Source of the DNA: Solibacillus sp. FSL R7-0682
GTDB taxonomy: Bacteria > Bacillota > Bacilli > Bacillales_A > Planococcaceae
Direction of reading: 5' to 3'
DNA: 44,786 nucleotides
NCBI RefSeq assembly: GCF_038005985.1
Contig: NZ_JBBOUI010000002.1
Span: forward strand, 1 to 44,786
The position numbers and the translations under genes were made by a program. Shown piece after piece: positions 1 to 44,786 of the stretch (the first letter of the stretch is position 1; every line of letters begins with the position of its first letter). A model generated the notes under the pieces. The model saw only the letters and a list, made by a program, of their open reading frames with translations, was not told where the DNA came from and did no database searches.

Positions 1-60
1 AAGTTTGGGGGCATAGTAAAAAGGCAGGAATGTTGTTAAATAAACGTTTCTGCCCTTTCT
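1..60. repeat. Right part of a cassette spacer (joins the window end)
   Basis: The first bases, AAGTTTGGGGGCAT, match the second half of the hairpin spacer repeat (compare GGTTTGGGTGCATT near 32533 and 34883). The first half, AACGTTCCCAAATGA, forms the last 15 bases of the window. An imperfect stem (about 20-30 with 48-58) followed by TTTCTT could be a terminator, as found after other copies. The rest up to 215 shows no gene. Confidence 0.55.
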
Positions 61-215
61 TATGGAACATTGTTTATGCGTAATTTTATGCACGTTTTTA
101 AAAAGCCTTTCCTGACAATCGTTTAAGCGTATTTTCGTGATGATTGCACTTCTTACAATCTTGCATAAAATCCTGTATATTCTTAGCGTATATTTTTCGC
201 GTTTTGTCGGCAGGA

Positions 216-2288
216 CTAAGATCGTTTTCTCTTTTGATTTGATTCCGATTGCTGTCTCATTCGCTGACGCTGTGCCTGCAACTTCTCAAACTCCTCATAT
301 TCAAGCTCATCCAAAATCCGATCAATCGCTTTTCCTTTAAAGAACTGCTCAAATAAAAATGGTGCGCCGTACACTTTTAACTGCTTGCCACCAAACGTGT
401 CATTGTAACGAACAACACCTTCCCTCGTCTGCACAACCGTAACGGCTAAATGACGATTTGCCTGTTCTTCCGATAAAATACCTTCCCCAATGCAATCACT
501 TAATACAAACGCTCGGTAACGAGAATGATTGAGGTCTTTCACAAGCCGTTGCTCTAACTCCTTCTGCAATGCTAATAATTCCTGAGGCGACGCCTGTTCA
601 CCTTTTAAAATCGCAATATCATATGCTTGCTTAAGTGTTAAATAACGATCCACCAATTGTAGCTGTTCTTTTTCGTACTTTTTCGGTGGCGTCTGTGGAA
701 AATCATCAAGCTGCTCCTTCGTAAATGCCTCACCATAATAATCCATTGCTGTTACAAGCCATTCACGCTCTATAAGTGACTTATCTGCTACATCTAAACT
801 TGGCATCCGTAAATGAATCCGTTCGTCGTAATAAGCGCCAAAAATCTTGAGTGCGAGCTGCAACCTTTTCATCTCTTTTAACTGCTTTTCAAATTGTGCT
901 CGCTCTGCCTCTGATAAACGTGCAATTGTCGCTTTATTTTGCAGAGACACACCATGCTGTTGCATAAAAGTTGCTGTTTGTTGCTGCACTTTTTGTAATC
1001 GTTCCTCAGCTCCTACAACCGTAGCAATCGGCTGCTTTACAATTGACTGAATCTGACGAATAACTTCTTCAGCCCGAGCATCCATTAAAACCTCATTTAC
1101 TTCTGCCTCATTTAATGTTTTTCCAATGCGAGCTGTACCATTTAACACTTCACGCTTTTCAAATGGCGTCCACGTGCTCGTATCAAGCTTAGAATAGTAT
1201 TTAATAAGCAAACGGTCGGCTTCCTTTTCAAACAGCTCCTCAGCCCGTTTCAAAGCCTTTTCCTGCGCTTCAAAGCCTTTATAACTTTGCTCATTAAAAT
1301 CGCCTAAATCAAGCTGTACTTGAAGCTTCACATCCCACAAATAAAGCATTCTTCTTTTATCTGCTAATGTTTCCGGCTGCACATACATTTTCAATACTTT
1401 CGATAACTGGCCAAGCTCCTGTTTTTCAGCTGGCGATAATGCCTTTAAAATGAGTTCATGTTTTTCAAACTGCTCTAATCTTTCTTCAACATCCTGAAGC
1501 GCTAATTTCTTCTCATTGCGCTCCTTCACTTCACGATTAATTGCCACTCGATCAGAAGAACGCCCTTCTTGCTCCATCTTCCTTGCAACATAGCCTTCAT
1601 GAATCGTCGGCTCCTGCTCTAACCCTAAATCAGCATGTGACTTCTCTGAAATTTCTAGCTCAACGCCAGCAAGCAATAAATGCTGATTTGCATAAACTGC
1701 CCAAGACAAGCGCCACTGCTGTAATTTCTCTTTTCGATTCCAATCATTTACGTCAATTTTTCGAGACTTTTTCGCCCCACTTTCCGTAAATAAAGCCTCT
1801 CCCTTTTCATCAACAATGTATTCCTTTCGAGACTTCGCTCCCCAAGAACCATCTTCTAAAAATGGACGCATCGTTAACATCACATGAGCATGTGGATTTT
1901 TTACATCATCACGATGAATCGCCACATCTGCCACCATGCCCTCATCTACAAATACCTCTTGTACAAAATGACGCAGTAATTCTCTTTGTTGCTGCTGTGA
2001 TAACTCTACCGGTAAAGCAACTGTAAATTCACGTGCAAGTTGTGCGTTTTTCGCCTTCTCAATCTTCTCTACTTCATTCCATAAACTTTCCCGATCTAAG
2101 CACCATTCAGGCGCATGTACAGGCTTTAAAAGCATCGTTTCTGGTAATACATCACGATGATGATAAGAACTCACTTTATCATACCGTTCACTATATAATC
2201 GTTCTCCACTTCGATAAGCTGCACTGGCGATTGCTGATTGTCCTTTACCTCTAGAAATGACCTGCATACTAAAATGATAAATTGCCAT
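216..2288 (-). CDS. MobA/MobL (MOBQ) conjugative relaxase
   Basis: Nicks the transferred strand at oriT and pilots it into the recipient. From the ATG at 2288 (AGAGGG seven bases upstream; an in-frame TTG at 2291 is the alternative) it encodes 690 residues. The N-terminal 200 residues are a typical MobA/MobL domain: the candidate catalytic Tyr25 in SAAYRSGERL, and the metal-binding histidine triad H125...H133-A-H135 in NPHAHVMLTM. The C-terminal two thirds is charged and helical with no visible helicase or primase motif. It is transcribed away from oriT, which lies about 100 bp upstream, an arrangement known for pIP501/RSF1010-type modules. High confidence in family. Confidence 0.93.
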   Translation of the reverse strand: MAIYHFSMQVISRGKGQSAIASAAYRSGERLYSERYDKVSSYHHRDVLPETMLLKPVHAPEWCLDRESLWNEVEKIEKAKNAQLAREFTVALPVELSQQQQRELLRHFVQEVFVDEGMVADVAIHRDDVKNPHAHVMLTMRPFLEDGSWGAKSRKEYIVDEKGEALFTESGAKKSRKIDVNDWNRKEKLQQWRLSWAVYANQHLLLAGVELEISEKSHADLGLEQEPTIHEGYVARKMEQEGRSSDRVAINREVKERNEKKLALQDVEERLEQFEKHELILKALSPAEKQELGQLSKVLKMYVQPETLADKRRMLYLWDVKLQVQLDLGDFNEQSYKGFEAQEKALKRAEELFEKEADRLLIKYYSKLDTSTWTPFEKREVLNGTARIGKTLNEAEVNEVLMDARAEEVIRQIQSIVKQPIATVVGAEERLQKVQQQTATFMQQHGVSLQNKATIARLSEAERAQFEKQLKEMKRLQLALKIFGAYYDERIHLRMPSLDVADKSLIEREWLVTAMDYYGEAFTKEQLDDFPQTPPKKYEKEQLQLVDRYLTLKQAYDIAILKGEQASPQELLALQKELEQRLVKDLNHSRYRAFVLSDCIGEGILSEEQANRHLAVTVVQTREGVVRYNDTFGGKQLKVYGAPFLFEQFFKGKAIDRILDELEYEEFEKLQAQRQRMRQQSESNQKRKRS

Positions 2289-2352
2289 CAAACATCCCTC
2301 TTTTCACATGAGCGCTAGCGAATTTTTCACGTGAAGCGTGACCGTGTTTTCG

Positions 2353-2406
2353 CACATACACCAAATGAGAGCGTAGCGAACAAATGGTGTATAAGTGCGC
2401 CCTTAG
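2353..2406 (+). other. oriT: oriT of the IncQ/pIP501 (MOBQ) type
   Basis: An inverted repeat ATACACCA (2356-2363) / TGGTGTAT (2385-2392) is followed directly by ATAAGTGCGCCCTTAG (2391-2406). The GTGCGCCCT core is the nic-site consensus of RSF1010/pIP501-type origins. By analogy nicking falls after the last T of GCGCCCT near 2402, with the plus strand transferred and 2403 onward entering first. It lies between the divergent relaxase and small accessory genes, as expected. A palindrome TCACGTGA (about 2328-2335) lies upstream. The exact cleavage position is inferred. Confidence 0.85.
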
Positions 2407-2507
2407 TTACTTAGATTTTATCATAAGTCTCTTATTATTTGAATTATTTTCTCTTTTATGCTCTAATATCGTTAAAGTAACATTCTGAAATGAGAGGAGT
2501 TCTACCC

Positions 2508-2738
2508 ATGAATGATATTCGTAAAAAACTTGATAAGCTGGAAGAAATGAAAGAACAAATTCGCCAAGAAAAAGAGAAAATGAATGCACATATCGGACGC
2601 CAGCTCTTAACAAAATTAAATATTCAACATGAAGATCTTTCGAAAACACAACTTGATGACTTAATTGATACACTCGTTACACTTTACCAAGATTACAACA
2701 CACTAAAAACAGCTCCTGAACAAAGCCATGACAAATAA
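2508..2738 (+). CDS. Small coiled-coil mobilisation accessory protein (TraD-like)
   Basis: 76 residues starting at the ATG at 2508, seven bases after GAGGAGT. The first half is a charged amphipathic helix (heptad-like, residues 1-30). The middle, HIGRQLLTKLN..., resembles the small TraD/MobC-type proteins found beside relaxases. Divergent from the relaxase across oriT, so a role in the relaxosome is likely but inferred from position. Its stop overlaps the start of the next gene (ATGACAAATAA), indicating translational coupling. Confidence 0.6.
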   Translation: MNDIRKKLDKLEEMKEQIRQEKEKMNAHIGRQLLTKLNIQHEDLSKTQLDDLIDTLVTLYQDYNTLKTAPEQSHDK

Positions 2739-2970
2739 TTCATTACACAAACTAATTGCTGAGAAAAATCGCTTAGAACTTGAAATCACAAAGCTCACAA
2801 AGCAACAAACCCATAATGAACGTACACATACACTCATTCAAAAAGGCGCTTTACTAAACAAATACTTTGATACACACCATTTATCCATTGAAGAGACAGA
2901 AGAATTACTCCAACTTTTTGCAAACTTTATAAAAGAGAAACGACCACAACGATTTAATAAATCTACCTAA
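2728..2970 (+). CDS. Small DUF3847-like protein, relaxosome accessory candidate
   Basis: 80 residues beginning inside the end of the previous gene. The N-terminal 30 residues form a coiled coil; residues 38-45 (LIQKGALL) followed by LSIEETEELL resemble the short DUF3847/TraD-like proteins encoded next to MobA genes in Bacillota. No ribosome site of its own is obvious, which fits coupling to the upstream gene. It ends five bases inside palindrome P1. Function inferred from position and weak similarity. Confidence 0.5.
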   Translation: MTNNSLHKLIAEKNRLELEITKLTKQQTHNERTHTLIQKGALLNKYFDTHHLSIEETEELLQLFANFIKEKRPQRFNKST

Positions 2971-3000
2971 CAAAGGTAGAAATTTCTACTTTTGTTAGGT
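2965..3000. repeat. Palindrome P1 (GTAGAAATTTCTAC family)
   Basis: Two 18-base arms centred between 2982 and 2983, with one mismatch (a G facing a T, which would be a G-U wobble in plus-strand RNA). It lies just upstream of the ribosome site of the XRE gene. Outer arms read ACCTAAC/GTTAGGT, different from other copies yet self-complementary. Confidence 0.85.
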
Positions 3001-3018
3001 TACTAAAGGAGCTTATCT

Positions 3019-3249
3019 ATGCAACTATTATCAAATGCAATTAGAGAACATATCAAAGACCTCATGCAACAACAAAACTTAACCGTTTCCGAACTAGCAA
3101 GACGATCGGGTTTAACACAATCAACCGTAGATTCCGTACTTCATACACAAAACACAAATCCTCGTATTGACACGATCCACAAAATTATTAAAGCCTTAAA
3201 CATATCTGTTACAGAATTCTTTAATCATCCTACATTTAAAGACCTTTAA
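3019..3249 (+). CDS. XRE-family helix-turn-helix regulator
   Basis: 76 residues, SD AAAGGAG seven to eight bases before ATG. Almost the whole protein is one Cro/CI-type domain: LTVSELARRSGLTQSTVDSV is the helix-turn-helix (residues about 21-40), followed by INPRIDTI-like helix 4 and a LNISVTEFF helix. It is the only complete DNA-binding regulator in the mobilisation/replication part of the backbone apart from ParB. Palindrome P1 lies 19 bases upstream, so it is the obvious candidate to bind this palindrome family; that is inference. Confidence 0.85.
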   Translation: MQLLSNAIREHIKDLMQQQNLTVSELARRSGLTQSTVDSVLHTQNTNPRIDTIHKIIKALNISVTEFFNHPTFKDL

Positions 3250-3421
3250 AACATAAAAGGTCCTCGCCCAGCAAGCTGGCCTGCGGAACGCCTCCCGCTC
3301 TGGGCTCTACTCTCCTACAAACATAAAAAATATACCTAAGAAACAACAACTACTATAGCCTCTCTCCTACACCAAAAAGCACGCGTAATTAGAAATATGT
3401 AAGGCAGACTGGAGTATTAAT
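3250..3421. other. Convergent intergenic region with hairpin
   Basis: No gene. GCCCAG (3266-3271) pairs with CTGGGC (3300-3305), and an alternative compact stem CCAGCAAGCTGG lies at 3268-3279. It separates the convergent XRE and replication genes and may act as a terminator, though there is no clear T-run. Confidence 0.35.
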
Positions 3422-4978
3422 TTAACTAGAGCCACGAATACGATGTTCATCGGTGACGGATGGGCTTTCTTTAAAGAATAGAGATGCTAAATAGCTCATT
3501 AACGGCGCATAGCCGGCAATGATTTCTAACTCCTCTGTCCATTCCTTTATAACTTGAATCAGCTGCTTGCGATATGTCGCTTTTTTCTCTCTTGCCGTAT
3601 TCATAAGCTCCATTGCATACTGAATAAACAGCTTCACTGTTGTCCAACCTGTTTTGGCACCTCTACCTTTCCCTGTTACCGTTTTAACGAGCTGTGTAGA
3701 ACGCTTTAGCACCTCATTTAATGTACTTTGCGCCATACCGATTGCCTCACAAAGCTCTTTTTGTGTACGCCAAATAAACGGCTCTGAAGACGCTTTTTCA
3801 GCCGTAATGTACCCTATAATATCTTCTTCCCATTCATCATAATGGCTACGTGTACGATCCTCTCGCTCCTTTTTAAACTTGTACCAGGCACGACTGCCAA
3901 ATGACACCGTATATTCAGTCCCATTTTTTACGTGCAGGGCAAGTATCGCCTCTACATATTCTTTACTTGGACCATTATATTTTCCTGAATACGCTGACTG
4001 TAAAATGGCATATAAGTCCTGACCATTTAAAGGATCTTGTAAGCGCGCATTAAATTCATCTAAAAAGTTCTCCGTACGCGACTGGTCCCAACCTTCTGCG
4101 TAGCAAATAAGCGCTAGTGTAAACAGCGTATTATTACGCCCTAGCATGCCTTTATTACCTTTAATATTCACTGTATGAACTAATGCATCAAACCACTCTG
4201 TATGCACGACAGACTGCTTCTGTTTCTTTGTAGGTAGCACAAATAAAGGACGCTGTTGATCATCATCTTGACGCATCGACCACTGTATCAGTGCCGCAAT
4301 AGAATATTGATTATCGAAATCTTTATACACGACATTTTTTTCTGTTGGTAAACGGAAAAAGCCAAAGTCATTGCAAAATAAATCGGCTTCTACCGACTGT
4401 AAACTACGCTTTAAATTATCACTAATACGCTTGGCCACTTTTAACCCACGGAAGTTTTCTTTATTTGAAATAAACAGTGGCGATTCCAGTACAAAATACA
4501 GCTGATAACCACGATCCGATGCAACAATAAACGTCGGTAAACCAATTGAAGCGTCCATGCAGACAAGTAGCAGCTCGTTCACACTATATTTTTTCGTATC
4601 AATATCGACAACGAACGTATTAATTTGCTGAAGATTACGCTCCTCAAAGCCGTGGATAAAACGGCGTGAATCATCCGTATAACCAAACGTACGGTACACG
4701 TTCGGTGTAAAGTGTGTTAACGAAGGCGCATCCTCTAATAACGTTTCCTTCGACGTCACGATGTACCCCTTTACGCCATTTGCTGTAAAGTCTGCTTTTT
4801 GACGCACCACAAAGACAGACCCTTGACGTGTCGATTTTTCTTTCTTCTCAGCCTCAACACGTGCCGGCAAGCTCGCTTTCGAATGTTTCTTTTTATATGT
4901 GTGGATTCCTGTGTGTAGCAGCGTATCAAACAGCTGTCCCATCTCCTGCTTTTGTAACGCAAAAATAACCATGGACAT
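3422..4978 (-). CDS. Plasmid replication protein, AEP-type primase with PriCT domain
   Basis: Likely the replication initiator. I place the start at the ATG at 4978 (518 residues), because AAAGGAG lies four bases upstream; the frame stays open to a TTG at 5062 without a ribosome site. Residues about 120-165 hold an archaeo-eukaryotic-primase-like core (FVVDIDTKK, then SDRGYQLYFVLE). Residues about 280-345 (GRNNTLFTLALICYAEG) match the primase C-terminal PriCT_1 domain, and about 400-430 (TQKELCEAIGMAQSTLNEVL) a winged helix-turn-helix. The leader contains face-to-face promoters and a candidate antisense RNA, and iteron-like repeats lie further upstream. Confidence 0.8.
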   Translation of the reverse strand: MSMVIFALQKQEMGQLFDTLLHTGIHTYKKKHSKASLPARVEAEKKEKSTRQGSVFVVRQKADFTANGVKGYIVTSKETLLEDAPSLTHFTPNVYRTFGYTDDSRRFIHGFEERNLQQINTFVVDIDTKKYSVNELLLVCMDASIGLPTFIVASDRGYQLYFVLESPLFISNKENFRGLKVAKRISDNLKRSLQSVEADLFCNDFGFFRLPTEKNVVYKDFDNQYSIAALIQWSMRQDDDQQRPLFVLPTKKQKQSVVHTEWFDALVHTVNIKGNKGMLGRNNTLFTLALICYAEGWDQSRTENFLDEFNARLQDPLNGQDLYAILQSAYSGKYNGPSKEYVEAILALHVKNGTEYTVSFGSRAWYKFKKEREDRTRSHYDEWEEDIIGYITAEKASSEPFIWRTQKELCEAIGMAQSTLNEVLKRSTQLVKTVTGKGRGAKTGWTTVKLFIQYAMELMNTAREKKATYRKQLIQVIKEWTEELEIIAGYAPLMSYLASLFFKESPSVTDEHRIRGSS

Positions 4979-5071
4979 AGCTCTCCTTTCTTCTAGGTGA
5001 GCGTCCACAGCTATCTCGTTCACAAGCACACTTAAAAAAGGGTGCATGAAGCCAATTTTCAATCAGAAATA

Positions 5072-5100
5072 TTGAAAATGTCGTCTACAGTTGCTATAAT
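5072..5100 (+). promoter_or_regulatory. Strong sigma-A promoter, antisense to rep
   Basis: TTGAAA (5072-5077), a 17-base spacer, and TATAAT (5095-5100) preceded by TGC, an extended -10. It points away from the replication gene into the 5101-5330 region. Confidence 0.75.
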
Positions 5101-5150
5101 TAGCGTAATCTTGTTTTACTAATGGCGTGTTACCAGCACACCATTTGCTA

Positions 5151-5156
5151 ATTATA
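5151..5156 (-). promoter_or_regulatory. Probable rep promoter -10 (extended)
   Basis: On the minus strand TGTTATAAT is an extended -10; no good -35 is seen. Transcription would start near 5145 and run to the rep ATG at 4978, leaving a leader of about 165 nt. The -10 lies in one arm of an inverted repeat whose other arm carries the opposing promoter. Confidence 0.5.
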
Positions 5157-5280
5157 ACAACAAATAAGATAGTCACATCTAGCCATGGACGCTCTCTTGT
5201 TTAGTTGTTGAAACGACGATAAGTTAGTTACCAGCTAACCGCTCGGACGCTCACTTATTTAGTTGTTATTTTTGTTGGAG

Positions 5281-5327
5281 TCATTCCTTGTCCTGCCAAA
5301 GACAATTGAGGAATGGCTTTTTATTTT
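5281..5327 (+). terminator. Rho-independent terminator
   Basis: TCATTCCT (5281-5288) pairs with AGGAATGG (5309-5316), extended by TGTC/GACA, followed by CTTTTTATTTT. It is well placed to end the predicted antisense transcript. Confidence 0.8.
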
Positions 5328-5407
5328 GCCTAAAATCTTTATTACTATTTAATAAACCATAAAATACGAGGGTTGTAAACTCATAAAAAGCGTTGATATC
5401 CTTATGT

Positions 5408-5679
5408 TTTCTCGCACTTTTCTACTTTTCCACTTTTGCGAGAAAGTTGACTTTGGGTAGAAATTGCAAATTTCCACTTTTCCACCTTTGCGAAGTAGAA
5501 ATGATTTTTCGCGTTTTAAAATGGACATAAAAATCCCCTCTCACGCCTTATATAGCAAGGATTTTCGTGAAAGGGGACAAATAAGAACTTTATTTCAAAA
5601 GTAGAAATTTCTACTTTTGTTAAGTAGATACGTTTCTCGCAAAGGCGGAAATTTCTACTTTTCCACTTTTGTGAGGAAA
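5408..5679. repeat. Iteron-like repeats, candidate oriV
   Basis: Three degenerate copies of a unit containing TTTCTACTTTTCCACTTTTG lie at 5419-5445, 5471-5497 and 5652-5679. The first is enclosed by a perfect nine-base inverted repeat, TTTCTCGCA (5408-5416)/TGCGAGAAA (5437-5445); the third has TTTCTCGCA at 5633-5641 and TGTGAGGAAA at 5670-5679. A stem-loop with arms 5534-5545 and 5566-5577 (TCCCCT/AGGGGA, then CACG/CGTG) and palindrome P2 lie between. Position upstream of the replication gene and repeat structure suggest an origin. Confidence 0.5.
5596..5619. repeat. Palindrome P2 (GTAGAAATTTCTAC family)
   Basis: Perfect 24-base palindrome within the iteron-like region, about 80 bases beyond the 3' end of the DUF262 gene. 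Confidence 0.85.
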
Positions 5680-5701
5680 GGGGCTTTATATTACATTTTT
5701 G

Positions 5702-7447
5702 TTACAGCACAATTTTTAGTAACGCTTCTCGTAAAAGCTGCTCTCTTTGCTCTAGAAATTCAAGAAACGCATCTAACTCTTGCGAAACTTGAGGTATATA
5801 ATGTTTTTCAAAATAGAAATTCAAATCTACATCATTAGGGTACTTATTATTTATCCATTCTTTAAATGGTCTGTCCGACTTTTCGATATTAGGTATACCT
5901 TCTAACAATTGAATATTACTAATTAAATCAACACTCTCTAAATATTTATCGATTTTATCTTCCGAAACACCGGCTCTTTTTAATTTAGGTCTTGTAAAGT
6001 AGCTTCTCGGATGAATGTGATCTAAATGGAAGATATTCCGATAATCTAGCGTCGGATACAACATCGAAAGAATTGTAAATGTGCGACCATTTCCATACTT
6101 GGAACTTAATAAATTATCAATTTCATCTTCATCTAAAGTAAAGTTTTTCACTTGGCCCTTATGTGCACTAATAATTTCATCTAATGGGAAATTCGATGGA
6201 TTCTCTTGTATCACTTTGCGTAATGATTTAATAACATTATCCGGTGCTCCACCAAACACTCTTTTTAATAACGCTATACTTAACCATTTTTTTAATTTAC
6301 TTCGGTCGTCTTCATACTTTTGTAAAATATAATAATTTTCAGGAAGCCCAATCGTCTTCAAATAATAAATAATCGGAATAAGAGCATTATTAGATGTCAA
6401 CGTACTTTCTGAATAACCGAAACTAGCAGCCAAATGTACGCCCTGTCTAATAGCTTCCTTAATTTCTTCCCACTTATCTTCTATCGTTTGCATAGTAGAC
6501 GCATTAAAATTATCCACTTTAAACGCAATGTCAGTAAAATCGCATAAAACTAGACTTGTTTTTAAAATAAAGTCTTTATTGAAATAAAACCCATGTCCAA
6601 TGGCATTAATTTCTTCAACAAATTCTGTAATTTCTTTGCGCGCATCTTTCTTCTTCCATTGTGCCGTTGCTATAGATAATAATAAATCTGAGTAACTTAA
6701 AGTAGTACCACCACTATTTACTCGAATAAAGATATTAAGTACCTTATCTAACTCCTGATCTTTTTCTAAATAATAATTTACTATAGGTGTCTGATGAATG
6801 ACCTTGTGCAATTTGAACAAAGTACTACTAACGAATCTAGCCTGTTCTTTTTCAAGTACATTTAATCCGTTTTCAAAAATGTAATCATTTACTTCCACAG
6901 GCTCTTCATATTTCAAAATATCGCCGACTTTAAACCAATGTGCTACACCATCTTCGTTGTCTTCTTTTGCTTCTTCCTCTGTAATGAACAAGAAATCATA
7001 CTTCACATCAAATTCATCTGATTCCGCTAATAAATCTAAATATAAATAACGTTTTGGATAAGCTGTTGGATTATCTCTGCGCTTTCTTGGCATTTTATAT
7101 GAATAGCTACCATGTAACCCAATGTATAAAGAAGTTAGTCTTTGTTGACCATCTAATATAGCAGTTAAATCATTATCTTTATTAATTTCAGAAACGCGAT
7201 TATGTTTGTTTGTCTTTTCATGAAAATCTCTAATGAAATCATAAAATTGAAATTTCGTATTATTTTCTTTTAATACTTTCCAAAATAAAAATGATCCAAC
7301 AGGATATCCTTGCATAATTGAATCAAATAAATGTTCGATTTGATTGGTATCCCAAACAAACTCCCTCTGGATGGCAGGTAACACAAATTCTCTCCGACGT
7401 ATACTATCTGTTACTTCTTTAATTGTTATTGGCGTTTGAAAACTCAA
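5702..7447 (-). CDS. DUF262 / HNH (GmrSD-like) restriction protein
   Basis: 581 residues from a TTG at 7447, with GGGAG eight bases upstream. The N-terminal half is a DUF262 (ParB/GmrS-type) domain: VLPAIQREFVW near residue 23 and ILDGQQRLTSLY with the DGQQR signature at 99-103. The C-terminal end has an HNH-type motif, HLDHIHP at 474-480, followed by a conserved-looking SNIQLLEGIPNIEKSDR stretch. Proteins with this pair of domains include type IV enzymes that cut modified DNA, so this is probably phage defence. It is AT-richer than the flanking rep and par genes. Substrate unknown. Confidence 0.8.
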   Translation of the reverse strand: MSFQTPITIKEVTDSIRRREFVLPAIQREFVWDTNQIEHLFDSIMQGYPVGSFLFWKVLKENNTKFQFYDFIRDFHEKTNKHNRVSEINKDNDLTAILDGQQRLTSLYIGLHGSYSYKMPRKRRDNPTAYPKRYLYLDLLAESDEFDVKYDFLFITEEEAKEDNEDGVAHWFKVGDILKYEEPVEVNDYIFENGLNVLEKEQARFVSSTLFKLHKVIHQTPIVNYYLEKDQELDKVLNIFIRVNSGGTTLSYSDLLLSIATAQWKKKDARKEITEFVEEINAIGHGFYFNKDFILKTSLVLCDFTDIAFKVDNFNASTMQTIEDKWEEIKEAIRQGVHLAASFGYSESTLTSNNALIPIIYYLKTIGLPENYYILQKYEDDRSKLKKWLSIALLKRVFGGAPDNVIKSLRKVIQENPSNFPLDEIISAHKGQVKNFTLDEDEIDNLLSSKYGNGRTFTILSMLYPTLDYRNIFHLDHIHPRSYFTRPKLKRAGVSEDKIDKYLESVDLISNIQLLEGIPNIEKSDRPFKEWINNKYPNDVDLNFYFEKHYIPQVSQELDAFLEFLEQREQLLREALLKIVL

Positions 7448-7524
7448 AGTAATCGCTCCCTTCGAAATTGATTATATCAGTAACCAACAAAATTTCCTAT
7501 TAAATACAGTTATAAAAGTGGAAA

Positions 7525-7569
7525 TTTGCAAAGAAGATTTTTGCAAAGTATCTTTTTATAAGTTATACT
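7525..7569 (+). promoter_or_regulatory. par promoter with direct repeats
   Basis: TTGCAA (7541-7546), 17 bases, TATACT (7564-7569). The -35 lies in the second of two direct TTTGCAAAG repeats (7525-7533 and 7540-7548), 15 bases apart, a plausible binding site for the partition proteins (centromere or autoregulation). Confidence 0.6.
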
Positions 7570-7621
7570 TTAGTTATTAAAAGATAAGTTCGAAAATATA
7601 TATCTATGAGGAGATGATAAA

Positions 7622-8428
7622 ATGGCGATAACAATCGTGGTTGGGAACTTTAAAGGTGGCGTAGGTAAGACAAAGGTGTCAGTGATGGCGAGCTGGGAGC
7701 TGGCAATGGCACGTGGTAAAAAGGTTCTTTTAGTAGATATGGATCCCCAAGGCAACGCGAGCACTTTAATTGCACGTTCAACAGGTGTAACAGAAATTAA
7801 CACAAGTATTTTTGAAGGGTTCCAAAACGGCTCGTTAAAAGAGTGCATCGTCGAAGTGACGGATAACCTGCATATGATTCCCGCACAAGTGTCGTTCAAA
7901 AACTTCCCAAAATTCTTATATGCCAATGTAAAAGAAGAAATCGATCAAGTTTCGTATTTAAAGAAACTGCTCGATCCGATTCGTGACGAGTACGACTACA
8001 TCTTCATTGACGTACCACCAACAATTAGTGACTTCTCGGATAATGCGATGATGGCTGCGGATTACGTTTTAATTATCCTACAAGCTCAAGAATTATCGCT
8101 TGAAGGCGCTGAAACGTATGTAAAATACCTACAGTTTATGGCCGACAACTACGATGCGGATATCCAAGTCGCTGGTGTATTACCTGTGTTACTTCGTCCA
8201 GGTGGTCGTGTGGACATGTCGACAATTGAACGTGCGAAAGAAATGTTCGGGGAAGATAACGTGATGGAAAATGTCATCAAACACTTAGAACGCTTAAAAG
8301 CTTGGGACGTAACAGGTATCACAGACAACGATATGCACGATCGCAAAGCACACCAAGTCTTCCTTGATGTCATTGACGAGTTAGAAGAGAAGCTAAATCA
8401 GTTTGAGGAGGCTGGTAAGTATGAGTAA
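7622..8428 (+). CDS. parA: ParA-family partition ATPase
   Basis: 268 residues; SD GAGGAG precedes the ATG. The deviant Walker A motif KGGVGKT (residues 11-17), the LLVDMDPQGN segment and DYIFIDVPPTISDF (Walker B region) are all present. It segregates plasmid copies together with the next gene, which it overlaps by eight bases. No N-terminal DNA-binding domain, so it is the short (type Ib-like) form, usually paired with a ribbon-helix-helix centromere-binding protein, as here. Confidence 0.92.
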   Translation: MAITIVVGNFKGGVGKTKVSVMASWELAMARGKKVLLVDMDPQGNASTLIARSTGVTEINTSIFEGFQNGSLKECIVEVTDNLHMIPAQVSFKNFPKFLYANVKEEIDQVSYLKKLLDPIRDEYDYIFIDVPPTISDFSDNAMMAADYVLIILQAQELSLEGAETYVKYLQFMADNYDADIQVAGVLPVLLRPGGRVDMSTIERAKEMFGEDNVMENVIKHLERLKAWDVTGITDNDMHDRKAHQVFLDVIDELEEKLNQFEEAGKYE

Positions 8429-8837
8429 TGAAAAAGGCGGTTTAATTAAAAAGAAGAAAAAACCGACAATCATGCAGCCGGCTGTTCCCGTTAAAAAAAA
8501 TGATATGGACTTCGGTTATGCTGCACCTGAAAAACAGGACGAGCCGATAGCACCTGTTGAAGTACCTACCCCTGTGGTTGTTGAAAAAGAGGTCACAAAG
8601 ATCGAGCCGGCTCAGCCACGTAAAAAGCTAGGTGTTGGGAAAACAAACAGCACCAAGAGCTTAAAAGTACCGACTGTCATTCATAGTGAAATCAATTTAC
8701 TTGGTTCTTTTATGGATGAAGGGAAAACGTATGTCATTTTGCAAAAGTTGATTGATAGCTATGTGAAGAACGAATTAACGGATCGTCAACAGCGCCAGTT
8801 TGAATTTATGGTTGAAGCGTTTCACGAGGAAAAGTAA
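8421..8837 (+). CDS. Ribbon-helix-helix partition (centromere-binding) protein
   Basis: 138 residues from the ATG at 8421, nine bases after GAGGAGG inside the end of parA. The first 80 residues are basic then Pro/Glu-rich and probably disordered. The C-terminal 55 residues (SLKVPTVIHSEINLL..., then TYVILQKLIDSYV) look like a ribbon-helix-helix fold. Order and coupling with parA identify it as the ParB-type partner; family call from shape rather than strong sequence similarity. Confidence 0.75.
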   Translation: MSNEKGGLIKKKKKPTIMQPAVPVKKNDMDFGYAAPEKQDEPIAPVEVPTPVVVEKEVTKIEPAQPRKKLGVGKTNSTKSLKVPTVIHSEINLLGSFMDEGKTYVILQKLIDSYVKNELTDRQQRQFEFMVEAFHEEK

Positions 8838-8844
8838 AGAAAGA

Positions 8845-8884
8845 ATACTTCACAAAAGTAGAAATTTCTACTTTTGTGAAGTAT
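8845..8884. repeat. Palindrome P3 (40 bp, perfect)
   Basis: Perfect 20-base arms centred between 8864 and 8865, beginning ATACTTCAC and ending GTGAAGTAT. It begins seven bases after the parB stop and precedes the AT-rich restriction island. Confidence 0.9.
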
Positions 8885-9017
8885 CTATTTTAAGATTTTA
8901 TATTTATAATAGTTATCTTAATTACAATAGAATAGTTTTGTATATACCTATTTACTATTATTACAGAAAGTTGTATCATAAGCTTATGCATATGTTTAAG
9001 AGATGGGGGAATAAAAT

Positions 9018-9245
9018 TTGGACTGTTTAAAAAAAGCAATTCAAGAAATTTCATATCTAAAAAAAGACGAAGAATTTTTAATAAAGGACTTATTTAAGGG
9101 ATATGAATGGAATCGCCTAGGTATAGGTGAGCGCCGTACATTAGGATCTCTATTTCTAAATGAAGTAAGACATGGTCAATTAAAAAATAATATTAAAATT
9201 GTTGAAAAAAATAGTGCAAACCAACAATTATATATAAAAATTTGA
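9018..9245 (+). CDS. DUF1413-like small protein
   Basis: 75 residues from a TTG at 9018 with GGGGA upstream. The segment DLFKGYEWNRLGIGERRTLG followed by SLFLNEV matches the compact DUF1413 family seen on phages and plasmids; function unknown. First gene of the AT-rich island, upstream of the two methyltransferases and in the same direction, so it may be a control or accessory protein of that system, though nothing in its sequence shows this. About 155 gene-free, very AT-rich bases separate it from the next gene. Confidence 0.6.
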   Translation: MDCLKKAIQEISYLKKDEEFLIKDLFKGYEWNRLGIGERRTLGSLFLNEVRHGQLKNNIKIVEKNSANQQLYIKI

Positions 9246-9401
9246 CAACTATTTAAATAAGAAAATCAATTTCAGAAGAATAATTAACAGCTACAAATAA
9301 AAAAATATTGCTTTTTGTATAACTAAAAACAACTTAGTGGCAAAAATTTTAAAAAAAATATAAAATAAAGAAACATACGTTCCTAAATAAAGGAGTTAGA
9401 A

Positions 9402-10706
9402 ATGCAAAATACATTATATAAAACAGCTCTTATTGACTTATATGAAAAATACAACTTAGATACTTACATTAAAAATAATTCAATTAATTTAGGGTATCCT
9501 CCAGATAACATAAGAGTTCATTCACGCTCTTTAGGTGTCTGGTTATCTTCAACAAAAAAATTCCACACTCTAGATTTATCACAACCTATTAAAGGTTCAA
9601 TTCAAGTCGTTGATTTCTTTTCAGGTTGTGGTGGTATTTCATCTGGATTCAAAGCCTTTTCAACGATAATTAACTCTTTTGAAGAAGTATGTGCTATTGA
9701 TAACGACATCAAAGCAAATAGTACATTTAAAGAAAATCTAGGTCTTACTCCACTCGAGTTAGATATTAATACTCTTGTTGATTTAAACTCTAGAGATTTA
9801 TATAAAATTTTAAATATTAACCCTTCAAAACCATTGTTAATAATTGGTTGTGCCCCATGTCAGGGTTTTTCTGCACATAGTAAAAAATTAAAAGTTACAA
9901 ATGATACTAGAAACACATTAGTAGGGAAATTTGCTAATATAGCTAAAAAATTAAATCCCGATTTTATTGTCATGGAGAATGTTCCCGAATTACTATCTAA
10001 AAAATACTGGTCTAATTTTGAAGAATTTGAAACAACTTTCCTAGAAAGTGGTTATAATGTTCGAGCTAGAGTTTATAATATGGCAGATTTCGGAATACCA
10101 CAAGCGCGTCATCGTTCAATTGTACTTGCATCTAAAAGAAAGTTTTTAATGCCCGAAGGATTTTTAAAACCTAATCAATATCAAACGGTTCGAGATGCAA
10201 TTGGGCACCTACCTCCTATTGAACCAGGTATCCCTTCTCCCACAGATCCGTTTCATGTAACGGCTAAACATCAAAAATCAACTATTGAAACTATTAAAAG
10301 TGTACCTAAAAACGGTGGTAACAGACCCATAGGTTCAGGACCCCAATGCTTAGATAAAGTTAAAGGCTTTTCGGACGTTTATGGCCGTCTTTCATGGGAC
10401 AAACCCGCTATTACAATGACAAACTATGCGCGTAACCCTGCTAGTGGAAGATTTGTTCACCCTGAACAAGATAGAGGATTATCTGTTAGAGAGGTCTCTT
10501 TAATTCAGGGGTTCCCCCAAAATTATAAATTTTTAGGGAATTTTGATGAGAAGTATAGACAGATTGGGAACTCAGTTCCTCCTAGATTTGCAACTTATTT
10601 AGCAGCTTTTATTTTTGGAGAAATATTATCCGAAGAACCTACTGAAGAACAATATTTATTAGATTGTTCTGAGGATATTAACTTTTCTCTCACAAATACT
10701 TTTTAA
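9402..10706 (+). CDS. DNA (cytosine-5-)-methyltransferase 1
   Basis: 434 residues, SD AAAGGAG. All main C5-MTase motifs are visible: VVDFFSGCGG (motif I), APCQGFS with the catalytic Cys (IV), MENVPEL (VI), QARHRS (VIII), and QIGNSVPP (X). There is an extra N-terminal region of about 65 residues before motif I. The target-recognition region lies between VIII and IX. It methylates cytosine in a specific DNA sequence, presumably protecting against the downstream nuclease. Followed after 35 bases by a second, different C5-MTase. Confidence 0.93.
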   Translation: MQNTLYKTALIDLYEKYNLDTYIKNNSINLGYPPDNIRVHSRSLGVWLSSTKKFHTLDLSQPIKGSIQVVDFFSGCGGISSGFKAFSTIINSFEEVCAIDNDIKANSTFKENLGLTPLELDINTLVDLNSRDLYKILNINPSKPLLIIGCAPCQGFSAHSKKLKVTNDTRNTLVGKFANIAKKLNPDFIVMENVPELLSKKYWSNFEEFETTFLESGYNVRARVYNMADFGIPQARHRSIVLASKRKFLMPEGFLKPNQYQTVRDAIGHLPPIEPGIPSPTDPFHVTAKHQKSTIETIKSVPKNGGNRPIGSGPQCLDKVKGFSDVYGRLSWDKPAITMTNYARNPASGRFVHPEQDRGLSVREVSLIQGFPQNYKFLGNFDEKYRQIGNSVPPRFATYLAAFIFGEILSEEPTEEQYLLDCSEDINFSLTNTF

Positions 10707-10741
10707 GTTATAAATCTATTTATAGAAAGGAACGATGTTAA

Positions 10742-11809
10742 TTGAAACAATTCACTTGTATAGATTTATTCTGTGGTGCTGGAGGCTTATCACTGGGGTT
10801 AAGTAAGGCAAACTTTAATATTAAAATAGCTTTTGATAATAACGAACATGCAGTATCAACATATAATAATAACTTTTCTCATAAAGCTGTTTTAGAGTCT
10901 GTTGAAAATATAAACAGTAACCAAGTATTAAAATCAGTTGGTCTAAAAAAAGGAGAGTTAGACCTTTTAGCCGGAGGTCCTCCATGTCAAGGCTTTTCGA
11001 TACAACGACGTGGAGATGATAATGACTCTAGGAATACATTAGTTCTTGAATATGCCCGCTTATTAGAAGAACTTAGTCCTAAAATGTTCATTATGGAAAA
11101 TGTTACTGGTCTTCAAACTAAACGTGGCAAAGTGTTTCTAGATGAAATAATTGAAAGAGCACAAAAGGCAGGATATAAATGCCACATCAGTATTTTAAAT
11201 GCTGCTGATTTTGGAGTACCACAAATCAGAAAAAGAATATTTATTGTTGGAGAAAAAAGTATAGGAACAGAATCTTATTTTAAATTCCCAGAAAAGATTT
11301 TTGAACCTAATAATTATAGAACTGTGTGGAACGCTATTAAGGACTTACCTCAGCCACCTGATAATTTTAAAGATCATGAATTATATCCTAATCATAGAAA
11401 AGAAAGATTATCAGAATTAAACCGTTTAAGAATCTCCCATGTTCCTCAAGGTGGGGGACGTGAAAATATTCCAGAAGAATTACGATTAGAATGTCATAAA
11501 GTAAGTGTTGAAAAAGCAGGACATAGATATGTATATGGCCGTTTAGAAGCTGATAAACCTAGTGGGACAATAACTGCAAGATTTGATAGCTTTACACGAG
11601 GAAAATTTGCCCACCCTTTCGAAAACAGAAGTATTACATTACGTGAGGGTGCTAGATTACAAACATTCCCCGATGATTTTGTATTTTTAGGTTCTAAAGT
11701 AGAAGTGGCGAAGCAAATAGGGAATGCAGTTCCCCCAGTTTTAGCAGAACATTTAGGTCATGCCTTAAATCTAGCTATATCAAAAATGGATAAAATTTCT
11801 ATGGTATAA
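10742..11809 (+). CDS. DNA (cytosine-5-)-methyltransferase 2
   Basis: 355 residues from a TTG at 10742 (AAAGGAA upstream). Motifs: CIDLFCGAGGLSLG (I), GGPPCQGFS (IV), MENVTGL (VI), QIRKRIF (VIII), QIGNAVPP (X). It is only moderately similar to the first enzyme, so it probably recognises another sequence or the other strand of an asymmetric site; asymmetric restriction-modification systems often carry two C5-MTases. A strong terminator follows at once, before the nuclease gene. Confidence 0.93.
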   Translation: MKQFTCIDLFCGAGGLSLGLSKANFNIKIAFDNNEHAVSTYNNNFSHKAVLESVENINSNQVLKSVGLKKGELDLLAGGPPCQGFSIQRRGDDNDSRNTLVLEYARLLEELSPKMFIMENVTGLQTKRGKVFLDEIIERAQKAGYKCHISILNAADFGVPQIRKRIFIVGEKSIGTESYFKFPEKIFEPNNYRTVWNAIKDLPQPPDNFKDHELYPNHRKERLSELNRLRISHVPQGGGRENIPEELRLECHKVSVEKAGHRYVYGRLEADKPSGTITARFDSFTRGKFAHPFENRSITLREGARLQTFPDDFVFLGSKVEVAKQIGNAVPPVLAEHLGHALNLAISKMDKISMV

Positions 11810-11812
11810 TTT

Positions 11813-11845
11813 AAATCAGCACCAGTATATTGGTGCTGATTTTTT
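11813..11845 (+). terminator. Intra-operon terminator before the nuclease gene
   Basis: Perfect 12-base stem AAATCAGCACCA/TGGTGCTGATTT with a six-base loop and a T-run at 11840-11845. It lies between the second methyltransferase and the ribosome site of the 1056-residue gene, so it should lower nuclease expression relative to the methyltransferases. Confidence 0.85.
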
Positions 11846-11858
11846 AGGAGGGTTAAGC

Positions 11859-14800
11859 ATGTTAAATAAAAAAATTGTTAAAGATTATCTTATTTCGTTT
11901 TTAAACTTTTATACTCAAGGAACAGAGTCTGGCTCTGCAACTCCAGAATTAACTTACAGACCTGCTATTAGTAACTTTTTCACTAACCTATTGAAAAACT
12001 TAAATATAGAAAAAAAAATTAACTACATACACGAACCTAGCTCAACTGGTCAAGGCCGTCCTGATTATTTATTCCATAATATCAATGACTATGGTGTTTA
12101 TGGTTATATCGAAACAAAGTACGTGACATCTACTCAAATTCAAGTTACTGAATTTGAAGAACAACTAAAAAAATATGCTCAACTAAATGTGCCCTTAATT
12201 TTGACAGATGGGTTAGAATTTATTTTTTTCAAAGCCGATGGAGATATTCTAGATTTAGAAAATTTCGAACGTGTCTGCTTAGTAACATCTAAACTAGATT
12301 TCCTGCAAAAAAAGAAAATTAACCTATCATTGGACTCATTAGAAAAATTTGATTTAGAGATATCTGAATTTTTTTCCGAATCTAATCTACGTACCTTAAT
12401 AAATAATGAAGTAATATCGCTTTTTTCTCGAAAAACGGCATTAATGAAATCCGAAATTCAAAAAATAATTAATATTCAGTATCCTGACCCTTTAAACTTA
12501 GAACTACATAGTAACTTAAGTAATATATACAATAACTTTAAGGCTACTCTTGACTCTAGCCTAAATAATGAATATTTTTCAAGTTTATGTGCTCAACTAC
12601 TAAATTTTTCTTTATTAAGTCGCTATATAGAGTTGAAAATTAATAAAAAAGAAATAACTGTTTTAGAATTAGAATTAATAAATTCGTCAATACTTTTACA
12701 AAACTACACGCCCTTGAACACATTAATGACATACATTAAAAATAATAAATTAAGTCCTATAGCTACAACTTGGTATAGTTTGGCAAACATTTTAACAAAA
12801 ATTAAATTTGATTATATTGACCTTATTGAAAATATTCCTGATTTCCATACTAAATTTTATAAACAATATGACTTAAAAGAAAAAGATGCTTATGGTGCTT
12901 ATATTACACCTAATGAGGTAGTGCAATACTGGATAAGATTTTTAAATGACCTTTCAAATAAGTTTTTAGATAAAGATTTATTCGATAGATCCTTATCTAT
13001 AATTGACCCTTGTTGTGGAACAAATGCAGTACATTATAATTTGACTGAATTTACAAATGTTTTAGGCAAGAAATTAGAGTGTACATTTATTGGTTTAGAA
13101 ATTTTACCTGCTCCACTATTCATGGGCTGGATTCGTCTTTCTAAATTTTCTAATTTAGATACATTCAAAACTTACTTGTGTAATTCACTAATTGATGATT
13201 TGAATTGTAATGAAGAAAGTTCTAGCGATTTATCTGATGCGTATATGAATACTATAAAATCCGAAATTTCTAGAAAATTCAATTTGATAATCGCAAGTCC
13301 CCCCTCATCTGACGAAAGTATTTTAAATACAGGAGAAAATTTTAAATTTGTAAATAATATTATTGAAAAGTTTAAAATTCCATCCGAATTAAGAAGCTCT
13401 AGACAAAATATTCAAAAATCATTACAAAATGATTTTGTTAAATTTATAGCATGGTCTATGAGCAAAACAGTCGAGGGGCAAAGTATGATTTCCTTAAACG
13501 TGCCTAGTTCACTTTTAACTGAGGAATCATACCTTTATTTAAGAAAATATTTAATTGATAAATTTAAAATTATATATGTTCTAGAGTATGATTCTGATTT
13601 AAGAAAAAATTCTGGTAATAACCAAAATATAAATAACACAAGGCAAGGTCGAGTACTTATTACTCTCGTAGATGTACCTACAAATGCAGCTACAACTAAA
13701 TTATATTATAAAGATATATCTTGTTTATCTATAACGGAGAGAAGAAAATGGTTTAACGATAATAACGATTTTTCTGAATATCTAGAATATGAAATTCAAA
13801 CAAAAAATTATCTTTTGAAACCTGTACAAGTTGAAAAAAATAGTGTAGATTTATATTCCAATAAATTCATCTCCTTAGATTCTATTTTTAAAAATAATGT
13901 ATCTGGTGTAAAAACAGCTTGTACAGCCTTGGTCGTACAAAATAATGAGGATTTAGTTCTATCTATTTTGGAAGAGTTTAAAAACGAAAAAATCTCTGAT
14001 GAATATATGTTTAATAAATATTTCCAAAAGCAAGGACGAAATGTTAGCTATGCAACTGGTTGGAAAAGAGCTTATACAGCTAGGGAAATTAGTGATAATT
14101 TCATCCGTGAAAATATTGTTCCTTATAACTTTAGACCATTTTTAAAACGATCTATTTTTTACGCACCTTCTGTAATGAATGAAGCATCCAATGGTGGAGC
14201 ACGATATAGACCTGAGTTACAGAAACTGTATTTAGAATCACATGTAAACCAAACTGCTTTAGCAATAGCAAAAAAACCATCTAGCTTAAGTACATCTATC
14301 GTACCTTTCACATATGTAATTGATAGCCTTACAGATAATGATTTAGCAAAAAGAGGTAACTCTTATATATACCCCATTTATTATTATCGTGAAGGTATAA
14401 TAACAAATATTGACGAAAAAGTAATTAGAACTCTAAATTCATTATTCTATAACGATGAAACACCTAATTATGAATCAATTGCGTTAGATTTAATATCATA
14501 TATTTATATTATTAGCTCTTCATCATACTTTTTAGAAACATTTTCTGATATCCTTTATTATCAAATAACTAATGAGTCTATTAAGGTCCCTATAACTTCA
14601 GATAAAGATTTCTATTTAACTGCTGTGAGTTTAGGACATCAATTGATTGAATCTCAATCGTCTTATATAAGAAACACTGCTAACCTTAGAGATTTACTAA
14701 AATTTGATGGCAATATAGATTTCTTACTATCAAATATTAAAATTGACTCCAATAACGGTTCTATTAAGCTTCAAGATGAAAATAACAAAGTAAAATTCTC

Positions 14801-15029
14801 TATAAATAACATTCCTAAAGGCATACTAACCTATAACATTAAAGGATATGACGTTGTAAAAACTTGGTTTAAATTTAATACTTATTTATTCACACATCAA
14901 AAATTCACTAAGACTGATTTAGAAAATGTCATCATCTTCTTGGAATCTCTATATAGTTATCTACAGATAGTAGAAAGTAGTGACTCTCTCGTAGAACAAA
15001 TAGTTAATTCAAAATTAATTTCATTCTAG
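11859..15029 (+). CDS. Type ISP/IIG-like restriction enzyme without helicase
   Basis: 1056 residues, SD AGGAGG. Domains in order: PD-(D/E)XK-type nuclease (D69 in GRPDY, E85-T-K87 in YIETKY); helical region; N6-methyltransferase fold with motif I DPCCGTN at 383-389, preceded by DAYGAYITP; and a C-terminal specificity region (YNFRPFLKRSIFYAP, ALAIAKKPS, then YPIYYY) like the C-terminal domain of type ISP enzymes. No DEAD-box helicase is seen, unlike LlaGI/LlaBIII. Motif IV is SPPSS at 480-484 where active enzymes have (N/D/S)PP(Y/F), so adenine methylation may be lost. Separate C5-MTases upstream fit that. Very AT-rich, suggesting transfer. Confidence 0.7.
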   Translation: MLNKKIVKDYLISFLNFYTQGTESGSATPELTYRPAISNFFTNLLKNLNIEKKINYIHEPSSTGQGRPDYLFHNINDYGVYGYIETKYVTSTQIQVTEFEEQLKKYAQLNVPLILTDGLEFIFFKADGDILDLENFERVCLVTSKLDFLQKKKINLSLDSLEKFDLEISEFFSESNLRTLINNEVISLFSRKTALMKSEIQKIINIQYPDPLNLELHSNLSNIYNNFKATLDSSLNNEYFSSLCAQLLNFSLLSRYIELKINKKEITVLELELINSSILLQNYTPLNTLMTYIKNNKLSPIATTWYSLANILTKIKFDYIDLIENIPDFHTKFYKQYDLKEKDAYGAYITPNEVVQYWIRFLNDLSNKFLDKDLFDRSLSIIDPCCGTNAVHYNLTEFTNVLGKKLECTFIGLEILPAPLFMGWIRLSKFSNLDTFKTYLCNSLIDDLNCNEESSSDLSDAYMNTIKSEISRKFNLIIASPPSSDESILNTGENFKFVNNIIEKFKIPSELRSSRQNIQKSLQNDFVKFIAWSMSKTVEGQSMISLNVPSSLLTEESYLYLRKYLIDKFKIIYVLEYDSDLRKNSGNNQNINNTRQGRVLITLVDVPTNAATTKLYYKDISCLSITERRKWFNDNNDFSEYLEYEIQTKNYLLKPVQVEKNSVDLYSNKFISLDSIFKNNVSGVKTACTALVVQNNEDLVLSILEEFKNEKISDEYMFNKYFQKQGRNVSYATGWKRAYTAREISDNFIRENIVPYNFRPFLKRSIFYAPSVMNEASNGGARYRPELQKLYLESHVNQTALAIAKKPSSLSTSIVPFTYVIDSLTDNDLAKRGNSYIYPIYYYREGIITNIDEKVIRTLNSLFYNDETPNYESIALDLISYIYIISSSSYFLETFSDILYYQITNESIKVPITSDKDFYLTAVSLGHQLIESQSSYIRNTANLRDLLKFDGNIDFLLSNIKIDSNNGSIKLQDENNKVKFSINNIPKGILTYNIKGYDVVKTWFKFNTYLFTHQKFTKTDLENVIIFLESLYSYLQIVESSDSLVEQIVNSKLISF

Positions 15030-15071
15030 AAAGTAATCAGATAATACAAACTTACCCTTTCATATGACCAA

Positions 15072-15099
15072 AAGCCTGTTTTAGTATTTGAACAGGCTT
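15072..15099. terminator. Bidirectional terminator hairpin
   Basis: AAGCCTGTT (15072-15080)/AACAGGCTT (15091-15099) between the convergent nuclease and recombinase genes. T-richness is modest on both sides. Confidence 0.6.
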
Positions 15100-15125
15100 A
15101 AAATTCTATTATTTTTAAAATTTTA

Positions 15126-16019
15126 TTACAAATAATCATCTACATCATCCGATTTCAATTTAATATAATGCTCCATAATCGTTTGATGTGACTTATGGCC
15201 AGATTGTTTCGCAATTGTTGGAATATCAGCACCATTTTGATACATAGCAGTAATTTGCGTTTTTCGGAATGTGTAGGGTGCAAAGCCTAACCAACTTTGA
15301 ATCGCTTGGTTATAGCTGACCTCACTAATTTGACGGCTCGTATGATTACCCCATTTATCAGCTGCACCAACAAAATGATCATCTGGTATCAGTTCACACG
15401 AAACAATATACTTTCGAATTGCCTGCACGCACTCTAGCGTCAGGCGTTTTTCTTTCATTTCGCCTTGTTTGACCATCATCACCTGTACCGTTCGATTTTC
15501 TAAATCAAAATCGCTCACCTTCAGCCGCACCATTTCAGAAGGACGATTGGCTGTAATCAAATTAACCAAGCAAATCGCACGCTTGCGAATGTCACTCTTT
15601 TTATCCGTATCATAGCGATCAATGAGACGTAACACATCACTTTGCTTTTCGGCACGTTTCCCTCGCATCGGTTTTAGACGCATATATTCCTCATGATTAT
15701 ATAAACCTCGCAATAATTTGATGCTCGTCTCATGCTCTGAGGTGAATTGAAATCCATATTCATGCACTAGCCAGTACTTCACACCCGCTAAGCGTCGATT
15801 AAATGTGGATAGTCGGACTTGCTGCTGTGTAATTAAATGATGGAGATACAACTCTAACGATTCAAAATCTAACTTTAAAAAATGTTCATCACAAAACGCT
15901 TGGAATTGTTTAAAGTCAGATTGATATTGTGCCAGCTTCTGTTGTTGAATTTTCTGCAGTGTTTCGTCCTTTTGCTTCGTCATTTTATATTGCTGCAAAG
16001 AAAATAGAGTTTCTTCCAT
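15126..16019 (-). CDS. Tyrosine recombinase
   Basis: 297 residues from the ATG at 16019, with AGGAG about 11 bases upstream (the frame is open to 16040). The N-terminal SAM-like DNA-binding domain covers about 25-115. Catalytic residues: R159 (NRPSEM), R252 within YTFR (Tyr replaces the usual His of HxxR), H275 (SGHKS) and nucleophile Y285 (EHYIKL). Likely resolves plasmid multimers or mediates site-specific integration. A dyad over its promoter and palindrome P4 in its leader suggest tight control. Confidence 0.85.
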   Translation of the reverse strand: MEETLFSLQQYKMTKQKDETLQKIQQQKLAQYQSDFKQFQAFCDEHFLKLDFESLELYLHHLITQQQVRLSTFNRRLAGVKYWLVHEYGFQFTSEHETSIKLLRGLYNHEEYMRLKPMRGKRAEKQSDVLRLIDRYDTDKKSDIRKRAICLVNLITANRPSEMVRLKVSDFDLENRTVQVMMVKQGEMKEKRLTLECVQAIRKYIVSCELIPDDHFVGAADKWGNHTSRQISEVSYNQAIQSWLGFAPYTFRKTQITAMYQNGADIPTIAKQSGHKSHQTIMEHYIKLKSDDVDDYL

Positions 16020-16055
16020 TATATATGCACTCCTATCCAAATTTTGAGTGGATAT

Positions 16056-16083
16056 TTCAAAAGTAGAAATTTCTACTTTTGAA
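16056..16083. repeat. Palindrome P4 (GTAGAAATTTCTAC family)
   Basis: Perfect 28-base palindrome with outer arms TTCAAAAG/CTTTTGAA, between the recombinase promoter and its start codon. Confidence 0.88.
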
Positions 16084-16136
16084 AAGTTTTCTTTTTGTGA
16101 TTTAATCGCTTTAAATATAAGAACTTACGTTTGTTT

Positions 16137-16185
16137 ATTATACCATTATCAACCTTAAACAAGCATTATTTTTTAAGGTTGATAA
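16137..16185 (-). promoter_or_regulatory. Recombinase promoter with operator dyad
   Basis: Minus-strand extended -10 TGGTATAAT (hexamer 16137-16142). Immediately upstream a perfect 11-base inverted repeat, TTATCAACCTT (16146-16156)/AAGGTTGATAA (16175-16185), covers the -35 region. On the plus strand the same dyad is followed by CTTATTTTTT and could double as a terminator. Confidence 0.5.
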
Positions 16186-16486
16186 CTTATTTTTTATACA
16201 CCTCACTTAGCAAAGTCTCCACGAACGAACTATCTGTCATTTCTAAAATCCTCTTTAAATAATTGACTTCCTACTTCTTCTTACTTTAAAATGATGAACA
16301 GGAAATAACCACAATGGTTGTAGGGGTAATGGGGCAGCTTATTACGCTGATTTTTAAAATTTGATGACCTTAGAGTCTAGCGCCAATTGGTGCACCATCA
16401 CAAGGCGACGCGATTTTTTACTTACAATCTCTTACCCTATCTCATATAAATTGAAAAAGACGCACAAAGTGTACGCCTTTTCACTC
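16186..16486 (+). other. Gene-poor region with a lone promoter
   Basis: A plus-strand promoter is plausible: TTGACT (16263-16268), 18 bases, TAAAAT (16287-16292). It leads to a 16-codon reading frame (16314-16364, MVVGVMGQLITLIFKI) and a hairpin-prone stretch with GCGCCAATTGGTGC. Whether a tiny peptide or RNA is made cannot be told from the sequence. Confidence 0.3.
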
Positions 16487-16969
16487 TTACATATATCCTT
16501 TTTCTTTTAATGACAGGAAATTATTTTCGCAAACGATTAAATGGTCGAGAAGTTCCACGCCTAATAATTCTCCTGCCTCCTTTAAACGCTCCGTAACATC
16601 AATATCCTCGGGGCTTGGTGTACAATTTTGGCTGGGGTGGTTATGTGCCACAATTATACTACCTGCATTTTGTAAGAATGCTGTTTTAAACACTTCACGT
16701 GGTGTGACGATACTTGCATTTAATGAACCGATATGACAACGGTGCAAAGATTGAATTTGATTTTTTGTTGATAAACAAGCGACTAAAAAGATTTCTCTAT
16801 CCTCGTCACCAATAAATTTCATTGCAATATTGGCAAAGTCTTGAGGGCTACGCACTGTATAATCTGTAAGGTTTTCCGACAAATATTTCTTTGGCAGTTT
16901 ACGACGCTCGGCTTTAATTTTTACAATCTCATAAATCGGCTCTAACGACTGGTTGCTAGTGTTTGTCAT
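16487..16969 (-). CDS. radC: RadC/JAB-domain protein
   Basis: 160 residues, SD AAGGAGG. The JAMM metalloprotease signature is complete: H109-N-H111-P-S, then SPED with D122, within IIVAHNHPSQNCTPSPED. It has only the JAB domain and a short N-terminus, without the helix-hairpin-helix of chromosomal RadC, as is usual for plasmid and phage copies, whose role is unknown. It is on the strand that would be transcribed from an incoming plus-strand template, just downstream of a hairpin-rich non-coding segment. Confidence 0.85.
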   Translation of the reverse strand: MTNTSNQSLEPIYEIVKIKAERRKLPKKYLSENLTDYTVRSPQDFANIAMKFIGDEDREIFLVACLSTKNQIQSLHRCHIGSLNASIVTPREVFKTAFLQNAGSIIVAHNHPSQNCTPSPEDIDVTERLKEAGELLGVELLDHLIVCENNFLSLKEKGYM

Positions 16970-16993
16970 GGTGTTTCCTCCTTAGATTTTTTC

Positions 16994-17436
16994 GATTGCT
17001 TTAGCCGCAATCACGAAGTCGGAAGGCTGAATTTTTTCCGATTTCTTGGCTATGCCATGCAGCTATTTGCAGCAATCAAAAAGCAAGGAATCGCCTTAGC
17101 GATAGCTCAAAATTTTTTGTAGCGTAAGCATGTTTAAACAAAAAATTTTGACAGTCCTTGCTTTTTGAGGTGAAACTCGGATAGCAGTGTGGTAGGCAGA
17201 ATCTGCCACGCTGCTTGCCGCAAGTTGAACGCAAATGGCAAAGCCCAAGCAAATGATCTTGTTGCTTGGGCGTATGGCGAAAGAAATCGAAAAAATGCTC
17301 ACAATAAAAGTGACTGCCGTGACAGTCACTTCCGATTTGTCTTTTGTATTAGATGTTGACCTTCGCCTCGTTTGGTATGGCGGCCTTGCCGTAAACGGTA
17401 CAGGAATCTACTCGCTGTTAGGCACTTACAGCGAGT
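16994..17436. other. Hairpin-rich non-coding segment
   Basis: A run of stem-loops with no convincing gene: GATTGC/GCAATC (16994-17012); TCGGAA/TTCCGA (17019-17041); nested pair with outer arms 17078-17089/17155-17166 (12 bp) and inner arms 17107-17120/17138-17151 (14 bp); AGCAGTGTGG/CCACGCTGCT (17183-17215); GCCCAAGCAA/TTGCTTGGGC (17243-17271); AGTGACTG/CAGTCACT (17309-17330); ACTCGCTGT/ACAGCGAGT (17410-17436). Candidates are a single-strand promoter or initiation site used on entry into a recipient, or a large structured RNA. Confidence 0.6.
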
Positions 17437-17519
17437 GATTATCGAAGCGTTTAATGCCAAAGCGACACGTACCCATTCACACAAAGCGTCATTTGCTTGT
17501 GATGAAGGGGTAGTGCAAG

Positions 17520-17528
17520 TGCTATAAT
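17520..17528 (+). promoter_or_regulatory. Extended -10 promoter of the HEPN gene
   Basis: TGCTATAAT with TATAAT at 17523-17528, 38 bases before the ATG; no clear -35. Confidence 0.45.
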
Positions 17529-17566
17529 AAATGTTTTATTTACTCTAATTACGTGGAGGTTAGTTA

Positions 17567-18538
17567 ATGAACACTTATTTAAATAATTCCTTTAAAGCTA
17601 ATACTAAACCTATTTCTTTTGTTCCATTACAAAATATCGAATTACAAGGTCCTACACACACTGTAACCTTCCCAAAAAACATAAAATTACGAAAGACAGC
17701 ACCAGATATACTCAATCGCCATAAAGAAGTCTTATATAAAAATATGGGTATTTCATTAGCTAATGAAGTTTTTAATACATATTTAGTTTATTCATACACT
17801 GAAGACATTGGAAAATTTGAAGATTTCCTAACACCTTATAAACAAGTATTATGGTTAATAAAAGACAATGCAGTGGATTATACGTTACTCTTTGGCTTTA
17901 ATGGAAATTGGTCAAATTGGTGCTTTACTTTTAACTCAACAAAAGTCTCTAATTCTGATGGTACTTACCGTAGTTCTAAATTTAGCTCTGAAGAATTAAA
18001 ACGAGCTGCTTTATTGGTGGAAGAATTACAAAAAAACAAATTATTTATTGAAGTGAGCACACTTGAAACATATAGTAATACTCCCAATCAAATTATTTTC
18101 TCCCATGATAAAACATTAGAATATGAAAAGCTCAGTCGATTACAAGTGGCTTGGAGATTCATACATTTAGCTCGAACTCAAACATTTTTAAATTCAAAAA
18201 TTTCTTTTTATATAATGGCACTTGAAAGCATTTTCTCAGATAGTACGCAGTATATTAAGGAAAAATTATCAATGAGAACAAGTAAATTTATAGCCGAAAA
18301 TCAAGATGATTTTGAATTCATTAATAAAACCATAAAAAAGGCCTATAATATTCGTTCCGTGTATTTACATGGTTCTTCAAAAATCACTGATAATTTGACT
18401 TTACTTTCTAAAGATATTGATTCAATCCTCCGACGAGTGATAAACCGTATTTTAGAAGAATTTGAAAATTTCAGTCATTTAAATAAAAGACAATACAAAG
18501 AGTGGATACAAAAAATAGAAGAAAAAAATATTATTTAG
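17567..18538 (+). CDS. HEPN-domain protein (Apea-like)
   Basis: 323 residues, SD GGAGG. The C-terminal 130 residues fit an Apea-like HEPN domain: MALESIFSDS, RTSKFIAEN, and the R-X4-H motif R263-S-V-Y-L-H268 in NIRSVYLHGS, typical of HEPN ribonucleases. The N-terminal 190 residues are unassigned and mixed alpha/beta, perhaps the sensor. Apea-like proteins include the ApeA phage-defence protein, so abortive defence is plausible. AT-rich compared with radC and ardC on either side, and convergent with the next gene. Confidence 0.65.
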   Translation: MNTYLNNSFKANTKPISFVPLQNIELQGPTHTVTFPKNIKLRKTAPDILNRHKEVLYKNMGISLANEVFNTYLVYSYTEDIGKFEDFLTPYKQVLWLIKDNAVDYTLLFGFNGNWSNWCFTFNSTKVSNSDGTYRSSKFSSEELKRAALLVEELQKNKLFIEVSTLETYSNTPNQIIFSHDKTLEYEKLSRLQVAWRFIHLARTQTFLNSKISFYIMALESIFSDSTQYIKEKLSMRTSKFIAENQDDFEFINKTIKKAYNIRSVYLHGSSKITDNLTLLSKDIDSILRRVINRILEEFENFSHLNKRQYKEWIQKIEEKNII

Positions 18539-18560
18539 CACCTAAATTCAATAAAACAAA

Positions 18561-19199
18561 CTAGGAGGTTATTTTTCCAAAAAAACTTTTAAGATGTTCT
18601 TTAAAATCTTTTTTTCTTGAAATAATTTCATAAAAAAATTCTTGATTTACACTTATATCATTTTTCGCTACCAGATGATGAATATCTTTCAAACAATTCA
18701 ATACCAAGTCTGGAGATTTTATTTCCGATACTTTCATATTCTCACAAAATTCTAAACAAAGATTATCAATATTCAATTTTAATAAATCACTAGGAAACAT
18801 TTTAATAAGCCAATCTTCACTTACTAATATATGTGCCTCTATACACGAAGAATTAGAATGTATCGTAAAAATTTCAGCATTATTCATCTGATTGAATCCA
18901 AATAATGCAACATGAGCAACTGCTTCATTTGAATGATTATTCATTAATTCCTTTATTTCTGTCGCAATTATTTTTAACTCATAGAATTGATAGAAATTAT
19001 TCATTTTTTTCTTACAAAGGGAATAAATTTTCTCTAATAATAAAATATCTCCAGTAACAGCTAAATATTGATATTTAGTTATTTGTTCGAACTTTCTGAA
19101 ATTATTTTTTACAGGTACTAAATTTTCTAAATCTGTTAATTGACCATCGCTAGTAACAGCAATAAAATCTTTACTTAAAAATATTGATACAAAACTCAT
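18561..19199 (-). CDS. Ntn-hydrolase/proteasome-like protein
   Basis: 212 residues from the ATG at 19199 (GAGGG five bases upstream; earlier in-frame starts lack a site). The N-terminus, MSFVSIFLSKDFIAVTSDGQ, then the KYQYLAVTGD segment near residue 50, recalls the first strands of proteasome beta/HslV-type Ntn hydrolases; Ser2 could be the nucleophile after Met removal. The call is by pattern only. Tail-to-tail with the HEPN gene and separated by 22 bases; both are AT-rich and probably arrived together. Confidence 0.4.
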   Translation of the reverse strand: MSFVSIFLSKDFIAVTSDGQLTDLENLVPVKNNFRKFEQITKYQYLAVTGDILLLEKIYSLCKKKMNNFYQFYELKIIATEIKELMNNHSNEAVAHVALFGFNQMNNAEIFTIHSNSSCIEAHILVSEDWLIKMFPSDLLKLNIDNLCLEFCENMKVSEIKSPDLVLNCLKDIHHLVAKNDISVNQEFFYEIISRKKDFKEHLKSFFGKITS

Positions 19200-19271
19200 T
19201 ATATCCCTCATTTTCAAACCAAGTATTATTTATATAATACCAGAACTTACGTTCTTATAAAAGTATAAGTC

Positions 19272-19318
19272 CCCTCTTACTAAATATCCTTTTATTAATA
19301 TTTAGTAAGAGGATTTTT
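19272..19318 (+). terminator. Terminator hairpin
   Basis: Perfect 15-base stem (19272-19286 with 19297-19311) and a T-run at 19313-19318 on the plus strand. On the minus strand the same stem lies seven bases beyond the ArdC stop without a T-run, so it may still protect or end that mRNA. Confidence 0.75.
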
Positions 19319-20820
19319 TATTCTATTTGAAATGAGATCTTTTGCTTATTAATTTTCCTATCATTTAAATTTATCTGTTCTTTATCTACATCCTTCCCTT
19401 GTAACTGACTAATTAGTTTATTCTCATTTTCCAACACTGGCTTAAAATGCTGCAATTCATCTTTCCCATAAATATAAGCCTTCACCGTCTGATTTTCAGA
19501 TGCAGCTGCATGGAGAAACGATGCTTTTGCCTCCTTCACTTCGCTAAATCCAATAATCGGTGCGTCCGTTTTCTTATGATACAGCTCTATAACAGGCTTG
19601 GGTACATTCACTTCACGCAAAGCAAATTGCTCAGAAAAGCTCTCGTACATCATCGCTGCTGTGGGTTGTCGATCGATGACATTCATCAGTAAAATGACCT
19701 TATCTTTTAGCATACCTTCATGAATGACTTCCCCTCGTTCATCCATCAAATACTTCGTTTGACGGTCGTACTTAGCGATTTCAAAGCCATTGTAGCGTGC
19801 ATCAAATACTTCAATCGCAATTTTAGGCGCTTTTACATAAGAAAGGGCTGGTAAATGTTTGGCCAACTGCTCAAATGAAACCGCCTTGCTCTCTAGTTTT
19901 GGTTCCTGAATGATTTGTTCTAATTGCTCATACAGTTGTGGGTGCAGCACAACATCTAGCGTGGCTAACGTCTTTTCAAGAGTCGCCTGAATTTCAAATA
20001 ATGCCTTTCGCATTAATTCCGTATCTTTTGCCCATGTTGCAATATATCCTAAGGAAAAATGGCTCGTATCAAAGCCTAAATATGCCATTGTCGCACAGGC
20101 AATCGATTCTGCTTGCGCTTCCTTGTGGGCACGTGTTGCTTCACGATAATCACCACTACGCCCGTGCAGCTGTGCATGGGCGAATTCATGAATAAGCGTA
20201 CTTAATTTTGCAACCGGATTATTTTCACTACCATTAATGATAATTTCGTTTGTCGATGGCACAAAGTAACCTCGTCCTTCCTCATGAATCGAATACGTCT
20301 TCTCTGCAACGTGCAACTGCTTAAATTGATTCAAATAATTTTTAAACTGATCATATAGCCTCTGGGCATCCTCATCGGTTTGAAATCGTTCAATTACAAA
20401 ATCTCTAGTCGTTTTAAGTGGCTCTCCTGCCGTTTGGGCAATGTCAAACACCGTTACCCATTTATACCGAACTAAGACGTTCTCCATCTTCAGCTCACAG
20501 TTTTCATAAATGGGTTGCTTTGTTTTCGGATCGAGTACTGGCTGCTGCTCAAAAATAGGGGCACGAATTTGAATCCCCTTCTCCCCTTTTTGTACATAAC
20601 GCTCATGCTTTTTCCATGCTTGAAAGCCAGCGACATAAGTAGCTTTCGGATTTTGCATAAAAATGAGAATTTGGTTATCTACCGAATACTGGCGCATACT
20701 TGCCATGAAAGTTAAGTACCGCTTAAATTCAGCTTGGTTCGCAAATTGCGTCAGTTGTTCTTCAAGTCTTGTCGTAAGCTCTTTTGTGCGTTTCTCATAT
20801 GAGTTAGGTCGTAAGGGCAT
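19318..20820 (-). CDS. ArdC-like anti-restriction / ssDNA-binding zincin
   Basis: 500 residues. N-terminal 130 residues are an ArdC-type single-strand-binding domain (QNPKATYVAGFQAWKKHERY, then KGEKGIQI and WVTVFDIAQT). The zinc-peptidase motif HEFAH is at 211-215 with AQAESIACATMAYLG downstream supplying the third ligand region. Known ArdC proteins bind incoming single-stranded plasmid DNA and protect it from restriction. The C-terminal 200 residues are a plasmid-specific extension. Its start overlaps the stop of the upstream 59-residue gene by one base (TAATG). Confidence 0.85.
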   Translation of the reverse strand: MPLRPNSYEKRTKELTTRLEEQLTQFANQAEFKRYLTFMASMRQYSVDNQILIFMQNPKATYVAGFQAWKKHERYVQKGEKGIQIRAPIFEQQPVLDPKTKQPIYENCELKMENVLVRYKWVTVFDIAQTAGEPLKTTRDFVIERFQTDEDAQRLYDQFKNYLNQFKQLHVAEKTYSIHEEGRGYFVPSTNEIIINGSENNPVAKLSTLIHEFAHAQLHGRSGDYREATRAHKEAQAESIACATMAYLGFDTSHFSLGYIATWAKDTELMRKALFEIQATLEKTLATLDVVLHPQLYEQLEQIIQEPKLESKAVSFEQLAKHLPALSYVKAPKIAIEVFDARYNGFEIAKYDRQTKYLMDERGEVIHEGMLKDKVILLMNVIDRQPTAAMMYESFSEQFALREVNVPKPVIELYHKKTDAPIIGFSEVKEAKASFLHAAASENQTVKAYIYGKDELQHFKPVLENENKLISQLQGKDVDKEQINLNDRKINKQKISFQIE

Positions 20821-20999
20821 TACGCCTCACCTCGCTTTTGATATAAAGGTACATAACGCTGCTCGTTTTCAAATGGCACTTCTAAATACGCAACAATGTC
20901 GTATGAAAGTAAATCTGGTACTTCTACAATCGTCAGTAAATCACGCTTATCACGGTAAATCGGCTTATCGCTAAACTCCACTTCTTCACGTCGATACAT
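20820..20999 (-). CDS. Small conserved-context protein upstream of ardC
   Basis: 59 residues, MYRREEVEF...YQKRGEA, with an excellent ribosome site AAGGAGG nine bases before the ATG at 20999, and translationally coupled to the ArdC gene. Acidic and soluble, without a recognised domain. Codon use matches ardC. As the first gene of the anti-restriction operon it may be an accessory or anti-restriction factor; that is inferred from position only. Confidence 0.7.
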   Translation of the reverse strand: MYRREEVEFSDKPIYRDKRDLLTIVEVPDLLSYDIVAYLEVPFENEQRYVPLYQKRGEA

Positions 21000-21020
21000 T
21001 TCTCTAACCTCCTTCTTTAT

Positions 21021-21048
21021 TTCAAAAGTAGAAATTTCTACTTTTGAA
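21021..21048. repeat. Palindrome P5 (GTAGAAATTTCTAC family)
   Basis: Perfect 28-base palindrome (outer arms TTCAAAAG/CTTTTGAA), 22 bases upstream of the ATG of the ardC operon. Confidence 0.88.
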
Positions 21049-21146
21049 AGGTATATATTTCTACTTATGTTTTTTATACTTATGTTCTATTTATTCACTT
21101 TCAAAACTATATTCTATTTGTTAAATTAAAATTAAGGAGGTGCTTT

Positions 21147-21701
21147 ATGCACTTAGATAAACATATTAAAGACTTTTTTCACCTAGTAAAAATACAGCAA
21201 ATTGAGATTTACAATGAATTTTCTTTGCAACACGAATTAGGTATATATTTGCGTAATCATCTTGATTCTACTTTTATAATTCAATTCGAAAGGAATATTC
21301 GTTTCTTTGGGATCCAAGAAAAATTAATTAAAAAAGAATTGGATATAGCAATCTATAATTCACAAACAAATGAAAAATATGCTATCGAACTTAAATTCCC
21401 CAAAAATGGGCAGCATCCTGAATCAATGTTTAGTTTTTCTAAAGACATTAAATTTATGGAACAAATAAAAGAACATGGTTTTACTAATACATATGCTGTA
21501 ACCTACGTCGAAGATAAATTATTTTATAAGGGTTCCAATACTAGCGGTATCTATGCATATTTCCGTTCGGGTCATTTACTTCACGGTGAAATTATTAAAC
21601 CTACAGGAAAAAAAGATGAGCATTTTTATATTAATGGTTCATATCAAATAAATTGGACAAGTTTAGATAACGATGCTTGTTATTATATAGTTACGATTTA
21701 A
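21147..21701 (+). CDS. Orphan PD-(D/E)XK nuclease-fold protein
   Basis: 184 residues, SD AAGGAGG. Residues about 60-90 give a nuclease-like core: KKELDIAIYN (acidic residue on a strand) followed by YAIELKFPKNG (ELK, the E-x-K pair). The rest has no recognised domain; it could be a restriction-endonuclease-like or Holliday-junction-type protein, or a degenerate relative. No methyltransferase adjoins it. It is very AT-rich and bracketed by palindromes P5 and P6. Confidence 0.55.
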   Translation: MHLDKHIKDFFHLVKIQQIEIYNEFSLQHELGIYLRNHLDSTFIIQFERNIRFFGIQEKLIKKELDIAIYNSQTNEKYAIELKFPKNGQHPESMFSFSKDIKFMEQIKEHGFTNTYAVTYVEDKLFYKGSNTSGIYAYFRSGHLLHGEIIKPTGKKDEHFYINGSYQINWTSLDNDACYYIVTI

Positions 21702-21740
21702 TACTTAACAAAAGTAGAAATTTCTACTTTTGTTAAGTAT
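21701..21740. repeat. Palindrome P6 (40 bp, perfect)
   Basis: Perfect 20-base arms centred between 21720 and 21721, beginning ATACTTAAC and ending GTTAAGTAT, in the gap between two convergent genes. Confidence 0.9.
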
Positions 21741-21744
21741 ATTT

Positions 21745-22098
21745 TTATTTACTAAGCTTAATCGTTGCATCTTCCACACGCTTGCCGTCTTCATCTAGCT
21801 CATACAAAGTGATGTTTTCTTTATCTTGTTTTTCAATTTCATACTGGTAAGCAAGCTGTTTCTCACCGTCTTTAGTTGTATAAAGATTTAAAATCTCATC
21901 TTCAACCGTCCATTCAAATGAATTATTGAACACGCCCATTTCAACTAACACCGTATCATTATCATTAAAAGTAACTGTGCCTCCACCGCCTGAAGATTCA
22001 GTGCCAGTCCATTCACCAAGTAAATCACTTTGACTATCCCCACACGCTGCTAATAAAAACGTTAATAATACAATAGGTAACATACGCATCCACTTCAT
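21745..22098 (-). CDS. Small secreted lipoprotein
   Basis: 117 residues, SD AGGAGG. A signal peptide with lipobox LAAC (Cys19) is followed by a small beta-rich domain (LLGEWTGTES, GGTVTFNDND...), shaped like the short lipocalin-like lipoproteins common in Bacillota. It is the last gene of the secretion cluster, so surface exclusion, adhesion or channel assembly are possible roles; none is shown by the sequence. Confidence 0.7.
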   Translation of the reverse strand: MKWMRMLPIVLLTFLLAACGDSQSDLLGEWTGTESSGGGGTVTFNDNDTVLVEMGVFNNSFEWTVEDEILNLYTTKDGEKQLAYQYEIEKQDKENITLYELDEDGKRVEDATIKLSK

Positions 22099-22114
22099 TA
22101 CCTTAGCCTCCTAT

Positions 22115-22951
22115 CTATTTTAAAAGTCGCATCATCGAAATACGGGTAGCTGACTTCCCAAGAGAAATCCCGCCTTTTGCACCTCCACTTGAATACCACA
22201 TAGAACGAAGCACACTAGGCCCACGAATAATTAATACACCACAACCGATGATTAACATAAAGTCATACCAACTATTAAAGTTAGCGAGCAACTGGACAAT
22301 GGCTGCCATGAGTAGCACTTGCGTAACGATACTAACAATTTGGCTTAAAAATTCACGCCACCATACTTCACTAAAATCATAGTTTTCAGTCGCAATGGTA
22401 ATCGCTGCAAAGACACTAAATATCTCTAAAATGATGAGATCCACATGGTACACGCAAATTTTGAACGTGAACACGATAAACACGACGACTAAAAATAGTA
22501 ATAGTAATGTAATTGCCATCGTGCCCGATCCAAATACATCTACGACCATGGAAGATTCAATTGAATTCGTAATAATATCTGAGGAGCTGCCAGCAATTTC
22601 AACAAACATATACTCCATTAATGGGTACAGAATTTCTTTCACCACAAAATATAAAATAATGGGTAGCAAAAACACCATGACACTTGCCTTTAATGCACTG
22701 ACGATAATTTCAGCAATATTACTTTCATTATTGGTCGCTTCATTTAGCATGGCGTTCAATATTCTAAACAGCACAATCGCCACAAGTAACACACCGCCAA
22801 AAACAGCAAAAATGCGATACACATTTAAAAACAAGCCACTGAGCGCTTCATGGTTAAAGAGTACCTCTGCTAAAAACTTAAAAACCGCTGTTAGTAAATC
22901 ATTTAACCATTCCTCAATCATATTCATGACTTTATCTTTTATATCAAACAA
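22115..22951 (-). CDS. VirB6/TrbL-like T4SS membrane protein
   Basis: 278 residues from a TTG at 22951 (AAGGAGGG eight bases upstream). An amphipathic start is followed by about six membrane segments (near 48-66, 85-107, 143-165, 170-190, 205-225 and 230-247), a polytopic pattern typical of VirB6/TrbL-family channel components. Position next to VirD4 supports the role in the inner-membrane translocation channel. No sequence motif is diagnostic. Confidence 0.7.
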   Translation of the reverse strand: MFDIKDKVMNMIEEWLNDLLTAVFKFLAEVLFNHEALSGLFLNVYRIFAVFGGVLLVAIVLFRILNAMLNEATNNESNIAEIIVSALKASVMVFLLPIILYFVVKEILYPLMEYMFVEIAGSSSDIITNSIESSMVVDVFGSGTMAITLLLLFLVVVFIVFTFKICVYHVDLIILEIFSVFAAITIATENYDFSEVWWREFLSQIVSIVTQVLLMAAIVQLLANFNSWYDFMLIIGCGVLIIRGPSVLRSMWYSSGGAKGGISLGKSATRISMMRLLK

Positions 22952-22987
22952 CTGGCAGCCCTCCTTTTAACGAAGCTCTATGCACAG

Positions 22988-24523
22988 CTATTGTTTTTCT
23001 AAATCAATTTCTCCCTGTAATTCCTCCATTGCACTTTCAAATGTGACCTCCTGCTCCACCACTTCAAAGCCAAAAAAGTCCTTTTCCAACTGTTCCTGCT
23101 CGGTTTGCTTGGCTACTGCCTTTTTCGCAATATCTTCCTCAAACGCTTGCTGAGCAAGCGTTAACTTTTGTAGTTGCTCTGCTGAAGGCTTTGCATGATA
23201 GCCAAACTGGCTGACCTCATATTTTTCCGTTACACCAGGAAACAATTGAAACTGAAAGGCTTTTTTTACTCGAATGGGTGGCTTATGCTGAAATAAAATG
23301 ATGCCCATATCAGCCGGCATTTGCATAATTTCACCTGCTGTCATTAAATCACGTGCAGCAAAGCTTTCATTTTCGCTCATGCTACTCGTTCGGTTCTCCT
23401 TACCGTATTGCTTCGATTCAGATTCCGTATCTACTTTAACGGTCGTTTTATCAAGCAAGTCCTTAAAATAAGTAGCCGTTGTACGATTAGCAGCGTTTAA
23501 ACATAATTTAATCCCACAGTTCCCTAAAATGGACTCTGCCTTTTTATCGCCGTAACGATCCTGAAGCTGCGAAATCGTTTGAATAATTGTAGCGACACTA
23601 ATGCCGTAACCACGACACGTTGCTAAAAATTCCTCGTAATTATCAAACTTCCCGAGATTAACAAACTCATCTAAAATAAAGTTCACATTCCGTGGCAATT
23701 TCGCATGATGTAGTGCTGCTAGCTCGTACAATTCATTAAATAATTGACTAAAGAACAAGTTCACTAAGCTCTGCCATGACTGGTCCATCAACGGAATAAT
23801 TACATACAGCATCATTTTCTTCTGCCCGATATCCATCAAATGAAAATCGCTGAAACTCGTAAATTCTGCCACTTCGCTATCAATGTAGTCAGAAATGGTC
23901 GTAAGGAGCGATACGATAATACTGCCCTGCATTTCCTGCTTCGCTTTTTTATAACCTAGCTCGTAGGCACGTCTCGCTGGATGCTTAAAATCAAGCTGTA
24001 AAAACTGTTTGTCGAGGTCGCTGTCCCCGTGACCATCCTCCGTATCAAACGTTTGCAAAAATTCTAATAACCCACGCATATTACGATGCTTCGGCTCTAA
24101 CTCATGAATGGCGTATAAAATGAGCGCTTTCAGAAGTGCTCGCTGCGAGTAGTACCACACATCTCTCTTGCCGTCCTTATTCGCACTATCAACCATCTTC
24201 GTCGCAACTGTGGTCGCCTGCGTTTCCTTGCGTACATAATCAAGGGGATTATGCCGATCGCTCGCCTGCATGTTCATAAAATTAATAACATGTACCTCGT
24301 AGCCCTGTGCCTCTTTAATCGCTGCCGTTTTCTCGTACACCTCGGCCTTGGGGTCTGTGATGACAATGCTGTTCTCGGTTTCATATAAAACATTCGTCAT
24401 AACAAAGGACTGTGTTTTATAGCTACCAGGTCCACCAACGACCATAATATTGCGGTTCGGCTTCGATTCATTTGGCTGGATTAACACCTTTTTATTGTAG
24501 ATGCCTAAAATGGTGCCGTTCAT
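22988..24523 (-). CDS. VirD4/TraG coupling protein, ATPase half
   Basis: 511 residues with its own ribosome site GGGAG eight bases before the ATG. Walker A GGPGSYKT at 30-37, Walker B ILDEF at about 283-287, and the conserved ATIIQTISQLQ and ANRTTATYF stretches identify the T4SS coupling ATPase. It lacks the N-terminal membrane anchor; that anchor, with the family's HGSARWA motif, is encoded by the separate gene at 24790-25209. A 200-base repeat-bounded element lies between. Either a bipartite coupling protein or one split by insertion; the independent ribosome site favours a working two-part enzyme. Acidic C-terminus. Confidence 0.88.
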   Translation of the reverse strand: MNGTILGIYNKKVLIQPNESKPNRNIMVVGGPGSYKTQSFVMTNVLYETENSIVITDPKAEVYEKTAAIKEAQGYEVHVINFMNMQASDRHNPLDYVRKETQATTVATKMVDSANKDGKRDVWYYSQRALLKALILYAIHELEPKHRNMRGLLEFLQTFDTEDGHGDSDLDKQFLQLDFKHPARRAYELGYKKAKQEMQGSIIVSLLTTISDYIDSEVAEFTSFSDFHLMDIGQKKMMLYVIIPLMDQSWQSLVNLFFSQLFNELYELAALHHAKLPRNVNFILDEFVNLGKFDNYEEFLATCRGYGISVATIIQTISQLQDRYGDKKAESILGNCGIKLCLNAANRTTATYFKDLLDKTTVKVDTESESKQYGKENRTSSMSENESFAARDLMTAGEIMQMPADMGIILFQHKPPIRVKKAFQFQLFPGVTEKYEVSQFGYHAKPSAEQLQKLTLAQQAFEEDIAKKAVAKQTEQEQLEKDFFGFEVVEQEVTFESAMEELQGEIDLEKQ

Positions 24524-24588
24524 TTTATCAGCTCCCTTTTCACTTATAAAACAAGAGCTAGGTATGGTAAAATTTAGACAAATATATT

Positions 24589-24788
24589 TTAAGGAGCCAA
24601 CAAGCTTGGCTGCCTTAGCAACTGTCTACTTATTTTCTTTAGGTATAACTGTAGTTTCTACATTAAAAATGAATCAGGTGGTGGTTAACATGAAAAATAT
24701 CTTTAGCTTTACTACACTAGCAACAATCAGCAATCAGTTAACATCCCTACTTGGCTCAGCCTTAGTAACAGTTGCTTTGGCTCCTTAA
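24589..24788. repeat. 200-bp element with inverted ends between VirD4 halves
   Basis: The 12-base ends TTAAGGAGCCAA (24589-24600) and TTGGCTCCTTAA (24777-24788) are perfect inverted repeats. The match continues inward as AGCAACTGT (24617-24625)/ACAGTTGCT (24768-24776), contiguous on the right and interrupted by 16 bases on the left. It begins 65 bases before the ATPase half and abuts the stop of the anchor half. It may be a MITE-like insertion or a gene whose mRNA folds end to end. No target duplication was recognised. Confidence 0.65.
24606..24788 (+). CDS. Small hydrophobic peptide, toxin-like
   Basis: 60 residues from a TTG at 24606, nine bases after AAGGAG (24591-24596); an ATG at 24564 in the same frame would give 74. 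Two hydrophobic stretches, LATVYLFSLGITVVSTL and LTSLLGSALVTVALAP. A candidate extended -10 TGGTAAAAT lies at 24566-24573. It runs antisense to the transfer operon. Its ribosome site is inside the 5' arm of the inverted repeat and its stop codon inside the 3' arm, so folded mRNA would hide the ribosome site, as in type I toxins. Reality of the gene is uncertain. Confidence 0.4.
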   Translation: MAALATVYLFSLGITVVSTLKMNQVVVNMKNIFSFTTLATISNQLTSLLGSALVTVALAP

Positions 24789-24789
24789 G

Positions 24790-25209
24790 CTATATTTTTG
24801 TATCGTGATCCTTAAGTGACTGTAAAAATGTTTCACGCACATCCTTCTCCAATTTTGCGATAAAATTGCCATCTAATATTTCCTTCTCCTTCGCCCAACG
24901 TGCCGAGCCGTGATACGCATTTTTCTCGTGAATGTCCCAGCCATCCTTTTTCGTTTTGCGTTTTAATTGCAGTAACGCACTATAAAACAAATTAAGTACC
25001 GTTAATATGAAGAATAATGGATTTTTAGATGCCACGTAGCCCTCTATCGTCTGTACAGGATGTAGGAAAAGCTCCTTTACACTCCCAAGCATTGCATCTG
25101 TCGTAATGGCGAGCTTCAGTTCACCAAGCAGTAAAATGAAATCAATGAGCACGAGTATGACAATCTCGAAGGCTAGAAAGCTGACGATAAACCAGAGAAA
25201 TTTTTTCAT
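24790..25209 (-). CDS. VirD4 N-terminal membrane-anchor half
   Basis: 139 residues. Two membrane segments (about 4-27 and 66-83) followed by YHGSARWAKEKEI, the conserved GSARWA motif that normally precedes the nucleotide-binding domain of VirD4/TraG proteins. It stops soon afterwards (TAG at 24790-24792). Overlaps the upstream gene by four bases (ATGA). Probably works together with the ATPase half encoded at 22988-24523. Confidence 0.72.
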   Translation of the reverse strand: MKKFLWFIVSFLAFEIVILVLIDFILLLGELKLAITTDAMLGSVKELFLHPVQTIEGYVASKNPLFFILTVLNLFYSALLQLKRKTKKDGWDIHEKNAYHGSARWAKEKEILDGNFIAKLEKDVRETFLQSLKDHDTKI

Positions 25210-25760
25210 ACACCGTCCACCTCCGTCATATTGCCAATGACCTTAAATTCTCCAAGTATAAACTGCTCCTGCTCTTTTAAAACTTGGACCTCATACAACT
25301 GACTGCCGTGATTGACCAGTGCCCCATCTAAAAAATAGTTGGTCGTGGTGTACACTAAAAACGTGTGGGGCTCCTTAGGATTCAAATAAATTTGTACATC
25401 TTCTACTTCATTTTTCATTGCGACCACAGGTGGTGAAAGAGAGGAGGCACCTTTTAATTTGTTCAGTACATCTAATTCAACAAAACTCGACAATTCATTA
25501 AAGCGAGTGACATAAGAATCATTGTCATAGTTCAAATAAACCCGAAAAGCTTTCTCTACAAAAGCAACTTCCTCACCGGTTACTTGTAAACCCGTAACAG
25601 CCGAAAGTTCTTCATTCTTTAGCGTGAGTGCCTCGAGTTCCCCATTCTTTCGTTCAATCGTTTCCTTTAAAGCCTTCTTATCATTAGACAGTGCAAAAAT
25701 TGAACCTGTTAAAACGAGAACAATGAATACAAATACACCTACGACAATCCATTGCTTCAT
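25206..25760 (-). CDS. VirB8-like T4SS protein
   Basis: 184 residues: one membrane helix (about 4-24), a coiled coil (28-55), then a globular domain (65-180) with the size and pattern of the NTF2-like fold of VirB8/TcpC-family components. Sequence identity is not diagnostic; the call rests on architecture and its place between the cell-wall hydrolase and VirD4. Four-base overlaps with both neighbours show a tight operon. Confidence 0.6.
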   Translation of the reverse strand: MKQWIVVGVFVFIVLVLTGSIFALSNDKKALKETIERKNGELEALTLKNEELSAVTGLQVTGEEVAFVEKAFRVYLNYDNDSYVTRFNELSSFVELDVLNKLKGASSLSPPVVAMKNEVEDVQIYLNPKEPHTFLVYTTTNYFLDGALVNHGSQLYEVQVLKEQEQFILGEFKVIGNMTEVDGV

Positions 25761-26788
25761 CCTCCCTCACCTCCCGCAAAATTAACGACACGACCATACC
25801 CATATAAATGCTCTTGCCAATAACGATCGTTTAAATCAGTAAAGCCAATCCCTCCACCATTCGCATCAAACATTTTGCCATTCCCTACATACATGCCAAT
25901 ATGAGTGACAGGTCTACCGGCATTATACGTACCTGTGAAAAAGATAAAATCCCCTGGTTGCAGTTCATCCGCTGTAATTTTTTGTGACGCATTATACTGC
26001 TCTTGGGCTGTTCGTGGTAAATTGACGCCAATCTTACGAAACGCCCACATCATTAATCCCGAGCAATCAAAAGAAGTCGTCGGACTCATGCCTCCAAATG
26101 TGTATGGATACCCATCAAACTGAGTCATCGCTTCATACACCACTTGAAAATCTGCTGAGGCATTTGCTAAATCAAGAACCTCACCGTCACGCATCGTCCC
26201 TATATAACGCTTTACATGGGCCACATATTTGGGATCTCCGTAGCTTTGCCAACCAAGTTTCGCTGCTTGCTGCTTAGAAAATACTTGGGCTAATGCTGCT
26301 GAATGCTTACCACCATTTGCTGCAACAAAATCCATATAACCCGAACCGTAATTATAGCTTTGAATGGCTGTGTCTAAATCGACGCCAAGGCGCTCTTGTT
26401 TCGCGAGTACCTTTTTAAAATGAGCAACACCGACTTCAATGGAATAAACAGGATCTGTAATCGTATTCGGTGGCAATCCAATGGACTCACTCGCCTGCAT
26501 CACATCGAGTGAAGCTGTACCGCCGCTTTCCTGCATCATAATGGCAAGCACTAATGGTGTATGCTCTTCTAACTCATATTGTAAAAGTGCACCGTGCACT
26601 ATTTCCTCATAGTGCAAAACAGCTTGCGACAGTTGGCTACCGATGGTGTATTGCCCTGTTGGTGGCTTCGTATCCTCTGCAACGAAAGCTATAATAAGGA
26701 TGAAAAATAAAAAGAACGGTGCAAGCACAAGCCACAACAACTTCCGACCACCTTGTGAGAATAAAAGCTTCGCCATTAACAATTTCAT
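25757..26788 (-). CDS. VirB1-like bifunctional cell-wall hydrolase (SLT + NlpC/P60)
   Basis: 343 residues, SD GGGAGG. Membrane anchor at about 18-37; lysozyme-like/SLT domain about 60-200 with the catalytic Glu87 in MMQESGG and the SYNYGSG motif near 144-150; NlpC/P60 domain about 212-335 with Cys242 in FDCSGL and His296 in VTHIGMYVG. Opens peptidoglycan locally for the conjugation channel, as pIP501 TraG and Tn916 Orf14 do. Confidence 0.92.
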   Translation of the reverse strand: MKLLMAKLLFSQGGRKLLWLVLAPFFLFFILIIAFVAEDTKPPTGQYTIGSQLSQAVLHYEEIVHGALLQYELEEHTPLVLAIMMQESGGTASLDVMQASESIGLPPNTITDPVYSIEVGVAHFKKVLAKQERLGVDLDTAIQSYNYGSGYMDFVAANGGKHSAALAQVFSKQQAAKLGWQSYGDPKYVAHVKRYIGTMRDGEVLDLANASADFQVVYEAMTQFDGYPYTFGGMSPTTSFDCSGLMMWAFRKIGVNLPRTAQEQYNASQKITADELQPGDFIFFTGTYNAGRPVTHIGMYVGNGKMFDANGGGIGFTDLNDRYWQEHLYGYGRVVNFAGGEGG

Positions 26789-26792
26789 CGAC

Positions 26793-28151
26793 TTAGCCTC
26801 CCTTTAACCCTTGGATCTTCGCCTCCAATTCTTGAATTTTCGTTTGCTGAACCTTCAATTGATCGGCCTTGTTTGCTGAATTCTCAGATTCGAGAGCTGT
26901 TAATTTTTCCTTCGCTACGACAAGCTCACTCTCCGCCTGTGTGAGTTCAATCGCACGCTTCAGCTCGGCATCTTGCGTCTTATTGAGTACTTCTCGAGCA
27001 CCTGCCATATCACCGTTTTTCACAAAGGCTTGTCCCATCCGTCTAAGTGTATGTTCATCAGAAATAAACGGTAAATCAGCTGACATTTGTGCCACATCGT
27101 AGCTTACAATCGCCTTCTCCTGTGCGAGCTTTTGCGTATAGACAGGCATCTCCTCAGAAATGGTTAAATCAAGTAAGTTTTTTTCTTCTCCTTCGTTATA
27201 TAAAGCTGTAATGACCGTTTCTAAAATCGCTGGCTCTGTATCAAGAGCTAACTGCCACTGCTCTTCTAAAACTAGCTTTTTAGCAACATCTTCTGTGGAA
27301 TCCCCTAACGCTAAAAATAACGGAACCGCCTCTTTAAATTTCCCAGCTGCAAACAACGTATCAGCCTCTTGAATGAGCTGTTCCTCCTCATAATCAGCTG
27401 TTAATGATTGAATCGCTGCTGCTTGCTGTTCATTAGCATCTTGCTTTACATACCCAACGCCAACTAAGCCAAGTAACGCTGTTGAAACAACACCTAAAAT
27501 CATACGAGAACGCCATTTCTTCCGTTCAGCTGTTTGTGTCTGCACGGTATAATACGCTACGAAATCATAAGCTTCAGTTAATAAGAGCTGCATGTCTTCA
27601 ATCGTTTGTGCCTGTAAAATCGAATGTACCAAATCATTTGCACGCTTCGTTAAATGCTCAGGCTCTTCTAAGCATTTTTCATAGGGCTGATTTGTTAAAA
27701 TCGTTAAGATTAATGCTTTGTAGCGCTGTAAATGCGTATATTTTTCCTCACGTGGCATTTGTCGGTTCGCTCGGTAGCCGTAACGAATCGTCGACATTGG
27801 ATGATAATACACAGTTGCAGGATGCAAACTAACGAAGCTTGAAGTCTTCGTCACAATCTCATCAAGTAATATCGCTTGGGCAATAGCAAGCTTTACAACA
27901 TAAGCCTCCTGTTTAATCGCCACAATGGGCTTCAAGTGCTCTACAAAATGAAAAGTCATGACGACATGCCCTTCATTCTCCTCAATACTTCGAAATGATA
28001 GAAAGGCATCATTCCGTGTATCGCGTAAAAACTGTTCGATTTCTTCCAACCGGTCATAACTAAATTCATTACGATGGATCGTAAATTGGGCTAGTTCACG
28101 TGTTAATTTAATGCTGCCAAATGAAAAATTGTAAATCTTGGTCGCACTCAT
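26793..28151 (-). CDS. YukC/EssB-like membrane protein in the T4SS cluster
   Basis: 452 residues, SD AGGAGG. The layout matches type VII secretion protein EssB/YukC: an N-terminal pseudokinase-like domain (about 1-205), a single membrane helix (about 216-234), then helical repeats (245-400, AADTLFAAGKFKEAVPLF and similar) and a C-terminal coiled coil (405-450). EssB/YukC anchors the ESX secretion machine, so a relative in a conjugation operon suggests borrowed architecture. Assignment by architecture and local similarity. Confidence 0.55.
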   Translation of the reverse strand: MSATKIYNFSFGSIKLTRELAQFTIHRNEFSYDRLEEIEQFLRDTRNDAFLSFRSIEENEGHVVMTFHFVEHLKPIVAIKQEAYVVKLAIAQAILLDEIVTKTSSFVSLHPATVYYHPMSTIRYGYRANRQMPREEKYTHLQRYKALILTILTNQPYEKCLEEPEHLTKRANDLVHSILQAQTIEDMQLLLTEAYDFVAYYTVQTQTAERKKWRSRMILGVVSTALLGLVGVGYVKQDANEQQAAAIQSLTADYEEEQLIQEADTLFAAGKFKEAVPLFLALGDSTEDVAKKLVLEEQWQLALDTEPAILETVITALYNEGEEKNLLDLTISEEMPVYTQKLAQEKAIVSYDVAQMSADLPFISDEHTLRRMGQAFVKNGDMAGAREVLNKTQDAELKRAIELTQAESELVVAKEKLTALESENSANKADQLKVQQTKIQELEAKIQGLKGG

Positions 28152-28180
28152 ACTAGCACCTCCTAACGATTTAAAATAAA

Positions 28181-28227
28181 GGGTTAACTTATAAATCCAG
28201 TAATATCAATAGGTTAACCAGTTAACC
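28181..28227. promoter_or_regulatory. GGTTAAC operator-like repeats
   Basis: In the 140-base gap upstream of the YukC-like gene: a perfect dyad GGTTAAC-CA-GTTAACC at 28212-28227 and a further GGTTAAC at 28182-28188. A candidate minus-strand -35 (TTGGTT) overlaps the dyad. Possible operator of an internal promoter. Confidence 0.4.
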
Positions 28228-28277
28228 AAATAAATTTATAGTTCTTATACTTTTGATAGGTAGAAAATTCTACTTAA

Positions 28278-28301
28278 CAAAAGTGGAAATTTCTACTTTT
28301 C
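28278..28301. repeat. Palindrome P7 (GTAGAAATTTCTAC family, imperfect)
   Basis: CAAAAGTGGAAA (28278-28289) against TTTCTACTTTTC: two mismatches, centred between 28289 and 28290. It overlaps the last codons of virB4. A second GTAGAAAATTCTAC-like dyad lies at 28260-28273. Confidence 0.7.
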
Positions 28302-30230
28302 AAAGTTCCTCATTTCCAGTGCCTCTTGTCGTTCCAACTCTGTCATACGAATACGCTCTTCGTAATTCGGTGTAATAGCTGCACTAACCTCATATAGCTC
28401 CTCATAACGAGCTGGATCTTTTAATCGTAGTTCTTCTTCTGTCAGCTCTACCCGCATAAACGCTCGCTGTGTACCATGAATAATAAGTGCCTCGCCTTGC
28501 TTACGACGCTCTAATAATTTCTTTTCCTTTTCACTAAAGGTCATGCGTAGCTTTTCGGTAATATCATCTACCCCCTTATTATCTAGACCAAAAAATACTT
28601 TCGTATAACTGTTCCCAATGACAGCCTCACCAACATTTTGACCATTGGCCATCTTCCCATCGAGCACATCTTGAATTTGTTGCGTACCAGCAATTGCCCC
28701 CGCATTGTATTTTCGGAACCGTTTATATGCCTGGTAAAAGAAACTCGCTGCATCTGGATTTTGTGTTAAAAAATGAAACTCATCAACAAACAGCTTCACA
28801 TTTTCACTTGTATTTTCCGTAATGTTATCCCATAAATAACTAAACGTATTTAAATACGCTGCCCCTTGTACATCAGCCTCATTTTGCAACGGCTTTAAAT
28901 CAAACGATAAAAGATCACTTTGTAAATTAATATTCGTATGCCCATTAAAAATCGTTTTACTACCATTCACATAGCTCTCCAAAATATAATGAAAATCCTC
29001 AATCCGTGCGTACCGGTCAGCGTCACGCGCCTTTAAAGCAGCAATTGCCTCATATACGTCAGATAAAATCGGATACGCTGTACTGGGAATCTCTCGAAAG
29101 CTGTTATACTGCAAAATCCCTGCATCTCGGTACACTTCACGTAATACAGCATCTAAAATCGCTTTTTCTACCTGCGTAATGTCCTGCTTCAACACTTGAA
29201 AAAAACCGAGAAGACGCTGAATTTTATCTTTTAACACCATATCCAAATCAACAGGTCCCTCATCCATAACTTGCTCAGAAAACACTTCTAATGGGTTAAT
29301 TTTCGTACTCGAATTACTGCTTAAATGGACAACTGTTCCACCTAAATGCTCGACGATGTTCGTGTATTCATTTTCAGGATCGATAATAAACACCTTCACG
29401 CCCCGAGCAAAATAACGTAAAATCTTCTGCACCATATAAGTGGTCTTACCGACACCACTCGTCCCAATAACGACCATATTTTGATTAAGCGTATTTTTAC
29501 GGTCCAAATAATCAATGGCAATTAAGCTACCCGTATCTTTGTTCACGCCTTCTACATCACTACGTGGGTTAATCGTTAAAATTTCGGCATCATCAAATGG
29601 AAACATACTGCTCGCTGCCTCCGTATTGGACTGCTTATACGTGTAGTCTCCAAGCAGATTTTCTAAAATCGGCATTGCACTCCAAAACGTTTGGTACATC
29701 GCCTTAATCGGTGTCATTGCCTTTAGCTGCAATTTCACGAGTGTATTATGAACGGAATCACTCAGCGCATTTAATTCATCCAGCGACTTCGCCTGCAAAT
29801 AAATATACGTGTATTGATAAATGTAGCTCGATTCATTTTCAAGAAATTTCATCAATTGATGCTCAGCTGCTTCAACCTGCTTTTCAAGCTGACGTTTTTT
29901 CAGTGGATCAAACGTCTTCAATACCTCAGCCTGCTTATTTTTAATCGTCTTATTATAGTGTTCAACCATTTTCGCCGAATTGGACGATTCTAAAAATTGT
30001 ACAATCGTAATGTTGCCCTTCTTACGTTTCAGCTCTGATAACCAGTTGCCGTAACGACTCTTTGGGTAATCAATAATCGCAATGACACGAATAAAATTAT
30101 CACCAGACTCAATATGGTCCGCACATTCCTCCCATGAAAACGGATAAATCATATCTAAGCTCGACCCATCCAGTACGTCACTAAGTGCTTGTTCCTTTTC
30201 CACGTGTGGCTGCTGTCGTCGTTTAAACAT
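28293..30230 (-). CDS. VirB4-family T4SS ATPase
   Basis: 645 residues from the ATG at 30230, preceded by AGGAGGTGATGGC. Walker A GTSGVGKT at about 256-263, FIIDPENEY strand, Walker B-type LFVDEFHFL region and AGAIAGTQQIQDVL identify the VirB4/TrsE ATPase that powers channel assembly and substrate transfer. The N-terminal 220 residues carry the VirB4 leader domain and a coiled coil. Its start overlaps the end of the upstream TrsD-like gene's operon context (11 bases apart). Confidence 0.92.
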   Translation of the reverse strand: MFKRRQQPHVEKEQALSDVLDGSSLDMIYPFSWEECADHIESGDNFIRVIAIIDYPKSRYGNWLSELKRKKGNITIVQFLESSNSAKMVEHYNKTIKNKQAEVLKTFDPLKKRQLEKQVEAAEHQLMKFLENESSYIYQYTYIYLQAKSLDELNALSDSVHNTLVKLQLKAMTPIKAMYQTFWSAMPILENLLGDYTYKQSNTEAASSMFPFDDAEILTINPRSDVEGVNKDTGSLIAIDYLDRKNTLNQNMVVIGTSGVGKTTYMVQKILRYFARGVKVFIIDPENEYTNIVEHLGGTVVHLSSNSSTKINPLEVFSEQVMDEGPVDLDMVLKDKIQRLLGFFQVLKQDITQVEKAILDAVLREVYRDAGILQYNSFREIPSTAYPILSDVYEAIAALKARDADRYARIEDFHYILESYVNGSKTIFNGHTNINLQSDLLSFDLKPLQNEADVQGAAYLNTFSYLWDNITENTSENVKLFVDEFHFLTQNPDAASFFYQAYKRFRKYNAGAIAGTQQIQDVLDGKMANGQNVGEAVIGNSYTKVFFGLDNKGVDDITEKLRMTFSEKEKKLLERRKQGEALIIHGTQRAFMRVELTEEELRLKDPARYEELYEVSAAITPNYEERIRMTELERQEALEMRNFEK

Positions 30231-30241
30231 GCCATCACCTC

Positions 30242-30916
30242 CTAGTGATTGGAGAAATTGAGTAAGTGCTGTAACACCCCACGACACTCCTTTGCTGTTA
30301 GCTGCCGAGCCTCCACATCATACGTACTCAGTGCATTCTCTAATTGCCGAATAAAAAGTAGCACCTTTTCTTCCAAATGGATCGCTGTTTGCTCCAGTGA
30401 CGCTAAATGCTTTTTCGGTATTTTTTCATGCAGTACGACAATATGTGTCTTTGTCGTCATTTCCTGTGAAGACGCAACGCCAGAAAATGTATCTACATAG
30501 CTCGCAATGAGTGCTAGCTTTGCTTCATTTTCAGGCTCCTCCTCTAGTACCGTTAAATAACGATGCTGCCAAAATAAAATATACTCACTAAAATCAACAG
30601 GCATCGTAATATCAAGGTATTGCTGCACCTCCTCACTATTTTCACCGAGCGTCGACATTAAAAAGGCGTTAAACTCATCAAAAACATCCTCTTGCTCGGT
30701 CGTTGTGAGTAAATCTAAATTAATGCCCGTCACTTTGAGTAATACGACTAAATAGCCTCGTTTTGTCACGAGAAAATCATTGTACTGTGCTTCAATGAGC
30801 GACATATCCTGTAGGCTCTGCTTACCTTTATCGAGCGTTTTCGGCTCATCATCAAACACATAATCGTCTATTGGCTTTTTCTTAGGACCAAACAACTTTT
30901 CCCACAAACTAATCAC
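30242..30916 (-). CDS. TrsD-like T4SS protein
   Basis: 224 residues from a GTG at 30916 with a weak ribosome site (AAGG). Soluble, mixed alpha/beta; the segment RGYLVVLLKVTGINLDLLT resembles the N-terminal domain of VirB4-type proteins. In pSK41/pIP501-like systems a small protein of this kind (TrsD/TraD) sits between the PrgI-like protein and VirB4, exactly as here. Function in the channel is unknown. Confidence 0.6.
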   Translation of the reverse strand: MISLWEKLFGPKKKPIDDYVFDDEPKTLDKGKQSLQDMSLIEAQYNDFLVTKRGYLVVLLKVTGINLDLLTTTEQEDVFDEFNAFLMSTLGENSEEVQQYLDITMPVDFSEYILFWQHRYLTVLEEEPENEAKLALIASYVDTFSGVASSQEMTTKTHIVVLHEKIPKKHLASLEQTAIHLEEKVLLFIRQLENALSTYDVEARQLTAKECRGVLQHLLNFSNH

Positions 30917-30925
30917 CGCCTTACT

Positions 30926-31264
30926 TTAAAAGCGATTCTGTTTCTTCCGTATATAAAAGAGCTTTTGTCTACTCGTAAATTGATTGCGTAGCTTTACATA
31001 ATCCTGAAAACGAATATTCGGTCGATGGCGAATTGGTCGAGAAGACAAGAAAGCTAAAACGATAATGAGCACAATTAGTAAAAGCATGAACTTAAAAAAC
31101 ATGAGCCACACGTTATGTGGTGGCAAAGCGACAATGATTAGTCCAATGACAATCGGTGGCACTAGATATAGCAGTAATTCCTTCAGTGTAATCCCTAAAA
31201 AAATCCCGTAACCCGACTCTACATTCTCAGGGAAGACAAACTTTTTACCTTTATGCTCCGCCAT
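30926..31264 (-). CDS. PrgI/VirB3-like T4SS membrane protein
   Basis: 112 residues, SD GAGGTG. Begins with the family-typical FVFPENVESGYGIFLGITLK, followed by two membrane segments (about 32-52 and 55-78) and a basic C-terminus. PrgI-family proteins take the place of VirB3 next to VirB4. Palindrome P8 lies in its leader, 12 bases upstream of the ATG. Confidence 0.78.
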   Translation of the reverse strand: MAEHKGKKFVFPENVESGYGIFLGITLKELLLYLVPPIVIGLIIVALPPHNVWLMFFKFMLLLIVLIIVLAFLSSRPIRHRPNIRFQDYVKLRNQFTSRQKLFYIRKKQNRF

Positions 31265-31276
31265 TTTCTACACCTC

Positions 31277-31324
31277 GCAAAAGTAGAAATTTCTACTTTT
31301 AATAAGTAGTTTTTTCTACTTATT
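31277..31324. repeat. Palindrome P8 and adjacent hairpin
   Basis: The core AAAAGTAGAAA/TTTCTACTTTT is perfect (31279-31300). It abuts a second stem AATAAGTAG (31301-31309)/CTACTTATT (31316-31324) with a TTTTTT loop. Both lie between the VirB2-like and PrgI-like genes. Confidence 0.8.
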
Positions 31325-31334
31325 AAAATTCTAC

Positions 31335-31673
31335 TTACGTGAATAATGAATAAACCCAAGGCAGTAACCAAATAATCGCTGCTGCTAAAGCAACGAGTGC
31401 ACATACACGCCCAACACTTTTAAACACTTCATTCTTTTCATGCGGATCATCTGCTGCCGGCATACGCTTAATAATAATAAATAAAGCTGCACAAATTCCG
31501 ACTAAGACCACAAGTGCTGTTAAAATGCCTTTCACGACATTGGCTGCATTTGTGAGCTTAGCTTGGACTTGTCCAGCTGAGGCAAAAACGATTTCGGGTG
31601 TTATGAAATAACAAACGACAATGGCCAAAGCTGCTCCAAATACTAAGCTCGTTGCTTTTGTGTTATTTGTCAT
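31335..31673 (-). CDS. VirB2/TrbC-like pilin-type protein
   Basis: 112 residues from the ATG at 31673 (the frame extends to a GTG at 31691). A cleavable-type signal segment (about 9-33, ending VFASA), a short polar stretch, and two membrane helices (about 48-68 and 90-108) separated by a charged loop (KRMPAADDPHEKNE) are the VirB2/TrbC/CagC pattern. Position ahead of the VirB3-like gene supports this. Confidence 0.65.
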   Translation of the reverse strand: MTNNTKATSLVFGAALAIVVCYFITPEIVFASAGQVQAKLTNAANVVKGILTALVVLVGICAALFIIIKRMPAADDPHEKNEVFKSVGRVCALVALAAAIIWLLPWVYSLFT

Positions 31674-31702
31674 ACGCAAACCTACTTTCACTATTCATTT
31701 CT

Positions 31703-32269
31703 CTATGATTCATCACGCTCCACCTCTAAAGATGGCGCTAGTGCACGCTCCTTTTCTACTTGCTTCATTGCTTCTAGCTGTATTTTGGCTTGCTGCTCAG
31801 TTTCAAATGAAGGGGACAACTGTTCTAGTTCTCCGTGCTTCAATCGCCCAACAAAAACGGCTCGCTGCTTTCGTTCTTGATCTAGGGTTTCAAATAGCTG
31901 AAGCTTTTCCTCATAGCGCCGAACAGCTCGCTCTAATTCAATCCCCTACACGCTCAAGAATCCTTCTAAAAAACTAGCTCCGGCAAAGGACACTTCATTC
32001 ACAATACGCCCGCCTTTCACACGAATTGCCGTTACATCTACTTGATCGACAAGGTTAGCATCAGCTACATTGCCTTGCTGTAAAAAATGCTGCCGTAAAA
32101 CAAGTGGCTTAACCTCAATAGAAGAAATCACTTCTTCCTCAGCAAGCTGCTGTCGAATCTTCGAAAGTGGCTGCCCCTTCACTGAATCACTCACGCCTAC
32201 TTGCCCGTCATGTACAAATTCAGTCGCTCGCTTACTACTTAACCAACGTTCCGTAATCAGCACTATCAC
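31703..32269 (-). pseudogene. First gene of the T4SS cluster, interrupted by an in-frame TAG
   Basis: From 32269 a frame of 107 codons (MIVLITERWLSSKRATEF...) ends in TAG at 31946-31948. The same frame then stays open for 80 more codons (GIELERAVRRYEEKLQLF ... LEVERDES) to TAG at 31703. The second part has no usable start of its own near its beginning, and both parts are charged and protein-like. A 188-residue protein broken by an amber codon, or read through at low level, is likely. The start (GTG, AGTAGG upstream) is uncertain. Domain not recognised. Confidence 0.6.
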
Positions 32270-32349
32270 CTACTTTCGTACCTTTGATAACCGTATTTTC
32301 CCGTTCTACCAAACAATAAGCGGATATGTAGTGGAATTTAAAGAAACGG

Positions 32350-32381
32350 ACATTTTTGTTACAGTTGTAACAAAAATGTCA
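32350..32381. promoter_or_regulatory. Perfect 15-bp dyad upstream of the T4SS cluster
   Basis: GACATTTTTGTTACA (32350-32364), two bases, TGTAACAAAAATGTC (32367-32381). About 80 bases upstream of the first transfer gene, so a likely operator for the long minus-strand transcript; no regulator can be assigned. Confidence 0.5.
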
Positions 32382-32472
32382 TTAAAATATTTGATTTTTC
32401 TGTAAATATAAAGGTGAAAAGGTATAATTTTAGTAAGAATGCCGTCAACATTTCGGAAATTTTGTACGCTAA

Positions 32473-32550
32473 GGCGTCCCGTCAGAAAAAAGCGGATTTA
32501 CAACGTTAAGGGGGATAATGTTCCCAAACGTCGGTTTGGGTGCATTTTTA
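32473..32550 (+). repeat. Tn3-family end plus spacer hairpin
   Basis: A nearly complete Tn3-type terminal repeat (32473-32510, ending GGATTTACAACGTTAAG; the leading GGGG is degenerate) is followed by GTTCCCAAAC-GTCG-GTTTGGGTGC, the same hairpin as in the cassette spacers. Marks the border of backbone and accessory region. Confidence 0.7.
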
Positions 32551-32641
32551 CTCTGTAAATAGATAGTTGATATGTATTTTAATTTAATGAATTCTATTAT
32601 TCTGATTTTTTGTAATTTTAGTCGTATATTAAGTTATAATA

Positions 32642-33420
32642 GGGGTCCCGTCAGAAAAATGCGGATTTACAACGTTAAGGAAAAATGGACATGAAACAAG
32701 AGCATGCACAACGCTAACTGTTGGGCTGCTCTTGTTTTAAATAGCGATAAATTGTAGCACGACTAATCCCTGTCATTTCAACAATTTCACTCACACTATA
32801 CTGTTCAGATTTATATAAATTGATGGCTTTTTTTAGCTCACGTTCATTCACTTTCGGACGCCCACCTTGACGCCCTCTGGCTCTAGCACTGATTAGCCCT
32901 TCCTTCGTTCGCTGGACAATTAAATCACGTTCAAACTGGCTGAATGCTTGGAAAACCGTCATCATTAATTTCCCTTGTGGTGTTGAAGTATCAAAGTTTT
33001 CTTTAATGCTTAGCAACTTGATCTCTCGTTCTTCAAAATACGCAACTAATTCAATTAAATCCTTCGTACTTCTACCTAACCGAGAAAAGCTTTCTACGAT
33101 TACCATGTCTCCTGGTCGCAATTTATCCTTCAGCCGGTTTAATTCTGGACGATCTGTTTTCGTTCCGGATAATTTCTCAGTTAAAATTTCTTGGCAATTG
33201 TACTGCTTCAATAAATCTAACTGTCGATTCAATTCCTGCTGTCGTGTACTCACTCTTGGGAGCATATTAATTTCTTAGGTGAATACCACTTTAGATCAGA
33301 AGGTAGCCACAATCCAAAGGAACTTCGCCCATTACGAATTCCTTAACGTTTTTAAAATAGGCGTTTCCGTCAGAAAAAATCCCTTAACGTTGTAAATCCG
33401 CATTTTTCTGACGGGACCCC
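32642..33420. mobile_element. Mini Tn3-family element (resolvase between two 38-bp ends)
   Basis: Perfect-looking 38-base inverted ends, GGGGTCCCGTCAGAAAAATG... at 32642-32679 and its inverse at 33383-33420, enclose only a serine resolvase gene. No transposase is present, so movement would need one in trans. The flanking five bases (TAATA, AAAAA) do not form a target duplication, suggesting it is a recombined remnant. Confidence 0.75.
32714..33265 (-). CDS. Serine resolvase/invertase
   Basis: 183 residues. Catalytic Ser6 in PRVSTRQQ, the VESFSRLGRSTKDL and GKLMMTVFQAFSQFERDLI motifs, and a C-terminal helix-turn-helix (YSVSEIVEMTGISRATIYRY). The usual N-terminal strand (about MKIGYA) is missing: TATGCT sits just before the active-site codons but out of frame, so a small indel probably truncated the N-terminus. 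Tn3-type resolvases separate transposition cointegrates. Activity is doubtful. Confidence 0.8.
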   Translation of the reverse strand: MLPRVSTRQQELNRQLDLLKQYNCQEILTEKLSGTKTDRPELNRLKDKLRPGDMVIVESFSRLGRSTKDLIELVAYFEEREIKLLSIKENFDTSTPQGKLMMTVFQAFSQFERDLIVQRTKEGLISARARGRQGGRPKVNERELKKAINLYKSEQYSVSEIVEMTGISRATIYRYLKQEQPNS

Positions 33421-33423
33421 AAA

Positions 33424-33459
33424 AAGATGTGAACACTGCGATTGTAGTGTTCACATCTT
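33424..33459 (-). terminator. Terminator of toxin-like pair A
   Basis: 14-base perfect stem AAGATGTGAACACT/AGTGTTCACATCTT, followed on the minus strand by TTT(GGGG); placed just after the minus-strand gene at 33490-33915. Confidence 0.65.
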
Positions 33460-33489
33460 ATATATTGAGGTCTAATCAAGTAATTTTAA

Positions 33490-33915
33490 TTATAGTTTCT
33501 TTACTTCTTCTGGAAATAGAAAACTAATTAGATTTTTGAACATACCTTGTCGATACATACATAAGAGGATTTCTTGAATAATTTCTTCATACTCTATATT
33601 TAAAGTAGATGAAATTATAGTCATTGTTTGATTTACAGTCGGTAAACCTTTTTCAAACAACTCAGATGGGTATTCTGTATCTATCCTAAAAGAATCTGGT
33701 TCTTGGTTTAAACGGTTTGATAGATGGAACATAATATATTCTAGTTTCTTTCTATCCTCTTCAAAAATACCTAGAGAAAGAAGTTTATGCCAGTATGGGT
33801 ATTTTAAATTAGGTTCAATTAAGCTAGAAAGACGCATCAAACTACGCTCTAAAGATGAAACCTTGTACCTTAATTCTTCTATAATTTTGATGTTTTCTTG
33901 CTGTTTATCGTTCAA
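33490..33915 (-). CDS. DUF1878-like soluble protein (pair A partner)
   Basis: 141 residues from a TTG at 33915 with GGAG nine bases upstream. A coiled-coil start (10-35), then YPYWHKLLSLGIFEEDRKKL and a C-terminal helical part (EEIIQEILLCMYRQGMFKNL) resembling the DUF1878 family of Bacillus. It directly follows a secreted protein in the same transcript, so it could be the immunity partner; that role is inferred from pairing. Confidence 0.5.
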   Translation of the reverse strand: MNDKQQENIKIIEELRYKVSSLERSLMRLSSLIEPNLKYPYWHKLLSLGIFEEDRKKLEYIMFHLSNRLNQEPDSFRIDTEYPSELFEKGLPTVNQTMTIISSTLNIEYEEIIQEILLCMYRQGMFKNLISFLFPEEVKKL

Positions 33916-33941
33916 AGTTTTTCACTCCAGTGTATACGTTC

Positions 33942-34418
33942 TTAAACAAAGATACTAATAAGTGAAGTTACGCCATCTGCAATTGCATGAGATATTCCTT
34001 CATTTTTAGTAGTTTTCATTATTACTTTATAAATTCCGAGTTCAATCCAGTCTTCAGCAAGTTGATTATATGCAATAGCATCGTCTAAAACATATGAAAT
34101 CTCATATAAATTAGTTTTGAAAACTTTAGCTGTTGGTGCATCGAAATATTCAGTAATGGCATGTTTTACCCATTTATTATTTGCTCCAGCTTTAAGACCT
34201 TTCGAGATTCCTTTAACTGCTGCTACTGCAAAAAATCTTGGAAGTCCATATGTACCTACTTCTGTATCTTGTTCAATGCTAATAATTTCAATATCTTGTG
34301 TATTTACTTCTTTGATTGGAGTCGTTACTTCTGGTGTAGAAGCAAACGTACTTGTTGTAAGTCCTAACATCATTACTACAGATAATACTACAGCTATAAT
34401 TTGCTTTGAATAAGACAT
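33942..34418 (-). CDS. Secreted toxin-like protein A
   Basis: 158 residues, SD AAGGTGG. Sec signal peptide (1-26, cut after TFA), then a hydrophilic stretch (27-60) and a hydrophobic, Gly/Ala-rich C-terminal half (FFAVAAVKGISKGLKAG; later IADGVTSLISIF) with possible membrane-active helices. No domain recognised. It is one of three secreted proteins of similar plan in this region, each followed by a small gene. Bacteriocin-like function is a hypothesis. Confidence 0.5.
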   Translation of the reverse strand: MSYSKQIIAVVLSVVMMLGLTTSTFASTPEVTTPIKEVNTQDIEIISIEQDTEVGTYGLPRFFAVAAVKGISKGLKAGANNKWVKHAITEYFDAPTAKVFKTNLYEISYVLDDAIAYNQLAEDWIELGIYKVIMKTTKNEGISHAIADGVTSLISIFV

Positions 34419-34470
34419 TCTCTAATTCCACCTTTTCTAATATGTTTTTTAAAACAATAATAGAGTAACA

Positions 34471-34819
34471 TTAATTACAATAAAATACAATTATACCTAA
34501 TTTTAACTCATTCGAATCTAAAAAATCCTGCCAGCCGTTCACACCATTTAATTCATTCGGTGTTTGTTTAAATAGTGCCTGGTTCCGTCCTTCACCTTCG
34601 TCCATGCCCAATAATAAATCAAATTTACTTTTATTAAAAAAACAACCTGGAATATCTTCTCGGACACTTTCATTTTCAATCGTTCGGAACGTACCGTTTC
34701 TTTTTACCGTGATACTTTTGGTGTATTTGATATGCTTGTATTCCACTTCAAAATCTAAAGGGCAAATTTTAACTGCACCACGGAACCCGTTTGGCAGCTT
34801 TTTATGCAAACGTCTTATA
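34471..34819 (-). pseudogene. Phage-type primase C-terminal fragment
   Basis: A frame ending at 34471 is open upstream but enters a Tn3-type terminal repeat at 34820. The part inside, about 115 codons, has protein-like content (LPNGFRGAVKICPLDFEVEY, then DEGEGRNQALFKQ), the latter resembling the PriCT motif of phage primases. The 5' part of the gene is lost at the transposon end. Confidence 0.6.
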
Positions 34820-34900
34820 GGGGTCCCGTCAGATTTATGCGGATTTACAACGTTAAGCAAAATAAAGTTCCCAAACACTGGTTTGGGTGCATTTCGTTGG
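34820..34900 (+). repeat. Tn3-family end plus spacer hairpin (second copy)
   Basis: 38-base terminal repeat at 34820-34857 (GGGGTCCCGTCAGATTTATG..., ending ACGTTAAG) truncates the primase fragment. It is followed by GTTCCCAAAC-ACTG-GTTTGGGTGC, the same arrangement as at 32473-32550. Confidence 0.75.
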
Positions 34901-34961
34901 GAATATATGTTAAAGTTGATTTTATAAAGAGATGTGAAGGGATTGGTGTCATTGTGCATAA

Positions 34962-35126
34962 AAGAAGTATTTTATTATCTTCGTACCAGTGTTAATAATA
35001 GGCTTACTTTTAATATACTATCTTCCGGCAAATGAGCTTACTTATCTAATGTTAATTCCTCTGATTGCTTGGCTCATTTATTATGCTTGGATATATATCG
35101 AAAAAAGATTGAAAAACAAAACTTAA
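34962..35126 (+). pseudogene. Small membrane-protein remnant
   Basis: An open frame without a good start, KKYFIIFVPVLIIGLLLIYY ... IYIEKRLKNKT, with two hydrophobic segments, ends with TAA at 35126, 33 bases before a spacer repeat. The first in-frame ATG is at 35055 or so, too late. Probably a cassette gene that lost its start. Confidence 0.35.
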
Positions 35127-35158
35127 TTATTTTATTTAATTGATAAAGCATAAATAAT

Positions 35159-35233
35159 AACGTTCCCAAATGACTCTTAGGGAGCATTCATTTCAGCAGC
35201 TAAGGACTACAGTAAGTTCTTAGCTGCTTTTTA
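35159..35233 (+). repeat. Cassette spacer R1 with terminator
   Basis: AACGTTCCCAAAT (35159-35171), then a terminator: AGCAGCTAAG (35195-35204)/CTTAGCTGCT (35219-35228) and TTTTTA. Followed by TTTGGCTACCAAA. Confidence 0.75.
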
Positions 35234-35314
35234 TTTCATTTGGCTACCAAATCGTGATTAGGGTATGTTTTGTGATAATATAGTTTGTAGAAAATATTAC
35301 CAAAGGAGATTTTT

Positions 35315-36241
35315 ATGATCACTCAATTTCTAAAAGACATACCCTCTAACGAATTAGAGTTAAATATCCAAAAAATGAATGCACTTATTGAGTATTGTAA
35401 AGACGAGGAATCAGATGAACTAATACTCATTTCTAAAAATGGAATGTATCATGAAAATTTTACAAATACGAATAAACCTATTGCCATTAATTCATTGACA
35501 AAGGTTTTTGCTGGAACTGCAATCGGATTATTAATAGACGAAGGGTTAATTTCTTCTTTACATACGCCTATTTCTACCTATTTCTCAAATTTAAAAAACA
35601 CAGAAATGAGTGAAATTACACTTTGGCATATTTTAACGCATACTTCTGGAATTCATACAGACGGACACGATAATGAGCTTAGTGCTGCCCCGAATATTGC
35701 AAAATATGTTTTAGCTTTACCGATAACGGATAAACCAGGTACTGTTTCAAAATATAATAATGAAGCAGTTGGTCTACTTTCCGAAATTGTACGAACAATA
35801 ACAGGCAAAACAATAGACCAATATCTAAATGAAAAACTATTTATCCCATTAGGAATTAAAGATTGGGAGTGGTTAAAGGACCAATCAAATAACCCTTATG
35901 CATACGCTGGGCTTTCCTTAAAAGGAATTGACTTAGCAAAATTCGCCTATTTGCATTTAAATGATGGAGTATGGAATGGGCAACAAATTATTACTAAACA
36001 TTGGATTGATATGGCTACTCACCCTACTCAGTCCATTAATCGAAATTGGGGTTACTTATGGTTAACAGCTTATGTGGAAGATGTATATATTGGCTACGGA
36101 ATGAGTGGTTTTGGTGGTAAGTATTTATTAGTGAGCCCGAAAGAAAATTTTATTGCAATCCGCCTTGTACATAGAAGAGACCCTATTCCTGCTCCTAGTG
36201 CAGACCTATTTTTCAAACTTGCAATTGATATAATCAAATAA
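35315..36241 (+). CDS. Serine beta-lactamase-like hydrolase
   Basis: 308 residues, SD AAAGGAG. Class C/DD-peptidase fold: S60-L-T-K63 (SxxK) in INSLTKVFAG, Y147-N-N149 (YxN) in SKYNNEAVGLL, and WHILTHTSGI after helix 2. The third motif is replaced by GFGG near residue 270, as in esterase-like members. No signal peptide, so it is probably a cytoplasmic esterase/peptidase rather than an antibiotic-resistance enzyme. A single-gene cassette between spacers R1 and R2. Confidence 0.8.
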   Translation: MITQFLKDIPSNELELNIQKMNALIEYCKDEESDELILISKNGMYHENFTNTNKPIAINSLTKVFAGTAIGLLIDEGLISSLHTPISTYFSNLKNTEMSEITLWHILTHTSGIHTDGHDNELSAAPNIAKYVLALPITDKPGTVSKYNNEAVGLLSEIVRTITGKTIDQYLNEKLFIPLGIKDWEWLKDQSNNPYAYAGLSLKGIDLAKFAYLHLNDGVWNGQQIITKHWIDMATHPTQSINRNWGYLWLTAYVEDVYIGYGMSGFGGKYLLVSPKENFIAIRLVHRRDPIPAPSADLFFKLAIDIIK

Positions 36242-36291
36242 TCTAATACGAACTTTATATACGGCTCATTTTATACATTTAGATACAAAAT

Positions 36292-36499
36292 AACGTTCCC
36301 AAATGCAAGCTTGGTAACATTTCAAACAGCGACAAGTACTGTTAAATCAGTGTTTGTTGCTGTTTTATTAGAAAATAAAGCTCTGAGACGTTGTGAGGAA
36401 TTATTTTAAAAAAGATTGTTCGATTCACTTGTTCTGAATGGTTGTAACATATAAATAGACTCTCAATGAAATTTTACCAAAGGACGCTTTGGGAACGTT
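36292..36499. repeat. Full-length cassette spacer element R2 (208 bp)
   Basis: Starts AACGTTCCCAAAT, ends TTTGGGAACGTT; the ends are inverted repeats of about 25 bases (TTGGTAAC / TTACCAAAG inside). Contains a terminator hairpin AAACAGCGACAA (36324-36335)/TTGTTGCTGTTT (36354-36365). Homologous along its length to the elements at 40136-40343 and 43124-43320. Confidence 0.8.
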
Positions 36500-36586
36500 A
36501 AAAAATAGCTAATGCTTGTTATCAAACTGTATTCTCTTTAAATTTAAATAATATAGTGATTTTTATAAGCAAAGGTGGGATAAAGA

Positions 36587-36787
36587 TTGAATAATAATAA
36601 AAATTCTAAACTTGAGAAATGGCGAAAAGATTATGCTGCGTTAGCTGTTGCAATAGGTTGTTTATATAGTCTTATTGTAAGTTGGGGAGATAATTTGTTT
36701 ATGTCTGTATTGCTATCTTTAGGAGTAATAATCTGTGGGACAATTGGCTTTTTTGATTTAAAACGTATTTTAAAAAGGGCTCTTTAA
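36587..36787 (+). CDS. Small two-helix membrane protein
   Basis: 66 residues from a TTG at 36587, preceded by AAGGTGGGAT. Basic N-terminus (KNSKLEKWRKDYA) and two membrane helices (about 18-34 and 37-56) with a basic tail. No family recognised. The only gene between spacers R2 and R3, typical of the small cargo of this region. Confidence 0.55.
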   Translation: MNNNKNSKLEKWRKDYAALAVAIGCLYSLIVSWGDNLFMSVLLSLGVIICGTIGFFDLKRILKRAL

Positions 36788-36800
36788 ATCCATACAAAAT

Positions 36801-36813
36801 AACGTTCCCAAAT
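36801..36813 (+). repeat. Cassette spacer R3 (cut by IS)
   Basis: AACGTTCCCAAAT 14 bases after the preceding stop; the IS3-family end begins immediately after it. Confidence 0.7.
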
Positions 36814-37746
36814 GTGAAGTGACCCCTAAAAGTTAGACACGGTAATTTCAGGCAACCATTTGGGCATGAGTTCGATATTGTACCGGGCTCATACCTTTTA
36901 ATTTTGCCTTAATCCGTTTTTTATTGTAGTAGTTGATATATTTTTCTAGTTCTCTTTTGAATTGCTCGATATTTTCAAATTCCTTTAAATAGAGGAATTC
37001 AGATTTCATGATGCCAAAGAAATTCTCCATCACGGAGTTATCGTAACAGTTACCTTTACGGGACATACTTTGCACAATGCCTCTTGTTTCAAGACTGTGG
37101 CGATATTGTTTCATTTGATAATGCCAGCCTTGATCCGAATGTATTAATAGCTGGTGGTCTTCTGGTAAGCATTCTAACGCCTTTTCTAACATGTCTGAAA
37201 CTAGGGAAAAGGTTGGCCTTGATCCAATTTTATACGTAATAATTTCACCATTAAATAAATCTAAAACAGGCGATAAATAAAGCTTTTCTCCAAATAATTT
37301 AAATTCAGTAATATCAGTTACCCATTTCTGATTTGGTGCTTCTGCTAGAAAGTTACGATCTAAAATATTTGGCGCAATTTTACCGACTTTACCTTTATAT
37401 GATTTATATTTTTTCATACGTACTAAGCACTTTAAGCCTAGCTCTTTCATGATGCGTTGAACCTTCTTATGATTCACTTTTCGCCCACGATTCGCTAACT
37501 CGTCACGAATACGACGATAACCATAACGACCTTCATGTTCATCGTAAATCGCTTGGATTTCGACCTTTAAATCAGCGTTTGGATCTAGTCGATTCATCTT
37601 CTTCACTATATCGTAATACGTACTGCGTTTAATTTCTGCGAATGCCACAAGTGCTTTCACCGAATATTTATGCCTTAATTCACAAATAACTTTTACTTTG
37701 TCTTTCGTGGTGATTTTTCTTTGGCTCATATAAAGGAGGACTTACT
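36814..37746 (-). mobile_element. IS3-family (IS150-group) element, orfA deleted
   Basis: The end GTGACCCCTAAAAGTTAGAC near 36820 is typical of IS150-group terminal repeats. Only orfB follows; orfA and the other end are missing, and a HTH gene starts directly beyond it. Confidence 0.75.
36848..37729 (-). CDS. IS3-family transposase OrfB
   Basis: 293 residues. HTH_21-type start (KAYDEHEGRYGYRRI-like, here IYDEHEGRYGYRRIRDEL), then the rve integrase core with the DDE residues in WVTDITEF, HSDQGWHY and NSVMENFFG. Normally made as an OrfAB fusion by frameshifting; without orfA it is probably inactive. The ATG at 37729 follows AAGTCCTCCTTT, not a good ribosome site. Confidence 0.88.
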   Translation of the reverse strand: MSQRKITTKDKVKVICELRHKYSVKALVAFAEIKRSTYYDIVKKMNRLDPNADLKVEIQAIYDEHEGRYGYRRIRDELANRGRKVNHKKVQRIMKELGLKCLVRMKKYKSYKGKVGKIAPNILDRNFLAEAPNQKWVTDITEFKLFGEKLYLSPVLDLFNGEIITYKIGSRPTFSLVSDMLEKALECLPEDHQLLIHSDQGWHYQMKQYRHSLETRGIVQSMSRKGNCYDNSVMENFFGIMKSEFLYLKEFENIEQFKRELEKYINYYNKKRIKAKLKGMSPVQYRTHAQMVA

Positions 37747-37950
37747 ATCAAAAATAATATTAAGGTTCTACGAGCTCAACATAGTATGACGCAGGACCAG
37801 TTGGCGGAAAAACTTTCTGTTTCTAGACAAACAATCATTTCACTTGAAAAAGAAAAATATAACCCATCCATTATTTTAACTTTTAAATTGGCAGAAATTT
37901 TCAACTGCAAGATTGAAGATATATTTATTTATGAGGGGGAGTTTGAATGA
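37747..37950 (+). CDS. HTH regulator with ATC at the start position
   Basis: 67 codons, KNNIKVLRAQHSMTQDQLAE and SVSRQTIISLEKEKYNPS, a YozG/YgzD-type XRE domain. AAAGGAGG lies seven bases before ATC (37747), where homologues have ATG. Either the start was mutated when the adjacent IS end was deleted, or translation begins inefficiently at ATC. Its stop overlaps the next start (ATGA). Such regulators commonly precede a membrane protein gene, as here. Confidence 0.6.
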   Translation: MKNNIKVLRAQHSMTQDQLAEKLSVSRQTIISLEKEKYNPSIILTFKLAEIFNCKIEDIFIYEGEFE

Positions 37951-38330
37951 AAAAAGCACGTGAAAATCAATTAACATACCTATTTTTAGGTATTATAATG
38001 ATTCCACTAAGTATTTACATTAATTACCCATATATTGCAAATGGTGACTTCCCAGAAGGGATTATGACTTTTTTCTTGGGAACAAGTGCATTAATGATGT
38101 CCTATTTGTCACCTCATTTATTTCCGAGAGATGAACGTACAAAAGAAATTATAGGCAAGAGTATGACAGTAAATTATTTTACATTATTCGGGGCATTCCT
38201 AATCCTGTTTCTATTAACTGGTTCACTAGGACCTATTACTTTAAGCGCTACGCAAGTTTTATTAGTTTTATTTTGCATTATGATTACGTCAATTCCATTA
38301 ACGATGGTTATTTATTCGAAACTAATTTAA
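37947..38330 (+). CDS. Four-helix membrane protein paired with HTH regulator
   Basis: 127 residues, GAGGGGGAG upstream. Membrane segments at about 10-27, 38-56, 77-96 and 102-123. Family not named by any motif; small membrane proteins co-transcribed with YozG-type regulators are frequent in Bacillales and of unknown function. Followed after 28 bases by spacer R4. Confidence 0.6.
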   Translation: MKKARENQLTYLFLGIIMIPLSIYINYPYIANGDFPEGIMTFFLGTSALMMSYLSPHLFPRDERTKEIIGKSMTVNYFTLFGAFLILFLLTGSLGPITLSATQVLLVLFCIMITSIPLTMVIYSKLI

Positions 38331-38358
38331 TGATTAATCTATACAGAAATAAAAAAAT

Positions 38359-38414
38359 AACGTTCCCAAATGGAAGTTAGGGAATCACCCCCATTTAATA
38401 TAATGGGGGTTTTT
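38359..38414 (+). repeat. Cassette spacer R4 with terminator
   Basis: AACGTTCCCAAAT (38359-38371), then terminator ACCCCCATT (38387-38395)/AATGGGGGT (38102-type copy at 38402-38410) and TTTTT. Confidence 0.75.
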
Positions 38415-38447
38415 GGCTACTAAAGATCAGTATGTGCCGCAATAACG

Positions 38448-38694
38448 ACTGCCCTCCTACAAGAACGCCATGAGCTTGCATTAGAACGTGCAATCGTAAA
38501 AGCTGAGCGTGAATACCAAGAGAAACTGCAGGCCCAGCTAGATACATACAATGCCCGTATTACAGAACTTCAGGTTGAAAATGATCGTATTCGTGGGATG
38601 TACGAAAATCGTTTAGAAGAGCATTTAAAGAATAACGAGAAAAAGAAGTAAAGTTTAGGAGGACACGTACATGAAGTCAACTGGAACAGGTTAG
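38448..38694 (+). pseudogene. Coiled-coil protein and AbrB-type gene remnants
   Basis: A frame without a start (TALLQERHELALERAI ... KNNEKKK, stop 38649-38651) is a long charged coiled coil. It is followed by AGGAGG and an ATG at 38671 that begins MKST-G like AbrB regulators but stops after seven codons (38692-38694). Both look like truncated pieces of a lost operon. Confidence 0.45.
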
Positions 38695-38782
38695 TATTCA
38701 ACTATTCTATTTCATGATTTCCCTATAAATGATATCAATTCGTTGAGTAATAAAGATTAATTTCAATTTGCAGTACCAATTG

Positions 38783-38980
38783 TTAATTCTTTTTCCAAGA
38801 ATAAGGCTTTTTTGCCCAATTATATATACTTACAAATAAATATATAAGTACACAGGAGATTGCTAAAATAATTAAGTTTTCACTCCATTTAATATCACTG
38901 TTAGAGAAAAATTGTTTAATAGTTAAAACAATAAAGAAAATCACGGGAAAAGCAAAATAAGATAATTGATTTTTTTTCAT
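38783..38980 (-). CDS. Small membrane protein, immunity-like (pair B)
   Basis: 65 residues from the ATG at 38980 (AAGGGG upstream); the frame is open further but without a start signal. Two membrane helices (about 7-22 and 34-53) and a basic tail (WAKKPYSWKKN). It lies downstream of a secreted protein on the same strand, with a stem (AAGAATTTCC/GGAAATTCTT, 39080-39105) between. The immunity role is inferred from pairing. Confidence 0.5.
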   Translation of the reverse strand: MKKNQLSYFAFPVIFFIVLTIKQFFSNSDIKWSENLIILAISCVLIYLFVSIYNWAKKPYSWKKN

Positions 38981-39120
38981 ATTACCAACCCCTTCACTAT
39001 AATAACAGAAGCAATACATCATACAGTATTGCTTCCCAGTAAACACTCCTACCCTACACTTGATAAGTTTAAAGCCAAGAAGAATTTCCGAGTAGGAAAT
39101 TCTTTTCTGTATTCTGTATA

Positions 39121-39648
39121 TTATATCCAGCCCTCTTCTGTGTATAAGCAATAGAAGAAGTATGCCGATAGATTAACCGCTATACCAGGAACGGAGCCCT
39201 TAAAGCCTATTTTCACCAAGTAACCTGCTGCTTTCGTAAATTCACCAGCTTTTAGATAATCATAAATTATAGTTAATGCACTTGTTCCAAGCATCCAACC
39301 ATAATTTTCCATAATAAGGGTGTTAATGCAAGCATCTACTTTTGCAGTAAATGGAGTAATCATCTCGTCTTTAAGAACATTCTGTTTTGCATTCAATTTA
39401 TTTATATCTTTTAATAATGCAGTATCAACTGAATCACCAAACTTTTCAGCAATTTTATCTGTATCCAATCCAATTACATTACCAGCTAAATCGTATAATG
39501 CTGCTTCTTCAAAAGCAAATTGTAAAGCTTCTGCTAATTCATTAACTAATTCTTCGTCATTTCCTTCTGCATTTGCATTAGGTGCTGCGAAAGCAAAACT
39601 TGAAATAATCAATACTAGCGAGAAAATTGAAAATAATATTTTTTTCAT
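39121..39648 (-). CDS. Secreted toxin-like protein B
   Basis: 175 residues. Signal peptide 1-27 (AAPNANA), an acidic helical part (30-65), then a region with two Cys (in VDACINTL and YFFYCLYT) around hydrophobic, Gly-rich helices (YGWMLGTSALTIIYDYL; GFKGSVPGIAVNLSAYFF). The plan recalls secreted membrane-active peptides such as SdpC, but no homology can be claimed. GGGG 10 bases upstream is a weak ribosome site. Confidence 0.5.
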   Translation of the reverse strand: MKKILFSIFSLVLIISSFAFAAPNANAEGNDEELVNELAEALQFAFEEAALYDLAGNVIGLDTDKIAEKFGDSVDTALLKDINKLNAKQNVLKDEMITPFTAKVDACINTLIMENYGWMLGTSALTIIYDYLKAGEFTKAAGYLVKIGFKGSVPGIAVNLSAYFFYCLYTEEGWI

Positions 39649-40135
39649 AATAATTACCCCATTCCATTTTTATTTTACTACTTCTCATTTAACTGAATCT
39701 TCTACATAGGAAATTACAATTGAATTGTAGAAGTTTTTAAACACAAATACTTCGCCACCTGTCAACCATAAAATTAACATTGCCACTCAATATCAACCAT
39801 TTTTTCCTCCTCTCATTTTAACTATAAATGGTAAAATTTAGATAAATTCAAAATATTCATTTTTGAATATTAAAAATTCAGAAGTGATATATTATGTTTG
39901 GAATAATAGCGAGAATTTCAAAGGGGATATAACCATTTTGAAATTGCTAGATTCGCAAAAATTACTCAAGGTACATATAGTAAATTTTGAAAAAGAGGAA
40001 AGAGAAGTAAGGGCTTTATGAAAAAACACTTTCCTTAAATCAAGGAAAGCAAAGCATTTGAAGCTAAATAACCATTTTTTTATAGATAAAATCGAATCTT
40101 CTTTAATTCTTAGCATATACAAACTCATTCAAATA
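39649..40135. other. Gene-free stretch
   Basis: Very AT-rich, with only short shadow frames on either strand. The part at 40020-40130 (KSRKAKHLKLNNHFFIDKIE-like frame) may be a decayed gene. It probably includes the promoter of the secreted protein B gene. Confidence 0.3.
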
Positions 40136-40343
40136 AACGTTCCCAAATAAAAGCTTGGTAACATTCCAAACAGCGACAAGTACTGTTAAATCAGTGTTTG
40201 TCGCTGTTTTTAATAGAAAATAACGCTCTGAGACGCTGCGAGATATCATTTTAAAGAGGGCTGCTCAATTCACTCTATCTGAATGAAGGTAAAATATAAA
40301 TAGAATCTCAATGAATGTTACCAAAGGACGCTTTGGGAAGGTT
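40136..40343. repeat. Full-length cassette spacer element R5 (208 bp)
   Basis: AACGTTCCCAAAT at the left, TTTGGGAAGGTT at the right (one change in the end). The same internal terminator stem AACAGCGACAA/TTGTCGCTGTT and the same trailing sequence as R2 and R7. Confidence 0.8.
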
Positions 40344-40384
40344 ATCAACTTTCGTAACTTCTACCAATTAATTTCGTTACTCTT

Positions 40385-40639
40385 ATGAGTACAAAATTAT
40401 CAATATTTGAGTTGATTGTAATTGAACTTATGAATGGGGGATTTATGATTTTAATTTTATTTGGTTTTTTGATTGCTTTCATTACCGTTATATTATTTTT
40501 GCTTTTATGTACTAGGATAATAATTTCTTTTATTAAAAAGAAACCTTTTCCTAAAAAATTATTGGTTGCATCGTTGTCTGGGGTTGTTCTGGTATCTTCA
40601 ATCTATATATATGAAGTGTACTTTTTTACATTTAGTTAA
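40385..40639 (+). CDS. Small hydrophobic membrane protein
   Basis: 84 residues if it starts at 40385, where there is no ribosome site; GGGGG before the ATG at 40445 suggests a 64-residue form starting MILILFGFLIAF. Two to three membrane helices. No family recognised. Single gene of its cassette. Confidence 0.4.
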   Translation: MSTKLSIFELIVIELMNGGFMILILFGFLIAFITVILFLLLCTRIIISFIKKKPFPKKLLVASLSGVVLVSSIYIYEVYFFTFS

Positions 40640-40749
40640 ATTTATAGGGAATATATCCAAAATGGACCTGGACCTGTAATATCACCGACTGAAGAATACA
40701 CAGCTAATTTATTGGAAAAGAAAGAAGAGCTTGTGAAGTAAATGGTGGT

Positions 40750-41154
40750 ATGTCTGAGGGAAAAAGAGAATATCTCGTATTGCGTTCGATTCCAGGCGTT
40801 GGCGATACAACTGCTTGTCGATTAATTGGTGAACTAGGTGATATTCGACGCTTTAAAAACACCAAACAAATCAACGCATACGTAGGGATTGATATAATGC
40901 GCTATCAACCTGGGAATACCCAGTACCGTGACCGTATCAATAAACGAGGAAACAAGAAGCTACGAAAGATTTTATTTTTTATGATCTGTGCAATGATTAT
41001 GGCAAAAGGAAAACCGAACCATTTTGTTGATTACTATTATAAATTAAAAACGCAACCTCAGAGGAAGCCTCATAAGGTCGCAATTGTGGCGTGTATCAAT
41101 AAATTTCTGAAAGTGACATTTCAGTTAATGACACACGGTATACTGTACGATTAA
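40750..41154 (+). pseudogene. IS110-family transposase, C-terminal remnant
   Basis: 134 codons corresponding to the Transposase_20 domain of IS110 elements (LRSIPGVGDTTACRLIGELG, then INAYVGID and RGNKKLRKIL). The N-terminal DEDD catalytic half is missing. The 100 bases before it hold another unrelated fragment (VISPTEEYTANLLEKKEEL), so it is a junction of remnants. Confidence 0.75.
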
Positions 41155-41222
41155 GAGTCCGCACTACCAGCTCAGAAATCGAAAATATAAAAGAATTTAC
41201 CGGGATACACTTGACTAATCGT

Positions 41223-41274
41223 AAAAAAACTGCGCCTCCAATTGTTAGACGTGTCTAACAATTGGGGTGCAGTT
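41223..41274 (-). terminator. Terminator of toxin-like pair C
   Basis: Long stem (41228-41250 with 41253-41274; inner AATTGTTAGAC/GTCTAACAATT perfect), followed on the minus strand by AGTTTTTTT. Confidence 0.75.
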
Positions 41275-41334
41275 CATAAAAGTAAATAACTTATAGGATA
41301 TATTTTATTAATATAAGTCCTAGAGGTTGCGTGG

Positions 41335-41514
41335 TTACTTATATTTTTTTGCTAAAACTTTATAGGCGTAATACAAAATTAGTACGAAAAAGATTCCGTA
41401 AGTAACCTTGTACAATAACGTAAAGGTTTTATGGTCAGCAGTTATAATATTAAGGAAATAACTGCTTAAAAGATAAAGAAAAATAATTGAAATGAGTTTA
41501 AATTTATCGTTCAT
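41335..41514 (-). CDS. Small membrane protein, immunity-like (pair C)
   Basis: 59 residues, MNDKFKLISIIFLYLL ... YKVLAKKYK, starting six bases after the stop of the secreted protein gene. Two membrane helices (about 6-23 and 35-53) and a strongly basic tail. No ribosome site of its own, so it is probably translated by coupling. Immunity function inferred from pairing and size. Confidence 0.6.
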   Translation of the reverse strand: MNDKFKLISIIFLYLLSSYFLNIITADHKTFTLLYKVTYGIFFVLILYYAYKVLAKKYK

Positions 41515-41520
41515 TTCAGA

Positions 41521-42144
41521 TTACCAAATAACATCGAAGTATCCGTTTTTAGGTTTTGCATCTTTTGAATCAATGTAGTTTGTGATTTTTTCTGCTGGAT
41601 CTAATACACTAACTACGAAATCAGCAAGTACAGGAAGGCTGATACCTAATGCGATTGCAGCTTTACCTAAGATTTTAGTTTTAATTGAGCTTGTGAACAT
41701 TCTTGCTAATTCTTTAGCGCCGTATTTCTTTAAGGCAACAGCGATTGTACCTACTCCAAGAGAAAGTAAGATTGCATCTAAAATTACATCAATTGAAGCT
41801 TTTACATACTTGTTTTGAAGATGAATATCTGGAAGGTTTGGCGTCCAAATATCGCCAAGGTCGAAAAGTGGCATAATTACGTTTTCGTCTGAAAGATCAG
41901 GCATTTCGATTGTTGCAAGGTTTCCTCTAAGCGCAAGTTCCATATCTTTACGCTCTTCTTCATCGGCAATTGTAGCTAATTTCATTTGTAAAGCTTGCTC
42001 AATTGCTCTATCAAGCTCTTCATCTGTTACTGTAATTTTTTCGAAAGTTTGCTCACCCTCACCCTTAGCGAAAGCATTAGAGCTTAAACTAAATAATAAT
42101 ACTAAGGCAATTAAAGAACTAGCGATTTTTTTGAATACTTTCAT
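41521..42144 (-). CDS. Secreted toxin-like protein C
   Basis: 207 residues, SD GGAGGAGG. Signal peptide 1-26 (SSNAFA), an acidic propeptide-like region (27-105), then a hydrophobic, Gly/Ala-rich region (VILDAILLSLGVGTIAVAL; IKTKILGKAAIALGISLP) and a short polar tail. The domain plan suggests processing to release a membrane-active C-terminal part. No database family claimed. Confidence 0.55.
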   Translation of the reverse strand: MKVFKKIASSLIALVLLFSLSSNAFAKGEGEQTFEKITVTDEELDRAIEQALQMKLATIADEEERKDMELALRGNLATIEMPDLSDENVIMPLFDLGDIWTPNLPDIHLQNKYVKASIDVILDAILLSLGVGTIAVALKKYGAKELARMFTSSIKTKILGKAAIALGISLPVLADFVVSVLDPAEKITNYIDSKDAKPKNGYFDVIW

Positions 42145-42451
42145 AAAATAAATCCTCCTCCGAGAAGCTGTGATTAACTTCTCTCAATTTTTTTGGATTA
42201 TCTAAGAATTGTATTCTCAGATAATTTAGTGCATAAAACGCTTTGAAAACCTTTGTATTCAGTAAGGACCAAGCAACCTATACCTCCATTTACTTTCGTA
42301 ACAAATTATACCATAAAACTAATTATTATGTATAGTTGTAAAATATAGGGAATGAGGGTGGTGATTTCAATGGTATATAATAACGGCTCAGTTTTTAGAT
42401 ACATAAGATTAAATAAACAATTATCTTTAATATACAAACTAAATCTAAAAA
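42145..42451. other. Leader region of gene C and gene-free stretch
   Basis: GAGAAG-TGTGATTAA-CTTCTC near 42160 is a small stem in the leader of the secreted protein gene. The rest is AT-rich without a supported gene. Confidence 0.35.
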
Positions 42452-42550
42452 AACGTTCCCAAATAAGCCATTGGGAACATTCGAGCCAGCAGCCAGGACA
42501 TTTCGTATTCTTAGCTGTTTTTGATTACCAAACATCGCTTTGGGGGCATT
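42452..42550 (+). repeat. Cassette spacer R6
   Basis: AACGTTCCCAAAT (42452-42464) with its own inverted partner ATTGGGAAC (42470-42478), a GCAGCCAGGA...CTTAGCTG stem with TTTTT, and TTACCAAACATCGCTTTGGG at 42525-42544. Confidence 0.7.
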
Positions 42551-42609
42551 TAAAGGAATTCATTCGCATCTTCTAGAAACCTTAATATATCAACTTAGGA
42601 GGTTTTTAA

Positions 42610-43095
42610 ATGTCTTCTCATATTAGAGTTCGAGCTGGTGCAATAATCATAGAAAATAATGAAATATTATTAACGGTGTATAACGACCCAATAAGAGGTA
42701 TCGTTTACGATTTACCTGCTGGTGGAGCGGAACCCAATGAATCAATTACAGATACAGTTAAAAGAGAAGCTAAAGAAGAAGCGTGTATAGATGTAGAAGT
42801 AGGTCCTCTAGCTTTTGTTTATGAATACACACCTCATCTTAATTTTGAAAAGTTTGGGAACATACATACATTAGTTATGATGTTTGAATGCAAAATAAAA
42901 AGCCCTAGTACACCAAAATTTCCAGAAAACCCAGATTCAAATCAAATAGATGTTAAATGGCTACCTATTTTAGAGTTACAAAATATTGAAATGTACGCAA
43001 ACATCGGACATTATTTACAGGAATATACGCAAAATCCTAGAAACATTGATTTAATAGAAGAGCATAAACTAAATGAGGTGTATCGAGTTCGTTAG
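42610..43095 (+). CDS. NUDIX hydrolase
   Basis: 161 residues, SD AGGAGG. The Nudix box is present: GGAEPNESITDTVKREAKEE followed by ACIDV, matching GX5EX7REUXEEXGU except that Cys replaces the last Gly. Hydrolyses a nucleoside-diphosphate-linked substrate; specificity not evident. C-terminal NPRNIDLIEEH is an ordinary extension of this subgroup. Single-gene cassette. Confidence 0.88.
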   Translation: MSSHIRVRAGAIIIENNEILLTVYNDPIRGIVYDLPAGGAEPNESITDTVKREAKEEACIDVEVGPLAFVYEYTPHLNFEKFGNIHTLVMMFECKIKSPSTPKFPENPDSNQIDVKWLPILELQNIEMYANIGHYLQEYTQNPRNIDLIEEHKLNEVYRVR

Positions 43096-43123
43096 AATTA
43101 TTTTATACAACCCCATACAAAAA

Positions 43124-43320
43124 AACGTTCCCAAATCCAAGCTTGGTAACATTTGAAACAGCGACAAACACTGATTTAACAATGTTTGTCGCTGTTTTTT
43201 ATAGAAAATAACACTCTGGGACGCTGCGAAAAATAATTTTAAAGAAGACTGTTCGATCCACTTGTTCTGAATGGCGATAACGTATAAATAGAATCTTACC
43301 AAAGGACGCTTTGGTAACGT
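43124..43320. repeat. Full-length cassette spacer element R7 (197 bp)
   Basis: AACGTTCCCAAAT left end 28 bases after the NUDIX stop, right end TTTGGTAACGT. Internal terminator AACAGCGACAAA/TTTGTCGCTGTT with TTTTTT. About 230 AT-rich bases with no gene follow before the AraC gene. Confidence 0.8.
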
Positions 43321-43551
43321 GTTTTTATTAAAACAAACAAAATTACCTTTCGACACAATAAGAGCATTCCTTTTCTATTTTAGTTTGCAAAGAACAGAAA
43401 AGTTTTGTGAAGATATAGCTCTCCGCCCTTAGATAATGGTTGCTTCACCACATTTTAATCTCTCTTTTTAAACCTTATACTTACAATAGTGCAATAATTA
43501 TCAAAAATATTCCTTATTCCCCCTATATACTTAATCTTGAGGTGAGCAGTT

Positions 43552-44430
43552 ATGTATAGTGAAATCGTTCAGAAAATCGTGGATACATTAGAGGAGAACT
43601 TATTAACAACATGGCAGTTGGATCATTACGCAACAAAAATTGGCTATTCGAAATTTTATTTGACGCGTCAGTTTAAAAAAGAAACTGGTTTAACGATTGG
43701 CGAGTATATTCGAAAAAGACGTCTGGCCGTATCTGCTTTTTTATTGCTTCATACTGATTACACAATCCTTGATATTTCGTTCGAATGTCAATTTCAATCG
43801 CAAGAAGCTTTTACACGTGCATTTAAAGAGCTATACAGCATGCCACCCGGTAAATACCGCCATATGATGCGTTCTTTATACACAAAGGAGGAACAGGAAA
43901 TGACAACAACAAACGAGGTAAAAGGTTGGTTATTAACGGGGACAAACCCATCTGCTTATACAATGAAAGCCGACCACGAAGTATTCCATACAGGCTCAAA
44001 ATCTGGTTATCTTGGCTCTACACGTCCTGCTGAGGAAGGGCAATTTGGTACGATGATGCAAGTATTTTCCGCTAAAAATTGGATTGGTAAGCGAATGAAA
44101 ATGTCCTGCTTCATCAAAACAAAAGATGCAATGAAATGCGGGGCTTGGTGCCGAATTGATACAAAAAATGGTGATTTGTTGCAGTTTGATAATATGGACA
44201 ATCGTTCCATCCATGGTACAACTGACTGGAATTATTACTTCATTGTGTTAGATATACCAGAAGAGAGCGCCGCTATTCATTTTGGAGTTTTACTTGCTGG
44301 TTCAGGTGAAGCATGGATTGATGGAATCGCCTTTGAGGAAGTGGACGATTCAGTACCATCCACTAATATAGCAGGCTCTGCTGGTGAATTACCGTTAGAG
44401 CCAGTGAATTTAGGGTTTGATGATTTATGA
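43552..44430 (+). CDS. AraC-family transcriptional regulator
   Basis: 292 residues, SD GAGGTGA. The AraC double helix-turn-helix is at the N-terminus (about 5-105: DHYATKIGYSKFYLTRQFKK, then FECQFQSQEAFTRAFKELYS). Residues 120-290 form a beta-rich C-terminal domain (GSKSGYLGSTRP, WNYYFIVLDIPEESAAIHFG) like a jelly-roll/carbohydrate-binding sensor. A ligand-responsive regulator; signal unknown. Coupled to the following gene by an ATGA overlap. Confidence 0.85.
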   Translation: MYSEIVQKIVDTLEENLLTTWQLDHYATKIGYSKFYLTRQFKKETGLTIGEYIRKRRLAVSAFLLLHTDYTILDISFECQFQSQEAFTRAFKELYSMPPGKYRHMMRSLYTKEEQEMTTTNEVKGWLLTGTNPSAYTMKADHEVFHTGSKSGYLGSTRPAEEGQFGTMMQVFSAKNWIGKRMKMSCFIKTKDAMKCGAWCRIDTKNGDLLQFDNMDNRSIHGTTDWNYYFIVLDIPEESAAIHFGVLLAGSGEAWIDGIAFEEVDDSVPSTNIAGSAGELPLEPVNLGFDDL

Positions 44431-44693
44431 TGCTACTCGATATACTATTTGATATCTTCATCAACATCTATACGTCGTTAGGCTATGGAACAAAGGAACA
44501 TAAAATTGAGTCAAAGATGGAAAAAATCAAATCCGACCATCCACAAGCCTATGTAATCTACATGCAAAACCAAGCCCTATTCGAAACAGATGCAGAGCTA
44601 AGTAAAAAGGTTTTGGACTTAGATGTAAAAAACAAAATGGTGGTCAACAATACAGTCAATGAGATTTACGCACATTTTGCGGTTGCAGCTTAA
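44427..44693 (+). CDS. Small protein coupled to AraC-type regulator
   Basis: 88 residues. One hydrophobic segment at the N-terminus (LLDILFDIFINIYTSL), the remainder soluble and charged (KIESKMEKIKSDHPQAYVIY). Overlaps the end of the AraC gene. No domain recognised; last cargo gene before the closing spacer. Confidence 0.6.
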   Translation: MMLLDILFDIFINIYTSLGYGTKEHKIESKMEKIKSDHPQAYVIYMQNQALFETDAELSKKVLDLDVKNKMVVNNTVNEIYAHFAVAA

Positions 44694-44786
44694 CAGCGAC
44701 TCGCCAAATTTATAACGTTAAGAAAAAGTGCCACCAAAGTGGGCGGTTTTATATACATTCAAATTCAAAATAACGTTCCCAAATGA
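44694..44786 (+). repeat. Degenerate Tn3 end and spacer R8
   Basis: AAATTTATAACGTTAAG (44708-44722) resembles the inner end of the Tn3-type repeats. AACGTTCCCAAAT at 44772-44784 is the last spacer copy; it continues into position 1 of the window. Confidence 0.6.

Follow-up and report, generated by a model that had tools for sequence, protein, structure and literature searches.

Do the small genes that stand between like-oriented repeats in a Solibacillus contig form a mobile gene array, and if so, which enzyme would move them? Integrons are the textbook route by which bacteria collect genes, one cassette each time. In the stretch analysed here (the window: all 44,786 nucleotides, positions 1 to 44,786 of contig NZ_JBBOUI010000002.1, Solibacillus sp. 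FSL R7-0682), an initial annotation had listed eight exact copies of AACGTTCCCAAAT. All eight were recovered (35159, 36292, 36801, 38359, 40136, 42452, 43124 and 44772), all on the + strand. With up to two mismatches the window holds 16 matches on both strands, where 1.83 are expected, and none of 100 shuffles reached 16. The remark that most copies follow a stop codon applies to five of the eight (36292, 36801, 38359, 43124 and 44772), which lie about 14–80 bases 3′ of the stop of a listed + strand open reading frame.

The copies are the left arms of 30-bp sites, each composed of a 12-bp arm, a 6-bp spacer and a second 12-bp arm (12-6-12), with AACGTTCCCAAA as the consensus of the conserved arm. 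A scan with this site model located 13 complete sites in the window, at 32517, 34864, 35159, 35240, 36292, 36470, 38359, 40136, 40314, 42452, 42521, 43124 and 43292, and an extra arm at 36801 that is interrupted by an IS3-family element. Over 1,120,528 bases the model scored 365 sites above 13 bits, and one in a mononucleotide shuffle, although these scores are partly circular because the same sequences had served to train it. Since the window end (44772–44786) and its start (1–15) together form one more site, the sequence indicates a circular Solibacillus plasmid. Rfam gave no match at gathering thresholds on 34000–44786, an exact pattern of the full core had no match in viral contigs, megablast of the array against phages found none, and a literature search with the arm sequences matched 469 papers, of which the 20 listed are unrelated, judged by title.

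Read from left to right, with all features on the + strand unless stated otherwise, the array begins at a core site, AAAGTTCCCAAA-CACTGG-TTTGGGTGCATT (34864..34893; site model and sequence), which forms the left edge of cassette 1 and adjoins a Tn3-like terminal repeat. The annotated contact with Tn3 ends is thus borne out, two Tn3-like ends abutting the sites at 32517 and 34864. Cassette 1 (34877..35171) carries a small membrane-protein gene, here apparently frameshifted; its counterpart on another Solibacillus chromosome (L212, G160) matches at 95.5% over window positions 34868–35174. A short two-core joint (35159..35269), with a terminator-like hairpin between cores 35159–35188 and 35240–35269, leads to cassette 2 (35253..36304) and its Beta-lactamase-family (PF00144) serine hydrolase (35315–36241). 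Next comes a long two-core joint of 208 bp (36292..36499; cores 36292–36321 and 36470–36499), one of three elements of about 200–208 bp whose inverted ends and internal hairpin we confirmed (36292–36499, 40136–40343 and 43124–43321); elements like it, with identical limits, occur in G031 (L230, 88–92%) and on plasmid pSSIL1 (L251, 89%). Cassette 3 (36483..36813) encodes a 66-aa membrane-type protein (36587–36787) and has its right-end arm at 36801–36813; in place of the rest of that core stands an IS3-family element (36815..37729, − strand; transposase 36848–37729, apparently truncated). Similar insertion sequences occupy cores in other genomes.

To the right of this insertion lies a remnant of cassette 4 (37730..38371) with a 127-aa membrane-type protein (37947–38330), followed by a core site with a weak right arm (38359..38388, from the site model) and by cassette 5 (38373..40148). 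The latter encodes, on the − strand, a secreted-type 175-aa protein (39121–39648) whose EntV-family match of 30 bits is far under the cut-off of 130. A second long two-core joint (40136..40343; cores 40136–40165 and 40314–40343) precedes cassette 6 (40321..42464), which holds an 84-aa protein, an IS110-family fragment (40750–41154) and a secreted-type 207-aa protein on the − strand (41521–42144), and which is present in its entirety, at 96.9% and in a different setting, in a Lysinibacillus-genus genome (L130, G043). A short two-core joint (42452..42550; cores 42452–42481 and 42521–42550) separates it from cassette 7 (42528..43136), which contains a NUDIX hydrolase (42610–43095) and matches another Solibacillus at 94.8% over window positions 42528–43134 (L142, G158). 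After the third long two-core joint (43124..43321; cores 43124–43153 and 43292–43321), cassette 8 (43296..44784) carries an AraC-type regulator (43552–44430) and an 88-aa protein (44427–44693), and recurs in two Lysinibacillus-genus genomes at 96.1% (L131, G039) and 95.2% (L132, G036). The left part of a core at 44772..44786 would be completed by window positions 1–15 on the circular plasmid. There an array-end module begins (1..240, outer limit approximate and set by eye), comprising a right arm, a hairpin with a TGTTAAAT loop and TATGCA-rich sequence, a module type that occurs to the right of many arrays.

If these intervals are units of movement, their edges should recur elsewhere. Four window intervals are found in other genomes (94.8–96.9%) with the boundaries at the sites, a check that the initial annotation had suggested, and another cassette of 555–558 bp is present in three genomes from two genera, its neighbours differing on either side. 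This recurrence across genomes and genera, with edges at sites, leads us to regard them as mobile gene cassettes. Among 327 ends of between-genome matches, 26.3% fall no more than 15 bp from a core, compared with 2.3% of random points (at most 4.6% over 200 draws); once IS-bearing matches are taken out, the figures are 46 of 248 ends (18.5%) and 2.1% (at most 4.8%). Both ends lie at cores in 23 matches, 13 of which are IS3-type copies of about 1.45–1.49 kb and not cassettes, and some of the other 10 represent one cassette repeated across several genomes. Within the 6-bp spacer, the bases beside an arm tend to move together with it and the middle bases less so (817 pairs in 33 families and 67 pairs in 23 families, the pairs not being independent).

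Ordinary DNA shuffled by homologous recombination, or by MITE-like transposition of the 208-bp and 110-bp elements, would also produce shared intervals, and the 208-bp element is indeed a multicopy repeat, with IS3- and Tn3-family elements frequent at sites. We nevertheless hold this reading to be decidedly unlikely. Cassettes can abut without any joint (left edges of a shared cassette in L243, L245 and L241), so that only the core is shared, which is short for usual homologous recombination. The long joint is met at both of its ends by many different neighbours (69 half-sites in 46 neighbour families and 18 in 16). The initial annotation had proposed that insertion at random, including inside genes and with target duplications, would mark the repeats as ordinary MITEs; random insertion was not seen in the material examined, where edges are enriched at sites and the point of exchange falls in the 6-bp spacer. 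Synteny and an end-module profile revealed no unambiguous empty target site in the fetched regions, a search biased because these regions were chosen for holding the 13-mer.

Gene orientation adds a further regularity. As annotated, genes in the window point both ways: two of its five scorable intervals are directed toward the conserved arm and three are opposed, one of them an IS transposase. Across the window and related loci, which span 20 genomes and one plasmid, 108 of 119 scorable intervals have their gene directed toward the conserved arm, a score based on the longest open reading frame per interval only, which left 75 of 194 intervals unscorable. Counted by protein family, 88 of 98 are directed toward the arm, 9 are opposed and 1 is tied. 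Most cassettes thus hold a single gene followed by the site at the 3′ end of that gene, and the longest open reading frame has a median of 149.5 aa (194 intervals). The cargo includes acetyltransferases, NUDIX proteins, hydrolases and methyltransferases, and many families occur once. Site clusters are co-oriented with replication in 61 of 100 cases (p 0.035), which is too weak to build on, and 77 of 100 lie in the terminus-proximal 40%, a strong bias that is yet common for acquired genes. These counts include 31 of the 42 sites of G158, take the length of G161 as 4.4 Mb, and leave out sites on secondary contigs and the integrase palindromes described below.

Which recombinase could act on these sites? 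The statement that no integrase is present stands for the window, whose own tyrosine recombinase (15126–16040) reaches 26.9 bits against the integron-integrase model. It does not extend to the genome, whose chromosome encodes a candidate Xer-like tyrosine recombinase, hereafter the integrase. Its gene occurs in 95 of the 261 genomes of the family that were searched (an order-level search gave the identical 261) and in 11 of 19 genera. At least three site copies, counted as exact 13-mers, are present in 50 of the 95 integrase-positive genomes versus 2 of the 166 negative ones, with mean 13-mer numbers of 4.79 and 0.33. At least one 13-mer occurs in 40 of the 166 negative genomes, those of g18 having about one each, and two genera, g14 (probably Psychrobacillus) and g15, possess the integrase and its palindrome with nearly no 13-mers (means 0.58 and 0). 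The catalytic residues R, K, H, R, H and Y are each found in 98% of 50 aligned rows, and the best profile is XerC at 224.1 bits (cut-off 335). In 11 genomes, worked out by hand, the gene lies at 46–55% of the chromosome from dnaA.

All 47 integrase loci, some of them from one species, carry a 12-6-12 site, and in 40 of them the site and the start codon are at most 120 bp apart; three Metasolibacillus-like genomes contribute four loci whose linked site stands 1–3.6 kb off the gene. This site is a perfect palindrome at 29 of the 47 loci and has 1–2 mismatches at the others, whereas none of 340 sites in other loci is a perfect palindrome. Its third base varies mostly so as to retain the hairpin, a pattern that suits an operator or terminator no less than an att site. 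A test for co-evolution between the palindrome and the cassette arm at this base found none: the palindrome base does not follow the arm. In one species (G038/L168) an insert of about 760 bp lies within the palindrome, and in 19 of 19 g14 genomes AAGGTTCCCAAAT occurs solely as the two palindrome arms. A named scan yielded one 45% relative of the integrase in a Clostridia metagenome bin, outside the 47 loci.

A LexA-like box, GAACN4GTTC, also occurs at integrase loci, exact at 18 of 41 loci and at one mismatch at 28 of 41 (chance 0.2% and 6.5% per locus), in a set where several genomes appear twice and loci are related. Such boxes were found only in g1, g6, g8 and g9. DNA damage probably raises expression of the integrase through this box in Solibacillus, Lysinibacillus and close genera. 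Chromosome-dimer resolution was considered as the main role of the enzyme and is less likely, at least for Lysinibacillus, since a separate dif exists there.

A different assignment would have the cassettes resemble dif modules and be moved by the housekeeping XerC/XerD, the linked integrase doing something else. In Acinetobacter, dif modules are described as bounded by Xer-type sites that are inversely oriented and contain a 6-bp spacer, as being shuffled on plasmids and as having sites that insertion sequences target (PMC13141974, PMC10132070); a 2019 paper presents them as characteristic of that genus (PMC6449649). The Solibacillus cassettes share the plasmid setting, the insertion sequences at sites, the 6-bp spacer and the inverse arms at their ends, and further Xer-like relatives are present in 261 of 261 genomes. 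The arms speak against this assignment, which we judge unlikely: dif has 11-bp XerC and XerD arms (PMC13141974), whereas the sites here are 12-6-12 with GTTCCCAAA arms, and their consensus differs from dif. A separate dif exists at least in Lysinibacillus, where the exact pattern was present in 5 of 5 genomes tested, 65–86 kb from the integrase; with up to two mismatches the pattern matched in 13 of 23 genomes, but in only 2 of 9 from Solibacillus. Moreover, genomes that have Xer-like relatives and lack the integrase hold few sites, as the means above show. The system also departs from dif modules in its mostly co-oriented genes, its phylum (Bacillota) and its Xer-like recombinase, which is probably a dedicated one and has a palindromic site linked to its gene.

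Could the array instead be a very diverged true integron, with an IntI-type integrase and attC sites folded from single strands? Single-gene cassettes in arrays, a site 3′ of the genes, varied accessory cargo, a recombinase-linked site copy and the LexA-like box all recall integrons, and two cores flanking a hairpin resemble the attC layout, which is R''-L''-stem-L'-R'. We attach very little probability to this reading. The integrase scores 86.4 bits against the integron-integrase model TIGR02249, well under its cut-off of 265. Cassette 3′ ends lack folding (mean z −0.35 on the top and −0.20 on the bottom strand; 60 of 153 unique right ends sampled), and the hairpins are situated past the point of exchange (mean z −3.26). 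Complementarity of the inner arms is no higher inside one element than across different ones (8.17 vs 8.02 of 12; p 0.24; 35 two-core elements), so attC-like folding of the joints is unsupported, and exchange takes place at both cores of a joint, not one. Nor does an array adjoin the integrase as at attI: in stretches of 5–21 kb, no other site above 18 bits was found at 46 of the 47 loci, the sole exception being L126, with such sites 12–14 kb away. In integrons, the recombinase gene is described as linked to its own site and in many as under LexA-type control (PMC3108266).

Two further systems offer partial parallels. XerS/difSL and XerH/difH are described as a single recombinase with its site beside the gene and at the replication terminus (PMC2731167); the Solibacillus system likewise has one Xer-like recombinase whose gene is linked to a site near the terminus, but here other Xer-like proteins coexist, with canonical dif at least in Lysinibacillus, and the site is used by many cassettes, not just a single time in each chromosome. 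IME8 of Lysinibacillus sphaericus, reported as a tyrosine-recombinase-based mobile element that spans about 30 kb and encodes two integrases of its own (PMC13239906), shares that type of mobility and the bacterial family; its attachment sequence, AATATAAAATTTATATTAAAT, is unrelated to the cassette site.

Taken as a whole, the region is probably an array of mobile gene cassettes moved at 12-6-12 cores by a tyrosine recombinase, likeliest the linked Xer-like integrase; it is this enzyme that most likely moves them, an assignment based on correlation. A cassette consists of one or two small genes, with the conserved 12-bp arm AACGTTCCCAAA at the 3′ end and a related arm in inverse orientation at its start. 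Two cassettes, or a cassette and a hairpin joint of about 110 or 208 bp, meet in a 30-bp core, within whose 6-bp spacer the recombinase would swap cassettes. The integrase would act in trans; the site copy linked to its gene is palindromic, perfectly or nearly so. Recombination may proceed via circles, whose predicted junction is AACGTTCCCAAAT-N5-TTTGGGAACGTT.

The suggestion that the region may be a gene-capture system is therefore supported by exact-edged intervals elsewhere and by a candidate integrase on the chromosome of the same genome. On balance we lean towards a third system of gene cassettes that is independent of both integrons and dif modules. In it, a stand-alone, probably DNA-damage-induced Xer paralogue would act in trans on the 12-6-12 sites that are dispersed across the chromosomes and plasmids of Solibacillus, Lysinibacillus and relatives, moving single genes between Gram-positive genera. 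If so, bacteria would have turned Xer recombinases to gene capture on more than one occasion, and this separate Bacillota system would offer a tractable Gram-positive model for the origin of cassettes and for recombination of modules with unlike spacers, its cassette cargo providing a set of accessory genes ready for study.

The intervals of the array in the window are, in our judgement, close to certain to be exchangeable gene cassettes. The eight AACGTTCCCAAAT copies reported in the initial annotation are all present as stated, and each supplies the left arm of a core site in which two 12-bp arms flank a 6-bp spacer, as in AACGTTCCCAAA-TGCAAG-CTTGGTAACATT at window 36292 and AATTTTACCAAA-GGACGC-TTTGGGAACGTT at 36470. 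A model of this site, scanned against its own 93 training sources (the window, seven loci of the same genome, 20 integrase loci, 64 hit or array loci and one plasmid), scored 365 sites at more than 13 bits across 1,120,528 bases, versus one in a shuffled copy. The window holds 13 complete sites. One more arises when its final 15 bases are joined to the first 15, which makes a circular plasmid, with an array that crosses the contig ends, the most likely identity of the contig. Additional arrays are present on the host chromosome (largest contig 3,996,048 bases).

Single intervals with the same boundaries had been proposed as something to seek in other genomes, and window cassettes indeed recur elsewhere with their edges at cores. 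Window 34868-35174 is found in the Solibacillus genome G160 (95.5%) and 42528-43134 in Solibacillus G158 (94.8%). In genomes of the Lysinibacillus genus, 40321-42464 occurs in G043 (96.9%), 43296-44786 in G039 (96.1%) and 43296-44783 in G036 (95.2%). The small membrane-protein gene of the first cassette (window 34877-35171) has an apparent frameshift relative to the G160 copy. Across 169 between-genome matches (≥250 bp, ≥80% identity) from 68 array loci in 20 genomes, 26.3% of 327 usable match ends lay within 15 bp of a core, compared with 2.3% of randomly placed points, for which 200 draws gave 4.6% at most. Both ends were at cores in 23 matches, 13 of which are IS copies. With IS-bearing matches removed, 46 of the 248 remaining ends (18.5%; 129 matches) were still at cores, against a random expectation of 2.1% and a maximum of 4.8%. 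The clearest mobile case is a 555-558-bp cassette of near-constant sequence in three genomes of two genera (G162, G009 and G152), which all differ to the left of its first core and to the right of its last; in these copies the left edge directly abuts the right end of another cassette, with no joint (a two-core hairpin element) between them. No clean empty target site was found by synteny or with a profile of the array-end module, in fetched regions chosen for holding the exact 13-mer of the site.

Gene orientation could be scored for 119 of 194 intervals (20 genomes and one plasmid; the other 75 were unscorable), and in 108 of these the longest ORF was directed towards the strong, more conserved arm. 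Counted by protein family (n = 98), 88 were mostly co-oriented, nine opposed and one tied. Two of five window intervals are co-oriented, and an IS transposase is one of the three opposed. The 153 unique right ends have the arm in common and, about 24 bp upstream of it, a TATACA-like motif that is weakly conserved. Joints contain hairpins, with a core-to-core distance of 15-60 or 140-180 bases in 31 of 35; sequence downstream of right ends gave a mean z of -3.26 (60 of 153 sampled), and many arrays end on the right in a module with a hairpin of its own. The cargo scan covered 115 of the 194 interval proteins, and the first 25 of 95 matched families were considered. Among these listed matches, GNAT acetyltransferases were the most frequent (8/115), followed by CAAX proteases (3/115) and by isochorismatases, methyltransferases and VanZ-like proteins (two each). 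Window cargo includes a PF00144 hydrolase, a NUDIX hydrolase and an AraC-type regulator.

The exchange was very likely carried out by a tyrosine recombinase. Hairpin-joint left ends have 46 distinct neighbour families among 69 half-sites, and long-joint right ends 16 among 18. Half-sites were grouped by their adjoining 120 bases, and spacer identity was compared in pairs with the same flank and different neighbours; these pairs are not independent, many coming from one hairpin family. From the far to the near position, identity was 0.79, 0.46, 0.56, 0.88, 0.96 and 0.81 at weak-arm ends (817 pairs, 33 families), 0.66, 0.85, 0.60, 0.67, 0.49 and 0.90 at strong-arm ends (67 pairs, 23 families), and 0.51, 0.81, 0.67, 0.61, 0.72 and 0.64 in mixed pairs (67). 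Because arm-adjacent bases tend to move with their arm while the middle bases are freer, we would locate the strand exchange within the 6-bp spacer, where a tyrosine recombinase would be expected to act.

The best candidate for this enzyme is a 317-aa Xer-like tyrosine recombinase on the host chromosome, with a perfectly palindromic 12-6-12 site upstream. Such a site was present in all 47 integrase loci scanned, some of which are of the same species. In 40 loci it lies no more than 120 bp from the start codon, where by eye it adjoins or overlaps a promoter-like TATAAT; in one locus the distance is 156 bp. In four Metasolibacillus-like loci (three genomes) it is 1-3.6 kb away, and in two L. macroides records an insert places it at 810 bp. 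The linked sites are perfect palindromes in 29 cases; 14 others carry one mismatch and four carry two. None of 340 sites in other loci is perfect. Within the family, 95 of 261 genomes (11 of 19 genera) carry the gene. Exact 13-mers averaged 4.79 in positive versus 0.33 in negative genomes, with at least three copies in 50/95 versus 2/166, and still in 32/95 after subtracting two per positive genome, the worst case for the palindrome; relatedness among the genomes means that significance values for these comparisons do not come from independent tests. In an alignment of 50 rows each catalytic residue appears in 98%. Scoring 224 bits against XerC and 86 bits against the integron integrase, the protein falls short of the cut-offs of both models.

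Upstream of the integrase, a GAACN4GTTC box, which we take to be a Bacillus-type LexA box, was found in g1, g6, g8 and g9 and in no loci of other genera. Among 41 loci, which include some genomes twice, it was exact in 18 (chance 0.0022 per locus), and 28 had it when one mismatch was allowed (chance 0.065). An imperfect hairpin, CTCTGAGACGAATCGAGATGG ... TTCACTTCGTCTGAATG, also lies upstream, for example in L049-L068, and by eye a related stretch occurs inside the 208-bp joints. Named records matching the integrase-upstream region identify G152 and G153 as Solibacillus faecavium and Solibacillus merdavium, and g8 as Lysinibacillus (G038 matches L. macroides); g14 is probably Psychrobacillus.

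Several observations count against the integrase. Genera g14 and g15 have integrase and palindrome, yet almost no 13-mers. In all 19 g14 genomes the AAGGTTCCCAAAT form is confined to the two arms of the palindrome, whose outer base therefore does not follow cassettes. The kept hairpin would also suit an operator or a terminator. Of the 47 integrase loci, 46 have no array beside the gene, and 40 of 166 genomes without the gene hold low site numbers. In g18 (G233-G257) there are 29 exact 13-mers in 25 genomes, about one each, and no close integrase relative was found. The L. macroides insert (about 760 bp; L124 9567-10370, L168 9155-9960) leaves the palindrome complete on one side and halved on the other; this lone example would be consistent with the palindrome serving as a target.

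Other elements also meet these sites. IS elements with TGAAGTGACCCC or TGAACTGCACCCC ends lie repeatedly inside cores (window 36801-36815, an IS3-family copy; L046 2688; L190 5950; L191 5910; L220 5509; L221 5410; L043 2282; L192 6005), reminiscent of the similarly site-hunting IS1202-family elements at pdif sites. The Tn3 ends said to adjoin the array were recovered as two window sites beside Tn3-like terminal repeats. Such repeats recur beside or interrupting cores or array-end modules (window 32472-32684 and 34817-34893; L044 5957; L232 7614; L085; L227 8280; L131), as if Tn3-type elements favoured these sites. A reverse-transcriptase gene (PF00078) adjoins a chromosomal array (L041 3437-5254), and sequence resembling group II intron ends by eye lies beside array-end-module hairpins (L189 5723, L205 10560). 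Class C introns occur near integron attC sites, of which this arrangement is reminiscent. The Solibacillus silvestris plasmid pSSIL1 (NC_018069.1, L251, 14.9 kb) has four long-joint matches, one at 7189-7398, and two annotated site-specific integrases. Two Listeria innocua plasmids (NZ_CP095722.1, NZ_CP095729.1) carry, near position 62 kb, a 77.5% match to the initial 71 bases of the long joint, so the site may extend outside the family.

The system shares with integrons a site 3' of mostly single genes. Tests for three defining integron features, an integrase of the integron family, a folded attC and an array at the integrase, were negative. Its layout, with 6-bp spacers and inverse sites, is similar to that of dif modules, for which one table gives 11-bp XerC and XerD arms and 6-bp spacers (PMC13141974); the site sequence is different and the enzyme probably so. 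A dif pattern matched in 13 of 23 genomes. It was exact in five of five Lysinibacillus, 65-86 kb from the integrase, and found in only two of nine Solibacillus at up to two mismatches, so that dif can be called separate at least in Lysinibacillus. Several dif-like sites with different spacers occur per genome (four in G086, three in G036), and could be true dif modules of this family. The closest parallel for a terminus-proximal recombinase gene linked to the site of its own enzyme is XerS/difSL (PMC2731167). No earlier description of this cassette system appeared among the open-access records listed, and it falls within a known kind, the tyrosine-recombinase gene cassettes. Confirmation of the integrase would make this a system of its own alongside integrons and dif modules.
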